From: Phycisphaerae bacterium
Lineage (GTDB): Bacteria; Planctomycetota; Phycisphaerae; Phycisphaerales; UBA1924
Assembly (NCBI GenBank): GCA_030432255.1
Contig: JAUIHS010000025.1
Span: forward strand, 1 to 64,000
DNA length: 64,000 bases
Direction of reading: 5' to 3'
Shown in pieces: positions 1 to 64,000 of this stretch. Below the pieces are notes generated by a model that was not told the DNA's origin, searched no databases, and worked only from the letters and a program-made list of their open reading frames with translations. Made by a program: the position numbers and the translations under genes. Numbering within the stretch: the first letter of the stretch is position 1; the number at the start of each line of letters is the position of its first letter.

Positions 1-40
1 CTCCGGTCGGGGCTGCGCCCCTCCCTCCGGCCCCGCCAGC

Positions 41-286
41 ATGTTCGACTATGATGGAGACACGACTCTCATAGTGGGTGGTACAGGAAATGGGGGTAGG
101 CCACTCTCATATGAAGACAAGGTCGGCATGGCGTATCGGAGTGAAATAGAACTTGCTGGCCTGGAAACGAAGATCTCACCTTGGAAGCTCGGTGATAACG
201 ACCAAGAGAGGGTCGAGAATCAACTCCGGCAGATTCAAGGGGTGTTGGCCGACCTTGTCGACGTCATTCGGACAGGCAGATCATGA
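41..286 (+). CDS. Short hypothetical protein, possibly the end of a longer gene
   Basis: An 81-residue reading frame with no family I recognise. The frame stays open upstream of the ATG to the first base of the window, so this could be the C-terminal part of a longer gene. However, the first 40 bases look like a GC-rich intergenic inverted repeat (CTCCGGTCGGGG and CTCCGGCCCCG), which favours a start at the ATG. No clear ribosome binding site precedes it. The protein is mixed and soluble, with a Glu/Gln/Arg-rich likely helix near its end and no signal peptide or membrane segment. It is followed by about 70 bases without a gene. Its reality is uncertain. Confidence 0.35.
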   Translation: MFDYDGDTTLIVGGTGNGGRPLSYEDKVGMAYRSEIELAGLETKISPWKLGDNDQERVENQLRQIQGVLADLVDVIRTGRS

Positions 287-358
287 GGAATTGGCAGGCT
301 GCTGGTGATTGAGAGGGCTTGGAGTCAACGACCGGAACTTCACGGCGCCTGAGGACGG

Positions 359-1726
359 TCACTGGCACGCTCCCCATGCGGCGAGAATGGCATTCAGGTC
401 GGCGGCATTGACGTTCCCGTCACCGTCAACATCACCGTTCATGTAGGCGCCGGGCGTCTCATTCCAGTGATCGAGGACGATATTCAGGTCGGCGATATCG
501 ACGCGGCCATCGTCGCTGAGGTCGCCTCGGCAGATGTCGGCGAGTTCATGGAGGTTGAAGAGATACGCGGCGCCTTGGGCGATTCCGGGATGGAGTCCAA
601 CACCGCTGTCGCCGGGGCATCCGACGATCGCTCGCGTTCCGTCAATTGCGACGGACGTTCCAAAGATCTCGCCCTGTCCGGGATCGGCCGGTATCAGTTT
701 GGCGAGTTGTTGACCTGTCCAGGCGTCAAAGACGTATGCAGCGCCTGTCTGTCCCGCGGTGAGGTCATGACGATGGGCGCCGACAATGACAAGGCGACCG
801 CTGATATCGACGCTCACTCCGAATCGGTCACCCGGTCCGCCGTCACCTGGAATGAGCGTGGAGATGAGCTCACCGGTGATCAGGTCGTAGACGTACGCGG
901 CACCGACTTGGTGGGTGACGCTCGTGTGACCTGGCGCTCCGACCACGCCGAGAGCACCACACATGGCAACGGCGGTCCCGGCGCGTCTGCGCTCGAAGGC
1001 ATCGGGTGGTTCGAGCCTATGCAGTTGCTCGCCGCTGGTGATGTCCACGATGTATGCGACGCCGGAGTCATAAGCGCCGAGGATGTCGCGGCGAGGGGCA
1101 CCGATGAGTGCGGTTCCGCCGTGAAGGGCGACGGCTGCGCCGAACGCTTCGTCGTCTTGCCCGCTCTCGGGCCTGAGCGTATTGAGGAGTTCTCCAGTAC
1201 GCGCGTTGTAGACGGCGACCTGCCCGGATTCGTCGCCAGGCCACGCATCCCACTGGTCGTAGGGGATGCTGATGAGCGCGGTATTTCCATGAACTGCAAC
1301 ATCCTGCCCGAAGCCGCGACCGATGGGGCGAGCAAGCTCCGCAATCGGTTCACCGGTGAAGGCGTTCAGGATCTGTGCATCCATGCTGATAAAGACACTG
1401 ACGCGCGATGCACCTCCGACGACGGCGTAGGGTCCGCTTATCGCGACGGCTCTGCCATAGTTCACTCCCTCGCCGGGCTGCGGGAAGTAGGAGGCAAATG
1501 GGTAACCGGAGAATGCGTCGAGGATGTACGCGGCACCGCCGTCCGGGACGGGGTCGCCGCGTCCGGTCGAAGTGACGATCATCGTCGTTCCGTCAATGTC
1601 CAGGGCGTCGCCATACTCATCGAGATTCTCCGGTGTGGGACCGGTGAGCTTGATGTTCGATTCGATGATCACGGCGTGCGTCACGGCGGACATACCAAGG
1701 ATCAGGGCGGCTGCCAGGCGGTTCAT
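359..1726 (-). CDS. Secreted FG-GAP repeat protein with C-terminal dockerin-like module
   Basis: The protein starts with a signal peptide (MNRLAAALILG...AVTHA, then VIIES). About seven FG-GAP-like blocks follow, each of the form FGxxVAI.G..A.VG...D..G.AYI.D..TG, which should fold as a beta-propeller. It ends with two Asp-rich dockerin-like repeats (GDLSDDGRVDIADLN and GDVDGDGNVNAADLN) separated by a short linker. Such proteins are exported, bind calcium and take part in surface or extracellular assemblies in planctomycetes. The start at 1726 gives an ATGA overlap with the upstream paralogue, so the two are translationally coupled; two in-frame ATGs at 1741 and 1732 are alternatives. The propeller is only moderately similar to its neighbour, but the dockerin DNA is almost identical. 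Ligand unknown. Confidence 0.85.
   Translation of the reverse strand: MNRLAAALILGMSAVTHAVIIESNIKLTGPTPENLDEYGDALDIDGTTMIVTSTGRGDPVPDGGAAYILDAFSGYPFASYFPQPGEGVNYGRAVAISGPYAVVGGASRVSVFISMDAQILNAFTGEPIAELARPIGRGFGQDVAVHGNTALISIPYDQWDAWPGDESGQVAVYNARTGELLNTLRPESGQDDEAFGAAVALHGGTALIGAPRRDILGAYDSGVAYIVDITSGEQLHRLEPPDAFERRRAGTAVAMCGALGVVGAPGHTSVTHQVGAAYVYDLITGELISTLIPGDGGPGDRFGVSVDISGRLVIVGAHRHDLTAGQTGAAYVFDAWTGQQLAKLIPADPGQGEIFGTSVAIDGTRAIVGCPGDSGVGLHPGIAQGAAYLFNLHELADICRGDLSDDGRVDIADLNIVLDHWNETPGAYMNGDVDGDGNVNAADLNAILAAWGACQ
372..562 (-). repeat. Direct repeat copy 1 over the dockerin module
   Basis: Bases 372-550 are identical to 1736-1914. After one mismatch (551 versus 1915), a further 11 bases match. 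The repeat encodes the whole dockerin module plus the end of the last propeller blade, and lies in the same orientation at the 3' end of each paralogue. Confidence 0.9.
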
Positions 1727-3051
1727 GAGCATGCCCCCCATGCGGCGAGAATGGCATTCAGGTCGGCGGCATTGACGTTCCCGTCACCGTCAACATCACC
1801 GTTCATGTAGGCGCCGGGCGTCTCATTCCAGTGATCGAGGACGATATTCAGGTCGGCGATATCGACGCGGCCATCGTCGCTGAGGTCGCCTCGGCAGATG
1901 TCGGCGAGTTCATGCAGGTTGAAGAGGTAGATGGCGCCACGGGCGGATCCGAATTCGCTGTCGCCGGGGCAGCCGACGACGGCGCGCGCACCATCGATGG
2001 CGACGGACTTGCCGAAGGTCTCAACCGGCTCCGGATCGGACGGGAGGAGCTTGGCGAGCTGCGTCCCGGTCACCGCGTCGAAGAGGTACGCGGCACCGCC
2101 GATCCTGGCGAACGGAGCGCCGACGATGACAAGCTTTCCGCTGATGTCAACGCTGTGTCCAAATTGGTCGTTGTCCTGTCCATCGCGCGGTTCGAGCGTG
2201 GAGATGAGTTCGCCTGTGAGCAGATCGTAGACGTAGGCGATGCCGGCCCGGTCGCCGTAGCCTGTGGGGGCACCGACGACGCCGACCGTGCCGCTCATGG
2301 CGACGGACCAGCCAACTTGCTTGTTGCCATAGGGGTCGGGCGGGATGAGTTTGTGGCGTTGCCGACCGTTGGTGACATCGAAGACATACGCGGCACCGCC
2401 ACCACTGACGCCCGTGGAGCCGATGAGGCCGAGGTTCCCGTGAATGGCAACGGATCGTCCAAAGTAGTCCTCGTCCTCGCCATCGTCGGGCGTGAGCGTG
2501 TAGATGAGTCCGCCGAGTCGTGCGTCGTAGATGCCAACGCTGCCGGGATAGTCGTCAGCAAAGCTGGCAGGGAAGGGCGTTGCGATGAGCGCGGTGGTTC
2601 CGTGCACGGCGACATCGTGTCCGAAGCCGGTGCCTTGTATGGGGAGAGAGAGGGCTGCGACGATCGGCTGCCCGGTGAAGGCGTCGAACAGCGTCGCTCC
2701 CGAAGTGTTGTTGACCGCGATTGGCCGTCCGATGAGCGTGTACGGTCCACTGATAGCAGCGACGCCGCCCATCAGCAAGAGGTCGGTGTCGGGATCAGGA
2801 AGCCAGGTCGAATGCAGATAACCGGAGAAGGCATCGAGGATGTATGCGGCGCCGAGGCGGTCGCCGGCGTCATCGCGCCCAGGAGCCGTGACGACCATGG
2901 TCGTGCCGTCAAGATCGACCGCGTCTCCGTAGAAGTCGAAGTTCTGCGGATCGGGACCGGTGAGTTTGAGTTGTGACTCGATGATGACGGCATGTGCTGT
3001 CGCGATCGCGCACAGAGCCGCCGTCCCCGCCAGGAGGTGTGTAGTTGTCAT
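1723..3051 (-). CDS. Secreted FG-GAP repeat protein with C-terminal dockerin-like module (paralogue)
   Basis: This is the first gene of a coupled pair of paralogues. An N-terminal signal peptide (MTTTHLLAGTAALCAIATAHA) is followed by FG-GAP-like repeats with the FGxSVAI.G...VG.P pattern, predicted to form a beta-propeller, and two dockerin-like Asp-rich repeats at the C-terminus ending AAWGACS. The start at 3051 is chosen because it begins directly with a normal signal peptide; an in-frame ATG at 3072 would add seven residues before it. Its stop codon overlaps the start of the next gene (ATGA). The organisation fits duplication followed by divergence of the propeller, with the dockerin homogenised. 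Function is inferred as a secreted or surface-bound protein; no catalytic motif is seen. Confidence 0.85.
   Translation of the reverse strand: MTTTHLLAGTAALCAIATAHAVIIESQLKLTGPDPQNFDFYGDAVDLDGTTMVVTAPGRDDAGDRLGAAYILDAFSGYLHSTWLPDPDTDLLLMGGVAAISGPYTLIGRPIAVNNTSGATLFDAFTGQPIVAALSLPIQGTGFGHDVAVHGTTALIATPFPASFADDYPGSVGIYDARLGGLIYTLTPDDGEDEDYFGRSVAIHGNLGLIGSTGVSGGGAAYVFDVTNGRQRHKLIPPDPYGNKQVGWSVAMSGTVGVVGAPTGYGDRAGIAYVYDLLTGELISTLEPRDGQDNDQFGHSVDISGKLVIVGAPFARIGGAAYLFDAVTGTQLAKLLPSDPEPVETFGKSVAIDGARAVVGCPGDSEFGSARGAIYLFNLHELADICRGDLSDDGRVDIADLNIVLDHWNETPGAYMNGDVDGDGNVNAADLNAILAAWGACS
1736..1926 (-). repeat. Direct repeat copy 2 over the dockerin module
   Basis: This is the second copy of the repeat at 372-562, offset by 1364 bases. 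The 179 leading bases are perfectly identical, although the surrounding propeller genes differ at many positions. Confidence 0.9.
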
Positions 3052-3154
3052 GCATCCGAGTTTATCGGACACGGCTGCGGTTTCCTAGACTCTGTTCTCA
3101 CTTGTGCCCGCTACGTCGAGGGAGAACCGGCGAGCGCACTCCACCACTGAGAAA

Positions 3155-3175
3155 CCCCCGATACGACGCCGGGGG
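3155..3175 (-). terminator. Possible terminator of the HARE-HTH gene
   Basis: A hairpin with six G:C pairs (CCCCCG and CGGGGG) and a nine-base loop lies 26 bases past the stop of the minus-strand HARE-HTH gene. On that strand it is followed by TTTCT, a short imperfect U-tract. The 129-base gap to the FG-GAP gene shows nothing else clear. Confidence 0.4.
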
Positions 3176-3201
3176 AATGGAAGTCGGATGGCGGTTGGGA
3201 C

Positions 3202-3870
3202 TCATCCAGCCGAAGCGAACCGTCCCCGCTCAACCTTCACGAACCGCGAGGCCTTCCCCTTCTTCGCGATCTCGCGGCTCATTGCGGCGTAGAGCGTGGC
3301 GTGGGGCGTCTTGCCGCTGGTGGTCCAGCCCAACCCCATGGCGCCCTCGACGATCTCCTTGCACCCCATGGGCTCCTTCGCCTTGGCGAGCACGGTGGCC
3401 GCGGCGTCGAGCAGGCTCAGGCGCTTCGGTGCGGCGGGCTTCGTGGTCTTCTTCGTCTCAACCTCGTCCTTCGATGGCACGTCGCCGTGGGCCTTCGGAT
3501 CGCCGTCCGTGGCCTGTGTCGCGGCCATTGTCTTCCTCACTCCACGCGTCGCCTTCGCCGCGCCCTTCGCGGTAGACGGGGACGACGCGGGCGACGTTGC
3601 GTTCTTGGACGTTGCACCCTTCGATGACGCCGCCTTGCTACCAGATCGCTTCGGCTTCGTCGCCTTGGTCGTCCTGCCTGTCTTGGTTCCGGGGTCGGCG
3701 TGCGGGGCGCGGAGGCGCTGGGCTGTTTTGATGTGAACCGTCTTGCCGGTGACGATGTTCGTCGCGTCCCAGCCGCCGCTTGCGTGCTCCGCATCGATGC
3801 GGACCGGGACGAGGCGGTTGCTGACCTTGGCGGTGTACGTGGCCCCGATGGTGATGTCGGACTTCTTCAT
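3202..3870 (-). CDS. HARE-HTH domain protein, phage-associated
   Basis: A 222-residue protein. Residues 1-50 form a small beta-rich domain (DITIGATYTAKVSNRLVPV...). A long Lys/Ser/Thr/Ala-rich low-complexity linker follows, and the last ~75 residues (LSLLDAAATVLAKAKEPMGCKEI...) match the HARE-HTH winged-helix domain seen in bacterial restriction and chromatin proteins. The start at 3870 is supported by AAAGGA nine bases upstream; the frame continues further upstream but only as non-coding-like sequence. It sits 43 bases after the DUF6900 gene on the same strand, divergent from the HNH-terminase genes, as is common in prophage-type clusters. It probably binds nucleic acid; the basic linker fits this. 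The exact role is unknown. Confidence 0.75.
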   Translation of the reverse strand: MKKSDITIGATYTAKVSNRLVPVRIDAEHASGGWDATNIVTGKTVHIKTAQRLRAPHADPGTKTGRTTKATKPKRSGSKAASSKGATSKNATSPASSPSTAKGAAKATRGVRKTMAATQATDGDPKAHGDVPSKDEVETKKTTKPAAPKRLSLLDAAATVLAKAKEPMGCKEIVEGAMGLGWTTSGKTPHATLYAAMSREIAKKGKASRFVKVERGRFASAG

Positions 3871-3913
3871 TGGTGTTCCTTTCGTGGAGTGTGTGCCCGT
3901 CGCCGGGCGAGAA

Positions 3914-4240
3914 TCAGTGCTGTGATGGATCGAAGCGGGCGCCGCAGGACTGGCAGGTGATGTGCTCGTCGTCGTCCCACACGAGCTGGTCGTGATCCGA
4001 CTCTCGGCATCGCGGGCAGGCGATGGCAGGTGATTCAGATGGTGTGCCGGCGCCGGCGCGGCCTGCGGCGTACGCCTGCTCCAGCGCCTCGCGGACGCAC
4101 CAGACGGCGACGTCGTGAAAGTCGAGGCTGTCGGATGAGCGGGTCTCCAGCGTGGGGATGCCCAGGACGCGCTTCGCGATGGACTCGAGTTCGGGAAGCG
4201 CCGGCGGGCCGGGGTGCCCCATGGCAGATTGTTCAGGCAT
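3914..4240 (-). CDS. DUF6900-like protein with C-terminal zinc ribbon, phage-associated
   Basis: A 108-residue protein. Residues ~15-60 (LESIAKRVLGIPTLETR, then LDFHDVAVWCVREALEQAY) resemble DUF6900, a small domain of phage and plasmid proteins. The C-terminus is a likely zinc ribbon with CPRC and CQSC pairs separated by about 18 residues. The start at 4240 has an excellent AGGAGG seven bases upstream; the longer open frame beyond it is not protein-like. It is the first gene of a two-gene minus-strand unit with the HARE-HTH gene, and the 12 bases TCCACGAAAGGA precede both start codons. The family has no established function. The DUF6900 assignment is from memory of the motif. Confidence 0.7.
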   Translation of the reverse strand: MPEQSAMGHPGPPALPELESIAKRVLGIPTLETRSSDSLDFHDVAVWCVREALEQAYAAGRAGAGTPSESPAIACPRCRESDHDQLVWDDDEHITCQSCGARFDPSQH

Positions 4241-4284
4241 GGCAATGCCTCCTTTCGTGGACACACTGAGCCATGAATGTGCGC

Positions 4285-4299
4285 TATCATCAAGTGATA
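4285..4299. promoter_or_regulatory. Inverted repeat in the divergent DUF6900/HNH intergenic region
   Basis: TATCA-N5-TGATA lies in a locally AT-rich 76-base gap between divergently transcribed phage-type genes, with a related TGATAG immediately after. This could be an operator for a phage-type regulator. No clear -35/-10 pair could be assigned. Confidence 0.3.
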
Positions 4300-4316
4300 T
4301 CTGATAGACTGCGTGA

Positions 4317-4664
4317 ATGTTTCTCGGGAGGCCCCCGTTCATGCCACAACGGCTCCGAACACACCATGCCCGCACGCGCACAGTGACGCCGCAGGTCGAC
4401 CGCTCCAGCCCGAGCCGTCGCGGCTACGACCGTGCATGGCAGCGGCTCCGTCGCTGGTTCCTGATGCGTCATCCTTTGTGCGAGCACTGCGAACGGAAAG
4501 GACGCGCGACGCCCGCTACCGAGGTGGATCATGTCGTGCCGATTCGCGCCGGTGGGCCTCGACTTGACCAAGCGAACCTGCAGGCATTGTGCAAGTCGTG
4601 TCACAGCCGCAAGACCGTGCGCGACCAGCGCGTCACTGGGCGAGCAAGGGGGGAGGGGGGGTGA
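4317..4664 (+). CDS. Phage-type HNH endonuclease
   Basis: A 115-residue basic protein with the HNH fold: CEHC near residue 60, EVDHVVPIRAGG with the catalytic His, then NLQALCKSCHSRKT with the second Cys pair and final His. Small HNH proteins encoded directly upstream of the terminase are required for DNA packaging and cleavage with some phage terminases (for example HK97 gp74), which fits this position. The start could be 4317 or the second ATG at 4341 (MPQRLRTHH). It is followed after 84 bases by the terminase small subunit. The Gly/Arg-rich tail is probably disordered. Confidence 0.85.
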   Translation: MFLGRPPFMPQRLRTHHARTRTVTPQVDRSSPSRRGYDRAWQRLRRWFLMRHPLCEHCERKGRATPATEVDHVVPIRAGGPRLDQANLQALCKSCHSRKTVRDQRVTGRARGEGG

Positions 4665-4748
4665 AAAGCTGGGGGATGAATCCCGTGTACCACGTCCCCC
4701 GGCTCACGTTCTCGATCACGGGTTTTGACCTCTTTTCTGGAGGCCTTC

Positions 4749-5228
4749 ATGGGACGCCGCGGCCCGGCACCGACGCCGACTGACATCCTGAATCTGCGAG
4801 GCAGTTGGCGGGCCAACGTCAATGCCAATGAGCCGCAGCCGGAGAAGGGGAGCCCCGAGCGTCCCGAGTGGCTGAGCGAGTATGCCGCCGCGGCGTGGGA
4901 TCAGCTCGCCCCGGAGCTCGAGGCCATGGGCGTGCTCACCATCATCGACGGTCACGCCCTTGCCGTGCTCTGCCAGACCTGGGGCCGGTGGCGGAAGGCC
5001 GACGAGTTCCTGCAGAAGCACGGGGAGACCTACACCGTCCGCGACGACATGGGCAGGGTGCGGCTCGTCAAGCGATTCCCCCAGGTCGCGATCGCCAGCG
5101 ACTGCGCCCGCGCACTCAACCGCCTCTTCCAGGAGTTCGGCCTGACCCCTTCCGCCCGCTCGAGGATCACCGTCCATGGCAGCCAAGACGACAGCTTCGA
5201 CAAGCGCAGCTACCTCAAACTGGGATGA
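4749..5228 (+). CDS. Phage terminase small subunit, P27 family
   Basis: A 159-residue protein starting MGRRGPAPTPTDILNLRG, the hallmark N-terminus of P27-family small terminases. A helical body follows (AAAAWDQLAPELEAMGVLT...). Small terminases recognise the packaging site and deliver DNA to the large subunit. The start at 4749 is favoured by GGAGG five bases upstream; an in-frame start at 4725 would add eight residues. The 3' end overlaps the large-subunit gene by 53 bases in another frame, a normal phage arrangement. The gene appears complete, and its neighbours HNH and TerL confirm the identification. Confidence 0.9.
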   Translation: MGRRGPAPTPTDILNLRGSWRANVNANEPQPEKGSPERPEWLSEYAAAAWDQLAPELEAMGVLTIIDGHALAVLCQTWGRWRKADEFLQKHGETYTVRDDMGRVRLVKRFPQVAIASDCARALNRLFQEFGLTPSARSRITVHGSQDDSFDKRSYLKLG

Positions 5229-6828
5229 CGAACTGCGGCTCATCCCGGGCTATGACCCCTTCGATGGTTCCGGCGCCTCCACCTTCGACGAGGAGGCCGC
5301 AGCTCGGGCCATCGGCTTCTTCGCCGACTGCCTGACGCACGTGAAGGGCGAGTTGGCCGGGCGGGCGTTCCAGTTGGAGCCGTGGCAACGGTCGATCGTC
5401 GCCAACATCTTCGGCTGGAAGCGTCTGGATGGAACGCGGCGATATCGCGAAGCACTCATCTACGTGCCGCGGAAGAACGGCAAGTCGTGCCTGGCCGCGG
5501 GCATCTGCCTCTACCTGCTCTTCTGCGACGGGGAGCGTGGCGCGGAGATCTACTCCGCCGCGGCCGAGCGGGACCAGGCCGCGCTCGTGTTCGATGTCGC
5601 CAAGCACATGGTGCTCTCCGAACCCGTGCTCGCCGGCGCCTGCAAGGTGTTCACCAAGGCGATCGCCATCGAAGAAGTCGGCAGCACGTACAAGGCCATC
5701 AGCGCCGACGCGAACACCAAGCACGGGTACAACACGCATGGCGTGGTCATCGACGAACTGCACGCCCAGCGGAACCGCGACCTGGTCGATGTGCTGCTGA
5801 CTTCAACCGGCTCGCGCCGTCAGCCGCTGGTGATCCACATCACCACCGCCGACTACGACCGTCCATCGGTCTGCAACGACAAGCACGACTACGCGATCAA
5901 GGTGCGCGACGGGATCATCGAAGACCCCAGCTTCCTGCCGGTCATCTACGAGGCGACTCGGGAGGACAACTGGACATCCCCCGAGACGTGGCAGAAGTGC
6001 AACCCGAATCTCGGCGTCAGCATCTCGGCGGAGTACATGGCTCGCGAGTGCCAGCGAGCCCAGGACTCGCCGTCGTACGAGAACACCTTCAAGCGCTTGC
6101 ACCTGAACATCCGCACCGAACAGGACGTCCGCTGGCTCTCCATGGCCAAGTGGGATGCGTGCGGCGGCCCCATCAACCCCGATGCGCTCGTCGGCCAGCG
6201 CTGCTGGGCCGGGCTTGACCTCGGCTCCACCGCCGACCTGACCGCGCTGTGCCTGCTCTTCCCTGACACGGATGAAGACGTCTACCGTGCGCTGTGGTGG
6301 TTCTGGGCGCCGGCCGACAACGCATACCGCCGGGAGCGACGAGATCGCGTGCCCTACGTCACGTGGTCGCGCGAAGGCCTGGTCGAACTGACCGACGGTG
6401 ATGAGACTGACTACCGCCACATCCGCCAGCGGATCGGCGAGATTGCAGAGCGCTACGCGATCGTGGACATGGGCGTCGACCGACTCTTCCAGGGCGCGGA
6501 ACTGTGTCAGAACCTCGCGGACGACGGCATCGACGTCGTGCCCTTCGGCCAGGGCTTCTACTCGATGGCCGCCCCGTCAGCAGAGTTCGAACGCCGCGTG
6601 AACCGTGGTGAGATCCTCCATGGCGACAACCCGGTGATGCGCTGGATGGCGTCCAACGCGACGGTCCGCATGGATCCTGCGGGCAACATCAAGCCGGACA
6701 AGCAACGGAGTACTGAGAAGATCGACGGGGTGGTGGCCGCGATCATGGCGCTCGGGCGTGCGATGGCGCGGGAAGCGGGTGGTGGGAAGAGGTCGGTGTA
6801 TGAGGATCGGGGGGTGCGGGTGGTGTAG
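5176..6828 (+). CDS. Phage terminase large subunit
   Basis: A 550-residue packaging ATPase/nuclease. The ATPase part shows a Walker A-like VPRKNGKS near residue 98 and a Walker B VVIDE followed by LHAQ near 192. The C-terminal RNase H-like nuclease shows GLDLGSTADLTAL near 350 with conserved Asp residues, and MGVDR near 432. Length and motifs match a full Terminase_1-type large subunit. It translocates DNA into procapsids and cuts it. No portal, protease or capsid gene follows; the next gene, 144 bases on, is a DNA methyltransferase. The packaging module is therefore orphaned, either a prophage remnant or an element relying on another phage. Confidence 0.92.
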   Translation: MAAKTTASTSAATSNWDDELRLIPGYDPFDGSGASTFDEEAAARAIGFFADCLTHVKGELAGRAFQLEPWQRSIVANIFGWKRLDGTRRYREALIYVPRKNGKSCLAAGICLYLLFCDGERGAEIYSAAAERDQAALVFDVAKHMVLSEPVLAGACKVFTKAIAIEEVGSTYKAISADANTKHGYNTHGVVIDELHAQRNRDLVDVLLTSTGSRRQPLVIHITTADYDRPSVCNDKHDYAIKVRDGIIEDPSFLPVIYEATREDNWTSPETWQKCNPNLGVSISAEYMARECQRAQDSPSYENTFKRLHLNIRTEQDVRWLSMAKWDACGGPINPDALVGQRCWAGLDLGSTADLTALCLLFPDTDEDVYRALWWFWAPADNAYRRERRDRVPYVTWSREGLVELTDGDETDYRHIRQRIGEIAERYAIVDMGVDRLFQGAELCQNLADDGIDVVPFGQGFYSMAAPSAEFERRVNRGEILHGDNPVMRWMASNATVRMDPAGNIKPDKQRSTEKIDGVVAAIMALGRAMAREAGGGKRSVYEDRGVRVV

Positions 6829-6972
6829 GCACCCCTTGCCACTATGAACTCAAAATGGAAGAGATTCGGAACACCGCTCAAACGAGTGATGGTCCACAGG
6901 TCGTCAGCTACGTGGTATCCTGGCTGCTGACCCGTCACACTAACGTTGATGCAGGCCCTCCACTGAATCGAG

Positions 6973-8586
6973 ATGCCACGATCTGAACCAACGATTCCCA
7001 TCATCGATCTCTTCGCCGGTCCCGGTGGACTCGGCGAGGGGTTCACTGCATTCGCTCCGGACGATGGTCCTCGTTTTCAGATCAACCTGTCCGTTGAGTA
7101 CGAGCCGAACGCACACGCGACACTCCAACTGAGGTCGTTCGTCCGTCAGTTCGGCGGTCGTGATCGTTGGCCGGATACGTACTTCGACTTTCTGGAGTCC
7201 GGCGATCTCATGCATTTGCAGAAACAGCACCCATTGGAGTGGGCTGCGGCGACCGAGGAGGCGATCCAGGCTGAACTCGGTGTTGCAGAGCATGATCAGA
7301 TCGTCGAGCGGAGGGTCGCCGCAATCCGCCGCGCGAACAAGGGACGCGACATTGTCCTGATCGGTGGTCCACCGTGTCAGGCGTATTCGCTCATCGGGCG
7401 GGCCCGAAACCGCGGAATCGAAGCCTATGAACCGGAGCACGACCGACGGCACTACCTCTACGAGGAGTATCTTGCGATCATCCGTGAATCATGGCCGGCG
7501 ATCTTCGTGATGGAGAACGTCAAGGGGATCCTGTCGTCGCGTGTGAGCGGAGAGAAGATGATCGGTCGGATCATGGGTGACCTGTCGGAACCGGATCGAA
7601 ACGGCCGAATGTCGCTGCGGAAGCGTTATCAGCTCTGCCCGGTTGTTCTCCCTGAGACAGACCGCTCCCCATCAGAGGAACAATACAGGCCAAGCGACTT
7701 CATCGTTCGTGCAGAGGATCATGGTGTTCCGCAAGCTCGTCACAGGGTCTTCATCATGGGTGTTCGTGAGGACGTCGTCCGGAAGGCCGGGGGCCTGCCC
7801 GGAATTGAAGGATGTCTCATATCGAGGCGTGGCGATCACAATGAGACGACCGTTCACAAGGCCATACATGACCTGCCTGACCTGCGAAGCGGTCTCTCAA
7901 AAGGTGACAGTCTGGAGGCATGGCGGGCGGTTCTCGCGTCGGCTCAGACCAAGGACTTCTCAGATGCGATCAGCATTGCGAGCGGCCCTGAGGTAGCGAG
8001 GGTCTGTGAGGTCTCAGTTGATCGCGCGATCAGACGCCGATTCGAGCGCGGAGGTCGGTATCTTGAAAATCGCCAGCGTTCGTTGCTGCCGTCCGACCTC
8101 GCATCATGGCTGCACAATGATCGACTCCCGGGAGTCTGCAACCATGAGACCCGCGGCCACATCCCTGCTGATCTCCATCGCTATCTGTTCGCCGCCGCGT
8201 ACGCGAAGGTCTGTGGCATCTCGCCGACTCTCGCTGACTTCCCGGATGAACTGCTTCCGGAGCACAGGAATGTGAAGCGGGCGATCCGGGGCGGGTCCCT
8301 CTTCTCGGACCGCTTCCGAGTGCAGGTGCGCGATCGAGTCTCGTCCACGGTGACTTCACACATCTCGAAGGATGGCCACTACTATATTCACTACGACCCC
8401 GTGCAGTGTCGAAGTCTGACTGTGCGTGAGGCGGCGCGTCTGCAGACCTTTCCCGATGACTACTGTTTCATGGGCGGTCGCACCGCGCAGTACGTACAGG
8501 TTGGAAATGCCGTGCCTCCCTGGCTCGCTCGGCAGATCGCCGAGGTCGTGCATTCGATCATGAGAAAGGCGGGCCGCTTCGGGTGA
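6973..8586 (+). CDS. DNA (cytosine-5) methyltransferase, DISARM-associated (DrmMII-like)
   Basis: A 537-residue C5 methyltransferase. Motif I is IDLFAGPGGLGEG near residue 12 (SAM binding), motif IV is GGPPCQAYS near 130 with the catalytic Cys, motif VI is MENVKG near 180, motif VIII is QARHRVFI near 254, and motifs IX-X include SLTVREAARLQTFP and GNAVPP near 512. Long insertions after motifs I and VIII probably hold the target-recognition region. It methylates cytosine in a specific site; the site cannot be told from sequence. A GTGA overlap couples it to the Vsr gene, and both converge on the DISARM-like operon. Class 2 DISARM includes such a 5mC methylase (DrmMII), so it probably marks self DNA for that system. 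Confidence 0.9.
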   Translation: MPRSEPTIPIIDLFAGPGGLGEGFTAFAPDDGPRFQINLSVEYEPNAHATLQLRSFVRQFGGRDRWPDTYFDFLESGDLMHLQKQHPLEWAAATEEAIQAELGVAEHDQIVERRVAAIRRANKGRDIVLIGGPPCQAYSLIGRARNRGIEAYEPEHDRRHYLYEEYLAIIRESWPAIFVMENVKGILSSRVSGEKMIGRIMGDLSEPDRNGRMSLRKRYQLCPVVLPETDRSPSEEQYRPSDFIVRAEDHGVPQARHRVFIMGVREDVVRKAGGLPGIEGCLISRRGDHNETTVHKAIHDLPDLRSGLSKGDSLEAWRAVLASAQTKDFSDAISIASGPEVARVCEVSVDRAIRRRFERGGRYLENRQRSLLPSDLASWLHNDRLPGVCNHETRGHIPADLHRYLFAAAYAKVCGISPTLADFPDELLPEHRNVKRAIRGGSLFSDRFRVQVRDRVSSTVTSHISKDGHYYIHYDPVQCRSLTVREAARLQTFPDDYCFMGGRTAQYVQVGNAVPPWLARQIAEVVHSIMRKAGRFG

Positions 8587-9002
8587 ATGATCCGCCACCC
8601 ACTCCGGAACGAAGCCGAAACATGTCGCGCATTCGCGGCTCAGATACGAAGCCGGAGATGTGTGTACGGCGGCTCGTCTGGAAGATGGGTTTCAGGTACA
8701 GACTTTACCGCCGCGACCTGCCCGGGACGCCAGATCTCGTCTTCCCCTCCAGACAGAAGGTCATCTTCGTGCATGGGTGCTACTGGCACCGCCACCGATG
8801 CGTCTACGGTCGTCCGATCCCGAAGACGCGCACTGAATTCTGGCAGGCCAAGTTCGATGCGAACGTGAAGCGTGACCGACGTGTGGTCAGGCAGTTGAGG
8901 CGAGCCGGGTGGGATGTCCTGATAGTCTGGGAGTGCTGGGTGAAGAAATGGACCCCCGACCGTATCGAGTCCCGCATCAGTCAGTTCCTCCAGGAGCGTT
9001 AG
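8583..9002 (+). CDS. vsr: Very short patch repair (Vsr) endonuclease
   Basis: A 139-residue protein with the full Vsr pattern: RSRNMSRIRGSDTKPE at the N-terminus, YRRDLPGTPDLVF containing the catalytic Asp, VIFVHGCYWHRH with zinc and active-site residues, and FWQAKFDANVKRD. Vsr nicks DNA 5' of T:G mismatches that arise when 5-methylcytosine deaminates. It normally accompanies a C5 methylase, as here: it starts with GTG four bases inside the methylase gene, so the two are translationally coupled. Its stop lies only eight bases from the end of the convergent drmB gene. The length is typical and all key residues appear present. Confidence 0.93.
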   Translation: MNDPPPTPERSRNMSRIRGSDTKPEMCVRRLVWKMGFRYRLYRRDLPGTPDLVFPSRQKVIFVHGCYWHRHRCVYGRPIPKTRTEFWQAKFDANVKRDRRVVRQLRRAGWDVLIVWECWVKKWTPDRIESRISQFLQER

Positions 9003-9010
9003 ATGATTAG

Positions 9011-10861
9011 CTACACGGAGGTCACAACTCTCTCAAGCCAAGGGCTGAAGAACCCCGCGTCACCATCACTTGGCGATCCAATCAGCATGACACGGTCAAG
9101 CAGCCTGTTTCCTTCTTCACAGCTTGTTTCGGGAAGAAGACAGCAGGCATGGCACGCGGCACAATTCAGACCATCGGTGCCCTGCCCCATGCTTTCCACA
9201 CATACCGGATCAGAAGCGCACCAGCGAGCGCTGAGAAGTGCGTTCGCGACGAGTCCCTCGAGAGTACCCGGCCGACCCTGTCGGGTCAGTCCGCCGAGTG
9301 TGCCCTCAGCATCGCCTGCGGCTGTGTAGATGAGGATGCCAAGCATCTTCGTAGGATCCTCAGGCGTCCCACAGTAAATGCGTTCGCGCACCGATGCTGC
9401 ACCATAGCCACAGCTGAAGCTCAGTTCGCGAATGAGCACGTGCGCAAGAGCATGCAGAAGGAAAAACGCAGGGGCTAAATCTCGCGGTGCCGTACCCCGT
9501 TCGTTCGCGACTCGACTGGCGTTGTCAGTCATTTTCTGTGATCGAGATACGACCGCTGGATGCTTGGCCCACTCGCTCACAAGGTCACGCCTCAGCGTGA
9601 AGAACAGTCCCTCACCATAGACTCTGACCGCCGGCAGCCACCGCTTGGGTCTTATCGCAAGTTTCTTCATGCCGTCCGTGAGGCTTTCGCTCGCACTTGG
9701 CGGACTGATCCTTGAGAATCCGGTGAGCGCACGTGTTTCCGCGAGCTTCTCAACGGTGATCACTCGATCGAAGTAGTCGGAGACCGGCGCACCGTATTCG
9801 GAGGCACTACGAGATCGCAGGACCAATTCGGAGTCCTCTCTTGACTCACCATGAGATAGGACCTCGTACTCCGCATATCGAAATTCCGTCTCGCTCTGCT
9901 CAGGGCTGCTCAGACTTGCGCCGCTGAGTTTGAGTTTGACGGCTTCATAGAGTCGGACCGAATCAAGGTTGAATTGGTCAGCGATGGTCTCCACGCGGAT
10001 CTGATCGGGATTGCCGTCAGAGTTCACGCCGCTAGACAACGCTCCCCATACTCTCTTCCGATCAATGATCTTCCTGATGGCATCGCTGAACGGCGGGATC
10101 AGAATGGAACTCGACGTCTGGGCAAAGTATGTATTCGAGCCACCCCTCTGAACAAGTCGCGGATTCTCACCGCAGTTCTTCACATTCGCATTCGGACCAA
10201 GCCACGGACGACATCCACCGCACCTGTGCCCGGGTACGCCATCGGGACTCGATGCACCTACCAGAGATCGCTTTGCCCCGCACGTCACACACTCAACAAG
10301 CACACCTTCGAGGCCTGCCCTTCCAGTCGTCTTCAGTCTCAATTGAGGGCCATCGCACAGTGGTGCAGACCCGAGGTCTGTCCCTCGCTTTGCATGCGCC
10401 CAGTGCGGCCATGGAAAGTCCTCGATGTGTCCCCCCTCGCAAGCCACTACAAATCGCAAGGGGACCATTCTCCATCGTCTTCGTTCAGTGAGTGATGCGC
10501 ATGGCGGCTTCCCTCCGAGCGTCTTGATCGGCATGTCACACTTCGGTGGGCCAGGACTATTCCATGGAACGGGCTTGACTCCCTTGCAACGAGGGCACTG
10601 GTGCCATCTTGGAAACCGAACGAGAGGAAGAAACTCGCCAGGGACTCCACGATCCGGAGGTTGAGGCGGAAGCTGGAATCCATCAACGCCCAACCGACTT
10701 GCGAGGCGATCATCATTGGGCACAAGCGAAGACTCATCCGAGAACTTCCATGCATCCAAACCCGCCACCATCAGTGACTCACTCGGGAAGTCGACGATCG
10801 CGCCGACACCGAACGGCGAAATCGCCTGCGTGCGCCGGATTGGACGGTGATACTTAGCCAT
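9011..10861 (-). CDS. drmB: DISARM protein DrmB (DUF1998)
   Basis: A 616-residue protein starting MAKYHRPIRRTQAISPFGVGA, a typical DrmB-like N-terminus. It carries Cys pairs (CPRC near 85, CVTC and CGGC near 195-220) that may bind zinc. The C-terminal DUF1998 region (~455-590) contains HALAHVLIRELSFSCGYG and the Cys cluster CAACHACCLLPETSC. DrmB works with the DrmA helicase in the DISARM anti-phage system, where the DrmA-DrmB complex engages incoming phage DNA. It overlaps drmA by eight bases; the open frame upstream of 10861 is just drmA in another frame. It is the last gene of the minus-strand operon. Confidence 0.87.
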   Translation of the reverse strand: MAKYHRPIRRTQAISPFGVGAIVDFPSESLMVAGLDAWKFSDESSLVPNDDRLASRLGVDGFQLPPQPPDRGVPGEFLPLVRFPRWHQCPRCKGVKPVPWNSPGPPKCDMPIKTLGGKPPCASLTERRRWRMVPLRFVVACEGGHIEDFPWPHWAHAKRGTDLGSAPLCDGPQLRLKTTGRAGLEGVLVECVTCGAKRSLVGASSPDGVPGHRCGGCRPWLGPNANVKNCGENPRLVQRGGSNTYFAQTSSSILIPPFSDAIRKIIDRKRVWGALSSGVNSDGNPDQIRVETIADQFNLDSVRLYEAVKLKLSGASLSSPEQSETEFRYAEYEVLSHGESREDSELVLRSRSASEYGAPVSDYFDRVITVEKLAETRALTGFSRISPPSASESLTDGMKKLAIRPKRWLPAVRVYGEGLFFTLRRDLVSEWAKHPAVVSRSQKMTDNASRVANERGTAPRDLAPAFFLLHALAHVLIRELSFSCGYGAASVRERIYCGTPEDPTKMLGILIYTAAGDAEGTLGGLTRQGRPGTLEGLVANALLSARWCASDPVCVESMGQGTDGLNCAACHACCLLPETSCEEGNRLLDRVMLIGSPSDGDAGFFSPWLERVVTSV

Positions 10862-13800
10862 CGTTCGTCTCCTCCAAAGGCGAGTGCTCGTCTGCAGCGT
10901 TCTCATCCGCACCGCCCAGCGTCTGCACAACCTGACCCTGACACTCAACATCCACGTTGCGCAGTGACGTGGGAGTAGGCCACATCGCACTCGCATTCTC
11001 GGGCAATACCGCTCCCATCGGATAAAGAAGTGTCACTTGCTCATCTGAGGGTGCCCCATAGGGCAATCCCCATGCCTCCGGACCGTGATCCTGCCAGGAT
11101 GTTGCCAGCTTGGAGAGTCGGTCCCGAAGTTCCTGACTATGCTCTCCGTCAATTGAGTCACATCGGTCAATCAGCCAAGACTCGAGACCCTGCAGGGCCG
11201 GGGTATTAGGTGCAAAATCCTCCGGCCGATCCAACTCGTCCAAGTGGCGAGCAGCAATGGTCAGTAGCGCATGAAGCGCTCGGTCCATCGCCGGAAGTGA
11301 AAATGGTGTGACACTGGTTGGCTCGACAAAACGATAGAAGGACTCGTGGTAGGCTCGAAAATGCTCGTAATGAGAACGATCCCTCGGCTTGCCTGGGGCA
11401 TAGAGAGTCACCACCAACCCGGGAGCCTCTTTGGAACGTCCGACACGACTTGAGGCCTGAATGTACTCCGCGGTGGTCTTCGGCTGGCCAGCGACCAGCA
11501 TGAGTCCGAGACGCGGAACATCCACGCCGACTGAGATCATATTTGTGGCGAGAAGAACATCAATCGCCGGATTGGCTTCAGTATGCCTCATTTCGAGACG
11601 CCGCAGAGTCTCGGGAATCTCGTCGGCTCGAACTCGCCCGGTGAGTTCGACCGGACGGCCAAGCCGCCGCTGCTCATCAGAAGGCAGCTTCAGGCGCCTT
11701 GCAATGACCCGCAGGTACTCGGGGATGTCCGCTTCGACCAGCGTGCTCGCATGCCCCAGTTCCCGAATACTGTTGAAGTACCAGACAAGCGTCCAGTAGG
11801 GGTCTCGGTCGGACTCCCCCGAGACATCGGCCGTCCTGATCGCCTGGAGAATGGCAGCGGCGGCTCTCAAAGAAGCGGTAATCTGTGAGGGTGCGGCAGA
11901 TCCAAAGACACCGACATACTTGCGGGCGGGTTCGTCTGGCGCCTCGAAGGCGAAGTAGTTGTCTGACACATCAATACCGGGAGGTGGAAAGACCTGGGTC
12001 TCTCTGTTGTAGAGGCTACGACATTGCTGCTCGGCGCGCCGGATCGTTGCCGTTGAAGCCACAATCTTCGGCATCCGGGAGCCGCGAGCACACATAAGGT
12101 CGATAATCGACTCGTAAAGGCCGACCATTGATCCCAGTGGACCCGAAATCAGATGCAACTCATCCTGAATGATGAGATCCGGGGCGGCCCGCTTCTTTGA
12201 TCCGAGCCCGAGGATCGAGCCGGTGATTGGTTTCCAAGCGAGCATCGCAAACTTGTCGACGGTCGCAACGATCATTGTCGGTGGATTGTCGTAGATGTCT
12301 TCATCAACGACGCTGACCGGAAGGGCACCATCCCTGCGCGAGAACGGACACCTTCTCTCGGGACACACGAACCTCATCGAATCCGACGCAGATCGTTGCC
12401 GATACCCCGGATTGCGAGAGTCGTCCAAGGCTGTGCCGCACCACGGGCACCCAATGAGCTGATAGGGGTTCTCGCCCTTCTCGCGCAACCATTGGGTCAT
12501 TCTCGTCTTCGAGTCTGATCGGGTGTTTGGCGATGAACTGCCTCCCAGCCAGAGACCGATTGAGATGGGAGATTCTCCCAGACTTGATGAATCTCCACGT
12601 CTGAGCATTTCGCAAGCACAGATCATGGATGCCGCCCGTTGGAACTGCTGAGACGTCAGAAGTCGCAGTGTGTACCTTGTCAGAACGCAGCATCCGTCGG
12701 ACGTCGGATCACACAATCTTCTGTAGAGAATGGAGCAGGCGGCGAGACCCAGATAGGCTTCGGTCTTTCCACCACCCGTCGGAAACCAGATCAGGTCGAC
12801 CACGTTTCTTGGATCGGACTGGCCGCGAGATCCATCTGAGACGAGCGCAGGAAGATTCATCAGGATGAAGGCCAGTTGGAAGCACCGCCAGCGTCCCCGC
12901 CGCGGGCCATCCGGCTCGTAGCTTGTCGGAAGGTCCTTCCACGAATCACTTGCGCCGCGTCGATCTCGAGCGTAGTGGACCTGCTGCATCAGCATCACTT
13001 GATTCGCCCACATGAACGCCTTCATGAGATTCGGGTCTTCCTCCAAACACTTGATGCCACTCTCAATCCTCTTGCAACACGCAGCGCACCCAGCGAGGTG
13101 GTCCGTTCCGACCTGTTGGAGCGACAAGTCAAGCACAGCCAAAGCCCCCTGTTGAGTGGCGATCCAATTGTTGTAGGCATCGGGGACCGCCTGGAGCGAC
13201 CTGATGATCGCCGATGCATCGCACGCACCTCCTGCACCGGACAGGTGATACATTCGGTAGGGCACCGTACCATCCGCTCGCGGCAGTACCGGCGGCACTT
13301 CAACACTCGGAACGACTGCCGTCCTTACGAGTGTCGCCTTGTCATCCGTGTTCCCCTGCCATTCGGCTGCGCACCCGTGACCAACAGCAAACGCTCTCCG
13401 GTTTCTGTAGAGCAACTCCAGAGAACGTTGCTCGCTGTCCACAAGATCGTGTGAGTGAATGAGTTGATACTCGCGGAAGACCGCGGACTGATCCGGTGCC
13501 TCGACGGCGAATCCAACCTGGAAAAAACAGTCAGCGACCTTGGCCTTCTGCCTCTGACTCGTGCATCGGTTGGCGTTGTACACCGCCGCCGTCACGAGAA
13601 AGGACCCATCCGACCTGACTCGACTGAGGACAAAGAGCCTCAGTCCTGGACAGAGCTCGATGTTCCGTCGAACACTTGTCCTGTCTCCATCCGGCCGAAC
13701 GTCCACTGACTGCTTCGGTATGGTGATGCACTGTCGTTTCCATGTCTTCTGCTTCCCCGCAATCTCGACATAGGCGGCGGCTTCGAATGAGAACTGGAGG

Positions 13801-14177
13801 ATGCCATCAGATGGAGCCGCAAGAAAAGAAAGGCCTATCGCCGCAGGTGCAGATGCGTTGGCAAGATGAACCGGCTCGTCGTACGCACCGTCTACCCCCT
13901 CCGGTGAAGAGCGACGCACTCTCCGCTCCCCTGCTTCGCGTTCTCTCTCCTCCTCGGAAGGTGGAACATCCAGAGTGTCGTTGTGTTCCTCGTTCCCGGC
14001 TTCTTCGTCCGCTTCGGCATCTTCATTCTCATCGATTAGATTTCCGCCCGGAAACAGAATGCCAGCCGAGTATCGACGCGTCGGAGACTCCTCAAGCACC
14101 TCCTCATCTTCTCCGGGACCGATGATCTCCCACTCGAGGAAACGGATCAGCTCGTCTCGCAGTTCCAACTCAGCCAC
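10854..14177 (-). CDS. drmA: DISARM helicase DrmA
   Basis: A helicase of about 1,107 residues. The N-terminus (LRDELIRFLEWEIIGPGEDEE) and the RRYSAGILFPGG block are typical of DrmA. Walker A is WFPTGGGKTEAYLG near residue 464, the DEXH-like box is IIQDELHLISGP near 670, and the C-terminal helicase part has MISVGVDVPRLGLML and QASSRVGRSKEAPG near 885-915. It supplies the ATP-driven DNA translocase of DISARM. The GTG at 14177 has AGGAG seven bases upstream and overlaps the preceding stop by eight bases; ATG at 14195 is the alternative, but GGAGG there abuts the start codon. An acidic, low-complexity Glu/Asp segment lies around residues 50-80. It is followed by drmB with an eight-base overlap. 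Confidence 0.88.
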   Translation of the reverse strand: MAELELRDELIRFLEWEIIGPGEDEEVLEESPTRRYSAGILFPGGNLIDENEDAEADEEAGNEEHNDTLDVPPSEEEREREAGERRVRRSSPEGVDGAYDEPVHLANASAPAAIGLSFLAAPSDGILQFSFEAAAYVEIAGKQKTWKRQCITIPKQSVDVRPDGDRTSVRRNIELCPGLRLFVLSRVRSDGSFLVTAAVYNANRCTSQRQKAKVADCFFQVGFAVEAPDQSAVFREYQLIHSHDLVDSEQRSLELLYRNRRAFAVGHGCAAEWQGNTDDKATLVRTAVVPSVEVPPVLPRADGTVPYRMYHLSGAGGACDASAIIRSLQAVPDAYNNWIATQQGALAVLDLSLQQVGTDHLAGCAACCKRIESGIKCLEEDPNLMKAFMWANQVMLMQQVHYARDRRGASDSWKDLPTSYEPDGPRRGRWRCFQLAFILMNLPALVSDGSRGQSDPRNVVDLIWFPTGGGKTEAYLGLAACSILYRRLCDPTSDGCCVLTRYTLRLLTSQQFQRAASMICACEMLRRGDSSSLGESPISIGLWLGGSSSPNTRSDSKTRMTQWLREKGENPYQLIGCPWCGTALDDSRNPGYRQRSASDSMRFVCPERRCPFSRRDGALPVSVVDEDIYDNPPTMIVATVDKFAMLAWKPITGSILGLGSKKRAAPDLIIQDELHLISGPLGSMVGLYESIIDLMCARGSRMPKIVASTATIRRAEQQCRSLYNRETQVFPPPGIDVSDNYFAFEAPDEPARKYVGVFGSAAPSQITASLRAAAAILQAIRTADVSGESDRDPYWTLVWYFNSIRELGHASTLVEADIPEYLRVIARRLKLPSDEQRRLGRPVELTGRVRADEIPETLRRLEMRHTEANPAIDVLLATNMISVGVDVPRLGLMLVAGQPKTTAEYIQASSRVGRSKEAPGLVVTLYAPGKPRDRSHYEHFRAYHESFYRFVEPTSVTPFSLPAMDRALHALLTIAARHLDELDRPEDFAPNTPALQGLESWLIDRCDSIDGEHSQELRDRLSKLATSWQDHGPEAWGLPYGAPSDEQVTLLYPMGAVLPENASAMWPTPTSLRNVDVECQGQVVQTLGGADENAADEHSPLEETNDG

Positions 14178-15924
14178 GGAGATTCTCCTCTTCATCCTCC
14201 AGCCACTCTCGAACCAGCATGCGATACTCGGGCTCAAGTTCAGTTGGCAGCAAAACAAACAGCTGGATGCGGGCCCTGGTCATTCCGACATAGGCAATCG
14301 CACGGTCACGATCCGATTCAAGGGCATCAATGTCGGTCAAAATGATCACATCATTCTCCAGACCCTTGAAGGCGGACACGGTCGCATACGTGATCCCGCT
14401 TGGCTGCAATTGGGCATTGTTCTCCGCAAGCAGAGTCAGCGGTCGCGACCCTGAGTATGAGTTGAGCCAAGTGGGGCTCTTGAACGGTGATAGAACAGTC
14501 ACAGTCGCAGGGTCAATTCGATCCCGAGCGATCAGTCGTTCAAGAATGCTCTCCACAATCTCGGCTTGCTCATCCGACGTGTCATACCATTCGTAGATCA
14601 CGGAGCTTCCATCAACTCGTGACTCTGCGCGCACCGAGGGGCGCGCGACCATGTAGCTTTCCTCAGCAATCTCTCGCGTATTCCTGACATTGAGATAGAG
14701 GGCCTGCCGACACGCGATCCTCTGAAGCGAAGCGGCAACTGATTCATCATATCGACCATAGACTGCCGCTTGATTGTTTGAGTCGAGGAAGATCCGCCAG
14801 GTGCCCCCACTCAGCCCACCGACCAGCACCGCGTCGATGACATCAAGCACCCACTGCATGAGCAGGTCCTGAGCTTCATCAACAATTATCACATCAAATG
14901 CATCTTCGCTACGCTCGATCGCGGCTAGGGGTGCATGTTCTGGAATCAACTTGTCCCACAGGTCTGAAGCGGAGGCGCGGTTCTCGCTTTTCGAGAATTC
15001 CGTCCGCTGGTCAGACTGCTCGATCAGTCCCCGCGCAAAGCTGAAGATCGTCTTCACCGTGACTCGATCGTCCTTTACCTGAGATCTCAGATGATCGGCG
15101 AGGAATCTATTGAAACAGAGCATCAGTACCCGCTGGCCATGCCATGCCGCCCGCCGCGCCGCCTCTCTCGCAAGCACGGTCTTGCCAGTGCCCGCGCTTC
15201 CCGTTACCAAGAGCCGCGGCTCATCTCTGAGCATGTCCAGAATCGCATATTGAGCAGGCTCCAATGCCTGCATTCGCTCAAGTGTGCTTCTTGCAGTCGC
15301 GGAGAGTGGGACCACGGCGTCGAAATCACCGCGCAGGAATTCGACGAGTTCTTCCGCATCTGACTTGCGAGGCTCGAACTTCTTGCGTGTCTGCTGTTCG
15401 CGATTGAAGGTCGTCAACTGCCCGATGCACCAGATCGCTCCCTTCGGCATGCAGTCACAATCGATCACGCTCTCACTTGACTCAGTGCCTTCATGATCGT
15501 CGACGTCGCTGCGAAGTGCGCAGTCGGGAGTGACGACGCCGTATCCCATGAGGAGATTGGCCAAGCGGGATCCTCGATCAAAGCGATCCCGAACCCGCCT
15601 TTCCAGCGAAAACATGGCATTCCGGACCTGCTCGAATGGACTTCGCCGCGTCGAGTTGACTTGGTCAAATCTGTTGACATGACGCCACTCTCCATTGCCG
15701 CGATTGACTCGCCCGCCCTTGACTTCGAGCACAAGTACGGCGTGCCGCGTCACCAGCAGGAAGTCGATCTCACCAGCTCGTTGCGTTTCGTGCTTCGCGA
15801 GTCCGAGCGAGTGGAGACAAACCCAATCGTCGGTGCCGGGGGCCGACTTCAGCCATTGAAACACGCGCCGTTCCGCGCTGCTTCGGACGTCCGGGTGAAT
15901 CACGTCCGGAATCATTCTGGTCAT
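14170..15924 (-). CDS. NERD nuclease-superfamily I helicase fusion in the DISARM-like operon
   Basis: A 584-residue protein. Residues ~15-130 form a NERD (nuclease-related) domain, with RAGEIDFLLVTRHAVLVLEVKGG carrying the D...ExK nuclease signature. The rest is a UvrD/RecD-like SF1 helicase: Walker A TGSAGTGKTVLA near 237, IIVDEAQD near 345, TYATVSAFKGLE near 520 and AYVGMTRAR near 545. It should unwind DNA and may cleave it. It starts with an ATGA overlap after the DrmE-like gene and overlaps drmA, so it belongs to the operon. Canonical DISARM instead carries DrmC, a phospholipase-D-type nuclease, which is absent here. This protein may take that place; that substitution is inference. Confidence 0.85.
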   Translation of the reverse strand: MTRMIPDVIHPDVRSSAERRVFQWLKSAPGTDDWVCLHSLGLAKHETQRAGEIDFLLVTRHAVLVLEVKGGRVNRGNGEWRHVNRFDQVNSTRRSPFEQVRNAMFSLERRVRDRFDRGSRLANLLMGYGVVTPDCALRSDVDDHEGTESSESVIDCDCMPKGAIWCIGQLTTFNREQQTRKKFEPRKSDAEELVEFLRGDFDAVVPLSATARSTLERMQALEPAQYAILDMLRDEPRLLVTGSAGTGKTVLAREAARRAAWHGQRVLMLCFNRFLADHLRSQVKDDRVTVKTIFSFARGLIEQSDQRTEFSKSENRASASDLWDKLIPEHAPLAAIERSEDAFDVIIVDEAQDLLMQWVLDVIDAVLVGGLSGGTWRIFLDSNNQAAVYGRYDESVAASLQRIACRQALYLNVRNTREIAEESYMVARPSVRAESRVDGSSVIYEWYDTSDEQAEIVESILERLIARDRIDPATVTVLSPFKSPTWLNSYSGSRPLTLLAENNAQLQPSGITYATVSAFKGLENDVIILTDIDALESDRDRAIAYVGMTRARIQLFVLLPTELEPEYRMLVREWLEDEEENLRG

Positions 15925-18900
15925 CTCAATTCACCTTCAAGCAGTCGGCCCAGACAGGAGTGGGGAACGAGGGTCCTCTCACGGTCAGTCGCAACGACAC
16001 GCACGATCCTCAGAGAATCTCCCAGCTCAATCGCACTGGCTGGATCCGGGTCGTCGGTCTGTTTGCGAAGCAGCTCTCCTATGACACGCTGCGCAAGCAT
16101 GCGAGAGGCTCGCATGTGGGCAGATCGGATCTGAGACACCGCGTCAATGCACTCTTCGATCCGTGCCTCAAGACTCACATCCGCCGTTGCAGTCGCGATT
16201 GCTCTGATGTCGCGATATGACCTCGGTGCTATGATGTCGTGGCGATGGATCCAAGCGTTGAGTGTGCCCAGCTGTCTTGCACAGCCCGCCTCGCGAAGGC
16301 GCTGAATCAGCGCTGATTCATCGCCGCCTCCACGCAGAAATGACCGGATCGCCTCTTTCCAAAGGCTCGCCGACTCCCTGAGATTTTCGGCACGAGGAAG
16401 GACTTCATCCGCCTGGACACGAATTGCATCAGGGTCGGAGCCAAGATGGAACAAGAGGTAGTCGCCGACGCGAAGCTCGTCCGCTGATACGACTTCAAGC
16501 TCCGATTCGTCATCCGCCAAACCTGCCAGAAGATGGTTTACGCGGCGAAGGCGTGAGTAGTCAGTCACCCAGACGCAGCTGTCGTCCTCGAACAGGATGA
16601 GTTGGGCTTCAACGCGGTCGTGTTCATCAGATCCGGAGACCTGAGCCTCCGCCCTTTTCCGTGCATACATCCTGACGAGTCGCTCGAAGTTCTCAACGGA
16701 TTCCACGGTTTCCTCTTCCGGTGGCATGTCCACAGGTTCTGCCGGAACGGAAACAGAGCGATGCTTCCCCACGATTGATCGCGAGAATCTCCGTCTTGTC
16801 GCCCTTCTCAGAAAACGCCTATGCTCATCGCTTTCGAAGCCGTAAGCCAAGACCGTGACCCTGGTCGCGATCAGCGGGTTGAGAAGCCGGTTCATGATCT
16901 CTGAGCGATACCATCCCGGCACGATGACATGATCCACAGAACCGGGATCCAGCCCCCGCCAGTCGGCCACAGACAGATTGAGTATGCGGTCCGATATCGC
17001 CGCCGCACTCTTGGCATCAGCCGCTGCCAACCTACTTGGCATGACCAGAGTGGCAGGCTCTCCCTCAAGGAGTTCCTCAAGTTTGGCAAACTTCGGATTG
17101 TCGGTTGTCAATCGCGAAACGAGCGCATCTATCCGATCGGCGGCGCGCGCGGCAGATGCAACTGCATCTGCCGCCAGATAGACGGACTTGGTCTGTCTGA
17201 GTGTCGAACTGTGGAGGCTCACATACTCACGCAGGCCGACCGATGAAGACATAAGAAACGGCCATTGCGATAGCGTGCGCAGTAGTCTCCATGCAGCGTT
17301 CAACAGAGAATCCATCTCGTCTGTTGGATTCGCACCCGCGACGCGCGCGAGTTCCTTGGTCGCCAGCCACGCATGGTCAACTTCCGAGCAGTCAATCCGC
17401 TCTGCCTTCACTGTTCCCCTTACTGCGCACAGCACAGAACTCTCGTACTCCTGGAGAATTCCAGCGTCACTCCTACTCCGACGCCAGATGAGCTCTCTGA
17501 GTTCGTCGGAACCCCAGCCAACGACCTCGCTTCCTTGGTTTGTTGCGAAGTCGCACGACTCTATGTCTGCATCAGCCAGGATGGCCACAACCGACGCGTC
17601 TCGATTCGCAAGATGCACGAGGTCGGTCACCTTGTCACGACTCAGCGATCCAACATCGACGATGACCGAAGCCTCCTTCTCTTGGTCTGCCAACCAATCA
17701 GCCGCCTCAAGAGGATCAGAAACGACGAGAATCGAGGGCAATCCCAGGTTCTCCCATCTGTTCGACCACCACTTCAGACTTCCATCGGCAGCCAGATTCG
17801 CAATCGGCAAGAGATCCTTGAGTGGCACTCCGTACAACGAAACGCGCTCGGACCATGCTTTTACATGCGCGGGACGACTGATCAAGACCGTTGTCTTCTC
17901 CGCCACATGAGATGCAATCGGCAGGCGCGAATTCAGAAGTCGATCGATGGGTCGAATCGCAGCGTTGCTTCTCTGAATGGCTTCAGGCTGTGGGCCACGA
18001 ACTTTGCGTTGATTGGAGGCGGGGCTCATTCGCGTGAGATTCTCGGGTATGGCCGGAAACCACACTGTGGCCCGCGGTCTCCCGTTGGGAAACACCTTGT
18101 GGCAGAGTCCGAACTCTTCTCTTCCATCGCGAGTCCGGAGCCCTCGGTAGAGATAGACCGCCTTTCTGTCACCATCCAGATGGACCTTCGATTCAACGCT
18201 GAGCCATCCGTCATCTGAATACTCCCGGTCACAAAGGAATCCAATGGCGGCGAGCATCGCCAACGTCCCAGGTGCGAGTCCGGTTCGAGGCAGAGAAAGC
18301 CACCGTAGGCCGTGTCCAGCAGTCTCGGTCTGCTGAACTATCGAACAGTTGAGCAGCATGAACTCCGAGAGTTCATGATCCCCCCCGATGTCAGACAGGA
18401 CTGTTCGGAGAAGAAACGGCCACTGTCCTACCACTTCATCAAGAGCGGCGATCATGAGTCCACTGGACGCGCCGCATCGCCGATTGGCCTCAAACACGGC
18501 CACACGATCATCAAGGTAGCCGACCAATCCAAGGTCATCCGGGATCAGATCTTCGGTTTCGATAAGGTATGACAGTCCTGCCCGGGCCCACTTCTGCTGC
18601 TCGGAATCAGCCGATGAGATCAACCCGACCAAGTGGTCTATTGATCTCACAAATCGTCCGAAGAAACCCGCGGAGGCAATCGGTTTCAGTCCGGTCACCA
18701 CCTGGCGCGATTGTTCAATCAAGGTCGCATCATCAAAAGGAGGGCGTTCAGCGAAGTTGTTGAGCATCTCGATGACGTTGCGATGATGTTCTTCGTTGAG
18801 ATGCGGCCCGGAGTAGGTTGAAATCTCTCCGCTACGTTCCTCGATCTCATGGATCGCGAGCGACATGACGTAGTAGTCATCCTCAAGTCCGTCCACATCC

Positions 18901-19178
18901 CGATTGTCGGGAACAAGATCGTCCTGCTTCAAAAAATACAAGAGCGCACCGCGCGAGATCTCCTTGATAGCACGCTCATCAGAAAACAGTAACTCGTACG
19001 CGAGCGCGAGGGCGTACCTGGTAAAACAAAACTCAAAGCCCGTTTTTCCAACATGTTCGTAGAGCCTTGTCGAAACTTCTCGGACAATCTCCTCGTCTGA
19101 GCGGCTCGGCGCGCTTCGACATGCTTGCTCACGAATCGCGAGGATCCGCTCACGGTCAGCATATGAAAGCGACTGCAC
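15921..19178 (-). CDS. Large DrmE-like protein with two DUF1232-like segments, first gene of the DISARM-like operon
   Basis: A 1,085-residue protein starting with GTG (GGGAGG eight bases upstream). Near residues 55-115 and 195-235 are two segments resembling DUF1232: ALLYFLKQDDLVPD, and GLSYLIETEDLIPDDLGLVGYLDD. The middle and C-terminal parts show alternating hydrophobic strands typical of a Rossmann or helicase-like fold (TVLISRPAHVKAWSERV, SILVVSDPLEAADWL, DHVIVPGWYRSEIMNRLL), but no intact Walker A. It has the position of drmE, the first gene of class 2 DISARM upstream of drmA-drmB, and a plausible degenerate-helicase architecture. The assignment to DrmE rests mainly on synteny. It ends in an ATGA overlap with the NERD helicase. 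Confidence 0.6.
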   Translation of the reverse strand: MQSLSYADRERILAIREQACRSAPSRSDEEIVREVSTRLYEHVGKTGFEFCFTRYALALAYELLFSDERAIKEISRGALLYFLKQDDLVPDNRDVDGLEDDYYVMSLAIHEIEERSGEISTYSGPHLNEEHHRNVIEMLNNFAERPPFDDATLIEQSRQVVTGLKPIASAGFFGRFVRSIDHLVGLISSADSEQQKWARAGLSYLIETEDLIPDDLGLVGYLDDRVAVFEANRRCGASSGLMIAALDEVVGQWPFLLRTVLSDIGGDHELSEFMLLNCSIVQQTETAGHGLRWLSLPRTGLAPGTLAMLAAIGFLCDREYSDDGWLSVESKVHLDGDRKAVYLYRGLRTRDGREEFGLCHKVFPNGRPRATVWFPAIPENLTRMSPASNQRKVRGPQPEAIQRSNAAIRPIDRLLNSRLPIASHVAEKTTVLISRPAHVKAWSERVSLYGVPLKDLLPIANLAADGSLKWWSNRWENLGLPSILVVSDPLEAADWLADQEKEASVIVDVGSLSRDKVTDLVHLANRDASVVAILADADIESCDFATNQGSEVVGWGSDELRELIWRRSRSDAGILQEYESSVLCAVRGTVKAERIDCSEVDHAWLATKELARVAGANPTDEMDSLLNAAWRLLRTLSQWPFLMSSSVGLREYVSLHSSTLRQTKSVYLAADAVASAARAADRIDALVSRLTTDNPKFAKLEELLEGEPATLVMPSRLAAADAKSAAAISDRILNLSVADWRGLDPGSVDHVIVPGWYRSEIMNRLLNPLIATRVTVLAYGFESDEHRRFLRRATRRRFSRSIVGKHRSVSVPAEPVDMPPEEETVESVENFERLVRMYARKRAEAQVSGSDEHDRVEAQLILFEDDSCVWVTDYSRLRRVNHLLAGLADDESELEVVSADELRVGDYLLFHLGSDPDAIRVQADEVLPRAENLRESASLWKEAIRSFLRGGGDESALIQRLREAGCARQLGTLNAWIHRHDIIAPRSYRDIRAIATATADVSLEARIEECIDAVSQIRSAHMRASRMLAQRVIGELLRKQTDDPDPASAIELGDSLRIVRVVATDRERTLVPHSCLGRLLEGELR

Positions 19179-19592
19179 GGCAAGTCCCTCCCGGGCCTAC
19201 CAATTTCGAGCAGCAAACGCACCCGACTAGTGCACTCGCCAACGAAGACTTAGGCTCCACAGATGTTCCAGACCAGAGTAGCAGAAGCTGACCCAAGCAA
19301 ACAGGGCGGGTCGGCGTCTAAGTTGTCATCGTGTCCGGCGGAGCCCAAGCGGTGCTTGCTGAAGCCAGTTCACGGGTGAGGAGGGAGACATCCAGAACTC
19401 CCGGCGTTGGATTGTGCATACGGTGAAACCCGGATCCCGTCAGAACATTCGCCCATCAAACCGTTTACAGTCGCCGCCGCCAAGTGCCCGCACTCGGATC
19501 TACGTCCGGCCCGGGCAGCTCAAAAACGTCGCCCAAGCATCTGCGCACTCGCTGGAACAGCTGCACCGCATCGTGCATACTCTGTAGGTTCA
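19179..19592. other. Divergent intergenic region between the DISARM-like operon and the PD-(D/E)XK gene
   Basis: These 414 bases carry no convincing gene and must contain the promoters for both flanking transcripts. I could not identify a -35/-10 pair with confidence in either direction. A frame open from 19407 into the next gene has no protein-like character before 19593. Confidence 0.5.
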
Positions 19593-20558
19593 ATGACCAC
19601 CAACATCTTCTCAACCTACTCCCAAGGCGAGAACCGCGTCACGGCATCCGTCCTCGCGGTCCTCGGCGCCCTCTCCCTGCACCGCATCGAACGCCTCATC
19701 GGCGCCCTCCTCGAGCAGGCCGAGTTCGAACTTGTCCGCTTCCAGAATCAGCCCTCGCGCGGAGCCCCCGGGGTTCCCGATGCGGAGATCTCGTCGAGCT
19801 GCCGCATCCTCGTCGAGACCAAGACGGTCCCCAATGCCGTCCGCCAAGACCAGCTTGAGCGGCACCTCCAGCGGCTCGATGCTTCCACCGAGCGATTTCA
19901 GGCCCTTCTTGTGCTCACGCCCGACGACGATGTCCCCGCGGCCGTCACCGACCTTGCCCACGAGAACCTTGTCTGGGCGTCGTTTGCCCGCCTCGATCAG
20001 TCCATCGACGAGCTCCTCGACGACCCGCACGAAGTGATCTCCGAGCGAGAGGCGTTTCTCCTCCGCGAGCTCCAGGCCATGCTTGCCGGCGAGAACCTGT
20101 TGGGAAATCCCGTCGATGTCGTGATCGTCGCGGCCCACCACGCGTGGCCAGAATACCTGCGGCACAGCGCGTACATCTGCCAGGCCAACCGTCCATTCCA
20201 ACAGGTCCAGCGGCTGGGGTTCTACTCGCATGGCGTGGTCAACCCGCTCATTCCGCGGATCCTGGCATCCTTCGACGAAGTCGAACTGCAACGCGGCGGA
20301 GCAACAGGCGACGAACGAGTCGATGCATTGGTGGACACACTCCTCGCAGATCCGAATTCTGCCCGAAGCCCGGGCGAAACCTACAAGATCATCTTCCTGA
20401 GCGGGCCGGACGATCCTGAGACCCTCAAACTCGACAAGCCCATCCCGAATGATCTGAAGGCACGCACGGGCAAGACCTGGGCGTTCACGATGAGTCAGCG
20501 GTACGTGATGGAAGAGGCACTTCTTGGAGCAAAGGCGACGAGTGAACTGGTGATGTAG
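19593..20558 (+). CDS. Uncharacterised protein with PD-(D/E)XK nuclease-like motif
   Basis: A 321-residue protein starting MTTNIFSTYSQGENRVTASV. Residues ~45-75 contain GVPDAEISSSCRILVETKT, that is Asp followed by a strand with ExK, the core of the PD-(D/E)XK nuclease fold. A conserved-looking GENRVTASVLAVLGAL helix precedes it. The C-terminal half (VVIVAAHHAWPEYLRHS, then VQRLGFYSH) looks like a separate alpha/beta domain of unknown function. The start at 19593 is chosen because sequence upstream in the same frame is not protein-like. It stands directly beside the DISARM-like operon, divergently oriented, which suggests a defence or mobile-element role. Function not established. Confidence 0.7.
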   Translation: MTTNIFSTYSQGENRVTASVLAVLGALSLHRIERLIGALLEQAEFELVRFQNQPSRGAPGVPDAEISSSCRILVETKTVPNAVRQDQLERHLQRLDASTERFQALLVLTPDDDVPAAVTDLAHENLVWASFARLDQSIDELLDDPHEVISEREAFLLRELQAMLAGENLLGNPVDVVIVAAHHAWPEYLRHSAYICQANRPFQQVQRLGFYSHGVVNPLIPRILASFDEVELQRGGATGDERVDALVDTLLADPNSARSPGETYKIIFLSGPDDPETLKLDKPIPNDLKARTGKTWAFTMSQRYVMEEALLGAKATSELVM

Positions 20559-20622
20559 GCATCCCGGCAACCGGTGCACTGGTTGCAACGCGTCGCAATT
20601 CGAGTAGTCTGATGAGAACGAG

Positions 20623-20643
20623 GGTGGCATGACCAAAGCCACC
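20623..20643 (+). terminator. Possible terminator after the PD-(D/E)XK gene
   Basis: A six-pair hairpin, GGTGGC-N9-GCCACC, lies 65 bases past the stop codon. It is followed by the pyrimidine-rich ACCTCTTCTTC rather than a clean U-tract. The rest of the 185-base gap to the next gene shows nothing certain. Confidence 0.3.
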
Positions 20644-20743
20644 ACCTCTTCTTCATGCGCGTTCCTATAGCGCCGCTACATCTTCTTCAAACACCATTTC
20701 AGGAGCCACGCTCCTGCCATGGTCTACATCGGAGGCATCACGC

Positions 20744-21217
20744 ATGGCTTACGGCACCACCCTGGTCCCAGTATTTCAACTCATTTGCTGTCTCAAGTCT
20801 CTGACTGTTCTTGCCCCATTTGTGGCAAGGGAGCGAGAGCGATTGTCCCGATTGCCGGCCGCACGAAATGCCCTGACGCACACGCCGTTTGCCGCCTGGG
20901 TTCGAGGGCCGGGACGAGTCATTCAACCCGGACTCCATCTGATCTCCCGTGCCCGGGAGCATGCTGAGAAGATCCAAGAGGGTGCGCCTCCGAAGAACCG
21001 GAGGCAGTACCGGTATCGGATTGGGCAGATACTCCAGGGTACTGACACCGTCGAAATGTCGCTTCGGTCATCTGAGCAGGAACCAGCAGATGGAGTGCGC
21101 CCCGCACACATGAATTGGCTCACGGGCGAGGCAGAGGCCCTTGCTCGATCGGCGGAGATGGGCCGGGCTCTCATCCCGGCAGCCCTGAGCGACCTGCGGT
21201 TCCTTGGGGGCCAGTGA
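20744..21217 (+). CDS. Small uncharacterised protein with HEPN-like RNxxxH motif
   Basis: A 157-residue, probably all-helical protein. Residues 41-46 read RNALTH, matching the R-x4-H active-site motif of HEPN ribonucleases, inside RLPAARNALTHTPFAAWV. HEPN proteins act as RNA-cleaving toxins in many defence systems. The motif is short and could arise by chance. The start ATG at 20744 has GGAGG eight bases upstream. The gene is coupled by a GTGA overlap to the next gene, forming a two-gene unit at the distal end of the defence island. No membrane segment or signal peptide is obvious apart from a hydrophobic N-terminal helix (VFQLICCLKSLTVLAPFV). Toxin function is a hypothesis only. Confidence 0.5.
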   Translation: MAYGTTLVPVFQLICCLKSLTVLAPFVARERERLSRLPAARNALTHTPFAAWVRGPGRVIQPGLHLISRAREHAEKIQEGAPPKNRRQYRYRIGQILQGTDTVEMSLRSSEQEPADGVRPAHMNWLTGEAEALARSAEMGRALIPAALSDLRFLGGQ

Positions 21218-22044
21218 GCGGAATGCAGTCGGCGAAGGAGATGACATGCGATGCAGTGTTGGCACTCCTCATCGCACGTTCCGTGGCACTTGAGTGGTGT
21301 GCGCTCTTAGCGATGGTCGGGGAAGATGATGGTGCCCTCAAGGATGCGGTTGAGTGCACGCGCACCCAAGTCGATGGAGTCACGCTGCCTCAGATCGATG
21401 AGAAGTTCCTCTTTTCAGGTATTCGGAGACTGAAGTCGGACCATTGCCAAGTCCACGAGTACAGCCTGGCTGTTCGTGGACTCGCTGCACTTGCTGATCC
21501 TGCTGCGGTCGATATGAGATCCCTGACGATCGGACTGCTTAGAAGAGGTGGAGATTGGCAAGTCGGCGACTTCCCCGAACGTCGTACTCCGTTGACGAAC
21601 ACAATCGTCCAATTGCGCGGTGTCGCGCACGCGGCGGGGTTAGTCGGCGATCTCACTCTGCCCCTGTCAGGCTTGACGCTCGCCATTCAGGTGTGGCTTG
21701 TCAGGAACATGCAGCTCTCGGCGGGAAGTGCTGACGATGTGCCCGTTGAACGTGCAATAGCGCTCCTCGAAGCCCGGACGGCATCGTCGGGTGAGGGGGG
21801 GCCTGACAGTCTCAGCATCAAACACTGGATCACGAACAAAGAAGCGGCCAAACTCCTTGCGGGGCCGGAGGAAATCATGCCCATTGATCAGGCGGAGTCG
21901 CGCGTGTCGCGGGCCGGGAAAGCAGGCGCTTTCGAGACGAATGGAGAACGCGGACGCACGAAGCGGATTTCTCAGACGAGCTTCTTCCCTTGGCTGCTCA
22001 AGGAGCGGAAGCGAATCCTCGATGGAGTTGATGCTCGCTTATGA
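21214..22044 (+). CDS. Uncharacterised protein with C-terminal excisionase-like HTH, partner of the HEPN-like gene
   Basis: A 276-residue protein. The start is GTG at 21214, overlapping the previous stop by four bases with GGGGG just upstream; an ATG nine bases later is possible. Most of the protein is helical and unrecognised. The last ~60 residues (ITNKEAAKLLAGPEEI, then GKAGAFETNG and RRISQTSFFPWLLKERK-like sequence) resemble a small DNA-binding helix-turn-helix of the excisionase/MerR-like type. A regulatory or antitoxin-like partner of the preceding gene is plausible. It is the last gene before the tRNA-Pro fragment that may mark the island end, so an element-encoded regulator is another possibility. 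Confidence 0.55.
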   Translation: MSGMQSAKEMTCDAVLALLIARSVALEWCALLAMVGEDDGALKDAVECTRTQVDGVTLPQIDEKFLFSGIRRLKSDHCQVHEYSLAVRGLAALADPAAVDMRSLTIGLLRRGGDWQVGDFPERRTPLTNTIVQLRGVAHAAGLVGDLTLPLSGLTLAIQVWLVRNMQLSAGSADDVPVERAIALLEARTASSGEGGPDSLSIKHWITNKEAAKLLAGPEEIMPIDQAESRVSRAGKAGAFETNGERGRTKRISQTSFFPWLLKERKRILDGVDARL

Positions 22045-22047
22045 GCA

Positions 22048-22065
22048 GCGCGGTGTACACCGCGC
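22048..22065. repeat. 18-bp perfect palindrome
   Basis: GCGCGGTGTACACCGCGC is a loopless perfect palindrome. It begins four bases after the stop codon of the last island gene and 106 bases before the tRNA-Pro fragment. No U-tract follows, so it is not a clear intrinsic terminator; a protein-binding or recombination-related site is possible. Confidence 0.6.
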
Positions 22066-22170
22066 TTAACCGCGCATTTGGGCCCAAAGCGCGGCAGAAT
22101 CGGCACCACTTGCAATCCGTAAACCCCGCTGGTAACGTCGCTTGTCGATCTGTTCTGGGGCCGGTCGGTA

Positions 22171-22212
22171 TTTGGGACGCCGAGGTCGCAGGTTCGAATC
22201 CTGTCTCCCCGA
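22171..22212 (+). other. 3' half of tRNA-Pro(TGG), candidate attachment-site copy
   Basis: The sequence reads as an anticodon loop TTTGGGA (anticodon TGG), a 3' anticodon stem CGCCG, a variable loop, T-arm GCAGG-TTCGAAT-CCTGT, and the 3' acceptor strand CTCCCCG plus discriminator A. The expected 5' half (CGGGGAG, D-arm, CGGCG stem) is missing upstream, where unrelated bases occur. No CCA is encoded. Tyrosine integrases often recombine in an anticodon or T-loop and leave exactly such a 3' fragment at the far end of the inserted element. The tRNA identity is read from the loop and arm pattern; attachment function is inferred. Confidence 0.7.
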
Positions 22213-22231
22213 TTTGTGAGCCCCGGGTAAC

Positions 22232-23209
22232 TCATGGCTCAAACTCTGTGGCCCACGACCTCAGCAGATCGACGCGGTCGCTTGCCAGCGCGAGGATCAA
22301 CGCGAGCCGCGCCTTGAGCGCATCGATTCCGGGCATCATGATCACATGCTCACAGTCCCGCGCCGGCCTGACCGGGCCGTCACCACAGCGCGTCGTCAGC
22401 GCGATGCACACCCCCGCATCCGCCGCCGAGGCGATGGCGTCGAAGATGTCACTCGGCGCGTTTCCTGCGCCGAAGAGTTCGATGACGATGCCGTCAGCCC
22501 CGTGGGTCGCCGCTTCCCTGATCTGGGCACCCGAGTCGCCGGCGACCAGCCGGACCAGACGCACGATGTGATGCGGTTCGGCGCGCGGAAGACGAAGCCG
22601 ATGCGGCCGCCGCTCACGCCATCGGATTCCCTTGAGGGCGATTTGACCCAACGGCTCGCGGGAATGAAAGGCGTCATCCGCCGCGCTGTGGAGCTTCCGG
22701 ACTTCAATCGCGGCATGGATCGTACCGTTCATCACAACCGCGACGCCTCGCTGCGTATCCGTGACGTCCAGGCCCGCGCGAATCGCCTCCGCGATGTTTC
22801 GGGGGCCATCGCCCCCCGGCCCGATACGCATGGCGCCGGTGAACACGATCGGCACATCGTCGCGGCAGACCATGTCTGCAACCGCCGCGGCTTCCTCCAT
22901 CGTGTCTGTCCCGTGTGTGATGAGCAGCATGTCCGGCTCGCGATCACTCAATGCGCAGTCGATCCGTTGCGCGAGCGAGACGAGGCCCTTCGGTGTCACG
23001 CACGAACTCGGGATACGACTCGCATCCTCGTGGCTCCATCGGACGTCCGGTGTGTAGATCAGCAAGTGCGAAATCAGCGCCTCGCCGCCGAGCATCGCGG
23101 AGCCATCTGAGGCGATGGTCCCTCCGGTGGAAATGTGATGAACCTGGTCCAGAATGGCCCTCGCTTTCTCACTTGCGGACTCGTGCGACGAATCTGTCAG
23201 AATTTGCAA
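22232..23209 (-). CDS. L-asparaginase family protein
   Basis: A 325-residue amidohydrolase that would convert L-asparagine to aspartate and ammonia. The two active-site blocks are visible: HHISTGGTIAS near residue 28 (catalytic Thr) and LLITHGTDTMEE near 97 (Thr-Asp pair), plus IVFTGAMR near 123. No signal peptide is seen, so a cytoplasmic form is likely. The longest start is a TTG at 23209 that lies inside an ArsR-type operator palindrome. There is no ATG or GTG between it and the first catalytic block, and an in-frame stop lies upstream, so the start is TTG or a nearby CTG/ATT. It is divergent from the SRPBCC-ArsR operon and may share its control. Confidence 0.85.
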   Translation of the reverse strand: MQILTDSSHESASEKARAILDQVHHISTGGTIASDGSAMLGGEALISHLLIYTPDVRWSHEDASRIPSSCVTPKGLVSLAQRIDCALSDREPDMLLITHGTDTMEEAAAVADMVCRDDVPIVFTGAMRIGPGGDGPRNIAEAIRAGLDVTDTQRGVAVVMNGTIHAAIEVRKLHSAADDAFHSREPLGQIALKGIRWRERRPHRLRLPRAEPHHIVRLVRLVAGDSGAQIREAATHGADGIVIELFGAGNAPSDIFDAIASAADAGVCIALTTRCGDGPVRPARDCEHVIMMPGIDALKARLALILALASDRVDLLRSWATEFEP

Positions 23210-23222
23210 CCAAACGGTTGCA
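23205..23222. promoter_or_regulatory. Operator palindrome O1 of the ArsR-SRPBCC operon
   Basis: TGCAACC-AAAC-GGTTGCA is a perfect seven-base inverted repeat with a four-base spacer. It overlaps the -35 of the rightward promoter and the start codon of the divergent asparaginase gene. A related palindrome lies 45 bases downstream, so this is a likely binding site for the ArsR regulator encoded by the operon. Confidence 0.65.
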
Positions 23223-23246
23223 TTGTACGCGCCCCTCGTCTATTCT
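23219..23246 (+). promoter_or_regulatory. Promoter of the SRPBCC-ArsR operon
   Basis: A -35 of TTGCAT and a -10 of TATTCT are separated by 16 bases. The -35 lies in operator O1, and O2 follows just downstream, so bound repressor would block RNA polymerase at both sides. Confidence 0.5.
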
Positions 23247-23250
23247 AATC

Positions 23251-23266
23251 GCAACCAGGAGGTTGC
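23251..23266 (+). promoter_or_regulatory. Operator palindrome O2 overlapping the Shine-Dalgarno sequence
   Basis: GCAACC-AGGA-GGTTGC repeats the O1 half-sites with a four-base spacer. The ribosome binding site AGGAGG (23257-23262) spans the spacer and the right half-site, eight bases before the SRPBCC start codon. In RNA the same sequence could pair and mask the ribosome binding site. Confidence 0.6.
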
Positions 23267-23270
23267 ATAA

Positions 23271-23738
23271 ATGAGTATCAAAATGGACCAGGATCAGATC
23301 GAGAAAGTCGTCGAGCTTGCCGCACCCGTCTCGCGGGTCTGGCGGGCGCTCACGGATCACGTCGAGTTCGGCGAGTGGTTTCGCGTTCGACTCGATGGCC
23401 CTTTCGAGGTCGGTGAGACCACCACCGGAAGGATCACGTATCCGGGGTACGAGCATATGGAATGGGTGTCGGTGACCGAAGTGATGGATCACGAGCAATT
23501 GTTCGTCTTCTCATGGCCACCGAGCACCATCGATCCGGATACGGAGTATGCCGCGGACGCGAAGGTCCTTGTCGAGTTCAGGCTCAAGCCGACTGACGGC
23601 GGGGGCACGCGTCTTACCATCAAGGAGACGGGCTTCATGCAGTTCCCGGAGTCGAAGCGGCTGGAAGCGCTGCGTTCCAACACTGAGGGCTGGGACATCC
23701 AGGCCGACCACATCGCTGCCCATGTCGAACGTGACTGA
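23271..23738 (+). CDS. SRPBCC/AHSA1-family protein
   Basis: A 155-residue START/Bet v 1-like (SRPBCC) protein. The N-terminus IEKVVELAAPVSRVWRALTDHVEFGEWF and the later block TRLTIKETGFMQFPESKRLEAL are typical of the AHSA1 group, which forms a hydrophobic ligand pocket. The ligand is unknown. The ATG has AGGAGG upstream inside an operator palindrome. Its 3' end overlaps the following ArsR gene by 17 bases. SRPBCC-ArsR pairs are common, with the regulator repressing the pair. No catalytic residues can be assigned. Confidence 0.87.
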   Translation: MSIKMDQDQIEKVVELAAPVSRVWRALTDHVEFGEWFRVRLDGPFEVGETTTGRITYPGYEHMEWVSVTEVMDHEQLFVFSWPPSTIDPDTEYAADAKVLVEFRLKPTDGGGTRLTIKETGFMQFPESKRLEALRSNTEGWDIQADHIAAHVERD

Positions 23739-24051
23739 AGCCGTCGGTACCGCCCCGGTGTTTGCTGCGCTTGGCGACATCACCCGCCTCGAACTCGTTG
23801 CGCGCCTCAGTGACGGGAAGCAGCACTCGATCGCGCAGCTCACGGACGGCCTCGATCTGACGCGCCAGGGTGTCACCAAGCACCTGCATGTGCTGCAGAG
23901 AGCCGGCCTCGTCTCCTGCGAGCGCGTGGGACGGGAGAGCCGGTTCACGATCAGGCCCGATCCCATCGCGAAGGCCAGGGACTACCTCGCTCGGGCTTCG
24001 GCGCAGTGGGATGATGCGATCGAGCGGTTGAGAGCATCGGTCGAAGAATGA
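23722..24051 (+). CDS. ArsR-family transcriptional regulator
   Basis: A 109-residue winged-helix protein starting MSNVTEAVGTAPVFAALGDITRLELVARLSDG. The recognition helix region is LDLTRQGVTKHLHVLQRAGLV, followed by a wing (SCERVGRESRFTIR). No metal-binding ELCVCDL motif is present, so it is not a classical arsenic sensor. It overlaps the SRPBCC gene by 17 bases. Two TGCAACC-type palindromes flank the operon promoter and are the obvious target, implying autorepression. The signal it senses is unknown. Confidence 0.9.
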   Translation: MSNVTEAVGTAPVFAALGDITRLELVARLSDGKQHSIAQLTDGLDLTRQGVTKHLHVLQRAGLVSCERVGRESRFTIRPDPIAKARDYLARASAQWDDAIERLRASVEE

Positions 24052-24061
24052 TGCCCCGGCT

Positions 24062-24556
24062 TCAGAGTTGCCAGAGGCCGTGCTCGATTCCTCCGAGGAT
24101 GTAGACCGAGAATGTGCCCTGCCCGGGGATCTCCATGGGAGGCAGTGCCACGGTCGCACCGGCCTTTTCCGCGGCCTTCACTGCTGCTTCGATGTCATCC
24201 ACCAGGAGGTACGGCCGGACAACCGGCGTCTCCGTGTCCCGCATCGGACCTCGCACTCCAATGCGCCCGCCATCCTTCAGGCTGGCCGTGCGCGCATTAC
24301 CCAGTTCGGGAACCGGTTTGCTGAAGACCACACCGTGAGCCGCGGCCAGCGCCTCGCACGTCTTGTCCACAGCGGGCGTGACGATTTCGAGGTACTGCAC
24401 CTGCATGGCTGCCTGCTCGACCTGTTCTTCATCGTGAGTCGTCGACTCGGTATCCGAGTGTCCTCGATCCGTTGTGGGCTGATGAGATGCAGCGACGAGT
24501 ACGAGCAGCAACGGCGCGAGGCAGAACGCGGCCAGTTGGGTGGGTGACGAGATCAT
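24062..24556 (-). CDS. VOC (glyoxalase/bleomycin resistance) family protein with N-terminal membrane anchor or signal
   Basis: A 164-residue protein. The N-terminus (MISSPTQLAAFCLAPLLLVLVAAS) is a signal peptide or membrane anchor, followed by a hydrophilic linker. A VOC domain starts at about residue 52 (MQVQYLEIVTPAVDKTCEALAA) and contains RPYLLVDDIEAAVKAAEKAGA and an ending FSVYILGGIEHGLWQL. VOC domains bind a metal and act on small substrates or bind antibiotics; the substrate is unknown. The start at 24556 forms an ATGA overlap with the upstream VOC gene. It is the third gene of an ArsR-VOC-VOC operon. An exported VOC protein is unusual. Confidence 0.82.
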   Translation of the reverse strand: MISSPTQLAAFCLAPLLLVLVAASHQPTTDRGHSDTESTTHDEEQVEQAAMQVQYLEIVTPAVDKTCEALAAAHGVVFSKPVPELGNARTASLKDGGRIGVRGPMRDTETPVVRPYLLVDDIEAAVKAAEKAGATVALPPMEIPGQGTFSVYILGGIEHGLWQL

Positions 24557-24957
24557 GATTCGCCTTTCTCCTGTGCGATCTGGATGAGGTTTCCGCATGT
24601 GTCGTCGAAGACCGCGGCGATCACCGTGCCGTAGTCGACGGGTGGCTGCGTGAATCGCACGCCAAGGGACTCAAGTCGCTCATGTTCGGCGGCGATGTCC
24701 TGCACGGCGAACGACGTGAACGGGATGCCGTCCTCGACGAGTGCGGACTTGAACGGCCTGACCGCGGGGTGCTCATCGGGTTCGAGGGCCAGTTCGGTGC
24801 CGCCCGGGTCTTCGGGAGACACGAGGGTGATCCAGCGGTGCTCACCCATCGGGATATCGTGCTTCGTCTGGAAGCCCAGAATCTCGGTGTAGAAACGGAG
24901 CGCCCTGGCCTGATCGTCTACGGCCACACTGCAGATGTTGATTCTCATCGTGGTCAC
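24553..24957 (-). CDS. VOC (glyoxalase-like) family protein
   Basis: A 134-residue cytoplasmic VOC protein: MRINICSVAVDDQARALRFYTEILGF, then HRWITLVSPEDPGGTELAL, and DIAAEHERLESLGVRF near residue 90, ending with AVFDDTCGNLIQIAQ. It shows the usual paired beta-alpha-beta-beta-beta modules. Typical roles are glyoxalase, dioxygenase or drug binding, and the substrate is not readable. It is second in an operon: its ATG overlaps the ArsR stop (ATGA), and its own stop overlaps the next VOC gene in the same way. Regulation is probably through the ArsR operator in the upstream promoter. Confidence 0.9.
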   Translation of the reverse strand: MTTMRINICSVAVDDQARALRFYTEILGFQTKHDIPMGEHRWITLVSPEDPGGTELALEPDEHPAVRPFKSALVEDGIPFTSFAVQDIAAEHERLESLGVRFTQPPVDYGTVIAAVFDDTCGNLIQIAQEKGES

Positions 24958-25235
24958 GCTCCATTGCGGTCGGTGGGCCAGCGCTCCGCGATCGCGCGAA
25001 GGGGCTGACCATTGAACCAGTGAAACTTGTACCTGCCTTCACGCCGCACTTCGACCAATCCGGCGGACTCCAGGACCTCAAGGTGCTGCGAGATCGCCTG
25101 GCGAGATGAGCCGATGCCGTGCTTCATGGTGAGTCGGCCGCAGAGTTCGTACAGCGACTGTCCATCACGTTCCACCAGTTCATCCAGAATGGCCCGCCTG
25201 GTCGGGTCGGCGATGGCTCGGTAAAGATCATCCAT
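24954..25235 (-). CDS. ArsR-family transcriptional regulator
   Basis: A 93-residue winged-helix repressor starting MDDLYRAIADPTRRAILDELVERDG, with the recognition region GSSRQAISQHLEVLESAGLVEVRREG and a wing YKFHWFNGQPL. This is the SdpR/PF12840-like ArsR type without metal-binding cysteines. The start at 25235 matches the family N-terminus; the open frame upstream covers the promoter. It heads a coupled ArsR-VOC-VOC operon. A palindrome sits exactly between the -35 and -10 of its promoter, implying autorepression. Confidence 0.9.
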   Translation of the reverse strand: MDDLYRAIADPTRRAILDELVERDGQSLYELCGRLTMKHGIGSSRQAISQHLEVLESAGLVEVRREGRYKFHWFNGQPLRAIAERWPTDRNGA

Positions 25236-25249
25236 ACGGCAGTTCGAAC

Positions 25250-25279
25250 AATATAGGCAAGCCACAGCTTGCATGTCAA
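25250..25279 (-). promoter_or_regulatory. Promoter of the ArsR-VOC operon with operator in the spacer
   Basis: On the minus strand, a consensus -35 TTGACA (25279-25274) is followed 18 bases later by TATATT (25255-25250), or 17 bases later by CTATAT. The spacer contains GCAAGC-N4-GCTTGC (25257-25272), a perfect inverted repeat with the same four-base spacing as the other ArsR operators in this window. Confidence 0.7.
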
Positions 25280-25360
25280 GCGCCGTCCCGGAGAACGCGC
25301 AGCACGAACTCGCGCGATCACGCGCGCGTCGCGCTGCCCAGCAACTGGCACGACCGCTGC

Positions 25361-25570
25361 ATGTACAACTGGCATGGTGCGACCAGGGACTCGTGCGCCG
25401 ACTCTCTCCTGCCGCACACTGGAGGCTTGCCTTGCCCCAGCATTCGCGAGGACCGGGACGGTGCGCTGTGGTTCGGGACCACGGCCGGTGTGTATCACTA
25501 TGACGGCAAGCGGTTCATCAACTTCTCGCGAAGCGACCCGCGGCTTCCGGTCGTCCGGGGAGAACATTGA
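25361..25570 (+). pseudogene. Fragment of a two-component-regulator propeller (Reg_prop) protein
   Basis: Within this 69-codon frame, SIREDRDGALWFGTTAGVYH followed by YDGKRFINF is one clear Reg_prop beta-propeller blade. These repeats normally occur a dozen or more times in large sensor proteins. Nothing before or after continues the protein, no signal peptide is present, and the surrounding 315-base gap has no other gene. A decayed remnant is most likely. Confidence 0.5.
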
Positions 25571-25591
25571 GAACGGGCATGATCGCGGGTT

Positions 25592-26587
25592 TCACGAGTC
25601 CGAGCGCTCTTCGGGGCGGACCCGCTTGGCAAGGACTCGTTCCGCGGATGGGATACGGATCTCCCGTGCGAGGCCGACGACCGCCATGGCGCGGATCACG
25701 AGATAGCTCAAGTCAAGCTGCCACCACCGGAGACCATGCCGCGCCGAAGTTGGGAACGCATGATGATTGTTATGCCAGCCCTCGCCGAGCGCAAGTATGC
25801 CGAATACGGGGTTGTTCCGGCTTTCGTCATGACTGCGGAAAGGCCTGGCTCCCCAGATGTGGCAGATGGAGTTGACGCTCCATGTCACGTGGTGGACGAG
25901 CAGGACGCGGACGAATCCACCCCAGATGAGGCCGAGCATCACACCAGTCCAACTGAGGGTCAGCACGCCGCCGAGGGCCGCCGGGATCAGGAGCCCGAGT
26001 ACCACCCAGAGGGGAAACATCTTGCTGAGCCGGACGATCACCCTGTCCTGGCGCAGGTCCGCGACGTAGCGGCTGAGGCCGCGCGGATGATCAGGACAGA
26101 GAAGCCAACCCACGTGTGCGTGCCACATGCCGCGGATCAGCGCCAGGACGCCCGTGCCGTGGGCGTGCGGCGAGTGGGGGTCACCGTCGCTGTCGCTGTG
26201 CTGATGGTGCCTGCGGTGCATCGCGACCCACTGGAGGACCGGCCCCTGGACAGCCATTGATCCAAGGATGGCGAGGACAACCACGACGGGCTTGGGCGCC
26301 TTGAAGCTCCGGTGAGTGAAGTAGCGGTGGTAGCCCACGGTGATTCCGAGCGCAGTCAGCAGGTACATACCGCCGAGAATCGCGAGATACACCCAGTTGA
26401 ACGCAACGCCCCACAGCAGCAGGATCGCCATGATCAGTCCGAGGAATGGGATCGTCACTGCGGCGAGGTTGGCAATTCGCAGCCGAACTTCAGCCGCGTG
26501 GGGTTGCCGCTCTTCGACCGTGCCCTTCCCGGGATCTCGGTTCACCCGGGTATCCAGCCGTTCTTCTTTGTTGACGGGATCAGACAT
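25592..26587 (-). CDS. Fatty-acid (acyl-CoA/acyl-lipid) delta-9-type desaturase
   Basis: A 331-residue integral membrane di-iron desaturase. The three His boxes are visible: GYHRYFTHRSF near residue 84, AMHRRHHQHSDSDGDPHSP near 120 and LGEGWHNNHHAFP near 267. Four hydrophobic membrane segments occur as two pairs (AAVTIPFLGLIMAILLLWGV and onward; LWVVLGLLIPAALGGVLTL and onward). It introduces a double bond into saturated acyl chains, usually at position 9, using oxygen and an electron donor. It helps adjust membrane fluidity. It stands alone, with 212 bases upstream that contain no gene. Confidence 0.92.
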   Translation of the reverse strand: MSDPVNKEERLDTRVNRDPGKGTVEERQPHAAEVRLRIANLAAVTIPFLGLIMAILLLWGVAFNWVYLAILGGMYLLTALGITVGYHRYFTHRSFKAPKPVVVVLAILGSMAVQGPVLQWVAMHRRHHQHSDSDGDPHSPHAHGTGVLALIRGMWHAHVGWLLCPDHPRGLSRYVADLRQDRVIVRLSKMFPLWVVLGLLIPAALGGVLTLSWTGVMLGLIWGGFVRVLLVHHVTWSVNSICHIWGARPFRSHDESRNNPVFGILALGEGWHNNHHAFPTSARHGLRWWQLDLSYLVIRAMAVVGLAREIRIPSAERVLAKRVRPEERSDS

Positions 26588-26799
26588 GGCGCGACCTCCG
26601 ATTGTCGCGGCGAGGTTGCGACAGGGTTGCAGAGCATGCTAGCGGCATCCCTCGACGCCCGCTCACAGATATCCGTAGTGATATCGGAGGGATTGCGGGC
26701 TGTTCCTCGAAACTCGCCAATCGGCGCCGGGTTGAGGATCGGAGTGTTCAGGTCACGTGACGCTGCGGTTCGGTTGGGTTGAAGCACGGCTCGCGGCGT
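26588..26799. other. Intergenic region between the desaturase and the GNAT-CYTH gene
   Basis: No gene is seen. Two copies of GATATC (26668-26673 and 26680-26685) six bases apart form a small symmetric site in the leader of the desaturase gene. Its role is unknown. Confidence 0.3.
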
Positions 26800-27873
26800 T
26801 CAGTCGGTGGTCGAGAGCCTTCCGCCTCCGGCGAGGGTCCAGCCTGAGTACTGCGACTCGCCGGTGACCTCGCGCTTGACCCACGCTGGTATCTCCACAG
26901 CTTCCAACTCCGCATCGCTGTCACACTCCACTTCTGCCAGGATGAGCCCGGCGGCGCTGACCGGTTCTTCCCAGACATCAATCACCCATTGACGACCCGA
27001 TACCCGGATCGTGTGGCGTCGCTTCGCACTTGAAGGGCCGTCGAGCGACGAAAGGACACCCGCCGAACCCGGGTCGAAGTAGCAGGTGGTCATCTGGCGG
27101 CGGCGCGGATCTGACGGTGCGTGGGGATCCAGGGTTTTCTGGCCGAGTTTGGTGAGCAGTTCGGTGCCATCCGGGCGCTCGATGCGCCGGAGCCGCAGGA
27201 ACACGCCCGGAATGAAACGATCACGCAGGCGGACGTAGTTTTCCGGATCGACTGAGTCCGGCAGCGTCGTCACCAGAAAGCGACGCTCGCGCTCGATCCG
27301 CGCGTAACGGCTGCCGCGGCGGGCGGCGCCGGCCCCCATCGGTGTCGGGTCGGTGAGGTCGCGATAGTAATAGGTGGTGCTGCACGTTCTGCCATCCGGG
27401 AAGAGCGCGAATTCCGGCACGCTGCCTACGCGTCTCCAGCCGTGCCGTTCGTACAGGCGTGACGCATCACCGCTCGTCACGGCATCGAGCACGAGCAGGG
27501 TTCGCCCGCACTCCCGCGCTGTTGCCTCGGCCGCCTGGAGCAGAGCGGCGCCGACGCCGCGGCGACGCGCTCGTCGATGCACGAGCATCTTCGTGAGATC
27601 TGCGCGATGCGGCTGGTTTGCCGGCAGGTTGAGGACCAGTTGAACCGTGCCGCATATACCTCTGTCGTCTTCAGCGACGAGCAACATGCGTTGGCCAGCG
27701 GTGATCTCGGGTGCCAGCGTGTGCCAGAAGGCGATGGCGTCCTCCTGATCGAAGGGTGCCATGAATCCGACGGAGGCACCACCATCGACGCAACTGACGA
27801 GGACATCGGCAAGTTGTGCCTGATCAGCATCGCTCAGCGAGGCGAGGTGGCGAATGGTGATCCTGGAAGTCAT
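26800..27873 (-). CDS. GNAT acetyltransferase-CYTH domain fusion protein
   Basis: A 357-residue two-domain protein. Residues 1-170 are a GNAT N-acetyltransferase: LTKMLVHRRARRRGVGAALLQAAE contains the acetyl-CoA loop (RRRGVGAA), followed by LVLDAVTSGDASRLYERHGWRRVG. Residues ~195-355 are a CYTH-type domain beginning IERERRFLVTTLP (the ExExK-like signature appears as IERERRF), with the tunnel strands VFLRLRRIE, LLTKLGQK and a Glu-rich ILAEVECDSDAELE. CYTH enzymes act on triphosphates such as thiamine triphosphate or inorganic triphosphate. The combination with GNAT is unusual. The start at 27873 begins the GNAT fold directly; the upstream frame looks non-coding. Substrates are unknown. Confidence 0.85.
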   Translation of the reverse strand: MTSRITIRHLASLSDADQAQLADVLVSCVDGGASVGFMAPFDQEDAIAFWHTLAPEITAGQRMLLVAEDDRGICGTVQLVLNLPANQPHRADLTKMLVHRRARRRGVGAALLQAAEATARECGRTLLVLDAVTSGDASRLYERHGWRRVGSVPEFALFPDGRTCSTTYYYRDLTDPTPMGAGAARRGSRYARIERERRFLVTTLPDSVDPENYVRLRDRFIPGVFLRLRRIERPDGTELLTKLGQKTLDPHAPSDPRRRQMTTCYFDPGSAGVLSSLDGPSSAKRRHTIRVSGRQWVIDVWEEPVSAAGLILAEVECDSDAELEAVEIPAWVKREVTGESQYSGWTLAGGGRLSTTD

Positions 27874-27944
27874 GGGTCCAGCATACCGCGGTGCAGATGC
27901 AGAAATCCCTTCGACCCGGCCCGGAATCAAGTTAGAATGCCGCC

Positions 27945-28328
27945 ATGTCCAAGGGATCAATCATTACGTTGCTGGTGCTTGTTGTCGTGACTGTCGGCGG
28001 CTTCTGGGGCTACAAGGTGTACCGGGTCGGTGTTCGGCACGCCGAGGTGCGGGAGGGGGCGACGGAGTGGCTCAACGGGCGCCAGTTCTACAACCAGAAC
28101 GTCGAGTACATCGAGGGGCTGGTCGACTTCGCGCATGACGAGGCATTTGACAAGGCGTACTCCATGGGCGGGCTCACGTCGCAGGCGGAGTTCAGTGAAG
28201 AGACCTACTACTTCACGTTGCTCAAGCTGCTCGAGGAAGAGACACGCTCTGCCGGACGGGACGACATCGCGGAACAACTGGCCCGTGAAGCCTACGTGAT
28301 CCGGCCCTACGCATCGATCAACGAATGA
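27945..28328 (+). CDS. Small membrane-anchored hypothetical protein
   Basis: A 127-residue protein with an N-terminal hydrophobic segment (ITLLVLVVVTVGGFWGYKV, residues 6-24), probably an uncleaved anchor, and a helical soluble part rich in Glu and Tyr (NGRQFYNQNVEYIEGLVDF, then TYYFTLLKLLEEET). No family is recognised. It is divergent from the GNAT-CYTH gene, and its last 11 bases overlap the convergent TauE/SafE gene. High-GC third codon positions and clear amphipathic helices suggest it is real. Confidence 0.7.
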   Translation: MSKGSIITLLVLVVVTVGGFWGYKVYRVGVRHAEVREGATEWLNGRQFYNQNVEYIEGLVDFAHDEAFDKAYSMGGLTSQAEFSEETYYFTLLKLLEEETRSAGRDDIAEQLAREAYVIRPYASINE

Positions 28329-29385
28329 TCTTCTTCGGCGCAGATGAAACGCCGCCACGCTTCGCGGCGAGTCGTCTGCCGGCGGCGTACATGACGTGGA
28401 AGCCGAGGTTGAAGACCAGCAGGCCAAGCAGAGCGAGGCCGAGGATCCCGAGGCCCATGCGGTGCCATTCGTGGATGCAGGTCCACACGAATTGAAGCAC
28501 GCACAGCGTCGAGACGAGGATGAGCGTCGGGCGTCGACCAATGCGCGCCACCACCAGAGCACCGATGGGCGCGCCGACAGCGACGATCGGTGCCGCTGCA
28601 AGCCAGTTGAGGTACACCTCGCGCGACATGCCGAAGCGATCCGGCATGGTCACCGCCAGCGCGAAATTGGTGCCGATTCCGATGACGGATGTCCAGGCCA
28701 TGAGGACGACTGAGGTGGGGATGGCGATCTTGAGATCGGCGCGGCTGAGCAGGACGAGCGCGGCGTAGATGAGCATGTCCACGCCGACGCCGGTGATGGC
28801 CGCGACGGTGGCGCCACCGATGAGGCCGATGGCGAGTCCGACACGGTGGTCGAATCGGTGCGTGGTCGGCGTGATGCCCTGGGCCGAGGCGATCTCACCG
28901 AGCTTGACGAAGTGCAGGATGCCGAAACTGGCCCAGACGACTGCGAAGATGAGTTTGACCCACAGGTCGGGCACGACGGGCGCGATGAAGGCGGCACCGA
29001 GCGGGGTGCCGATGAGAGAGCCGAGCATCGCGGCCCGCAGCATTGGCCATTCGAGCGGGCGGCGCGAGGTGAAGATGTAGATGGCGGCGCTCACCATCCC
29101 GATGGACTGGATGGCAAAGCTGAAGTTGCGACCGATGGAGGCGGGCTGATCGAAGAGGAGAACGAGGATGGGAAAGCCGATGGTCCCTCCGCCCATGGGC
29201 GTGGATCCGGCGAAGTAGGAGCCGACAGCCATGGCACACGCGATCGCGATGTGGTCGACGAGATCCTGCCAGTGATTTCCGACGATGACGATGCAGAGCC
29301 AGGTGACGTAGAAAGTGGCAAGGAAGCCGAGGAAGGGGAGGTGGCGTCGCACCCTCGGGGAAGATGTCAGGCTGGTGATCCGCAA
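28318..29385 (-). CDS. TauE/SafE (TSUP) family membrane permease
   Basis: A 355-residue protein with about eight membrane segments. The first half contains VGSYFAGSTPMGGGTIGFPILVL and the second half ATVAAITGVGVDMLIYAALVLL, the paired Gly-rich repeats of the TSUP (TauE/SafE/YfcA) family. These transporters move sulfite, organosulfonates or related anions across the inner membrane. The substrate is not readable; sulfur-containing anions are typical. It ends 11 bases inside the small convergent gene and is followed upstream by the DUF418 gene, 48 bases away, on the same strand. Confidence 0.87.
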   Translation of the reverse strand: MRITSLTSSPRVRRHLPFLGFLATFYVTWLCIVIVGNHWQDLVDHIAIACAMAVGSYFAGSTPMGGGTIGFPILVLLFDQPASIGRNFSFAIQSIGMVSAAIYIFTSRRPLEWPMLRAAMLGSLIGTPLGAAFIAPVVPDLWVKLIFAVVWASFGILHFVKLGEIASAQGITPTTHRFDHRVGLAIGLIGGATVAAITGVGVDMLIYAALVLLSRADLKIAIPTSVVLMAWTSVIGIGTNFALAVTMPDRFGMSREVYLNWLAAAPIVAVGAPIGALVVARIGRRPTLILVSTLCVLQFVWTCIHEWHRMGLGILGLALLGLLVFNLGFHVMYAAGRRLAAKRGGVSSAPKKIIR

Positions 29386-29433
29386 GGTGGGTGCGACTCC
29401 GGGAGGGCTCAGGCGTTCAGCAATGAGATCGGC

Positions 29434-30738
29434 TCATCGCCGGAATGGCTGGAGTCGGGAGTAGGTCAGAGATCGCCATAACCACTCCGCCGGCCCGAAG
29501 CGGAAGCCCTTCAGCCAGAAAACGCTGAAGACCAGTTGGAAGGCCCAGATCGCCACAACGACGAACTGCTGCTCCAGCCGTTCGAGTTGACCGAAGTAGG
29601 CGAAGCCGTAGCCGTAGAAGATGAGCGTGCAGATGATCGACTGCATGAGGTAGTTCGTCAGCGCCATGCGTCCCACCGCGGCGAGGGCCCGGGCGAGGCC
29701 GCCGAGCACACCGAGGCGGAAGAGCATGAAGACCAGCCCGATGTGGCCCAGGGCCATGGGTATGGAGCCAACTTCATTGAAACGCAGCCCGATGAGAGCG
29801 AAGTTCCCGAGGCTGAAGTCATCCGCGAAGTTCCAGGCGATGCCGGAGCCGATCAGTGCGCCGCCGATGGCGTATCCGATGAGAGCGAGGATGGCGTAGA
29901 AGCGTGTCGAGCGACGCCCGGTCAGCACATCCATCTTGTAGAGGGCCATGCCGAGGAGCATGGCGCCAGTACCGCGCCACAGCATGTACAGCGGAATGAA
30001 CATGAGCTGCATGATGAGTGACTGCTCGATCCGGTGGTGGAGCATCGGAAGAAATCCGCCCAGGTGGTCCTGAACCTGCTGCGCGAATTGCTCGGGCGTC
30101 GGATCGTAGTACTGGACACCTTCGCCGACGCCCTTCATGAATCCCTCTTGCGCCTCAGCAGACCATTCCGCCATGAACTCCGGATTGGCATAGATCCAGA
30201 ACTGGAAACTGAATGCCGTATTCAGCAGAGCACCAAATGTGAGGAATAGCACACCGAGGATCAACATGGCGCCGGCTGGAAGACGCCTCAACCACCAGAG
30301 GAAAAGGAGGCCGCAGACGGCGTACGAAACCAGGATGTCGCCGTACCAGATGAAGTAGGCGTGCACCATGCCGATCGCCAGCAGCCATCCCATGCGGATG
30401 AACCACAGTCTGCGAACAGGTCTGATGTCCTCCGGTTTCTTCGCCTTCTCCGCGTAGAGAACAACGCCGGCGCCGAAGAGCATCGAGAAGAGCGTCATCA
30501 TCTTCACGTCGAAGAACAGATGCGTGTAGATGTAGACCAACTGGTTGGCGAGATCGAACTCGGGGAAGACGCGCGGGTTCATGTATGCGCTGAAGGGCAT
30601 CGAGAAGGCCTGGATGTTCATCACGAGGATGCCCAGCAGGGCGACGCCGCGGAGCACATCGAGCCCCTCGATGCGTTTCTTCTCCGTCACCGGTGCCGGT
30701 GCGCCCGGGTCGGCTGAGATCATGGTCGCGTCGTTCAT
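29434..30738 (-). CDS. DUF418 (YeiB-like) multi-pass membrane protein
   Basis: A 434-residue inner-membrane protein. The start region RIEGLDVLRGVALLGILVMN is the signature of DUF418/heparan-alpha-glucosaminide acetyltransferase-like proteins. About ten membrane helices follow, and the C-terminal DUF418 block includes ALAAVGRMALTNYLMQSII and GPAEWLWRSLTY. The family is widespread with no settled function; acyl transfer or transport has been suggested. Its start overlaps the HAD phosphatase stop by four bases (ATGA), so the two are co-translated, and TauE follows 48 bases later. Confidence 0.87.
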   Translation of the reverse strand: MNDATMISADPGAPAPVTEKKRIEGLDVLRGVALLGILVMNIQAFSMPFSAYMNPRVFPEFDLANQLVYIYTHLFFDVKMMTLFSMLFGAGVVLYAEKAKKPEDIRPVRRLWFIRMGWLLAIGMVHAYFIWYGDILVSYAVCGLLFLWWLRRLPAGAMLILGVLFLTFGALLNTAFSFQFWIYANPEFMAEWSAEAQEGFMKGVGEGVQYYDPTPEQFAQQVQDHLGGFLPMLHHRIEQSLIMQLMFIPLYMLWRGTGAMLLGMALYKMDVLTGRRSTRFYAILALIGYAIGGALIGSGIAWNFADDFSLGNFALIGLRFNEVGSIPMALGHIGLVFMLFRLGVLGGLARALAAVGRMALTNYLMQSIICTLIFYGYGFAYFGQLERLEQQFVVVAIWAFQLVFSVFWLKGFRFGPAEWLWRSLTYSRLQPFRR

Positions 30739-31442
30739 GAGGTCCTGCTCCGGGGAACCGATCGGATCCAGTCGAGGATCTCATGCGTCTCCGAGAGGTC
30801 CCGCACGACAAGATCTCCTCCCGCCTCCGACAACTCCTCCACGCTGAAGCGTCCCGTCGCCACCGCGATGCACCGGCAGCCGTTGACGTGCGCACAGTTG
30901 ATGTCGTGCGGCGTGTCGCCGATGACGATCGTCTCTCGCGGCGGTCGGCCTTCCCGTTGCTCGTACCGAGCCATGCCGATGGGCGGGAGATGGGTGCGGC
31001 AGGGGGGGTGATGCGGTGAGTCCATACCCCAGACGTGCACCGGGAAGCGGTCAGGCTCAATGCCGGAAGCCCGGAGCTTGATCGAACCTGTGTCGGGAAA
31101 ATTCCCCGTCAGCAGGCCGAGCGTCATGGCCTCATCGGCTTCGAGGATGTCGAGGAGTTCAAGCACGCCCGGGCACGGCCGCGCGGTGTTGTGCTCGCGA
31201 AGCAGCACTTCGAGGTGCTCGCGATACGCGGCATGGAACTGCGACACCGAAGAATCGTGGGTCGGCAGTTCGTGGCGGGTCAGGAGGTCAAGAATGATCA
31301 GCGGGTCGAGTCGGCCCGCGTACTCGATGATCGAGGCGTCGAAACTGTTGCCATAGAGCGAGCGCCCGGCGAGGCCCATGGCGCGGATGCCGACTCCGCT
31401 CGTGGTGACCAGGGTGCCATCGATATCGAAGAGCAGCAGCAT
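30735..31442 (-). CDS. HAD-superfamily hydrolase (phosphoglycolate-phosphatase-like)
   Basis: A 235-residue HAD phosphatase. Motif I is LLFDIDGTLV at the N-terminus (nucleophile Asp), motif II is LGLLTGNFP near 110, and motif IV is IVIGDTPHDINCA near 172. The cap domain is helical and inserted after motif I. Gph-like enzymes remove phosphate from small molecules such as phosphoglycolate or pyrophosphate. The exact substrate is unknown. It lies 41 bases after the acylphosphatase gene on the same strand and is coupled to the DUF418 gene by ATGA. Confidence 0.88.
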   Translation of the reverse strand: MLLLFDIDGTLVTTSGVGIRAMGLAGRSLYGNSFDASIIEYAGRLDPLIILDLLTRHELPTHDSSVSQFHAAYREHLEVLLREHNTARPCPGVLELLDILEADEAMTLGLLTGNFPDTGSIKLRASGIEPDRFPVHVWGMDSPHHPPCRTHLPPIGMARYEQREGRPPRETIVIGDTPHDINCAHVNGCRCIAVATGRFSVEELSEAGGDLVVRDLSETHEILDWIRSVPRSRTS

Positions 31443-31483
31443 CGCCGCATCATGACGGTCGACCTCACCGCGAGCAACAGGCG

Positions 31484-31771
31484 TCAGCGTCGAATCTCGA
31501 AGCCCGTGGCCGGGAGGTCTCCGGGCGCGTCGTTCTGGACGCGCGTCTCCTCGATGTTGCTGCCCATGCGAGCCGCGATGGCGGCCAGGAAGGCATCGAG
31601 TTCTGATGCCGCCCCCGCGGCGGCGAGGGTGACGGTCCCGTCCCGTTCGTTGCGGACCCAGCCCCGGACGTCGAAGCCGCGGGCGATCTGTCGGCAGGTC
31701 ATGCGGAAGCCGACGCCCTGCACGCGGCCGATGAATGAGATGAGGCGCCTGTCAGGTGTGTTCGATTTCAT
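31484..31771 (-). CDS. acyP: Acylphosphatase
   Basis: A 95-residue acylphosphatase, the usual size. RRLISFIGRVQGVGFRMTCRQIA carries the phosphate-binding loop with the catalytic Arg (GRVQGVGFR), and GWVRNERDGTVTLAAAG carries the catalytic Asn (VRN). It hydrolyses acyl phosphates such as acetyl phosphate or carbamoyl phosphate. The start at 31771 is the ATG immediately before the fold; the longer open frame covers the intergenic region. It is the first gene of a minus-strand set with the HAD and DUF418 genes, divergent from dnaG. Confidence 0.92.
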   Translation of the reverse strand: MKSNTPDRRLISFIGRVQGVGFRMTCRQIARGFDVRGWVRNERDGTVTLAAAGAASELDAFLAAIAARMGSNIEETRVQNDAPGDLPATGFEIRR

Positions 31772-32156
31772 TCTAGTTTTGATCGGGTCGTTCCCGTGAA
31801 GAGGGTACTCGGAGGTCCAGTTTCTGCACGACGTTTCAGTTTCATAAGTCGTCGGGTTTGACCCGCGGTCCGTCTGTGTTAGCGTTGTATTGCAACGACC
31901 GGCTGTCCTCAACCGCCACCTGAACCCCGCCCCGTCGCGAGCGGTCAGGCCACTTCTCCACCCTCTGAGGAAAATGCCGTCGGCCCGTTCCCTCGCCCAC
32001 CCGGGGGATGTTATGGGAACGAGGTGCGTGCTGACGCTGTCTTGGATCTGACGAGGCTGCGGTCCGCCGGAATGGCGGATGACATTCTGTACCTGCTCGA
32101 CCAATCCACATGTTTCAGGACCTGATTTTTTCCTTCCCGTCGCTTTGGCTGTGGGA
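31772..32156. other. Divergent intergenic region between acyP and dnaG
   Basis: About 385 bases with no convincing gene. A TTGACC followed 16 bases later by TAGCGT (around 31858-31885) could be a weak rightward promoter for dnaG. The dnaG frame is open back to 32079, but that part lacks conserved sequence. Confidence 0.35.
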
Positions 32157-34046
32157 ATGGAGTACCGCACGGACGTGACACGCAACTCAGGCCAATCGAA
32201 TGATCGCGATCGTGTGCTCGATGCGACGGATATCGTTGACGTTGTCGGCGATCACGTGGCACTGCGCTCCAAGGGTCGGGAATTCGTCTGCCTGTGTCCC
32301 TTCCATGATGATCGCAATCCGTCCATGTACGTCGTGCCCGTCAAGCAGATCTTCCACTGCTTTGTCTGCGGCGCCGGTGGCAACGCCATCGATTTCGTCA
32401 TGCGGTATCACGGCATGGACTTCCTTGAGGCGTTGAAGTTCCTCGCGGAGAAGGCCGGTCTTGAACTGACGCGCCGAGAACGTCAGCCGCGATCGGCAGC
32501 GGCCGGTGAGCAGGCCGCCGTCGACTACTCACGCGATGACCTCGCCGCCGCCAATCGTGTCGCGGCCTCCTTCTTCGCATCCATCCTCAAGCACCCCGAG
32601 CACGGGGCTGTCGCACGGGATGTCGTGGAGCGTCGCGGCATCTCCGCGGACATGGTTGAGGCCTTTGGCATCGGTGCCGCCCCCGCGCGCTGGGATGGTC
32701 TCATCCAGACCATCCGCGCACGCGACCTGCCCGAAGCGCACTTCCTCGCGGCCGGTCTCCTCAAGGCCCGGGAACAGGGCGATGGTGCGTATGACACCTT
32801 CCGGAACCGACTCATTTTCCCGATCTTCGATCAACTGGGCCGACCGGTCGCATTCGGCGGACGGATCATCGACCCTGAGGACACGCCCAAGTACGTCAAC
32901 TCGCCCGAGTCGATCCTCTTTGACAAGGGTTCGACGCTCTTCGGGCTTCCGCAGGCGATGGCCGGCATCAAGCAGAAGCGCTCGGTCATCGTGACCGAGG
33001 GATACACCGATGTCATTGCGTGTCACCAGGCCGGCGTCACGAACGTGGTCGCCACGCTCGGCACGGCACTGACTGATCGACACGCACGACTGCTGCGCCG
33101 CCTGTGTGATGAAGTGATCCTGCTTTTCGATGGCGATGAAGCGGGACAGCGGGCTGCCGATCGGGCGTTCGAAGTCTTTTTCCTTGAGCCCATCGATGTG
33201 CGCGTCACGACGCTTCCGGATGGTCAGGATCCCGACGAACTGCTCAAGCAGGCGGGTGGCCGCGAGGCCTTTGATGCTGCGATGGAGCGCGCCCGGGATG
33301 CGGTGGCGTTCCGTCTCGATCGGCTTGAGCATTCGCTTTCCGGGCACGACTACGAAAGTGCATCGCGCGTGCGGGCATTGGAAGAGGAACTGGCCCGGCT
33401 GGTGGAACTGGGCCTGCATGATCTCGCACCGCTGCGTCGCCAGGCATTGCTCAGGCGGCTCGGGCGGGTCTCGGGGCTTGGGGAACAGGCGGTCCTCGCG
33501 GCGATTCCCCACAGGCGACGTGCGCCGCGCGGCGGTGAGACTTCCGGGCCGGAGGATCTCGACGCGGGCGGGTCAGGAGGTTCGTCGTCCGGGAGGGCAC
33601 CGACGGTGCTGGAGCACATGCTCGGATGCCTGCTTCACGATCCGACGCTGATTTCGGAGAATCGTGAGGTCCTGGATGACATTCTCACGCGTGGGGACTA
33701 CGGTTCTGACCCGGCGGGCCGCGTCGCAGCGGCTGTCAAGAAGTTGGTTGGGTTGGGTACGCCGCCGGGATTGTCGGAGGTCCTTGGAGTTGTCGAGGAG
33801 CCGAGCGCGCGCGAACTTGCGACCCGGCTGGCACTTCACGTGGCTTCGATCACGGATGACGATCGGGAGCGACTGATTCGGCACTGGGCGAGTTGTGTGG
33901 CCCGATTGGCACAGGAGTCGGGGGTGGGACGTCAGGATGGAGAGGTGAGCGCGCGGGACGCGCTGGTGGCGGGCCTGGCCCGTCGGCAGTCGGCCCACAG
34001 GGAGCGGGGCACGGCGAACGCGCCGGTGCTGCCGCGGGTGAGATAG
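32157..34046 (+). CDS. dnaG: DNA primase
   Basis: A 629-residue primase that makes RNA primers at the replication fork. The N-terminus has DATDIVDVVGDHVALRSKG and a CHC2 zinc finger (CPFHDDRNPSM...CFVCGAGG, ~50-80). The catalytic TOPRIM region has VTEGYTDVIACHQAG near 280 (Glu of the metal site) and VILLFDGDEAGQRAADRA near 320. The C-terminal helical part, for helicase binding, is divergent. The start at 32157 gives the normal primase N-terminus; the frame is open 78 bases further upstream. It precedes rpoD by 53 bases, the conserved order of the macromolecular synthesis operon; rpsU is not next to it. Confidence 0.94.
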   Translation: MEYRTDVTRNSGQSNDRDRVLDATDIVDVVGDHVALRSKGREFVCLCPFHDDRNPSMYVVPVKQIFHCFVCGAGGNAIDFVMRYHGMDFLEALKFLAEKAGLELTRRERQPRSAAAGEQAAVDYSRDDLAAANRVAASFFASILKHPEHGAVARDVVERRGISADMVEAFGIGAAPARWDGLIQTIRARDLPEAHFLAAGLLKAREQGDGAYDTFRNRLIFPIFDQLGRPVAFGGRIIDPEDTPKYVNSPESILFDKGSTLFGLPQAMAGIKQKRSVIVTEGYTDVIACHQAGVTNVVATLGTALTDRHARLLRRLCDEVILLFDGDEAGQRAADRAFEVFFLEPIDVRVTTLPDGQDPDELLKQAGGREAFDAAMERARDAVAFRLDRLEHSLSGHDYESASRVRALEEELARLVELGLHDLAPLRRQALLRRLGRVSGLGEQAVLAAIPHRRRAPRGGETSGPEDLDAGGSGGSSSGRAPTVLEHMLGCLLHDPTLISENREVLDDILTRGDYGSDPAGRVAAAVKKLVGLGTPPGLSEVLGVVEEPSARELATRLALHVASITDDDRERLIRHWASCVARLAQESGVGRQDGEVSARDALVAGLARRQSAHRERGTANAPVLPRVR

Positions 34047-34099
34047 ACAGTGGTTCGCCTCGGGCATGTCCGATGGTTTGAAGGAAGGTTGAGAAGGCC

Positions 34100-35890
34100 T
34101 TGAACAAGAGCGTTGAAGACAACGGGAGTGGTCTGACGGTGATGACGAATCTGAATCCGGAGATCCAGGAACTCATCGAACTCGGCCGCAAGCGCAAGTG
34201 GCTGAGTTACGAGGAATTGAACAACACGCTTCCGGACGAATTCGTCGATCCGGATCGCGTGGATGATGTCCTCATTCGCATCGACGAGTTCAGCATCGAA
34301 CTGGTCGACGAACTGGAGTACAAGGCGCGTCGCTGGCGTGACTCGAAGCGGCTCGGGCTCAAGGTGGACGCGGAGCCTGCGCGGCAGACCGAACTGGCCG
34401 TGGACATCGTGGACCAGGATGACGAGATCAGCGGCGAACTCGATGAGAATGCCCAGGCGGAAGCCGAAGCAGAGGCCGCTGCCAAGCGTATCGATGACCC
34501 CGTCCGCATGTACCTCACGCAGATGGGCACCATCCCGCTGCTGACGCGCGACGAGGAAATCCGCCTCGCGAAGAAGATCGAAACCACGCGCATGATCTTC
34601 CGCCGACGCGTCTTCGAGTCGGACTACGCCGTGGCACAGGCCTCGGAGATCCTTGAGCAGGTGCATCGCGGCGAACTCCCCTTCGACCGAACCATGAAGA
34701 TCTCCACGGCGGAAGAGAACGCCAAGGAGAAGATCGCCAAGCGCATCCCCTACAACCTCGAGACCATCCAGCGGCTGCTGGAGCGCAACCGCGAGGACTG
34801 GGAATTCCTTGAGGACGCCATCGAGGAGGAGGATGAAGCGGTTCAGGCCGAGGTGCGCGAGCGCATCGCGACACGCCGTCGCAAGCTCGCGACGCTGACC
34901 GAGGAGATGAGCCTCCGCACCAGCCGCATCGTGCCGCTTCACCGCAAGCTGCGCTCCATCTCGCAGAAAATGGTGGAGCTGGATCAGGAACTCAAGAAGG
35001 CGGCCCGCTATCCCAACCGCTTCGATCCCGAGGACGTCATGGTCATGCGCGAAGAGCTGGCCGGACTCGGCTCGCTCGTGCTCGAGGATCCCACGGACCT
35101 CGCCGATCGCGTCAAGCGGCTCGACACCGTCTTCTGGGAGTACGAGCAGGCCAAGCGCGATCTCTCGGCGGGCAACCTCCGACTCGTTGTCTCCATCGCC
35201 AAGAAGTACCGCAATCGCGGCCTTCCCTTCCTCGACATCATCCAGGAAGGCAACACCGGCCTCATGCGCGCGGTCGACAAGTATGAATACAAGCGCGGAT
35301 ACAAGTTCTCCACGTACGCCACGTGGTGGATCCGCCAGGCCATCACCCGCGCCATCGCCGATCACGCCCGCACCATTCGCATCCCGGTGCACATGATCGA
35401 AACGATGAGCAAGCTGCGCAACATTCAGAAGATGCTCCTCCAGGAACTCGGGCACGAGCCCACCATCGAGGAACTTGCCGAACGTGCCGGCATGTCGGTC
35501 GCAGAGACCCGCCGCGTCATGAAGATCAGCCGCCACCCGATCTCCCTGGACCGCCCCGTGGGCGAGTCCGAGGACTCGTACTTCGGCGACTTCATCGAGG
35601 ACGAGAAGCAGGAAGCGCCCGCTTCCGTGGCGGCGAGCGACATGCTCAAGAACCGCATCGAATCCGTCCTGAAGACGCTGACGTATCGCGAGCGCGAGAT
35701 CATCAAGCTCCGCTACGGCATCGGCGACGGCTACACCTACACCCTTGAAGAAGTCGGTCGCATCTTCAAGGTGACCCGCGAACGCGTCCGCCAGGTCGAG
35801 GCCAAGGCCATCCGCAAGCTGCAACACCCCGTTCGTGCTCGCAAACTCGCCTGCTTCCTCGACGGCTCGGATATGGACGAACGCAACTGA
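34100..35890 (+). CDS. rpoD: RNA polymerase primary sigma factor RpoD
   Basis: A 596-residue housekeeping sigma-70. Region 1.1 ([23 protein letters not shown]) is present. Region 1.2 has [22 protein letters not shown], followed by a non-conserved insertion. Region 2 has [20 protein letters not shown] and [19 protein letters not shown]. Region 3 has [13 protein letters not shown], and region 4 has [14 protein letters not shown] and the [21 protein letters not shown]. It directs transcription from -35/-10 promoters. The start is shown as TTG at 34100 with AGAAGG just upstream; GTG at 34139 or ATG at 34142 are alternatives. It is co-oriented with dnaG and ended by a strong terminator. Confidence 0.95.
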
Positions 35891-35914
35891 GCCAGCGACT
35901 GAGCCCATCGCAAG

Positions 35915-35953
35915 ACGCCGATCGTCAATGAGACGGTCGGCGTTTCGCTTTTT
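35915..35953 (+). terminator. Intrinsic terminator of rpoD
   Basis: A 12-pair stem (ACGCCGATCGTC and GACGGTCGGCGT, one G:U pair) with a five-base loop AATGA is followed by TTCGCTTTTT. It starts 25 bases after the rpoD stop codon. A possible -10 (TACAAT, 35953-35958) for the downstream sulfotransferase cluster begins at its last T. Confidence 0.9.
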
Positions 35954-36007
35954 ACAATGATCATTCCGGATCACTCGCCCCCTCGCATTCCCGTTCCCCT
36001 CTTCACC

Positions 36008-37531
36008 ATGTCCCAACTCGCCACACAACTCCAGCAGGCGCTCCAGCTTCAGCGCCAGGGTCGCCTCGCTGACGCCGAGCGACTCTATCGGCAGGTCCTG
36101 AAACAGAAGCCGGATCATCCGGATGCCCTGCATCTCCTCGGTGTCCTCATCGCCGATGCCGGGCATCCCGACAAAGCCCTGCCCCTCCTGAAGCGTGCGA
36201 CCGAGGTCTCGCCGCGCCAGAGCGCGTTCTTCTACAACTACGCCAATGCACTCCGGCGCTCCGGTGCGTTGACCGAGGCCGTCGCGGCGTACGAGAAGGC
36301 GATTGCCATTCAGGAGAAGTCGGCCCCGGCGTGGTACGGGCTGGCGCACGCCCGCGAGCAGATGCACGAACTTGATGCCGCGCGTGCCGCGGTCGAGAAG
36401 GCGTTGGCGATCAAGCCGGACATGGTGCTGGCCGAGATCCTGGCGGCAAGAATTGATCTCCGTGATGGTGATGCGGAGTCGGCCCGCTCGCGCCTCGAAG
36501 CCCTCTGCGCCCGCGACCTGCCTGTGGACCTGCGATGCCAGGCGTCCGTGGAACTCGGGCGGGTGCTCGATCGCCTTCAGCGTTACGACGAAGCGTACGC
36601 TGCTTTCGATCAGGGCCAGCGCGCCCAGATGGAACAGTTGGGGCGGAACCAGGGCGACCCCTATTCGCAACTCATTCAGAAGACCGTCGAATGGGTGCGG
36701 ACCCCGGCATTCGCTCAGCGTTCGGAGGCGTCGGCCGCGTCCGGACGCTCACCCATCTTCTTCGTCGGATTTCCCCGCTCCGGGACCACGATGACCGAGC
36801 AGATTCTCGCCGCGCACCCGCAGGTGCGCACCAGCGATGAGCAGCCCGGCATTCACCGCGCGATCATGGCGCTCCCGCCCGCGGCCCGGCAGCAGTACCC
36901 GGCCGTGCTGAACGCGCTGACACCGCCGCAACTGGAGGGACTTCGCCAGGTCTACTGGCGCACGATGGATGCGGGTCCGAACGACACCCTCTACGTTGAC
37001 AAGTTGCCTCTGAACCTCATTCACCTCCCGATGATCCAGTGTCTCTTCCCCGGCACGAAGGTCATCGTGGCATTGCGTGATCCGCGCGACGTGTGCCTGA
37101 GTTGCTTCATGCAGTCTTTCGGCATCAACCAGGCGATGGCCCACTTCCTCCAGTTGGAGAGCACGGTGACCTTCTACCAGCAGGTCATGAGCCTGTTCCT
37201 TGAGATGGAGGATCGGTTGCAGGTACCGGTCCTCCGGGTCCGTTACGAGGACACCGTGGATGACCTGGAGAGCAGCGCTCGTCGACTCCTCGAGTTCCTC
37301 GATCTGCCGTGGGACGACCAGGTCCTCCAGTTCCATGAGGTTGCGAAGACACGCTACGTCTCCACACCCAGCTACGAAGGCGTGATCCAGCCGGTCTATC
37401 GGACGTCGATCGGGCGGTGGCGGAACTACGCTGACCAGTTTGCCGCACACCAGGCACGCCTCGCCCCGTACCTGGCCGCTTTCGGCTACGGGGCTGATGG
37501 CGGGCCGACGCCCGACGGCGCTGCCGTATAA
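36008..37531 (+). CDS. TPR-sulfotransferase 1 of 8
   Basis: A 507-residue protein. Residues ~1-170 are TPR repeats (LATQLQQALQLQRQGRLADA, then LADAERLYRQVLKQKPDHPD). Residues ~245-490 are a PAPS-dependent sulfotransferase: the 5'-phosphosulfate loop is FFVGFPRSGTTMTEQIL near 250, and the 3'-phosphate site is VALRDPRDVCLSCFMQ near 355. Other shared blocks are DKLPLNLIHLP, VRYEDTVDDLESSARRLLEFL and STPSYEGVIQPVYRTSIGRWRNY. It should transfer sulfate from PAPS to an unknown protein or glycan acceptor, with the TPRs for partner binding. The start at 36008 lies just after the rpoD terminator. A TACAAT at 35953 may be the -10 for the whole array. The next paralogue follows after 68 bases. Confidence 0.9.
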   Translation: MSQLATQLQQALQLQRQGRLADAERLYRQVLKQKPDHPDALHLLGVLIADAGHPDKALPLLKRATEVSPRQSAFFYNYANALRRSGALTEAVAAYEKAIAIQEKSAPAWYGLAHAREQMHELDAARAAVEKALAIKPDMVLAEILAARIDLRDGDAESARSRLEALCARDLPVDLRCQASVELGRVLDRLQRYDEAYAAFDQGQRAQMEQLGRNQGDPYSQLIQKTVEWVRTPAFAQRSEASAASGRSPIFFVGFPRSGTTMTEQILAAHPQVRTSDEQPGIHRAIMALPPAARQQYPAVLNALTPPQLEGLRQVYWRTMDAGPNDTLYVDKLPLNLIHLPMIQCLFPGTKVIVALRDPRDVCLSCFMQSFGINQAMAHFLQLESTVTFYQQVMSLFLEMEDRLQVPVLRVRYEDTVDDLESSARRLLEFLDLPWDDQVLQFHEVAKTRYVSTPSYEGVIQPVYRTSIGRWRNYADQFAAHQARLAPYLAAFGYGADGGPTPDGAAV

Positions 37532-37599
37532 TCTCCGATCCGAAGACGTCCGCGAGGGTGTGGGAGCATCTGGTCCGGGGTCGAGAAGAATGTGAGTCC

Positions 37600-39129
37600 A
37601 TGGCGAATCCGCAGGCACAACTTCAACAGGCGGTGGCGCTCCATCGTGCCGGTCAACTGGCACAGGCGGAGGAGTTGTATCGTGCCGCGTTGAAGAAGAT
37701 GCCGGGCAATGCGGACATCCTGAATATGCTCGGCCTCGTTGTCGCCGGTCTCGGACGCACCGAGGAAGGCGCGGGTTGCCTGCAGAAGGCGGTGAAGAAG
37801 AAGCCGTCGGATCCCGGGATCCACTACAACCTCGCCAACCTCCTGCGTGCCACTGGGCGGATGCCTGATGCGGCGGAGAGCTACCGGAAATCGCTTGCCC
37901 TTCGCGAATCCAATCCGGAGGCGTGGTACGGCCTGGCCTGTGCTCTCGAACAGATGCGCGACGTCGATGCCACGCGTGAAGCAGCCGGGCGCGCCCTGGA
38001 GCAGAACCCGCGCCATGCCATGGCTGCTGTCGTCCTGGCACGTGCCGAGCGATCCGCGGGGGACGCGGCAGCCGCGACCGAACGTCTCCGAACGCTCTCG
38101 GCTCGTCAGGACCTCGCGCCCATCGAGCGGACGCACACGCTTGTTGAACTAGGCAAGACTCTGGACCGCCTGGGCGACTACACGGGCGCGTGGGAGGCCT
38201 TCGAGGGTGGGCAGCAGGCTCTGATGGCGACCCCGGAGTTCAATCGCACGCGCCCCGAGATGTTCCGGGCCATGGTTGACGCCTCGATGCACATCATCAC
38301 ACCGGAGCGACTCGCGGAGTGGGGCCGTGAGGAGTGGAATGATGGTCTCCCGGATCCCGTTTACCTCGTGGGATTTCCGCGCTCCGGAACCACCCTCGTC
38401 GAGAACATCCTCGCCGCACATTCGAAGTGCATCACCACCGATGAGCGCCCCTTCACCCAGAACATCATCCGGGCTCTTCCGGGCATGGTGGGGCTCGACT
38501 ATCCCAACGCAGTGGAACTGCTCAATTCAGACCAGATTCGCGTGCTGCGTCGGCAATACTGGGATCAGGTGGAGCAGTTCACCGGTGAGCAGGCGGGCAG
38601 CCGCACGCTCATCGACAAGCAGCCGATGAACCTGGCCTACACCGGCCTGCTGGTCCGGCTCTTCCCGGGCGCGAAGATGATCGTCGTGCGGCGCGATCCG
38701 CGGGATGTCTGCCTCAGTTGCTTCATGCAGGCGTTCACGCCGAACCAGGCCATGTCAAATTTCTGTACGCTCGAGTCCACCGTTGCGCTGTACGACAGGC
38801 TGATGTCATTCTGGACCGGCATCGAATCGAGCGTCCCCCTGCCCAGGCATGAAGTGGTCTACGAGCAGGCGGTGGGGGACCTGGAGGGGACTGCCCGGGG
38901 CCTGATCGGGTTCCTGGGCCTGGATTGGGAGCCTGATGTCCTGCGCTTCAACGAGCGCGTGGGAGATCGTTACATTCAGACACCAAGCTACGAAGCGGTG
39001 TCCCGACCCGTATACACCAGCGCCATCGGACGGTGGCGTCATTACGCTGAGGCACTGGAACCACACCGTGAGGTGCTGGACCGCCATGCCGCGCGAGAAG
39101 AGACGAACGAGGAACGAGGAAGTTCATGA
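37600..39129 (+). CDS. TPR-sulfotransferase 2 of 8
   Basis: A 509-residue paralogue of the preceding gene. N-terminal TPRs (QAQLQQAVALHRAGQLAQAEE) precede a sulfotransferase domain with VYLVGFPRSGTTLVENIL near residue 253 and VVRRDPRDVCLSCFMQAF near 362; the acceptor-side block reads DKQPMNLAYTG. The conserved tail SRPVYTSAIGRWRHYAEAL is present. The start at 37600 (MANPQAQL) is chosen over an in-frame GTG-type start at 37558 because the TPR begins directly after it. The stop overlaps the next start (ATGA), so translation is coupled. Confidence 0.9.
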   Translation: MANPQAQLQQAVALHRAGQLAQAEELYRAALKKMPGNADILNMLGLVVAGLGRTEEGAGCLQKAVKKKPSDPGIHYNLANLLRATGRMPDAAESYRKSLALRESNPEAWYGLACALEQMRDVDATREAAGRALEQNPRHAMAAVVLARAERSAGDAAAATERLRTLSARQDLAPIERTHTLVELGKTLDRLGDYTGAWEAFEGGQQALMATPEFNRTRPEMFRAMVDASMHIITPERLAEWGREEWNDGLPDPVYLVGFPRSGTTLVENILAAHSKCITTDERPFTQNIIRALPGMVGLDYPNAVELLNSDQIRVLRRQYWDQVEQFTGEQAGSRTLIDKQPMNLAYTGLLVRLFPGAKMIVVRRDPRDVCLSCFMQAFTPNQAMSNFCTLESTVALYDRLMSFWTGIESSVPLPRHEVVYEQAVGDLEGTARGLIGFLGLDWEPDVLRFNERVGDRYIQTPSYEAVSRPVYTSAIGRWRHYAEALEPHREVLDRHAAREETNEERGSS

Positions 39130-41252
39130 GCAGTTTTTCGACAGCATTGGCCAATGCCTACCGAGCCCAGCAGGAAGGGCAGCTTGACGCAGCGGAGAGC
39201 CAGTACCGGGAGATCCTTTCCAGCGATCCGGGCAACGGCGACGCCCATCACCTCCTGGGCGTCCTGGAGACGCAGCGCGGTCGACACGATGCCGCCATCG
39301 AGTCCATTCAGCGCGCCATCGAGATCCAGGAAGGCAACCCTGCGTATCACTACAGTCTCGGCCGCGCCCAGGCACTCGCCGAGCAACTCGGCCCCGCCGA
39401 AGCCTCCCTCCGGCGTTCGATCGAGATTCATGAACCGCTGGCGCCCGCGCATCTCGAACTCGGTGTCGTCCTCGACCGGCAGGGTCGGGGCGACGAGGCA
39501 CTTGCCTGTTTCGATCGCGCCTTGCGCATCAAGCCCGATTATGCGATGGCGTACTTCAACGCCGCCAATGTGCTTCGTCGCCGCGACATGCGTGATGCCG
39601 CCATTGAATCGTACAACAAGGCGATCGAACTCGATCCCGGCCACACCGAGGCGCGCTACAACCTGGCGCTCTGTCTGCGCGAAGCATCGCGCGGCCCCGC
39701 AAGCGTTGAGCAGTTCCGCCACGTGGTGCAGGCTCGACCGGACTGGGCACATGCTCGCGGCAACCTTGCCGTGACACTGATGGACATCGGAGAGGGCAAG
39801 GAAGCGCTGGAAGTGATCGAGAACGCGGTGAATGATGCTCCGGACGACCACCGCCTGCGCAACAACTACGGCAACCTCCTGATCGCGGTCGGGCGCTATG
39901 ACGAGGCGCTGGAGCAGTTCCGCAAGTCGGTCGAGATCGCGCCGGATTACGGAATTGCGTACAACGGCCTCGGTTCCGCACTGCGCTCCGTTCGCAATCT
40001 AGACGAGGCCATCCGCTCCTTTGAGCGGGCCGTGGAACTCGCGCCGGACTCGGCGCCGCTCCGCTTCAGCCTTGCGGATGCGTACGACCGTGTGCATCGC
40101 ACCGATGATGCCCGGCCGCATCTCCAGCGCGCGCTGGAACTCAATCCGAGTCACGCGATGGCACTGCTGCTCAAGGCCCGCATTGAACGACATGACGGCC
40201 ACCTCGATGAGGCGAAGACCATTCTCCAGGGCTTGATGGAGACTGTTGATGACTCATATCGCTCCGTCGTTGCGACGCAGATGGGGCACACGCTGGAAGA
40301 CCTCGGCGAATACGATGCCGCCTTCGAGGCGTTCAGCGACGCGCAGCGCACCATCCGGGAGTCTGACGAATTCAAGCAGTTCCCACAGGACATGTACCCG
40401 TCGACCGTGGCAGCCTGCCGCGAGCGGATCACGGACGACCTGGTCGCCACGTGGGAGGAGGAACCGCCCGCTGACGGTGTGACTTCTCCGATCTTCTTCG
40501 TGGGCTTCCCGCGTTCGGGAACCACGCTGATGGAGCAGGTGTTCGATGCGCATCCGGCGCTGCGCACCACGGGCGAGCGCCCGGTCCTCAACCGGCTCAT
40601 CACGGAGGTCAAGGAGCTGACGGGCGGGTATCGCGGCTATCCCGAGGATCTCGACGACCTGACCGACGACGACGTTGCAGAGTTGCGACGGCTCTACTTC
40701 GAGCAGTCGGAGGCACTGCTTGGATCTGCGGATCGGGGCCTGCGCATTGTTGACAAGCAGCCGCTGAACATCGTCCACCTGGGGGTGGTTCGGCGTGTCT
40801 TTCCGGAAGCGCCGGTGGTTGTCGCGCTGCGCGATCCGCGGGCGGTGTGCTGGAGCTGTTTCATCCAGGAGTTCCAGCTCAACCAGGCGATGATCCACTT
40901 CTCTGACCTTGAAACCACGGCCGATCTTTACGCTGGGGTCATGGATCTCTGGCTGTATTACCGCAGCACGCTTGGCATCAACTACCTTGAGTATCGGTAC
41001 GAGGACCTGGTGGAGAATATGGAGGCGACGGCGCGGAAGATCCTTGAGTTCGCCGGCGTGCCGTGGGATGACTCAGTGCTCAAGTACCACGAGAAGGCGA
41101 AGGAATCCGTCGTCACAACGCCCAGTTTCCGCGACGTCACGAAGCCGGTGTACAGCCGCGCCGTGGATCGCTGGCGTCATTACGAATCGCACCTTCAGGC
41201 CGTCACCGAGCGCGTTGCTCCCTTCCTGCGTGAATTTGGCTACGAGGATTGA
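39126..41252 (+). CDS. TPR-sulfotransferase 3 of 8 (longest, extended TPR array)
   Basis: A 708-residue paralogue with the longest TPR array, about ten or more repeats over residues 1-390 (for example YNKAIELDPGHTEARYNLAL and YDEALEQFRKSVEIAPDYG). The sulfotransferase domain has IFFVGFPRSGTTLMEQVF near 455 and VALRDPRAVCWSCFIQEF near 565, a variant of the RDPRDVCLSC signature in the other early paralogues (Asp to Ala, Leu to Trp). The PAPS-contacting Arg and Ser of the motif are kept, so activity is still plausible. It starts in an ATGA overlap with gene 2 and leads directly into gene 4. Confidence 0.9.
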   Translation: MSSFSTALANAYRAQQEGQLDAAESQYREILSSDPGNGDAHHLLGVLETQRGRHDAAIESIQRAIEIQEGNPAYHYSLGRAQALAEQLGPAEASLRRSIEIHEPLAPAHLELGVVLDRQGRGDEALACFDRALRIKPDYAMAYFNAANVLRRRDMRDAAIESYNKAIELDPGHTEARYNLALCLREASRGPASVEQFRHVVQARPDWAHARGNLAVTLMDIGEGKEALEVIENAVNDAPDDHRLRNNYGNLLIAVGRYDEALEQFRKSVEIAPDYGIAYNGLGSALRSVRNLDEAIRSFERAVELAPDSAPLRFSLADAYDRVHRTDDARPHLQRALELNPSHAMALLLKARIERHDGHLDEAKTILQGLMETVDDSYRSVVATQMGHTLEDLGEYDAAFEAFSDAQRTIRESDEFKQFPQDMYPSTVAACRERITDDLVATWEEEPPADGVTSPIFFVGFPRSGTTLMEQVFDAHPALRTTGERPVLNRLITEVKELTGGYRGYPEDLDDLTDDDVAELRRLYFEQSEALLGSADRGLRIVDKQPLNIVHLGVVRRVFPEAPVVVALRDPRAVCWSCFIQEFQLNQAMIHFSDLETTADLYAGVMDLWLYYRSTLGINYLEYRYEDLVENMEATARKILEFAGVPWDDSVLKYHEKAKESVVTTPSFRDVTKPVYSRAVDRWRHYESHLQAVTERVAPFLREFGYED

Positions 41253-41254
41253 TC

Positions 41255-42991
41255 GTGCCGGCTCTGCCCGATCTGCTCCAGGCCGTGGAAGTGGCCCTTC
41301 AACAGGGGCAGGTGCGCACTGCAGTGGACACCGCCCGGCATGCCACCCGGGCGCATCCCGATGCACCGACGGCATGGCGGGCGCTCGGCCGTGTCCTCCT
41401 TTCGAAAGGGCTGGATGTCCCCGGCGCCGTTGAGGCTCTTCAGCGCGCCGACGAACTTGACCCGGGGCACGCACCGACGGTGATCAACCTCGCCATCGCT
41501 CTCCGTACGGTGGGCCGGATACCCGAGGCGATCCGCCGACTGACTGTTCTGCTCGAAGCGCAGCCCACGCACGCCCACGCGCTGTTCACGTTCGGGAACC
41601 TCCAGCGGGCTTCGGGAAACGATGTCGAGGCAGCTCGCGCCTACCAGCGGGCACTTGAGAGCAGGCCGGGGCACGCACCGACTCTCCACAACCTCGGGAA
41701 CACGCTTGTCGATCTGCGCCGGCTCGATGACGCTGAAGTCGTCTTCAATCAGGTCCTCGACCTGGAGAGGACACCAGCCGCGGTGATGGCGCTCGCTCGA
41801 CTGTGCCACCGGCAACGCAAGGCGGAACAGGCAAGGCAACTCGCAAATGAAGCGCTCGAACTGCAACCGTGGGTTGGAGGACCGCTCTTGACAGCGCCCC
41901 ATGCGCCCCAAGCCGAACTCCTGCTTGCCACGCTTGATCGCGCTGATCGCGATTACGAGGCGGCCCTCGTACGTCTCGACCGAGTCATCACATCCGGAGC
42001 ACCGGACCCCATCAAGGGCAGCGCACTCGTTCAGAAGGGCCACGTGCTCGATCGGATGTCTCGCCATGACGAGGCGTTTGCAGCGTTTCAGGAGGGTCAG
42101 AACCGCCTGGCCACACAACAGTCCGAAGTGGACGAGCGCTCTCGGAGCGGGCGAGCGCGGATCCGCCGGGACACGCAGACGATCGCCGCAATGACGCTGC
42201 CATCCATCACAGTCGAACCCATGCCTCGTCCCCCCGTCTTCATTGTCGGCTTTCCCCGCTCGGGGACGACGCTGCTCGAACAACTCTTCGGCGCTCATCC
42301 GCATTTCGTGACCAGCGATGAACGGCCCTTCCTCCAGCAGGCACTCGCACGGCTCGATGTCATATCCGGTACGCAGCAGCCCTGGCCCGAACTGCTGCAG
42401 CAACTCGATGCATCGACAGTCGCCGCGCTTCGTGCCGCATATGAGGACATTTGCATCGAAAGCCTCGGTGACGAGGCCAGGGAACGACGAGTCGTTGACA
42501 AGCAGCCGTTGAACATCACGTACGCCGCTGCGATCGATCGCATCTTCCCCGATGCCCGCATCATCGTTGCCCTGCGCGATCCGCGCGATGTGTGTCTCAG
42601 TTGTTTCTTCCAGGACTTCGGCGCGCGGGCAGCCGGGCACTTCTACCACCTCGAATCGACCGTTGATCTGTACGACGCGGTCATGGGACACTGGCTCGAC
42701 GTGCGGGAGCGTCTCAGTGTCCCCTGGATGGAAGTCCGATATGAAGATGTGACCAGCGACCTGGAGTCCACCGCCCGCCGCCTCATCGACTTCGTCGGTG
42801 CGCCCTGGGCGGAGACCGTGCTGGACTTCGGAGCTCACGCGGCGGCCCGCGCTGTGTCGACGCCGAGTTATCACGACGTGACACAGGGCGTGTATCGCCG
42901 CTCAGTGGCCCGCTGGCGCCAATATGAGACGCACATCTCGTCGTTCATGCCGCAACTCGAGCCCTACGTGGAGGCGTTCGGTGGCGTATGA
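41255..42991 (+). CDS. TPR-sulfotransferase 4 of 8
   Basis: A 578-residue paralogue. TPRs fill residues 1-300, and the sulfotransferase domain has VFIVGFPRSGTTLLEQLF near 328 and VALRDPRDVCLSCFFQDF near 438, with DKQPLNITYA between them. The GTG at 41255 has GAGG seven bases upstream, two bases after the previous stop; a TTG at 41249 overlapping that stop is the alternative. The next gene starts 76 bases later, one of the larger gaps in the array, where an internal promoter is possible but not visible. Confidence 0.88.
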   Translation: MPALPDLLQAVEVALQQGQVRTAVDTARHATRAHPDAPTAWRALGRVLLSKGLDVPGAVEALQRADELDPGHAPTVINLAIALRTVGRIPEAIRRLTVLLEAQPTHAHALFTFGNLQRASGNDVEAARAYQRALESRPGHAPTLHNLGNTLVDLRRLDDAEVVFNQVLDLERTPAAVMALARLCHRQRKAEQARQLANEALELQPWVGGPLLTAPHAPQAELLLATLDRADRDYEAALVRLDRVITSGAPDPIKGSALVQKGHVLDRMSRHDEAFAAFQEGQNRLATQQSEVDERSRSGRARIRRDTQTIAAMTLPSITVEPMPRPPVFIVGFPRSGTTLLEQLFGAHPHFVTSDERPFLQQALARLDVISGTQQPWPELLQQLDASTVAALRAAYEDICIESLGDEARERRVVDKQPLNITYAAAIDRIFPDARIIVALRDPRDVCLSCFFQDFGARAAGHFYHLESTVDLYDAVMGHWLDVRERLSVPWMEVRYEDVTSDLESTARRLIDFVGAPWAETVLDFGAHAAARAVSTPSYHDVTQGVYRRSVARWRQYETHISSFMPQLEPYVEAFGGV

Positions 42992-43067
42992 TGGTAGTCT
43001 TGGAGACCGGCAGTGCGCCCCTTGAAGTGGGGTGTCCGTACCCCGTTGACAGAGGCGTAGGCAGGAA

Positions 43068-45095
43068 ATGACGAGCATAGCTGAAACGCTGTCCCTCGCG
43101 GTCAGCAATCACAAGGCGGGTAATCTCAAGGAGGCGGAAGTCCTCTACAAGCAGGTGCTCACCCAGAATCCGCAGAATGCCAACGCGCTCCATCTGCTCG
43201 GCGTTCTGAGCGCTCAGTCGGGGCGCCCCGAGGACTCGATCGGCTACATCCGACGAGCGATCGAGATCCGCGATGACCAGGCCGCCTTCCACTACAACCT
43301 CGCCAACGCGCTCCGGAAGACCGGCGAACTCGAATCCGCCGCGGAAGCCTATCAGCGTGGCCTCGAACTGGAACCTGAGCATGCCCAGTCGTGGTTTGAT
43401 CTCGCCGCCGTCCTGCGTGAGCTCGGCCGGACGGAGGAGGCGATCGCGGCATATCAGAAGGACCTGGCCCTCCGGCCGAAGCACGCTGAGGCGTGCAACA
43501 ACATCGGCATGCTCCTGTTCGACGCGGGGCAGGCCAAGCGTGGTGTGACTTTCATCCAGCGTGCCGTCGAGATCCGACCTGACTTCGGCAAGGCGCATGC
43601 CAATCTCGGGAAAGTGTCACTCGATCTCGGGCATGCCAATGTCGCAGAGATGCATCTGCGTCGGGCCATCACGCTGCTCCCGGATGATCCGATCGTGAAC
43701 AACAACCTCGGCAACGCGCTCTCCCTTCAGGCCAAGTCCGGGGAGGCCATTGAGCACTACCGCCGGGCGTTGGAGATCGATCCCGAGTATGCCGCGTGTT
43801 ACGTGAACCTCGCGAACACCTACCGCACGGCGAGGCGTCACGAAGATGCGCTCCAGCACTACGCCAACGCTCTCGCCCTCGACGACTCCATCGCGCAGGC
43901 GCACTACGGACGTGCTGCCATCCTGGAGCGGCTCTCGGATCTCGAGGGAGCCATCGAATCGCTCGATCGCGCTCTTGAGATCGAACCGGACATGAGCGGG
44001 GCGGTGCTCCTGAAGGGGCGTCTGCTTCGTCGAAGCGAGCATTACGACGACGCATGCGCGTATCTTTCCGCAGCGATCGAGAATCCGGCCATGAAGCGGG
44101 TCGCCGGCTCCCTGCAGGTCGAACTCGGACACGTTCTGGATCGCATGGGGCGCTACGACGATGCTTTCGGGGCGTTCTCTTCAGGGCAGCAGCTTCTGTC
44201 GGAGCGGCCTGCGGCACAGCACTTCGACTGGACTCGATACCTGAGCACGATTTCCCGCTCGCAGAAGTGGATTGAAGAGGGCGGCCCGACGGAGTGGGAG
44301 ACGTCCTGGGATGACGGCATCCAGGTGCCCGTCTTCTTCGTCGGCTTCCCGCGCTCCGGGACCACGCTCACCGAGCAGATTCTCGACTCGCATCCCAACC
44401 TCGTGGCGACAGACGAAGCGCCGCTGATCTCCAACCTGATGCAGCGCGTGCCGGACCTGCTGGGAGAGAGACCGCCCTTTCCCGAGGGTGTCGGGCAACT
44501 GCAGCGGGAGCACGTGCTCCAACTTCGGCGTGAGTACATGGACGAGGCGGCTCAGTTCGTCGGTGCCGACGCGTTACAGGAGTGTCGCCTGGTCGACAAG
44601 CTGCCCCTCAATCTCGTCAACCTGCCCATCATCCGCCGCATCTTTCCGGAGAGCAGGCTGATCTGCGCTCTCCGCGATCCGCGCGATGTCTGCCTCAGTT
44701 GCCTGATGCAGGAATTCCGCCCCAACATCGCGATGGTCCATTTCTACTCCATCGAGACCACGGCGCGGCTGTATGCGAACGTCATGAACCTCTGGCTGCA
44801 CTACCGCACCAAGCTCGGGATGCCGGCGATCGAGAGTCGCTACGAGGATCTGGTAGCCGACTACGAGGCATCGGCCCGCCGTCTCCTCGAATTCCTCGGC
44901 GAGCCGTGGGATGATGCAGTCCTCGAGTACACCAATCGCGCCCGCGAAAAGGTCGTGTCCACACCGAGTTACGCGGCCGTCAGCCAGCCCATCTACACTT
45001 CATCGACGAAGCGCTGGGAGCGGTACGAGAAGCACATCACGAAGGTGCAGCCGCTGCTTCAGCCCTTCATCGAAGAATTCGGATACGAGTCCTGA
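43068..45095 (+). CDS. TPR-sulfotransferase 5 of 8
   Basis: A 675-residue paralogue with a long TPR array (ETLSLAVSNHKAGNLKEAEV at the start, then eight to nine repeats to about residue 370). The sulfotransferase domain has VFFVGFPRSGTTLTEQIL near 421 and CALRDPRDVCLSCLMQEF near 533, with DKLPLNLVNLP between. The C-terminus includes STPSYAAVSQPIYTSSTKRWERYEK. The ATG is preceded by AGGAA. Gene 6 follows after 33 bases. It belongs to the group of paralogues with the RDPRDVCLSC signature. Confidence 0.9.
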   Translation: MTSIAETLSLAVSNHKAGNLKEAEVLYKQVLTQNPQNANALHLLGVLSAQSGRPEDSIGYIRRAIEIRDDQAAFHYNLANALRKTGELESAAEAYQRGLELEPEHAQSWFDLAAVLRELGRTEEAIAAYQKDLALRPKHAEACNNIGMLLFDAGQAKRGVTFIQRAVEIRPDFGKAHANLGKVSLDLGHANVAEMHLRRAITLLPDDPIVNNNLGNALSLQAKSGEAIEHYRRALEIDPEYAACYVNLANTYRTARRHEDALQHYANALALDDSIAQAHYGRAAILERLSDLEGAIESLDRALEIEPDMSGAVLLKGRLLRRSEHYDDACAYLSAAIENPAMKRVAGSLQVELGHVLDRMGRYDDAFGAFSSGQQLLSERPAAQHFDWTRYLSTISRSQKWIEEGGPTEWETSWDDGIQVPVFFVGFPRSGTTLTEQILDSHPNLVATDEAPLISNLMQRVPDLLGERPPFPEGVGQLQREHVLQLRREYMDEAAQFVGADALQECRLVDKLPLNLVNLPIIRRIFPESRLICALRDPRDVCLSCLMQEFRPNIAMVHFYSIETTARLYANVMNLWLHYRTKLGMPAIESRYEDLVADYEASARRLLEFLGEPWDDAVLEYTNRAREKVVSTPSYAAVSQPIYTSSTKRWERYEKHITKVQPLLQPFIEEFGYES

Positions 45096-45128
45096 TCCCC
45101 GACCGCTCGCTGCGGAGAAAGTCTGATC

Positions 45129-46949
45129 ATGTCCACCATCGACAACGTCCTCCAGCTGGCCCTCCAGTCGCTACGGTCCGGTGACCTGTTGCAGGCAGAG
45201 ACGCTGTACATGCAGATCCTCGAAGAGGATCCCAACCACGCCGACGCGCTCGGCATGCTCGCACTGGTCTACGGGCAGCAGCAGAAGATGGACTCCGCAA
45301 TCCTCTGCCTGCGTCGGGCCGTGCGCAACAAGCCCTCCGAACCGATGTTCCACTACCACCTCGGGCACGCGCTCGCCGACACCGGTGAGGACGCGGAGGC
45401 TGTCGAGGCGTTCCGGATGGCAGCATCGCTTGCGCCGACACAGCACCAGCCCGTTTTCATGCTGGGACGCCTGTGCATGCGCACCAAGCGATTCGCCGAT
45501 GCGGTTCAGGCTTACGAGAAGACGATTGAACTGCAGCCGGATCTCGTGCCGGCCCACACCAATCTCGGGAATGCATTCCGTGCGCTCGGTCGGCATGACG
45601 ACGCCATCCAGGCCTATGAGCGGGCCCTGCAATTGCAGCCCGGTAACGCCGAGATCGTCTGCAACATCGGCAACATCCACAAGGATGAAGGCCGTTTCGA
45701 AGAAGCCATCGAGCGATACCGCGCCGCCATTGCCATGCAGCCTGATCTGGCCATCGCCCACTCCAATCTGGCCCACGTGCTTGAGCGCACCTTCCAGTCC
45801 GAGGAGGCGCGGGCTGCCGGCGACCGGGCGCTCCAGATCGATCCCGACCATGTCGGCGCCCACCGGCTGCTGGCTCGTATCGAGGCCAGTGACGGGGAGT
45901 TCGACAAGGCCGAGGCGCGACTCGCCGCAATCCTCAACACCGAGACGCTGACCGAACCAATCGCGCACGCGTGCATCGAGTACGGGAACATCCTTGATCG
46001 CCTCGATCGCTCCAATGAGGCCTTCCAGGCCGTCAGCCGAGGACAGCAGAACATCGTGCCGCAGAACAGCCCGACCGTCGCTCAGATGGCCGCATTCGAG
46101 GCGATGCTTGAACGCTGCCGGATGCAGCCGGCCGACGACGTGATTGCATCATGGGGCGACGCCAGCGGTGATGAGCGGTCGCGGAGGCTCTGCTTCCTGC
46201 TTGGCTTCCCGCGCTCCGGCACCACGCTGACCGAGCAGATTCTCGGTTCCCATCCCAACATCGTGTCGAGTGACGAGCGCCCCATTCTCCGCCCGGTGCT
46301 CGACAAACTCACCGAGATCACCGGGCAGCAGGACTACCCGGCCAGCATTGAAGCCATCGACGATGCCGCCGCCGCGACCCTGCGCGAGACGTACTGGAGT
46401 GCCGCGGAAGACCTCATCGGGTCGGAAGTGCAGAGCAGCCGACTTGTCGACAAGCAGCCCTACAACACATCCCACATGCCGCTGCTCCGCAGGCTCTTTC
46501 CCGAGGCACACTTCATCGTCGCGCTCCGCGACCCCCGGGATGCGTGTCTCAGTCTCTTCTTCCAGGATGTGCGTGCCAACCAGGGCATGCTGCACTATCC
46601 CACGCTTGACGCCGTCGTATCCGTGTACAGCCGCATGATGTCCTGCTACCTCCGCTACCGCGCCGTGCCGGGGTGGACACTGAAGGAGTTCAAGTACGAG
46701 GACCTTGTGGCAGACAAGGAAGCCGTTACCAGGGGCCTCCTCGAGTTCATCGGAGAGCCGTGGGACGATCAGGTGATGGATCACACCAGGACCGCCCGGA
46801 CCAGGCATACTTCCACGATCAACTATGCAGAAGTCGCTCAGCCGGTCTTCAGCCGATCCGTGCAGAGATGGAGGCGCTACGAAGGCCAGTTCTCACACCT
46901 TCAGCCATCCCTCCTCCCGTTCGTGGAAGCATTCAATTACGAGGCGTAA
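45129..46949 (+). CDS. TPR-sulfotransferase 6 of 8
   Basis: A 606-residue paralogue. TPRs cover residues 1-290, and the sulfotransferase domain has CFLLGFPRSGTTLTEQIL near 354 and VALRDPRDACLSLFFQDV near 464. The acceptor-side block is DKQPYNTSHMP rather than DKxPLN, and the C-terminal block is STINYAEVAQPVFSRSVQRW. These changes place it in a second subfamily with genes 7 and 8. It is separated from gene 7 by three bases, so co-translation is likely. Confidence 0.9.
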   Translation: MSTIDNVLQLALQSLRSGDLLQAETLYMQILEEDPNHADALGMLALVYGQQQKMDSAILCLRRAVRNKPSEPMFHYHLGHALADTGEDAEAVEAFRMAASLAPTQHQPVFMLGRLCMRTKRFADAVQAYEKTIELQPDLVPAHTNLGNAFRALGRHDDAIQAYERALQLQPGNAEIVCNIGNIHKDEGRFEEAIERYRAAIAMQPDLAIAHSNLAHVLERTFQSEEARAAGDRALQIDPDHVGAHRLLARIEASDGEFDKAEARLAAILNTETLTEPIAHACIEYGNILDRLDRSNEAFQAVSRGQQNIVPQNSPTVAQMAAFEAMLERCRMQPADDVIASWGDASGDERSRRLCFLLGFPRSGTTLTEQILGSHPNIVSSDERPILRPVLDKLTEITGQQDYPASIEAIDDAAAATLRETYWSAAEDLIGSEVQSSRLVDKQPYNTSHMPLLRRLFPEAHFIVALRDPRDACLSLFFQDVRANQGMLHYPTLDAVVSVYSRMMSCYLRYRAVPGWTLKEFKYEDLVADKEAVTRGLLEFIGEPWDDQVMDHTRTARTRHTSTINYAEVAQPVFSRSVQRWRRYEGQFSHLQPSLLPFVEAFNYEA

Positions 46950-46952
46950 GCC

Positions 46953-48767
46953 GTGGATCAGCCCTCTGAAGCCTTCGTCGCCGCAATGGTCGCACTGCGC
47001 GAGGGAAGGCTGGATGATGCCGAATCACAACTGGTCGCCCTTCGCGATGCCGGAGACCACGGCGCCACGATTCACAACGCGCTCGCGCAGGTGGCGCAGG
47101 CCCGCGGCGACCTGCCCTCCACACTCGACCATCTCCGGCATGCTGCCGCCGCCGATGCGAACGATGCCCGCCCGCTCGTACAGATTGCGCAGATCGAGCG
47201 AAGCCGAGGCGACATTGCCGCGGCGCTCGACGCCTTCCGGCAGGCTGTCACACGACAGCCGAGGCAACTCCCCCCGCTGCGCATGCTTGCTGCACTGGCG
47301 TACGAGACTGGCCACTTCGCCGAAGCACTGTCGTGCAGCGAACGCATGATCGAACTTCGGCCCCGTGGCTGGGAAGCGCACCTTCGACGCGGCGGTGCAC
47401 TCCAGGCCCTCATGCGCCCGGCCGAAGCGGAGCAGGCATATCGGGATGCGATGGCGCTGAAGCCGGGGGCGCCGGAACCGATGCTCAATCTCGGAACACT
47501 CGCTCAGGATCGCGGCGACATGCAGGCCGCGATCGACTGGTATCGCAAGGCCATTGAAGCGGAACCGAAGAGTGCCGCGGCACGCATCAATCTTGCCCAT
47601 GCGCTCGAGCGGTTGGAGCAGTTCGAAGAAGCGGAGCGGGAAGCTCGTATTGCGGCCGACCTGAATCCGAACCACTTTCTTCCGCCGATTCTGATCGCGC
47701 GTTTGCAGGCGGATCGGGAGGGCTTCGACGAAGCGCGGGGCACGATCGAAGGCGCCCTCGCCCGGACATCTGACGATGAGGCGCGCGGTCACCTGCTGAT
47801 GAATCTCGGCCTGATTCTCGATCGCATCGATCGCCCTGACGAGGCCATTCGCTGTTTCGCCGATGGCCAGCGACTGCTGACACCCGAAGGGAGTCCCGGG
47901 CACATCGCTCTGCGCGACTATCTGTCGCGCCTCGAAGAGGTGCGTTACTGGCCGACGGCCGAGGTGGTTGAGGCCTGGGCGACACCGGAGGCGGCGCCGG
48001 ACGATCCGGTCTTCCTGATCGGGTTCCCACGTTCCGGAACGACGCTCGTGGAGCAGATTCTCGCATCCCATTCCGCGTTCGAAACCAGTGATGAGAAGCA
48101 GATACTTGCTGCAACCATCGCGAATGCCCGGCAGATGTACCCCGGGATGTCACTGCCGGACTGCATCGAACATCTGAACGAGGAGCAGGTTGCCCGACTG
48201 CGTGCGGCTTATCACGAGCACGCGCGCGCGCTGGTGGGCGACCACGTGGTTGGTCAGCGCCTCATCGATAAGCAACCCTTCAACTCCCCATGGCTTGCGG
48301 TGATCCGTCGCCTCTTTCCACATGCACCGATCATCATTGCCCATCGCGATCCGCGCGATGCCTGCCTGAGCCTCTTCATGCAGGACATTCGTCCGCATGC
48401 CGACAGTCTGCATGTCCCGACCATGCAGGATGTGCTGAATGTCTACGAATCCATGATGGACGGCCTGCTCCGCAACCAGGACTTACTGGGGCTGAACTGC
48501 ATCACCTACCGGTACGAAGAGGTGGTTGCCGATACTGCAGGCGAAGCGCGTCGGTTGCTCGAATTCCTCGGAGAGGCGTGGGAAGATGGCGTGCTTCATT
48601 ATCACGAGCATGCTCGACAGGCGCGCCGGTCATCTATCAACATTCACGCTGTCACGCGACCCATCTACAAACGTGCTGTTCGCCGTTGGGAACGGTACCG
48701 CGCGTGGTTCGAGCCGTGGCAAACCCGCCTCGCACCATACGTTGAAGCGCTGGGATACACGCCATGA
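46953..48767 (+). CDS. TPR-sulfotransferase 7 of 8
   Basis: A 604-residue paralogue starting with GTG three bases after the previous stop. TPRs cover residues 1-300 (FVAAMVALREGRLDDAESQL onward). The sulfotransferase domain has VFLIGFPRSGTTLVEQIL near 352, IAHRDPRDACLSLFMQDI near 462 and DKQPFNSPWLA between. The signature RDPRDACLSLF links it with genes 6 and 8. The stop overlaps the start of gene 8 by four bases (ATGA). Confidence 0.9.
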   Translation: MDQPSEAFVAAMVALREGRLDDAESQLVALRDAGDHGATIHNALAQVAQARGDLPSTLDHLRHAAAADANDARPLVQIAQIERSRGDIAAALDAFRQAVTRQPRQLPPLRMLAALAYETGHFAEALSCSERMIELRPRGWEAHLRRGGALQALMRPAEAEQAYRDAMALKPGAPEPMLNLGTLAQDRGDMQAAIDWYRKAIEAEPKSAAARINLAHALERLEQFEEAEREARIAADLNPNHFLPPILIARLQADREGFDEARGTIEGALARTSDDEARGHLLMNLGLILDRIDRPDEAIRCFADGQRLLTPEGSPGHIALRDYLSRLEEVRYWPTAEVVEAWATPEAAPDDPVFLIGFPRSGTTLVEQILASHSAFETSDEKQILAATIANARQMYPGMSLPDCIEHLNEEQVARLRAAYHEHARALVGDHVVGQRLIDKQPFNSPWLAVIRRLFPHAPIIIAHRDPRDACLSLFMQDIRPHADSLHVPTMQDVLNVYESMMDGLLRNQDLLGLNCITYRYEEVVADTAGEARRLLEFLGEAWEDGVLHYHEHARQARRSSINIHAVTRPIYKRAVRRWERYRAWFEPWQTRLAPYVEALGYTP

Positions 48768-50566
48768 CTGCACCTCCGATCCTCCAGCAGGCACGCGCGC
48801 TTCAGATGGAAGGAAAGATCGACGAGGCCGCTGCCGCATACGAGCAGTACCTCGCTGAGAATCCTGATGACGTCCGGACCATGGATCTCCTCGGCCAGAT
48901 GTTCGCCGCCGCCGAGCGCATCGGAGACGCCGAAGTGGTGTACCGGCGGGCCATGCAGATCGATGAACGGAACGACATGATCTGCTTCCGGTTCGCGATG
49001 CTTCAGGCCGGCGCCGGACACAAGGCCGAGGCCATCGACCTGTTTCGGCGCGCGCTCGAGATTCGACCAGGTCGGCTCCAGCCGCTTCGCCATCTCGGCG
49101 CACTCTGTTTCGAACTTGGCCGCTTTGATGAAGCCCTCCCCGTTATGCGCGAGATCGTCGAACTGCGCCCGAGAGCCGCAGATGCGCACACCAACCTCGC
49201 GCGAACACTCCTCGCACTCCGAGCCTTCGATGAAGCCGAAGCCGCTGCTCTCACCGCGACCGAACTGCGCGACTCCAGCGTGGATGCGTGGATCACGCTC
49301 GGACTCGCACGCATGGAGCAGGGCAACTTCGAAGGGGCGGAAGCCGGACTGCGCAGTGCCGCGGCGGTCGCCCCCGGCGACCCGCGCCCGCAGACCCATC
49401 TCGCGCGTCTCTTTGAACGATGGCGCCGATTTGAAGACGCCACCCGCGCAGCGGAAGCCGCTGTTGCCATCGCTCCCGCGATCGGAGCACGCCGGGTCCT
49501 CGGCCGACTCCACATGCACGTCGGCAACCCGGAGGCCGCCCTCGAAGTCCAGAGCGACATGCTTGCCGACAATCCGGGTGAGGAGGAGCGAGGCCACGTC
49601 CTGATCGAACAGGGGCGCACGCTCGACCGGCTGGGCCGACACGAGGAGGCCATGAACGCCTTCCTCTCGGGCCAGGCGTTACTCGCACCCCCGCAGAGTG
49701 CAGTCCACGAACAAATCGCAAGCTTCATGGCCATGCTCGAGCGCTGTCGGGACTGGCCGGAGTCACCTGTCAACTGGCCCGGCGATCCGGCATCGGGCGC
49801 CCGGCCCGCACCGGTCTTCCTCGTCGGCTTCCCGAGATCAGGAACCACGCTCACAGAGCAACTTCTGGGAGCACATCCGGACTTCGTCACCAGCGATGAA
49901 CTGCCTCTCCTCCATGTGGTGGTGCAGGAGGTCAGCCGCCGCGGCCCGTACCCACAGGCCGTCGGCGATCTCAGTGAGGCGGATGTCGCGGCCTTATGTG
50001 ACAGTTACTGGAACGAGGCAAAACGTTTCTTGCCGACCCTGCGTGCGACGGGTACTCGCCTGGTGGACAAGCAGCCGTACAACACGCCCCACCTGGCGGT
50101 CATCCGCCGGCTCTTTCCGGATGCCCGGGTGGTGGTTGTGCTTCGAGATCCTCGTGACGCCTGCCTCAGCCTCCTCATGCAGGATGTGGCCCCCGGACAG
50201 CGGATGATCAGCTATCCAACGCTGGAGACCGCCGCGGCGACCTACGAGCGGATGATGGGCGGTTACCTGCGTCAGCGGGATCACCTTGGTCTGGCATGCC
50301 ACGAGGTTCGCTACGAGGACCTGATCGCCGATCTGGAGGCGCATGCGCGTCGCCTGATCGATTTCGTAGGCTCGTCGTGGACAGATGAAGTCCTCACGTG
50401 GCAGGAGCACGCGGCGACCCGCCGGTCGCAGATCAACACCCACGCGGTCGCGTCCGGTGTCTACACGCGGTCGCGTGAGCGATGGCGTCGCTATGCCTCG
50501 GCGATCGCCCCGATCCAGGAGCAGCTCCGGCCCTTCGTGGAGGCCTTCGGATACGAGGCCGAATAA
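48764..50566 (+). CDS. TPR-sulfotransferase 8 of 8
   Basis: A 600-residue paralogue, the last of the array. TPRs fill residues 1-290 (ILQQARALQMEGKIDEAAAA onward). The sulfotransferase domain shows VFLVGFPRSGTTLTEQLL near 350 and VVLRDPRDACLSLLMQDV near 458, with DKQPYNTPHLA between and HAVASGVYTRSRERWRRYA near the end. It is coupled to gene 7 by ATGA. It is followed by 118 bases that carry a promoter for pckA; no terminator hairpin is obvious there. Confidence 0.9.
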   Translation: MTAPPILQQARALQMEGKIDEAAAAYEQYLAENPDDVRTMDLLGQMFAAAERIGDAEVVYRRAMQIDERNDMICFRFAMLQAGAGHKAEAIDLFRRALEIRPGRLQPLRHLGALCFELGRFDEALPVMREIVELRPRAADAHTNLARTLLALRAFDEAEAAALTATELRDSSVDAWITLGLARMEQGNFEGAEAGLRSAAAVAPGDPRPQTHLARLFERWRRFEDATRAAEAAVAIAPAIGARRVLGRLHMHVGNPEAALEVQSDMLADNPGEEERGHVLIEQGRTLDRLGRHEEAMNAFLSGQALLAPPQSAVHEQIASFMAMLERCRDWPESPVNWPGDPASGARPAPVFLVGFPRSGTTLTEQLLGAHPDFVTSDELPLLHVVVQEVSRRGPYPQAVGDLSEADVAALCDSYWNEAKRFLPTLRATGTRLVDKQPYNTPHLAVIRRLFPDARVVVVLRDPRDACLSLLMQDVAPGQRMISYPTLETAAATYERMMGGYLRQRDHLGLACHEVRYEDLIADLEAHARRLIDFVGSSWTDEVLTWQEHAATRRSQINTHAVASGVYTRSRERWRRYASAIAPIQEQLRPFVEAFGYEAE

Positions 50567-50610
50567 GCCGGAGCCGGGGCCTCGTGCGACCCTCGCGGCA
50601 CATCGCCCTG

Positions 50611-50619
50611 TGTTACAAT
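50611..50619 (+). promoter_or_regulatory. Candidate extended -10 promoter of pckA
   Basis: TGTTACAAT matches an extended -10 (TGn followed by TACAAT) 66 bases before the pckA start. No good -35 is seen at the expected distance, which extended -10 promoters can tolerate. Confidence 0.4.
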
Positions 50620-50684
50620 GGACGGACTTTTCATACCCCGATACATCTGGAAGCGGGCACACCCGGCAGAGGAGATGCGTACTG

Positions 50685-52289
50685 ATGGCCTCGATGCTCA
50701 CCAAGTCAGCGCTGGACCTGACGCGTGACGGCGTTCTTCGAAATCTTCCGACCTCACGGCTTGTCGAGAGGGCCCTCGAAAGAGGCGAGGGTGTCCTGGG
50801 CAACAACGGCACGCTGATCGTCAAGACTGGCGATCGCACTGGCCGGAGTCCCAAGGACAAGTACCTTGAAGACACCCCGGACATCCACGACAACATCTGG
50901 TGGGGCAAGGTGAACCAGCCCATCTCCAGTGAGGGCTTCGATGTCCTCGAGGAGATCGCGCTCCAGTACATGGCATCCCTCGAGACCGTCTACGCCTTCG
51001 ACGGCTACGTCGGTGCCGATCCCAAGTACCGCCTCCGTTCGCGCACCTTCACCGAACTCGCCTGGCACTCTCTCTTCGTCAAGACTCTCTTCATCGAACC
51101 GGAGACATCTGAGCTCGATGGATTTGCTCCCGACTGGACCATCATCAACTGTGGTTGCCGCAAGCTCACCGAAGAGGAAGCCGGCCGAGCCGGCGTCGCC
51201 CCCACGGGTATCTGCGTCGCGCAGTCGCTCACACGCAAGGTCGTTCTCATCTTCGGAACTGAGTACGCGGGTGAGATGAAGAAGTCGCTCTTCTTTGCAA
51301 TGAACTATGACATGCCCGATGTCTCCGTCTTTCCGATGCACTGTTCCAGCAATGTCGGTGTTGACGATGCGAACAATGTCGCTCTGTTCTTCGGACTCTC
51401 GGGAACGGGCAAAACCACCCTTTCCGCCGACCCGGATCGCGCGCTCATCGGTGACGATGAACATGGCTGGTCAGCCGATGGCATCTTCAACTTCGAAGGC
51501 GGCTGCTATGCCAAGTGCATTCGGTTGAGCGAGGAGGGTGAGCCGCAGATCTGGAACGCGATCCGCTTCGGTTCCGTGCTGGAGAACGTTGTCTTCGATG
51601 AGGCCAGCCGCGAAGTTGACTACGACGACGGCTCCATCACCGAGAACACCCGCGTGACCTACCCGGTCGAGTTCATTCCCCACGCCGTGCACCCGTCGGT
51701 GGGAACGCATCCGAAGAACGTCATCTTCCTGACCGCGGATGCCTTTGGTGTCCTGCCTCCGGTGGCGCGCCTGAGTGATGAGCAGGCGATGTACTACTTC
51801 ATCAACGGGTACACATCGAAACTCGCCGGGACCGAGGAGGGCGTGACTGAGCCGCAGCCCAACTTCAGCCCCTGCTTCGGCGGTCCCTTCCTGCCGCGCG
51901 AGCCGCGTGTGTATGCGCGGATGCTCGCCGAACGGATCCGGAAGCATGATGCGCATGTCTGGTTGCTCAACACCGGCTGGTCGGGCGGCGCCTACGGCAC
52001 CGGCAGTCGGTTCAGCCTGAAGTGGACGCGCGCGATGGTGACGGCGATCCTCGATGGCTCTCTCGCGGACGTTGAGTTTGAGACGGATCCTGTCTTCGGC
52101 CTCAGCATCCCGACCTCCATTCCGAACTCCGATGTCCCGGCGGACGTCCTCCAGCCCCGGAAGGCATGGAAGGACCAGAATGCCTATGACGTGAAGGCCC
52201 GCGACCTCGCATCACGTTTCCGCAAGAACGACAAGGGCTTCGAAATGGCCGATGAGGTTCGCGCCGCCGGACCCAAAGTGACCGACTGA
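50685..52289 (+). CDS. pckA: Phosphoenolpyruvate carboxykinase (ATP)
   Basis: A 534-residue ATP-type PEPCK that converts oxaloacetate and ATP to phosphoenolpyruvate, CO2 and ADP, the first committed step of gluconeogenesis. Visible motifs are RTGRSPKDKY near residue 52, MHCSSNVG near 218, the kinase-1a ATP loop FFGLSGTGKTTLSADP near 239, the metal-binding DDEHGWS near 260, FEGGCYAK near 275 and NTRVTYP near 320. The length is typical. The ATG at 50685 has GAGGAG nine bases upstream; the frame extends further upstream only as gene-8 overlap. A terminator follows. Confidence 0.96.
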   Translation: MASMLTKSALDLTRDGVLRNLPTSRLVERALERGEGVLGNNGTLIVKTGDRTGRSPKDKYLEDTPDIHDNIWWGKVNQPISSEGFDVLEEIALQYMASLETVYAFDGYVGADPKYRLRSRTFTELAWHSLFVKTLFIEPETSELDGFAPDWTIINCGCRKLTEEEAGRAGVAPTGICVAQSLTRKVVLIFGTEYAGEMKKSLFFAMNYDMPDVSVFPMHCSSNVGVDDANNVALFFGLSGTGKTTLSADPDRALIGDDEHGWSADGIFNFEGGCYAKCIRLSEEGEPQIWNAIRFGSVLENVVFDEASREVDYDDGSITENTRVTYPVEFIPHAVHPSVGTHPKNVIFLTADAFGVLPPVARLSDEQAMYYFINGYTSKLAGTEEGVTEPQPNFSPCFGGPFLPREPRVYARMLAERIRKHDAHVWLLNTGWSGGAYGTGSRFSLKWTRAMVTAILDGSLADVEFETDPVFGLSIPTSIPNSDVPADVLQPRKAWKDQNAYDVKARDLASRFRKNDKGFEMADEVRAAGPKVTD

Positions 52290-52320
52290 GCCGGACCCGA
52301 TCCGACCCGAAAAACAACAA

Positions 52321-52358
52321 CGCCGATGCCCGCCAATGGCATCGGCGTCGTTCGTTTT
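52321..52358 (+). terminator. Intrinsic terminator of pckA, probably bidirectional
   Basis: A ten-pair stem (CGCCGATGCC and GGCATCGGCG) with a seven-base loop is followed by TCGTTCGTTTTT. On the other side an A-rich stretch (GAAAAACAACAA) gives a U-tract in the minus direction, so it may also end the tRNA-Glu transcript. Confidence 0.88.
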
Positions 52359-52387
52359 TCGCCCCGGGCAAGGCCCGGAGGCAGCAA

Positions 52388-52462
52388 TGACCCCACGGGG
52401 ATTCGAACCCCGGTTTCCAGGATGAAAACCTGGCGTCCTGGACCTGACTAGACGATGGGGCC
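52388..52462 (-). tRNA. tRNA-Glu (anticodon TTC)
   Basis: A 75-base cloverleaf on the minus strand: acceptor GGCCCCA pairs with TGGGGTC (one G:U), an anticodon stem CCAGG/CCTGG encloses the loop TTTTCAT (anticodon TTC), and the T-arm CGGGG-TTCGAAT-CCCCG is perfect. The discriminator is A and CCA is not encoded. It points toward the pckA terminator and has a good promoter 39 bases upstream. Confidence 0.93.
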
Positions 52463-52500
52463 GTCTGCAGGGGCTCGCCTGGGTCGGACGAGCGGGCGAT

Positions 52501-52528
52501 ATTGTACCCATGCCGCCGCGTATCTCAA
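52501..52528 (-). promoter_or_regulatory. Promoter of tRNA-Glu
   Basis: On the minus strand TTGAGA (52528-52523) and TACAAT (52506-52501) are separated by 16 bases, and the -10 lies 38 bases before the tRNA 5' end. Both boxes are close to the sigma-70 consensus. Confidence 0.6.
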
Positions 52529-52694
52529 GCCGGGAAAGCCGGGGCCCGGATCTCCCCCCTCCCTCGGCCGGATCCGCCGACCGAACGTCCCGGAATCCGG
52601 GGGCCGACACCCCTTTCACCACGCCTGACCACAATCGAGGCATGCTTTCCGCGATTTCGGTGACCCGATCGCGGGAGTGGCCGATGTACACCTC

Positions 52695-53105
52695 ATGTCT
52701 GAACAGGCGGAGCACCTCCAGTCACTGACCACGCCCTTCGTGCGATCCCTCGCAGCCCTGGGGTTCGTCATCATCTTTTTCGTCGCCGCCACGCTCATCA
52801 GGCCCGGCGACAGTGGTGCCACTCCTGGCGCCGCTCCCGAGATGCCGGATCCGCACGGATCGGCCGCCCCCGCTCCCGAGGAGACCTATCCGCTCCTCGG
52901 CAGCCTCCTCGGGCCCGACTACACCACCCACATTCACAGCACTCCGGACGGTCCGCGATATACCGTCTTTGATGCCGGCGGTGAACGACTGGCGCATCTC
53001 ATGACCGCCGATGAGATCTACCAGGCCATTCCGGGCTACAACATCCCCGACCTGAAGGCCGCCGTCGGAGAGGTCGACGTCCTCGACGTCCACCCCGAAT
53101 TCTGA
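52695..53105 (+). CDS. Small membrane-anchored hypothetical protein
   Basis: A 136-residue protein with one N-terminal membrane segment (SLAALGFVIIFFVAATLI, residues ~19-36), a Pro/Ala-rich linker and a small periplasmic-type domain (YTTHIHSTPDGPRYTVFDAGG, then DEIYQAIPGYNIPDL). No family recognised. The start MSEQAEHL at 52695 is chosen; GTG at 52677 would add six residues. It lies between tRNA-Glu and the BatA-like operon on the operon strand, 90 bases before it. The ordered C-terminus suggests a real gene. Confidence 0.7.
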   Translation: MSEQAEHLQSLTTPFVRSLAALGFVIIFFVAATLIRPGDSGATPGAAPEMPDPHGSAAPAPEETYPLLGSLLGPDYTTHIHSTPDGPRYTVFDAGGERLAHLMTADEIYQAIPGYNIPDLKAAVGEVDVLDVHPEF

Positions 53106-53195
53106 CCTGGTCACGCCTCAGCAACGGCCCCAAATCAACGCCCAATCCGTCACGACGCCCACAACCGAGGGCCGTTCGTCGGGTACAACACTCCA

Positions 53196-55328
53196 GTGAC
53201 GTCCCTCGCCGTCATCGCTGGCGTCTCAGTGGGGTGGATCCTCGCGGGTACCGCAGCCGCGGCCCTTCCTGTCATTGCGCACCTGCTTGCGCGACGGGGC
53301 GGTCGAGCCGTTCTCTTCCCTGCCGTGTGGTTCGTCATGCAGGCCGCCGCCGAGTACGCTCGGCGTCGACGCCTCCGGGACCGCCTCCTCCTCGCACTCC
53401 GACTTCTCGCCATCCTCCTTCTTGCGGTCGCCTTCGATCGACCGACCTGGTCGGCGCGACCCGTGCCCCCGGATGAGAAGGACGGTCGTGATGTTGTCAT
53501 CATCCTCGACGCTTCCGCCTCGATGTCGCGGACGCATCTCGGGCGGTCGATCTGGGAGACGGCCTGCGGCGAAGCCCGCCAGATCATCAGCGAACTTGAT
53601 CCCTCGCGTGACCGGGCCGGGGTGGTTTTTGCAACCACCACCTCACGCACGGCGCTCCCTCGCCTGACCGGGAACTTCGACGCGCTCACCCGCGCCGTTG
53701 ATGATGCCGAAGTGACGCTGGAGCATGCCGACCTGAGCGCGGCCATCGCGTTGGCCGCTTCCACCCCCGGGGACGATTCCATTGAGAGCGCGGAGCGCGC
53801 CCGCCGCATTGTGCTTGTCTCCGACCGCAGTCGAGGGCAGTGGCACGATGTCGCACCTCCCTCCGGAGTCGACGTCACCCTGCGCCTCATCGGCCCGGAG
53901 CGCACGACGCCGAATCTCGCGATCGTCGACGCGACCGTCAGTCCATCCCGTCCTGTCGTCGGCCAGGCCGCCATCTTCAGCGCGCGCATCGTCAACTATG
54001 GCGAGGCCCCACGCTCTCCGACGATTACATGCGCAGTCGAGGGTCGAGCCGATCAGCAGCGCACGGCCAGCATCAGCGCAGATGGTGCGACGACCGTTTC
54101 GTTTCCCGTGACCTTCAGCCAGCCCGGCCAGTACGCCGCGACGCTTTCGCTGGTCGATGAGCGCACGACGTACGATGACGTTGCCGCGGTCGTGGCCGAT
54201 GCGCGATCATCGCGCCGCATTGCGATCATCACGGATGCACAGTCCGGAGACCCCGAGAGCGGCTTGTACTACCTGCTCACGGCACTGGATCCCGGCGAGC
54301 GAGCCACATGGTCCCCGACGCTGTTGCCGCCGCGGGATCTCTCGACCGAACTCCTTGCCACCTTCGACGCCGCGGTGATCATCAATGCGGGCATGCTCGA
54401 TGCGCCGTCGCTTGATGCACTGCACGGGGCGATCGCGGTCGGGCTTGGCGTTCTCTGGATCATCGACTCCAACCCGGCGCACGTCGCGATGGGCACCTTC
54501 GAAGCGATCGACCCTCGATCGATTGCCCTTCCAGTCGTTCTCGGAGACGCGGGATTTCAGCGGCTCACGTCCCGCGATGCTGCTCGCCTGAGTCGAGGCA
54601 GTTTTGATGCGCCGGCGCTCCGGCTGCTTGAAGGTGGAGCGGGGGAGTCGGTGCTTGAGACCGCCGCGCTCAGGGTGTCTCCCGCAAGTGTTTCGGACAC
54701 CGGCTTCGAACTGATCGGCTTTGATTCCGGCGGTCCATTCCTTGCGTGGTCGCGATTCGGCGACGGACGCATTGCCACGATGCACGCCGACGTCGCGCCC
54801 GCATCCTGCTCGCTGGTCAAGTCGCCGCTCTTCCCTGTGCTCCTCCACGAGATCGCAGCGTTCGTTGCTCCTGGCGAGCATCATCGCACCAGCAGTCTGG
54901 TCGGTGAGCCCATCCTCGTTCGTTCCCGCGAAGGCATCACGCTCCAGCCGCCCGTGACTGATGGCGAAACTCGACAGGTCGCTGTTCTGCCGGGTATTGC
55001 CGGAGCGCCGCCCCGCATTCAGGACGAACCAGCGAAGGCGCCGGGAATCCTTCGCTATTTTGACGCCGATGGACAACCTGTCGCCGTCGCCGCCGCAAAC
55101 ATCGATGAACGCGAGACCGACACCCGCGTGCTTTCCGCCGACGAGATCGCGGCTCGCTTCCAGTCACCGTCGTTGGCCGGGGCGGGTGACGCCGCCGCGA
55201 GCGTACTCGGTACGCGCCCGATCGAGTTGTGGCCCTGGCTGATCGTCGGCGTACTTGGTCTTCTTCTGATTGAGTCACTCGTTGCGAACCGGAGGCGTAT
55301 CTCCTCCGAATCGGAAGACGACGCATGA
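53196..55328 (+). CDS. BatA-domain/von Willebrand factor A membrane protein
   Basis: A 710-residue protein. Residues 1-75 match the BatA (aerotolerance) N-terminal domain: two membrane segments around LPVIAHLLARRGGRAVLFPAV and LRLLAILLLAVAFDRPTW. A vWA domain follows from about residue 98, with the MIDAS motif DASAS inside VVIILDASASMSRTHLG. A long beta-rich periplasmic region comes next, with a final membrane helix (LWPWLIVGVLGLLLIESLV). Such proteins sit in MoxR-linked operons thought to help assemble or protect envelope complexes. It starts with GTG and is coupled to the next gene by ATGA. No MoxR ATPase or DUF58 gene precedes it. Confidence 0.85.
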   Translation: MTSLAVIAGVSVGWILAGTAAAALPVIAHLLARRGGRAVLFPAVWFVMQAAAEYARRRRLRDRLLLALRLLAILLLAVAFDRPTWSARPVPPDEKDGRDVVIILDASASMSRTHLGRSIWETACGEARQIISELDPSRDRAGVVFATTTSRTALPRLTGNFDALTRAVDDAEVTLEHADLSAAIALAASTPGDDSIESAERARRIVLVSDRSRGQWHDVAPPSGVDVTLRLIGPERTTPNLAIVDATVSPSRPVVGQAAIFSARIVNYGEAPRSPTITCAVEGRADQQRTASISADGATTVSFPVTFSQPGQYAATLSLVDERTTYDDVAAVVADARSSRRIAIITDAQSGDPESGLYYLLTALDPGERATWSPTLLPPRDLSTELLATFDAAVIINAGMLDAPSLDALHGAIAVGLGVLWIIDSNPAHVAMGTFEAIDPRSIALPVVLGDAGFQRLTSRDAARLSRGSFDAPALRLLEGGAGESVLETAALRVSPASVSDTGFELIGFDSGGPFLAWSRFGDGRIATMHADVAPASCSLVKSPLFPVLLHEIAAFVAPGEHHRTSSLVGEPILVRSREGITLQPPVTDGETRQVAVLPGIAGAPPRIQDEPAKAPGILRYFDADGQPVAVAAANIDERETDTRVLSADEIAARFQSPSLAGAGDAAASVLGTRPIELWPWLIVGVLGLLLIESLVANRRRISSESEDDA

Positions 55329-57646
55329 TCGCGACCGCCGCACCGGGACTGACGTTTCTGCCTTCACTGGGCATCGGGCTCATCCTGCTCGCCACCGCCG
55401 GTGCGCTTGTGGCGTCGGTACTCTTCCTGCCGCGGATGAGGCGGGTCGTCGGTCCCACCACGCTCCGCATCACCGGAGTGGTCGCACTGGGCCTCATCCT
55501 CTTCAACCCGGCGCGATTCATCCCGGATGCCGCGGTTGAGTCCCGGCCGGGACTCGCTCTCCTGGTCGACCGCTCCCTGTCCATGGACCTCACGGACGAG
55601 GAGCATCGTGGGGAGTCCTGTTCGCGCTATGATGCTCTGCGCATTGGCTGGCTCGGCGGACATCACCTCGATCTTTACGAAGAGCGTTCCGATCTGCGCC
55701 TGCTGACCTTCGCGGAACGCATCGAGGCAGCCACGCCCGAGCGCCTCGCCGCGATGACCCCTGACGGCCAAGCCACCCGACTCGTCAGCGCCCTCGATGC
55801 GCTGCTCAGCGCGGCGGCCGCCAACGACGAGGCACGAACGCTGTCGGACGTACTTGTGCTCAGTGATGGCATTGACACAGACGACGCACGCCTCGCCGAT
55901 CTCGCCGCGCGAGCGACCACTGCCGGAGTGCGCGTGCACACGGTCGCGGCTGGATCAGAGACTCAGGCGGCTGACGTCATCCTCACGGCGTCGCCCGAGT
56001 CGCCCTTTGTCTACGACGGGCAGGACACAACGCTGCATATCCGGTTGCGGCAGACCGGGCTGGCGCACCAGCCTGTGCGTGTGTCAGTTCGTGAAGGTGG
56101 GACAGATGGCCCCCTCATTCACCAGGACGTCGTGCTGCTCGATCCCGACAAGCCCGTGACGCAGCGCAGCATCACCCTCTCGCCCACCATCGATGAGACT
56201 GATGGCGCCGTCGGTGTTGCCTCGTATCACGTATCGGCTGAACCCGTGGCCGGTGAAGCGGATCACTCCAACAACGAACGTTTCGTGTTCCTTCAGGTCG
56301 CATCCGAGCGCATCCGGGTTGCCATCTTTGAGGCCGAGCCGTACTGGGACACCAAGTTCTTCGCCCGCGCGATGCGTGAAGATCCACAGGTTGAACTGAC
56401 GACGATCTACGGACTCGGCCGCGAACGGATCGGGCGCGAACTCCGTGCCCGCATGCAGGTCACACGTTATGTGCCCGATGCCACCTCTGCTCGCGAGGAG
56501 AAGGACCTCGAAGCGCCCCTTGATGAAGAGTCCCTGTATGAATTCGATGTGATCGTGCTCGGTCGCGGCATCGAGACCTTCTTCCCCGGCGAAGAGGCCG
56601 ATCGACTGGTGCGGTTCGTCACGGAGAGAGGCGGAAGTCTCCTCTTCCTCCGCGGTCCGGCAGTGAGTCCGGACGCGCGCGACCCAGGTCCGCTCGAAAC
56701 TGCACGTCGCCTCGATACCATCTCGCCCGTCACATGGGGCGAGCAGACGCTCAGGGGGTCGAAGCTGTATCGAACCGATGCCGGCCGGCGCGAGCCGTCA
56801 CTCAACTTCGATCGCATTCGTGCATCGGACAGTGTTCTCCAGGAACTCCCGGACATGATCACGGCGACCCAGGTCGAGCAGGAGAAGTCGCTGTCCGTCG
56901 TCTGGCTCCGACAGTCCGGCGAGGGTGCGGATCAGGATTCGGCGGCACTGACGCACATGAGCGTCGGGCGCGGTCGCACGCTTGCCGTGCTCTCGGACGG
57001 CATGTGGCAGTGGGCGTTCCTTCCCCCGTCCCGGTCTGAGTATGCCAGCGTCTACGCGATGTTCTGGTCGCGCGCCGTGCGCTGGCTGGCGCTCGGCGGC
57101 GACTTCCTTCCCGGGCAGTCCGTTTCCCTCAACGTCGATCGCGTGACCGTGTCTCCGGGTGACAACGTGACCGTCTCCGTCCGCACCCGGTTCATTGATC
57201 ACAGCGACTTTGATCCAACACTCCGCATCATCGCACCGGATGGGAAGGAGAGCGTCGTTGCGCTCAGCCAGACGACTGAGGCGTCTGCCCAGTTCACCGG
57301 AATGATCACGCCGGAGCAGGAGGGCGTGTACGACGTCGTCCTCGATACACCCGGTATCGCACCGGAGCAGATGACGACGCGATTCGCCGTATACGACACC
57401 CGCGTCGAACTGCTCGATACCGTGAGTCGACCCCAGGAACTGAGGCGACTTGCGGAAGAGACCGGCGGTGCCTTCTATCCTGTAGATGGTGTCCAGCAGT
57501 TCGTTGATCACCTCCAGGCGGAAATCGATGCGCGTCGTGCCCGTGGCCACATGGAGCCCGCCTGGGATCGCTTCTGGGTTTTTGCCCTCGTTGCGGGACT
57601 GCTTGCCGCGGACTGGATGTGGCGCCGACGGATCGGACTGGCATGA
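55325..57646 (+). CDS. Large vWA-type membrane protein of the BatA operon
   Basis: A 773-residue protein with two N-terminal membrane segments (LGIGLILLATAGALVASVLFL; ITGVVALGLILFNPARF) and a vWA-like domain from about residue 75 with DRSLSMD (DxSxS MIDAS). A beta-sandwich region follows, then a glutamine-amidotransferase-like Rossmann region around 325-450 (VRVAIFEAEPYWDTKFFARAM, GGSLLFLRGP), and a final membrane helix (FWVFALVAGLLAADWMW). It is probably a periplasmic partner of the preceding protein. Both ends are coupled to neighbours by four-base overlaps. Confidence 0.82.
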   Translation: MIATAAPGLTFLPSLGIGLILLATAGALVASVLFLPRMRRVVGPTTLRITGVVALGLILFNPARFIPDAAVESRPGLALLVDRSLSMDLTDEEHRGESCSRYDALRIGWLGGHHLDLYEERSDLRLLTFAERIEAATPERLAAMTPDGQATRLVSALDALLSAAAANDEARTLSDVLVLSDGIDTDDARLADLAARATTAGVRVHTVAAGSETQAADVILTASPESPFVYDGQDTTLHIRLRQTGLAHQPVRVSVREGGTDGPLIHQDVVLLDPDKPVTQRSITLSPTIDETDGAVGVASYHVSAEPVAGEADHSNNERFVFLQVASERIRVAIFEAEPYWDTKFFARAMREDPQVELTTIYGLGRERIGRELRARMQVTRYVPDATSAREEKDLEAPLDEESLYEFDVIVLGRGIETFFPGEEADRLVRFVTERGGSLLFLRGPAVSPDARDPGPLETARRLDTISPVTWGEQTLRGSKLYRTDAGRREPSLNFDRIRASDSVLQELPDMITATQVEQEKSLSVVWLRQSGEGADQDSAALTHMSVGRGRTLAVLSDGMWQWAFLPPSRSEYASVYAMFWSRAVRWLALGGDFLPGQSVSLNVDRVTVSPGDNVTVSVRTRFIDHSDFDPTLRIIAPDGKESVVALSQTTEASAQFTGMITPEQEGVYDVVLDTPGIAPEQMTTRFAVYDTRVELLDTVSRPQELRRLAEETGGAFYPVDGVQQFVDHLQAEIDARRARGHMEPAWDRFWVFALVAGLLAADWMWRRRIGLA

Positions 57647-60600
57647 ATACGAACGAATCCTCCACCAGCACGAGTGAAGCCGAGACCCCTCGGGATCCGC
57701 ACAAGGGTGATGTCATCACCATCCGGTTGCGCCATCTCCAGTCGCTGCTGCAATGGACGCGTCGCGGCGAGCGTACCGGTGAAGCCATCTGGCCGACCCC
57801 GGTGATCCTGCTCATCATCCTGATCCTCGATGCATCGCTCGCCTTCCATCCGATCATCCGGGCCATCCTCGGTGGCATCATGCTGCTGCTTCTCCTGCGC
57901 ATCCTCGTCATCGCCGTCATTGGCGGCCGCCGGACGGGCGATGCCAATCACATGGCTCGTCTGCTGGAAGAACGCGCCGGACTTGAGACCAACCCCGTCA
58001 TCAACGCGTTGCAACTCCGTGGTGCGGCAGCTGCTGATGGCATCGAGGGTCACCTCGCCTCGCGTGCTGTTGACCTTGGCGTCGACGCGGTCAACGAGCA
58101 TCGCAACACGCGCGTCGTCGATACCCGGGGACTCAGGAAGAACTGGCTCCTCGTGCTGTGCGCTGCGGCCGCCATCGGGCTCACCATGCTGCTCGTGCCC
58201 CGGCTCATCACGATGGGCATGCCACGACTCGTACAGCCCTTCGCGGATCACCCGCCCTTCACGCTGACGGACTTTGACATTACCACGGAACCCGCGGAGG
58301 TCCTCGTCGGTGACGATGTGGTTGTCCGCGTCAGCCTCAGTGGTCCGCTCCCGCCGGCACTCGACATGCTGATCGTCGATGCATCCCGCAATGTCATTGA
58401 TCTCGCGCCCATGTCCCCCGTCGCGCCGGGTGGAGCCCACATCATGCCGGCATCCACAGCGCCGGTCGGTATCGATCAGTTCGAGATGCGACTCCGCGAT
58501 GTCCGCGAACCCGTGCGCTTCCATGTGCAGGGAGACACAGGGCGATCTCGTACGATCACAATCACGCCCGAGCCACGGCCGCGCCTGCGGGCAGCGACCA
58601 TCACGGTGCAGCCGCCGCCGTACGCCAACAAGCCGACGGTGACCTATCGCGTCCCCGTGCGCCCGGCGCTCATGGCGAGTACCGACCCCATCGAGGTCCG
58701 GCGCGGCTCCATTGCCACGATCCGGCTGGAGACGTCCATGCCCCTCGGTGAGATCGCCTGCGATCCGACGGACCTCGCCCGCAGCGCCGTCGTCGAGGGA
58801 CCGGTCGTGAGCGTCCCCATCCCACTCGATGGCATCGGCGCACAGTCCGTCGAAGTTCGTCCCAGTGGTGCCGGTGGACTTCCATCACATGATGCGCTGG
58901 CGGTCACCTTTGTAGTGCGGCCCGATGGCCCGCCCGGCATCGATATCATCGATCCGGCACAGCCCGGACAGGAATCCTTCGTCCTGATCGACAGGGATAT
59001 CCCGATCCACGCCGTCGCCGAGGACGACATCGGCCTCGCACGATTCATGATGACCTGGTCCGCAAGCCGCCGGGGTGAAACGATCGCGCCTCCGACGACC
59101 GTCTCGCTGCCCATCGATCCGACGAAGAACGTCACCGCGGCGAAGACCGTGCTGTCCACCCGGGGCCGCGACTTCGAGAACGGTGATGTCATCACGCTCA
59201 ACTTCCATGCCGCGGACGCCCGCATCGAGCGCTTCGGGGGCCCGCAGGAGGTCGATGCCGGCCCCGTCGAGATCACGATCCTCGACAAGGAATCGTTCAT
59301 GCGGCGCTTCCTCGATCAACTCACGATTGACTCGGTGGTTGCCCCGTACGAGCGCATCGTTGAGCAGACCGAGCAACTTGAAGAGACCGCGACGGATCTC
59401 GCGGAGCGGGCACGCAGGCTCAGCCGCGAGGTCGACCAGCTTGACGAAGACCAGCCCCTGCCCGAGCCCACCCGTCAGGCCGTGGAACAACTGGCCGATG
59501 ATATTGATGAGTTTGCTGAACAGCGCGATCGCCTGCGCGACGAAGTTGAACGCCAACTCAACACGCCACCCGCTGTCAGCCTCGACGAGGAGATGCGCGA
59601 GCCTTTGGAACAATTGCGCGAGCGGCTTGATGCACTCGAATCTCCCGATGCACCCGATGCACCCGATGCGCCCGGTAGCGAAGCGGATGCGCAGCCGAGT
59701 GAGCCGCAGCCGCGTGCCGCCGACGTCGGGCAGTGGCTCTCGGAGCGTGCTGAGGAACTCGAAAACGACCAGCAGCAGGCGTCCACGGGTGCCGATGAGG
59801 CAGCCCTCGACATCGAGCGCCCCGTACAGACGCTGCGACTGGCCGACCAATTGCAGCGCACGCTCGAGCGTGTCGACAAGGCGGCACAACAGCAGCGCAT
59901 CCTGGCCGACAGACTGACCAGCGCCGAAGATCTCGATCAGGAGTCGCTCGATGACTTCGCCAGCAAACAGGCGCAGATCCTGCTCGAAGTGGAGGAAGCG
60001 ACGACCCAACTGGCAACGCTCGGTGAACAGGCCCTGCACGCACTGCCCGAGGGCGATGATCCCGCGGCGATCGCTCGCGCCGTCAACGCCGAACGCGATG
60101 AAGTTCTCAGCGCCCTCAACGGCGCCCAGGAACTGACGAGTGCGGGCCCTGACGACCTCGTTGGTCGACAACTCCGACGCTCACTTGAACAGGCCGTCGA
60201 CGCCGCCATCACCAGCCTCTACTTTGCGACTGACCCTGTCATCGATGGACTCGAATCGGTGCCACCGGCTGTCGGCGACACCCGCGATCCCGGCGTCGCC
60301 GCCGCGGCACCGGACCTCAAGACGTCGACCGACAAGGCCCTCGAAGCACTCGATCGCATCGAGCGCATCCTTGAAGGCGCCGAGGAGGATGCACGCCCTG
60401 CCGACGGTCAGGTTCATGCGCCCGTGATTCACCGCAACCTCGCGATCATCCTTCTTGCCATGGCACAGGTCGATCCCTCCGATCCCGATGCCATTGAGCA
60501 ATGGGAGACGGAGATGGCCGACGCGTTGCGCGATGCACGCCTGCGCATCGATCGACTGCGCGCTTCACTCCGACAGGCCAGCGAACGATTCACTCCGCTC

Positions 60601-61518
60601 CTGCCGCAGATGGGTCAGTCCGCCGTGGATCTCACCCGGCAGATCGAACAGACCGGCGCGCCGGATCTGATGGCTGGCGCCGCTGCCGATCTCCAGGCCG
60701 GTGATCTTGAAGCCGCGAAGGAAGCAGCCGAAGCCGCGGCCCAGGCGCTTGAGTCCCTCTACCAGGAACCCGGTTCCGGCCAGGGCCAGGGCCAGGCCGC
60801 GGAACCCGAACTCGACCGGCCGCTCTCACTCAACAAGCCGTCGCAGAGCCAGTCCAGTTCCTCGTCCTCATCTTCCTCATCTTCGTCGTCCTCCTCATCA
60901 TCGCAGCAGGCTCCGTCCGACGGAGATCAGGAGTCGCAGCAGCAGGGACCCTCCGACACGCTCAGCCAACTCAGCCAGAACCGGCAGCAGGACGATCAGC
61001 AGCAGGGGGGTTCTCCTTCCGAACAGGGCAACGAGGAGGCTCCCGGGCAGACCCCCGGTGAAACGCCCGGCGAACGCTCCGGCGACGGCCCCCAACTCGC
61101 CGGCGACATCGCCAGTCCCACCGGTCAGCCTTCGCCGAGTGATTCCCCCGGTGAGGCCGCGGGCGACGCCAACGGCGCCTCCGCACGTCCCACGCCCGGC
61201 GATTCGCAGCAGCAATCCGGCGCTGATCGCGCCCGCTTCTTCAATCAGCAGTTGTACGACCAGGCCTCCGAGTCCACCGACTCCGCGACCTCGGAGCTCT
61301 CGGACGACCCCGGAGAGGCGGATACGCTCAACGAGGTCGAGATCGCCCGCCGCGCCGCCCTCTCCGGCGCCTTCGCCCAGTCGGGCCCCGGCGGCGACAT
61401 CGACATCGCGGGCCACTTCCTCTACGTCCCGCCCGCCTATCGTGATGTGGTCGCCCGCTACTTCCTCCGCATCGCCGAAGACCAGGCCGCCGACACCGAA
61501 AGGACGCCCCAGGAATGA
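57643..61518 (+). CDS. Very large coiled-coil membrane protein (DUF4175-like)
   Basis: A 1,291-residue protein. Membrane segments lie near residues 42-65, 68-88 and 162-185 (PVILLIILILDASLAFHPI, AILGGIMLLLLLRILVIAVI, WLLVLCAAAAIGLTMLLVP). A beta-rich extracytoplasmic part spans 200-560. A long Glu/Arg/Gln-rich coiled coil follows (for example YERIVEQTEQLEETATDLAE), then a disordered Ser/Gln/Pro/Gly tail with 17 serines in a row, and a short conserved end (GDIDIAGHFLYVPPAYRDVV). The layout matches the DUF4175-type proteins of this operon family. It probably spans the periplasm. The start at 57643 forms an ATGA overlap. Confidence 0.83.
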   Translation: MNTNESSTSTSEAETPRDPHKGDVITIRLRHLQSLLQWTRRGERTGEAIWPTPVILLIILILDASLAFHPIIRAILGGIMLLLLLRILVIAVIGGRRTGDANHMARLLEERAGLETNPVINALQLRGAAAADGIEGHLASRAVDLGVDAVNEHRNTRVVDTRGLRKNWLLVLCAAAAIGLTMLLVPRLITMGMPRLVQPFADHPPFTLTDFDITTEPAEVLVGDDVVVRVSLSGPLPPALDMLIVDASRNVIDLAPMSPVAPGGAHIMPASTAPVGIDQFEMRLRDVREPVRFHVQGDTGRSRTITITPEPRPRLRAATITVQPPPYANKPTVTYRVPVRPALMASTDPIEVRRGSIATIRLETSMPLGEIACDPTDLARSAVVEGPVVSVPIPLDGIGAQSVEVRPSGAGGLPSHDALAVTFVVRPDGPPGIDIIDPAQPGQESFVLIDRDIPIHAVAEDDIGLARFMMTWSASRRGETIAPPTTVSLPIDPTKNVTAAKTVLSTRGRDFENGDVITLNFHAADARIERFGGPQEVDAGPVEITILDKESFMRRFLDQLTIDSVVAPYERIVEQTEQLEETATDLAERARRLSREVDQLDEDQPLPEPTRQAVEQLADDIDEFAEQRDRLRDEVERQLNTPPAVSLDEEMREPLEQLRERLDALESPDAPDAPDAPGSEADAQPSEPQPRAADVGQWLSERAEELENDQQQASTGADEAALDIERPVQTLRLADQLQRTLERVDKAAQQQRILADRLTSAEDLDQESLDDFASKQAQILLEVEEATTQLATLGEQALHALPEGDDPAAIARAVNAERDEVLSALNGAQELTSAGPDDLVGRQLRRSLEQAVDAAITSLYFATDPVIDGLESVPPAVGDTRDPGVAAAAPDLKTSTDKALEALDRIERILEGAEEDARPADGQVHAPVIHRNLAIILLAMAQVDPSDPDAIEQWETEMADALRDARLRIDRLRASLRQASERFTPLLPQMGQSAVDLTRQIEQTGAPDLMAGAAADLQAGDLEAAKEAAEAAAQALESLYQEPGSGQGQGQAAEPELDRPLSLNKPSQSQSSSSSSSSSSSSSSSSSQQAPSDGDQESQQQGPSDTLSQLSQNRQQDDQQQGGSPSEQGNEEAPGQTPGETPGERSGDGPQLAGDIASPTGQPSPSDSPGEAAGDANGASARPTPGDSQQQSGADRARFFNQQLYDQASESTDSATSELSDDPGEADTLNEVEIARRAALSGAFAQSGPGGDIDIAGHFLYVPPAYRDVVARYFLRIAEDQAADTERTPQE
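60853..60903 (+). repeat. Poly-serine codon tract
   Basis: Seventeen consecutive serine codons inside the large coiled-coil protein, using TCC, TCA, TCG, TCT and AGT rather than one repeated codon. Confidence 0.95.
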
Positions 61519-62210
61519 CACGCACCCGACTCACCACACTCGGCCTCCTCATCGCGCTCCTCGGCCTCGCCCTCGCGGCCACACCCCTCCTCCATGCCCG
61601 CGCTGCTGCCGAGGAGGAAGACGCCGTCGTCAACGTCGCCATGCTGCGCTACAGCCCCAAGAACAAGACCAGCGTCTGCTTCAGCAGCCGCTTCCTGCGC
61701 GACGTCAAGTACGAGACCGGTATCAACGTCGAGAACGACTTCACCGACATCAAACTCGGCTCCGAGGAACTCTACTCCTACCCCTTCGCCATCATGTCGG
61801 GCGATGGCACATTCAACTGCACGGCCGAGGAGATCGAGAACCTCCGGCAGTACATCACCCGCGGCGGCTTCCTGCTCGCCTCCGCCGGCTGCTCCGACCG
61901 CGCATGGGCAGCGGCCATGAAGCGCACCCTCGAGCGCGCATTCCCGAACGCCGAACTCAAGGAACTCGAGATCGACCACGATGTCTTCCAGACCATCTGG
62001 GACATCACGGAGTTCCAGAGCAAGAAGCGCAGCCGCACCATTCGCATCTACGGCATCGAGATCGACGGCCGCCTCGCCGTCGTCTACTCACCCGAGGGCC
62101 TCAACGACACCCAGAACGCCGGCGGCGGCTGCTGCTGCTGCGGCGGCAACGAAATCCGCAACGCGCGCTACGTGAATGCCAACATCCTGGCGTACTCGTT
62201 GACGAAGTAA
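61515..62210 (+). CDS. DUF4159 exported protein
   Basis: A 231-residue protein with a signal peptide (TLGLLIALLGLALAATPLLHARAAA). The mature part is a DUF4159 domain: VNVAMLRYSPKNKTSVC, LRQYITRGGFLLASAGCSD near 112 and FPNAELKELEIDHDVFQTIW near 150. The family has a flavodoxin-like or amidotransferase-like fold and belongs to MoxR/BatA operons. Near residue 205 it has four adjacent cysteines in GGGCCCCGGN. It is the last gene of the coupled operon and its start overlaps the previous stop (ATGA). It ends 34 bases before a convergent gene. Confidence 0.87.
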   Translation: MTRTRLTTLGLLIALLGLALAATPLLHARAAAEEEDAVVNVAMLRYSPKNKTSVCFSSRFLRDVKYETGINVENDFTDIKLGSEELYSYPFAIMSGDGTFNCTAEEIENLRQYITRGGFLLASAGCSDRAWAAAMKRTLERAFPNAELKELEIDHDVFQTIWDITEFQSKKRSRTIRIYGIEIDGRLAVVYSPEGLNDTQNAGGGCCCCGGNEIRNARYVNANILAYSLTK

Positions 62211-62244
62211 CCCGTTGAAACCCAGCAACTACGTCACAAACGCA

Positions 62245-62925
62245 TCAACGTCGGCGGCGTGCAGCGATGAACCCGGCGCTCGCGAGCAGGGCGCATCCGG
62301 CGGGCGCGGGAATCGTCGAGAGCTGGGCGGAGTAGATGCGTCCGCTGAACCCGCTCATGTCGAGCGCGACGCCCCCGGTGCCGAAGACCGTCCCGATGCT
62401 GAGTTCAGGGCTGAAAGCGTAGGACCATTGATCTGAGAAGTCGTCGTACCCGGTGAAGGGCACCGCGCCGGAATTCTGTGTGCCCGCGACGGTTGAGACA
62501 CCGCCCACACCCGCTTCGTGCTGCGCATTGCGGTATCCGAAGGTGTAGGACTTGCCGGCTTCGAGCGTCGCGTCGCCCGCGATCGTGCCAAAGCCGTACG
62601 ATCGCACGCCCACCTCACCCGTGAGGTCACGACTGCTCCCGATCGCGACGATGGTGTACTGATCGGTTCCGGTGACTTCCAGCAGGAAGGGCGTGATCCA
62701 GTACTGCCCGGCGCTGCCGCCCGAGCCCTGTGAGTAGACGCTGAACTGGTCGGCGAAACCGCCGTCTCCCGCCACCGGCTGAGTCGCTCCCCGATAGATG
62801 AGCGAGAGCCCCGCGCTGACGTCAGAGAGGTCACGATCGATGAGGTCCGAGCCGAGCAGCGCCGCGTGGGCCGAACCGGCAGACACAACGACAGCCGACA
62901 GCGTGATACGAATAGCCAAAGACAT
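62245..62925 (-). CDS. Secreted protein with PEP-CTERM-like sorting tail
   Basis: A 226-residue protein. A signal peptide (MSLAIRITLSAVVVSAGSAHA) is followed by a beta-rich, Gly/Ser/Thr-rich extracellular body. The C-terminus PAPAGCALLASAGFIAARRRR has the Pro-Ala-Pro motif, hydrophobic helix and Arg cluster of PEP-CTERM-type sorting signals in planctomycetes. The protein is probably exported and then processed or anchored. The start at 62925 has GGAGGAGA upstream. No enzymatic motif is visible. Confidence 0.83.
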   Translation of the reverse strand: MSLAIRITLSAVVVSAGSAHAALLGSDLIDRDLSDVSAGLSLIYRGATQPVAGDGGFADQFSVYSQGSGGSAGQYWITPFLLEVTGTDQYTIVAIGSSRDLTGEVGVRSYGFGTIAGDATLEAGKSYTFGYRNAQHEAGVGGVSTVAGTQNSGAVPFTGYDDFSDQWSYAFSPELSIGTVFGTGGVALDMSGFSGRIYSAQLSTIPAPAGCALLASAGFIAARRRR

Positions 62926-63241
62926 ACAGATCTCCTCCGAGCGCCGCCAACGGCGCGCAGCTCCAGATTCCCATGTGCAATCGAGACTCCTGTGCCCAAG
63001 CACAGTAGTCGGAAATCCTAAGAAGTCAATAGAGTTTCCCGGTGCACTCAGCCAAGTGGCCCCGTTGCCGATGACCCGGCTGCGGCGACGGTAAAGACCA
63101 TCGTAAGGTGCTGAACCCTGATCGGTCTCGTCCCGTCAGGCGTCGCTGGAAGAGGTTCGAATTTCCGACATCCAACTGTAAGATAAGGTGGCCAGCCGCC
63201 GCATTCCCCTGGGATCAACATCACGCCATCGGAGCGCCGCC
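62926..63241. other. Divergent intergenic region with two small hairpins
   Basis: No gene is seen. Two perfect six-base inverted repeats, both with a CCAA spacer, lie at 62941-62956 (GCGCCG/CGGCGC) and 62990-63005 (CTGTGC/GCACAG), in the leader of the minus-strand gene. A rightward promoter lies at 63156-63184. Confidence 0.55.
63156..63184 (+). promoter_or_regulatory. Candidate promoter of the secreted repeat protein gene
   Basis: TTCGAA and TAAGAT are separated by 17 bases, and the -10 lies 57 bases before the start codon. The -35 match is weak. Confidence 0.35.
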
Positions 63242-64000
63242 ATGCGTCGAATCTTCTGTTTCTGTGCCGTCGGATCACTCGCAGCAGCGGCCAACGCCGG
63301 TCTCCAGATCACCGAATGGACCAATCCCGGCTCCGCCAACTGGTGGAGTGCGGTGAACTGGACCAATGGCGTTCCCACCGCGGACGACTGGGTCTTCATC
63401 GACAACGGCGGCGAAGCCCACATCTCCGGAGGCATCACCCCCGATGTCTTCTTCGTCTTCCTCGGCAGCCAGCCGGGCGCTTACGGCCGGCTCAGAATCA
63501 CTAACAGCCCCGAGGTCCACATCGATGTCCTCTCCGTCGGCAATGACGGCGATGGCGAACTCATGATCTCCGGCGATCCAATTGTCACCGGTGAGGAATT
63601 CTCCGTCGGCTCCAACCTCCAGAACTCCACCGGCCTCTGCACGATGATCGGCGGAACCATCGACTATTCCGACTTTGTCGCCGCGGGCTACTACGGCAAC
63701 GGCTACATCCAGCACGATGGCGCCGATGTCATCACCGCCGAACTGCTCGTCGCTCGCGGCCCCGTCTCCGTCGGCAACTACGTCATCGAGGGTGGCACCA
63801 TCACCGCCACCAACACACGCATCGCCGAACGAGGCCACGGCACTTTCACCCACCGCCAGTCCGCCAGCACCAGCCTCGGATGGATGACCCTCGCCCAACT
63901 CGGCGGTACCGCCATCTGCAACCTCGAAGGCGGCTACATGGAAGCCACCCAGATCACTCGCACCGGTTCCGGGACCGCCACCTTCAACTTCACAGGCGGG
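63242..64000 (+). CDS. Large secreted repeat protein, N-terminal part (runs off the window)
   Basis: The frame is open from ATG 63242 to the last base, 253 residues with no stop. A signal peptide (MRRIFCFCAVGSLAAAANA) is followed by WTNPGSANWWSAVNWTNGVP, a motif typical of autotransporter-like or PEP-CTERM beta-helix proteins in planctomycetes. Repeated short strands follow (LMISGDPIVTGEEFSVGS, YIQHDGADVITAELLVARG, CNLEGGYMEATQITRTGSGT), a right-handed beta-helix pattern. It is probably exported and surface-exposed. The C-terminal half, including any sorting signal, lies beyond the window. Confidence 0.85.
   Translation, partial: MRRIFCFCAVGSLAAAANAGLQITEWTNPGSANWWSAVNWTNGVPTADDWVFIDNGGEAHISGGITPDVFFVFLGSQPGAYGRLRITNSPEVHIDVLSVGNDGDGELMISGDPIVTGEEFSVGSNLQNSTGLCTMIGGTIDYSDFVAAGYYGNGYIQHDGADVITAELLVARGPVSVGNYVIEGGTITATNTRIAERGHGTFTHRQSASTSLGWMTLAQLGGTAICNLEGGYMEATQITRTGSGTATFNFTGG

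What the first reader, a model, noticed from the sequence alone, without database searches (positions are those of the whole stretch)
6973..19178. Non-canonical DISARM-type defence island: DrmA and DrmB with a NERD-SF1 helicase in place of DrmC, plus a Dcm-Vsr pair
The sequence shows a minus-strand operon (DrmE-like, NERD-SF1 helicase, DrmA, DrmB) with every junction overlapping, and a convergent C5 methylase-Vsr pair only eight bases from drmB. Known class 2 DISARM contains DrmE, DrmA, DrmB, DrmC and a C5 methylase. Here no phospholipase-D-type DrmC is present. A protein joining a nuclease-related domain to a UvrD-like helicase sits inside the operon, and Vsr is added. I infer that this is a variant in which the NERD-helicase supplies the nuclease function.
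Basis: partly seen in the sequence, partly recalled or inferred. Interest (0 to 1): 0.8.

Follow-up and report, generated by a model that had tools for sequence, protein, structure and literature searches.

The report
DISARM variant with nuclease-helicase replacing DrmC
This is an intact anti-phage gene cluster of the DISARM family in which the usual optional nuclease (DrmC) is absent and a combined nuclease-helicase sits inside the operon instead; the same arrangement recurs in many bacterial phyla, so it looks like a widespread, so far undescribed class of a known defence system.

Summary
On the minus strand lie DrmE, a NERD+SF1 helicase, DrmA and DrmB, with every junction overlapping. A C5 methyltransferase-Vsr pair converges on them, 8 bp from drmB. 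DrmA, DrmB and DrmE pass NCBIfam cut-offs. No DrmC was found in the window or the genome; a relative served as positive control.

The arrangement is not a one-off. NERD-helicases sit beside DrmA/DrmB in about 60 loci from at least 10 phyla. DrmE(-like)-NERD helicase-DrmA-DrmB, whole or with DrmE split in two, recurs in Planctomycetota, Verrucomicrobiota and Actinomycetota. In two surveys drawn by DrmB alone (62 loci), DrmC occurs in 35 and the NERD-helicase in 10, never together. In a DrmA+DrmB tree all 34 DrmC-linked systems fall in one 44-row clade (98) and none of the 59 NERD/SF1-linked ones does. The NERD catalytic residues are kept in 61-62 of 62 linked proteins.

Best reading: a DrmC-less class of DISARM-family defence in which DrmAB works with a built-in nuclease-helicase. 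Nuclease function and defence are inferred. It fails the published type II definition, which requires DrmC. Papers held here mention unnamed 'DISARM-like' classes but not this one. New variant of a known kind.

The parts
15921..19178 (-). DrmE-family protein, 1085 aa (GTG start), first gene of the operon
   Evidence: NCBIfam NF038316 DrmE_fam 5.2e-47 over cut-off, Pfam DrmE_C 28.0 over 27; homologues L020, L210, L013, L144 and split forms in L146, L050, L035, L009. AlphaFold model poor, pLDDT 51.
14170..15924 (-). NERD (PD-(D/E)xK) nuclease domain fused to SF1 helicase, 584 aa
   Evidence: Pfam NERD 1.4e-12 and SF1 helicase families; active-site E18/D54/E67/K69/Q99 and Walker A K248 conserved in 61-62 of 62 DISARM-linked relatives; model pLDDT 84.6, PDB neighbours Schlafen, Upf1, UvrD, Dna2.
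10854..14195 (-). DrmA, SF2 (YprA-family) helicase, 1113 aa
   Evidence: NF038325 961.8 > 950; matches solved DrmA 7s9v E=1.2e-151; motifs FPTGGGKT, QDELH, QASSRVGR read directly.
9011..10861 (-). DrmB, DUF1998/MZB protein, 616 aa
   Evidence: NF038324 454 > 240; Pfam MZB 3.9e-07.
6973..8586 (+). C5-cytosine DNA methyltransferase, DrmMII-like, 537 aa
   Evidence: TIGR00675 and PADLOC DrmMII 1.1e-81; motifs GGPPCQ, ENVKG, QARHR, VGNAVPP read directly; relative in the same convergent position in L210, 43% identity.
8583..9002 (+). Vsr T:G mismatch endonuclease, 139 aa, 4-bp overlap with the methyltransferase
   Evidence: TIGR00632 9.8e-42; Vsr-MTase pairs kept in L143 and L144.

Best explanation
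A DISARM-family restriction-like defence system of a DrmC-less class. The C5 methyltransferase marks host DNA as self. The DrmA-DrmB complex (SF2 helicase plus DUF1998 clamp) loads on unmethylated invading DNA with single-stranded ends and translocates. The NERD-SF1 protein, encoded inside the operon, processes the opened DNA as a joint helicase and PD-(D/E)xK nuclease, doing the job the separate PLD nuclease DrmC is presumed to do in canonical DISARM. DrmE is an operon-specific accessory of unknown biochemistry, perhaps a sensor or scaffold. Vsr repairs T:G mismatches left when the methylated cytosines deaminate, and is maintenance rather than attack. Shown: gene content, intact motifs, recurrence, mutual exclusion with DrmC, clade structure. 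From the literature on Serratia DISARM: DrmAB loading and methylation sensing. Inferred: nuclease activity, partnership of the NERD-helicase with DrmAB, and defence itself.
For: Family matches over curated cut-offs. Overlapping junctions with ribosome-binding-site-like sequence before drmA and drmB. NERD-helicase beside DrmA/DrmB on plasmids and chromosomes of at least 10 phyla in several layouts. DrmE(-like)-NERD-DrmA-DrmB in L013, L020, L146, L050, L035, L009, L210, L213, L218. DrmB-drawn surveys: Planctomycetota 26 DrmC / 4 NERD / 0 both of 38, Actinomycetota 9 / 6 / 0 of 24. Concatenated tree: all 34 DrmC loci in one 44-row clade (98), all 59 NERD/SF1-only loci outside it; window in a 14-row clade (99); the DrmB tree agrees. 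Nuclease and ATPase residues essentially invariant. All 21 scanned relatives carry Pfam NERD. DrmC is reported dispensable and often missing, with the nuclease a 'mystery' (PMC9142583).
Against: No experiment. NERD-helicases of the same family also occur without DrmA/DrmB (32 of 98; PADLOC's best match is an RT-associated NERD helicase), so the protein is a mobile part. Some loci in the DrmC-less clades have only a plain SF1 helicase or neither, so a NERD domain is not indispensable. Two loci carry both DrmC and a NERD-helicase nearby (L049, L056). The clade split means exclusion rests on few independent events. Canonical class 2 DISARM (DrmE equivalog plus DrmC) could not be found here, so its place in the tree is unknown.
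Confidence: 0.72

Rival explanations
1. The NERD-SF1 protein is not an attacking nuclease paired with DrmAB but a second, self-sufficient effector or an abortive-infection backup that shares the operon, as NERD domains are proposed to be in Type-2 BREX PglW.
For: Same family occurs in other contexts and matches RT-associated NERD helicases. NERD of PglW is read as a suicidal backup (PMC12839542).
Against: Placed between DrmE and DrmA with overlapping frames, kept with DrmAB across phyla and absent where DrmC is present in the unbiased surveys.
Confidence: 0.3
2. An incomplete class 2 DISARM that simply lost DrmC, with a NERD-helicase gene inserted by chance.
For: DrmC is dispensable and often missing from DISARM operons (PMC9142583); canonical class 1 loci without DrmC exist (L193; L166, L171).
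Against: The arrangement recurs in many phyla, and DrmC-less NERD/SF1 systems occupy whole clades rather than scattered tips.
Confidence: 0.08
3. The methyltransferase-Vsr pair is an independent orphan methylation module and not part of the DISARM system; self-marking would then come from elsewhere or not be needed.
For: Opposite strand; MTase-Vsr also beside DrmC-type DISARM (L190) and McrBC-like genes (L008; L188); about half of NERD/SF1 loci lack an MTase within 8 kb.
Against: MTase next to 23 of 51 NERD/SF1 loci against 3 of 28 DrmC loci (Fisher p=0.002, not corrected for kinship); same convergent place in L210; Vsr-MTase kept in L143/L144; in-line in L050 and L146; C5 methylase belongs to class 2 DISARM.
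Confidence: 0.3

Closest known systems
DISARM type/class 2 (DrmE, DrmA, DrmB, DrmC, DrmMII)
   Same: DrmA, DrmB, a DrmE-family protein and a C5 methyltransferase in one locus.
   Different: No DrmC; NERD-SF1 helicase inside the operon; DrmE is only a subfamily match, not the DISARM_DrmE equivalog; Vsr added.
DISARM type/class 1 (DrmD, DrmMI, DrmA, DrmB, DrmC)
   Same: DrmA and DrmB; DrmA passes the NF038325 model and matches Serratia DrmA 7s9v.
   Different: No DrmD, DrmMI or DrmC; DrmA/DrmB outside the DrmC-linked clade.
TALON (YprA helicase with a NERD nuclease; PMC12458937)
   Same: Pairs a YprA-family helicase with a NERD nuclease.
   Different: TALON has an ARMADA-like undivided YprA protein with TPR-CSD and TBP genes and is extremely rare; here DrmA and DrmB are split and DISARM-type.
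'DISARM-like' clades and McrBC-linked DISARM-like cassette (PMC12458937; PMC11090510)
   Same: Those papers note many uncharacterised DISARM-like classes and a DISARM-like cassette beside McrBC and methyltransferases; L008 and L188 fit that description.
   Different: Neither main text describes a NERD-SF1 helicase, loss of DrmC or DrmE in them.
RT-associated NERD helicase (PADLOC RTasNERD-Hel), Nhi, GajB
   Same: Same NERD+SF1 architecture for RTasNERD-Hel; SF1 helicase similarity for the others.
   Different: Partner is a reverse transcriptase or none, not DrmAB.

Membership tests
DISARM family (core) | DrmA helicase and DrmB DUF1998 protein encoded as adjacent separate genes | tested here: met
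   NF038325 and NF038324 over cut-off, adjacent and overlapping
DISARM type II (PADLOC definition) | DrmC PLD nuclease present | tested here: not met
   No match in window or genome; positive control G002 found
DISARM type II (PADLOC definition) | DrmE present | tested here: met
   DrmE_fam 160.7 > 80; but not the DISARM_DrmE equivalog, and no PADLOC model hit
DISARM type II (PADLOC definition) | DrmMII C5 methyltransferase present | tested here: met
   PADLOC DrmMII 1.1e-81
DISARM type I | DrmD and DrmMI present, DrmE absent | tested here: not met
   Neither found in the window; DrmE present
DISARM family | Protects against phage; methylation-dependent self/non-self discrimination | not testable with these tools
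   Needs phage challenge and methylome
TALON | ARMADA-like undivided YprA helicase with TPR-CSD and TBP genes | tested here: not met
   DrmA/DrmB are separate genes and match DISARM models; no such genes among the operon's members
NERD+SF1 nuclease-helicases | N-terminal NERD with PD-(D/E)xK residues, C-terminal SF1 helicase | tested here: met
   Pfam NERD 1.4e-12, catalytic residues conserved; model consistent

The most novel reading that the evidence does not exclude
DrmAB plus a NERD-SF1 nuclease-helicase is a widespread, unnamed class of DISARM-family systems (several sublineages, at least 10 phyla) in which the nuclease is built into the operon as a helicase-nuclease; the window represents its DrmE-bearing subtype. 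It would supply an answer to how DISARM-type systems destroy DNA when DrmC is absent.
Probability: 0.55. Interest if true: 0.7.

Novelty: new variant of a known kind. Interest (0 to 1): 0.58.

Why it matters
DISARM's destructive step is unsettled: DrmC is dispensable and often missing, and the Serratia DrmAB authors call the nuclease step a mystery (PMC9142583). A large DrmA/DrmB lineage in which DrmC never appears and a nuclease-helicase sits in the operon makes that question directly testable by point mutation. It also widens what genome scanners should call DISARM, since published definitions requiring DrmC would reject this locus.

Tried and rejected
DrmE structure: AlphaFold from 8 rows gave pLDDT 51 and no PDB match better than E=0.02; not used. 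DrmE on plasmids by tblastn: none, with two queries. Canonical DrmE equivalog in 346 Actinomycetota genomes: none, and nothing rang in the controls either, so no conclusion. DrmE in 295 genomes of the phylum of L020: only L020's own genome over the cut-off. NERD-helicase relatives in phages: one weak hit in an unannotated record; in viral contigs 6 loci, two with DrmA/DrmB. A treekit build of DrmA did not finish and was replaced by FastTree. Phage origin of the island: a TerL and an HNH gene lie just upstream, but no DrmAB relative shows a TerL neighbour and 20 same-family genomes lack this TerL, so the link is not supported. One search was a faulty comparison and is ignored. Considered and rejected: dead remnant (all six genes open, motifs intact).

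Full report
What is there. Minus strand, in order of transcription: DrmE (15921-19178), NERD+SF1 helicase (14170-15924), DrmA (10854-14195) and DrmB (9011-10861). Plus strand: a C5 methyltransferase (6973-8586) and Vsr (8583-9002), converging on drmB with 8 bp between stops. The mechanically listed ORF starts of DrmA and DrmB were too far upstream; starts at 14195 and 10861 have GGAGG-type sites. Every junction overlaps. The island is 57-59% G+C in a 62-65% neighbourhood.

Identity of the genes. NCBIfam gives DrmA (961.8 over 950), DrmB (454 over 240), DrmE_fam (160.7 over 80) and Vsr; PADLOC gives DrmMII for the methyltransferase. DrmA matches the solved Serratia DrmA, 7s9v, at 1.2e-151. The DrmE is a subfamily match, not the canonical DISARM_DrmE equivalog. 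The NERD protein carries Pfam NERD and SF1 helicase domains. Its AlphaFold model is good (pLDDT 84.6) and its nearest solved structures are SF1 helicases: Schlafen, Upf1, UvrD and the Dna2 nuclease-helicase.

No DrmC. A profile from 27 DrmC sequences finds nothing in the window. A DrmC query finds nothing in the 4.5-Mb genome, while the same query finds DrmC in a same-family genome, G002. The genome is a 94% complete draft, so a gene in a gap is not excluded. DrmB occurs once in the genome.

Recurrence. Starting from the NERD-helicase, 9 plasmids, 80 genome loci and a few viral contigs were found. Counting these and the later surveys, DrmA/DrmB sit beside a NERD-helicase in about 60 loci, from Planctomycetota, Pseudomonadota, Actinomycetota, Myxococcota, Deinococcota, Acidobacteriota, Verrucomicrobiota, Bacteroidota, Chlorobiota and Chloroflexota. 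Layouts: NERD-DrmA-DrmB with or without a HelD/UvrD-like helicase; UvrD-DrmA-DrmB-NERD; DrmA-DrmB-SF1-unknown-NERD; and DrmE(-like)-NERD-DrmA-DrmB. The last, the window's own, is seen whole or nearly whole in L020, L013 and L210, and with DrmE split into two genes in L146, L050, L035 and L009. L210 (Actinomycetota) repeats the window down to the convergent methyltransferase, 43% identical.

Is it really in place of DrmC? The first set was gathered with the NERD protein and is biased, so DrmB alone was used to draw systems from 392 Planctomycetota and 346 Actinomycetota genomes. Of 38 mapped Planctomycetota loci 26 have DrmC, 4 a NERD-helicase, none both; of 24 Actinomycetota loci 9 have DrmC, 6 a NERD-helicase, none both. 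In a DrmA+DrmB tree of 111 systems all 34 DrmC-linked rows lie in one clade of 44 (support 98) and all 59 rows with only NERD or SF1 helicases lie outside it; the window lies in a 14-row clade (99) of mostly DrmE(-like)-NERD systems. DrmB alone gives the same split. These are FastTree trees; deep branching order should not be leaned on. Only two loci, both from the biased set, carry DrmC and a NERD-helicase together (L049, L056).

Is the nuclease likely active? The PD-(D/E)xK residues E18, D54, E67, K69 and Q99 and the Walker lysine K248 are kept in 61-62 of 62 DISARM-linked relatives. This is what an active enzyme would show; it does not show activity.

Methyltransferase and Vsr. A related methyltransferase lies within 8 kb of 23 of 51 NERD/SF1 systems and 3 of 28 DrmC systems (p=0.002 without correction for kinship); Vsr 16 of 51 against 3 of 28 (p=0.05). 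Vsr-MTase pairs are kept in the window's phylum relatives L143 and L144 even where drmA or drmE is damaged. The pair also stands by canonical DISARM (L190) and McrBC-like genes, so it is a module several systems use. That Vsr guards the methylated motif against deamination follows from established knowledge of Dcm-Vsr.

Mechanism. Published work on Serratia DISARM shows DrmAB binding 5'-overhang single-stranded DNA, methylation lowering its ATPase, and DrmC being dispensable and not co-purifying (PMC9142583). Here the operon carries its own helicase-nuclease. The most economical model is that DrmAB recognises and opens unmethylated DNA and the NERD-SF1 protein degrades it. Recognition steps are borrowed from that work; the NERD step is inference.

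Compared with what is known. PADLOC requires DrmC for type II DISARM (PMC9252829), so this is not a type II member by definition, though it shares DrmA, DrmB, DrmE and a C5 methyltransferase. The YprA-family survey (PMC12458937) notes many uncharacterised DISARM-like classes and gives DrmC as the typical DISARM nuclease. An earlier paper reports a DISARM-like cassette beside McrBC, deferred to a later publication (PMC11090510). No held paper was found that combines DrmAB with NERD. Supplements could not be read, so prior notice there is possible.

Verdict.

Noticed in passing
window 4317-4664 (+), 5176-6828 (+): HNH endonuclease and phage terminase large subunit directly upstream of the methyltransferase, with no other phage structural gene seen nearby; 20 same-family genomes lack this TerL. 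Possibly a prophage remnant or integration scar.
   Followed up: partly
window 359-1741 and 1723-3072 (-): Two tandem paralogous FG-GAP repeat proteins with dockerin domains.
   Followed up: no
window 3202-4293 (-): 363-aa protein with C-terminal HARE-HTH (restriction-endonuclease-associated) domain; possible further defence gene.
   Followed up: no
window 19407-20558 (+): Frame just upstream of drmE containing a VPDAEI...ILVETKT stretch resembling a PD-(D/E)xK motif; no Pfam, PHROG or PADLOC match.
   Followed up: partly
L030 8385-10010 and relatives L034, L025, L029, L021, L044, L058, L042, L040, L043: A conserved ~540-aa protein of unknown function lies between a plain SF1 helicase and the NERD-helicase in one mainly proteobacterial layout.
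   Followed up: partly
L032 492-5207, L037 5337-9998, L088 5229-9959, also L077, L087: A ~1550-1590-aa protein precedes NERD-DrmA-DrmB in an actinobacterial subclade; not identified.
   Followed up: no
L144 (G248) and L143 (G217): Broken copies of the window's system in two Planctomycetota genomes: drmE with an internal stop and a rearranged C-terminal part in G248, shortened drmA in G217; Vsr and methyltransferase remain open.
   Followed up: partly
L051, L061, L078, L086: NERD or other SF1 helicases also sit beside long (1700-2050 aa) DrmA-like helicases far from DISARM in the tree, suggesting the pairing extends beyond split DrmA/DrmB.
   Followed up: no
L019 6908-11476: Closest relative of the window's NERD-helicase (39% identity) follows a DrmD-like helicase in a Myxococcota MAG.
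   Followed up: no

Follow-up and report, generated by a model that had tools for sequence, protein, structure and literature searches.

An array of eight TPR-sulfotransferase genes of mixed ancestry in a Phycisphaerales genome, with catalytic domains closest to TPST

Introduction

The nearest solved relatives of the enzymes reported here, both by sequence and by catalytic fold, are the metazoan TPSTs, TPST1 and TPST2 (e.g., 5wri, 5wrj, 3ap1, and 8w5z). A TPST-like enzyme is also described from bacteria, namely RaxST of Xanthomonas, the TPST for RaxX. RaxST is reported to work in the cytoplasm prior to export (PMC9372746). It is linked with its own substrate and exporter, and the available part of that account makes no mention of a TPR part (PMC6637879). 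OGT and SPINDLY are a further point of comparison: in both, a TPR superhelix is fused to a catalytic domain modifying proteins inside the cell.

Sulfotransferases fused to TPRs are themselves already known and annotated, as a family and as an architecture. A TPR~Sulfotransfer_1 architecture was listed as early as 2005 (PMC554113), and NCBI records carry the family under the name “tetratricopeptide repeat-containing sulfotransferase family protein.” Its members are present in many Proteobacteria and on plasmids. One scan returned relatives encoded in at least 554 stretches, and 240 plasmid records carry family members. We found no functional study of TPR-sulfotransferases in the open-licence PMC literature, subscription papers being outside this scope.

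Here, we describe an array of eight such genes in a Phycisphaerae bacterium (GCA_030432255.1), within the 64,000-nucleotide stretch of contig JAUIHS010000025.1 that we analyzed (the window). The array enzymes share with TPST1 and TPST2 the Arg, the Glu base, the Lys, and the 3′-PB Ser. They differ from these metazoan enzymes in that a TPR superhelix replaces the Golgi anchor and the TPST2 substrate arginines are missing; they are also bacterial and probably cytosolic, with tyrosine as a putative acceptor residue. RaxST is described as likewise bacterial and TPST-like, whereas the array enzymes have TPR arms, occur in many copies, and are not linked to a substrate gene. With OGT and SPINDLY they share the fusion to TPRs, but their catalytic chemistry is unrelated and the TPR resemblance is generic. 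Their architecture is identical to that of the NCBI family. However, the other family members that we fetched occur as solitary genes or as arrays with two to four members, with up to five in about 10 kb, compared with eight here. What is new is this eight-gene array, its mixed ancestry, the measured kinship of its catalytic domain with TPST, and an association with APS kinase where no reductase gene was found.

Results

Eight consecutive ORFs on the + strand fill positions 36008 to 50566 of the window, and every one encodes TPRs followed by a Sulfotransfer_3 domain. All eight proteins match the Sulfotransfer_3 profile above the cut-off over approximately its full length (E = 3.4e-37 to 1.2e-33), and all match several TPR families in profile searches. 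Gene 1 (36008 to 37531, 507 aa) is separated by 68 bases from gene 2 (37600 to 39129, 509 aa), which overlaps gene 3 by 4 bases. Gene 3 (39126 to 41252, 708 aa) has the longest TPR arm of the array. It overlaps gene 4 (41249 to 42991, 580 aa) by 4 bases if gene 4 begins at its TTG start, or lies 2 bases from it if the alternative GTG at 41255 is used. After a gap of 76 bases follows gene 5 (43068 to 45095, 675 aa) and, 33 bases on, gene 6 (45129 to 46949, 606 aa), for which we modelled the structure. Gene 7 (46953 to 48767, 604 aa) begins 3 bases further on and overlaps gene 8 (48764 to 50566, 600 aa) by 4 bases. Upstream lie dnaG and rpoD (sigma-70; 34142 to 35890, + strand), and downstream pckA, encoding an ATP-type PEP carboxykinase (50694 to 52289, + strand).

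A prior reading of this DNA from sequence alone had described eight same-strand genes for TPRs joined to PAPS-type sulfotransferases, set between rpoD and pckA, and our ORFs, domain matches, and flanking genes agree. It had also described close junctions, and these are indeed either 4-base overlaps or gaps between 3 and 76 bases long. Its statement that the eight are not interrupted by any gene for PAPS synthesis, a sulfatase, or a glycosyltransferase likewise holds. Of the GFPRSGTT and RDPRD-type motifs that it attributed to every gene, GFPRSGTT is exact in all eight and RDPRD in seven, with RDPRA in gene 3.

A strong intrinsic terminator on the + strand (35913 to 35945), with a 14-pair stem followed by a T-rich tail, separates the array from dnaG-rpoD. 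This call rests on the strength of the stem (−27.3 kcal/mol, z = −5.9), because the scan overall found no excess of terminators (11, compared with 9.0 in shuffled sequences). Past this terminator, the scan of the + strand reported weak five-pair sites within genes 1 and 5 only, and the next strong terminator is at 52320. With a strong terminator before gene 1 and only weak sites until 52320, the array is probably a single transcription unit that begins past the rpoD terminator. A TACAAT at 35953 to 35958 (+ strand), picked out by eye, could be the −10 box before gene 1. We saw no −35 partner for it, and it was not among the sites called by the promoter scan.

By sequence, TPSTs are by a wide margin the nearest solved structures to the catalytic domain. 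A profile of the eight domains searched against the PDB returned TPSTs as its top seven distinct sequences (E = 6.3e-28 to 6.7e-25). The first non-TPST was CurM (E = 1.2e-9), and cytosolic SULTs scored 5e-5 or weaker. The model of gene 6 (pLDDT 95.3, pTM 0.90) agrees: residues 348 to 606 superpose on human TPST1 (5wrj) with a Z score of 21.4 over 245 aligned residues at 3.0 Å. NCBIfam searches of the array proteins returned cross-matches to TPR models and, weakly, to NoeE (nodulation sulfotransferase-type), all below the curated cut-offs of every sulfotransferase family.

The PSB Arg and the 3′-PB Ser are present in 58/58 aligned TPR-sulfotransferases. So is a Glu base between the two PAPS motifs, aligned with the Glu of TPST; the corresponding base in SULTs is a His. 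The TPST Lys is kept in 57/58. An Arg, a Ser, and a Glu or His base are the residue types described as essential across sulfotransferases (PMC6637879).

The Golgi membrane anchor of metazoan TPST is absent, the N-terminal parts being TPRs in 8/8 proteins, and helices start at residue 3 in the gene 6 model. The place of TPST2 R101 is held by Pro in 34/58 sequences, with no Arg among its six commonest residues, and the place of R105 is held by Arg in just 7/58; in TPST2, R101 and R105 contact the acidic residues that flank the acceptor tyrosine. Because the PSB Arg, Glu, Ser, and Lys are kept and these peptide arginines are lost, we expect chemistry like that of TPST but a different recognition of acceptors. 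A further Ser, aligned with TPST2 Ser285, is kept in 55/58 sequences and replaced in genes 6 to 8.

In the gene 6 model, the TPR arm forms a superhelix joined to the catalytic domain. The top Foldseek match is the TPR domain of OGT, and residues 6 to 492 superpose on that domain (1w3b) with a Z score of 23.6 over 307 aligned residues at 5.3 Å. This match is not specific to OGT, as MamA and designed consensus TPRs score equally. An Asn ladder lines the TPR groove of OGT-like modifiers. Asn occupies repeat position 6 in 20/58 repeats located with a home-made repeat finder, compared with 3.7% Asn overall; Asn at this position is common in TPRs at large.

The eight genes are old, divergent paralogues of mixed ancestry. 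Their catalytic domains are 38 to 51% identical in pairs (mean, 45%), and their TPR parts 25 to 40% (mean, 33%). Ancestry was examined in a tree of 54 rows, taken from the 114 that scored at least 255 out of 193 domains and including 12 proteobacterial and myxococcal rows chosen by hand. A larger tree held 170 of 184 domain rows, after 14 identical or contained rows were dropped. In the 54-row tree, the eight array domains require six label changes and are joined in 0/200 bootstrap trees, and forcing them into one clade costs 48.6 log-likelihood units (AU test, P = 0.023). Many deep forks of this tree lack resolution, including those that bear on the placement of genes 1 to 5. Genes 6 to 8, in contrast to the eight as a whole, form an exclusive clade (support 100/99). 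At the site where 55/58 aligned relatives carry Ser, these three have an SxIN motif, and they alone do so among the 193 domains. The same pattern occurs elsewhere in those domains, in two rows at a site further on and in one row as a chance match.

The AU test, the bootstrap trees, and the 38 to 51% identity lead us to reject one recent tandem expansion as the source of all eight genes. The sequence-only reading had proposed a tandem expansion, with a phylogeny and a comparison of synteny as ways to check it. Judged by the refuting outcome that it had named, copies without a common phylogeny, this proposal fails in part. Its description of the genes as paralogous stands, and local expansion is borne out for genes 6 to 8, but not as a lineage-specific event that produced all eight. 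Nor did the comparison recover a conserved rpoD-array-pckA order. In six relatives with at least 4.6 kb available (G001, G006, G008, G009, G012, and G021), the region downstream of rpoD has no sulfotransferase match (0/6). Two further genomes (G007 and G015) were left out of this comparison because of contig ends. In G006, rpoD and pckA lie on the same contig, with an interval of 10.5 kb and no sulfotransferase within it.

Same-strand arrays of three or four TPR-sulfotransferases recur among the fetched loci, and in one relative five genes fall within some 10 kb (among the matches listed). A four-gene array in G067 groups with copies from G108 as a clade of its own in the 54-row tree. Copies resembling those of the window are dispersed across two other genomes (G101 and G049), as single genes or one pair, among the matches listed. 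Eight in a row were seen only in the present array, among the fetched loci and the matches listed. The array is not a chance arrangement, since the next longest same-strand arrays in the scanned loci have four genes.

Elsewhere in the genome, 17 further genes encode both TPR and sulfotransferase domains (17/17), bringing the total to 25. Because our home-made gene caller mis-called some loci (e.g., L026, L163, L166, L193, and L197), we additionally searched all six frames for sulfotransferases. Six of the 17 form two arrays of three (L001 and L002). The solo genes mostly adjoin unrelated genes, for instance cinA, mnmG, and an mscS channel gene. Identifying an acceptor by neighborhood thus fails within this genome. 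A search of the genome for sulfatases gave a single solid match. A short sulfotransferase without TPRs, contrasting with the TPR type, adjoins sat amid glycosyltransferases.

The genome encodes one ATP sulfurylase (sat) and one APS kinase (cysC). Next after cysC, in the same orientation, come genes for an Inositol_P-family (CysQ-like) protein and a CitMHS/TrkA_C permease. PF01507, a family that includes both the PAPS/APS reductases and CysD, has no match in this genome, whereas the control genomes were positive in 14/14 cases; with an assembly that is 94% complete, its absence is likely rather than certain. Because no gene for a PAPS/APS reductase of this family was found, PAPS is likely to serve mainly for sulfation. 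Together, the APS kinase, CysQ-like phosphatase, permease, and Sat, without PF01507, support a sulfation-oriented metabolism across the genome.

We find that TPR-sulfotransferases co-occur with cysC. Among 120 family genomes, 85 have cysC and 69 have a TPR-sulfotransferase match (among the matches listed). On the same basis, cysC is present in 66/69 genomes with a TPR-sulfotransferase and 19/51 without (Fisher test, P = 1.1e-12). The test handles kinship only by taking one genome per genus, and these counts are 39/40 and 15/34, respectively (P = 1.3e-7): 39 with both, 1 with the sulfotransferase only, 15 with cysC only, and 19 with neither, among the matches listed. Three of the 120 genomes have a TPR-sulfotransferase but no cysC match (G020, G126, and G132; among the matches listed). 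By a hand count of the matches listed, TPR-sulfotransferases occur at the same rate in the 85 cysC genomes with PF01507 (17/22) and without it (49/63). In two genomes the genes are neighbors. G004 has the order sat-cysC-TPRST-TPRST, and in G101 a TPR-sulfotransferase like those of the window is followed 160 bases on by cysC, on the same strand.

Discussion

We consider it somewhat probable that the array encodes eight cytosolic, TPR-guided, TPST-like sulfotransferases of proteins (or peptides), each with a separate acceptor, in a cell where PAPS is largely reserved for sulfation. PAPS would be made by Sat and CysC, which are encoded away from the array. The TPST-type domain would pass the sulfo group from PAPS to an acceptor hydroxyl, possibly that of a tyrosine, with the Glu as general base. 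The N-terminal TPR superhelix might pick the acceptor protein, akin to the TPR arm of OGT and its targets. The by-product, PAP, would be cleared by the CysQ-like phosphatase. Several observations weigh against this reading: the TPST2 peptide arginines are lost, the TPR match is generic, the Ser kept in most relatives is replaced in genes 6 to 8, glycosyltransferase-type genes come after the G067 array, and three genomes with TPR-sulfotransferases have no cysC match (among the matches listed).

The arms of the eight enzymes have diverged, and they may therefore be separate writers for different acceptors. Varied acceptors would fit arms that differ more from one another than the catalytic parts do (mean identity of 33 and 45%, respectively). 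The sequence-only reading had suggested a dedicated sulfation pathway with varied acceptors. The sulfation-oriented metabolism and the divergence of the arms are in keeping with this suggestion, but “pathway” is too strong a word. With 17 more genes scattered through the genome, mostly beside unrelated genes, the enzymes look like separate writers rather than steps of a pathway.

The enzymes might instead sulfate envelope or secreted polysaccharides or glycolipids, with TPR arms that dock onto membrane complexes or partner glycosyltransferases. Planctomycetes do live alongside sulfated glycans. After the four-gene array of G067 come a GT4-type gene and another that weakly resembles glycosyltransferases, and in the present genome a Polysacc_synt_2 gene lies two small ORFs past the three-gene array at L001. 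However, the eight-gene array has no glycosyltransferase inside or adjoining it, and the genes beside the solo copies are mostly unrelated. The short sulfotransferase set amid glycosyltransferases, beside sat, is TPR-less. Furthermore, the catalytic domain is nearest to TPST, and not to a carbohydrate sulfotransferase, by both sequence and fold. We thus regard glycan acceptors as unlikely.

Another possibility is that the array is part of an ordinary, redundant stock of paralogues, kept by chance and without a distinct acceptor for each gene. The wide distribution of this NCBI-named family, including its plasmid records, and the recurrence of arrays of three or four would be expected of such a stock. 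Yet all eight genes are full length, with PAPS-binding and catalytic residues intact despite 38 to 51% identity, which indicates a long-kept function and makes redundancy improbable. Sulfation of phenols, secondary metabolites, or other small molecules is more improbable still: many Sulfotransfer_1 enzymes have acceptors of this kind, and the polyketide sulfotransferase CurM comes directly behind the TPSTs among the PDB matches, but SULT-type matches are much weaker, long TPR arms have no evident use on small acceptors, and no biosynthetic cluster surrounds the array.

Protein acceptors remain the reading that we prefer, and the array, together with a PAPS supply without a reductase, points to a large, unstudied bacterial system of protein sulfation. 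More tentatively, and with some doubt, Phycisphaerales might possess an extensive intracellular system of this kind, in which 25 TPR-guided, TPST-like writers, eight of them in one operon, draw on PAPS made for sulfation alone. Such a system could do with sulfo groups what signalling by O-GlcNAc does, or could serve the maturation of RiPPs or envelope proteins. If the TPR-fused branch does sulfate proteins, protein sulfation would be far commoner in bacteria, and genomes like the present one, where 25 writers accompany a single solid sulfatase match, would be where to look for its acceptors. Broad bacterial protein sulfation would then become a question for mass spectrometry on cultured Phycisphaerales or Methylomonas.

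The source genome (G000) also carries short sulfotransferase genes that lack the TPR arm. At one of its loci (L015; G000:C26:76000-93000), such a gene clusters with ATP sulfurylase and glycosyltransferase genes (locus positions 5112-13946), and this cluster is a candidate sulfated-polysaccharide locus of the organism. At another (L013; G000:C110:130000-149900), short TPR-less sulfotransferase genes are grouped on both strands (12752-16237). Across the whole genome, a single sulfatase (PF00884) match is solid, fewer than would generally be expected in a planctomycete. Within the window, positions 53196-61518 hold a BatA/VWA gene and, after it, two large genes whose 773-aa and 1291-aa products had no Pfam match.

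Genes 6-8 (window 45129-50566) of the TPR-sulfotransferase array share an SxIN motif near the active site, which replaces the usual TPSY-like motif. This replacement could represent a change of acceptor, i.e., of the molecule receiving the sulfo group.

Gene neighborhoods of TPR-sulfotransferases may also bear on their acceptors. In Methylococcales, a family of putative secreted proteins is encoded near these enzymes (L039, L051, L063, L085, and L099), and its members are possibly their acceptors; the one member checked had no Pfam match. Furthermore, in 12 of the 80 named loci (L031, L037, L048, L053, L055, L060, L062, L064, L065, L068, L074, and L102; a raw count), a TPR-sulfotransferase has a TonB-dependent-receptor-like protein encoded no more than three genes away, with the receptor-like assignment checked against Pfam in one of the 12 (L055). 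This proximity hints that the acceptors of TPR-sulfotransferases may be exported or located in the outer membrane.
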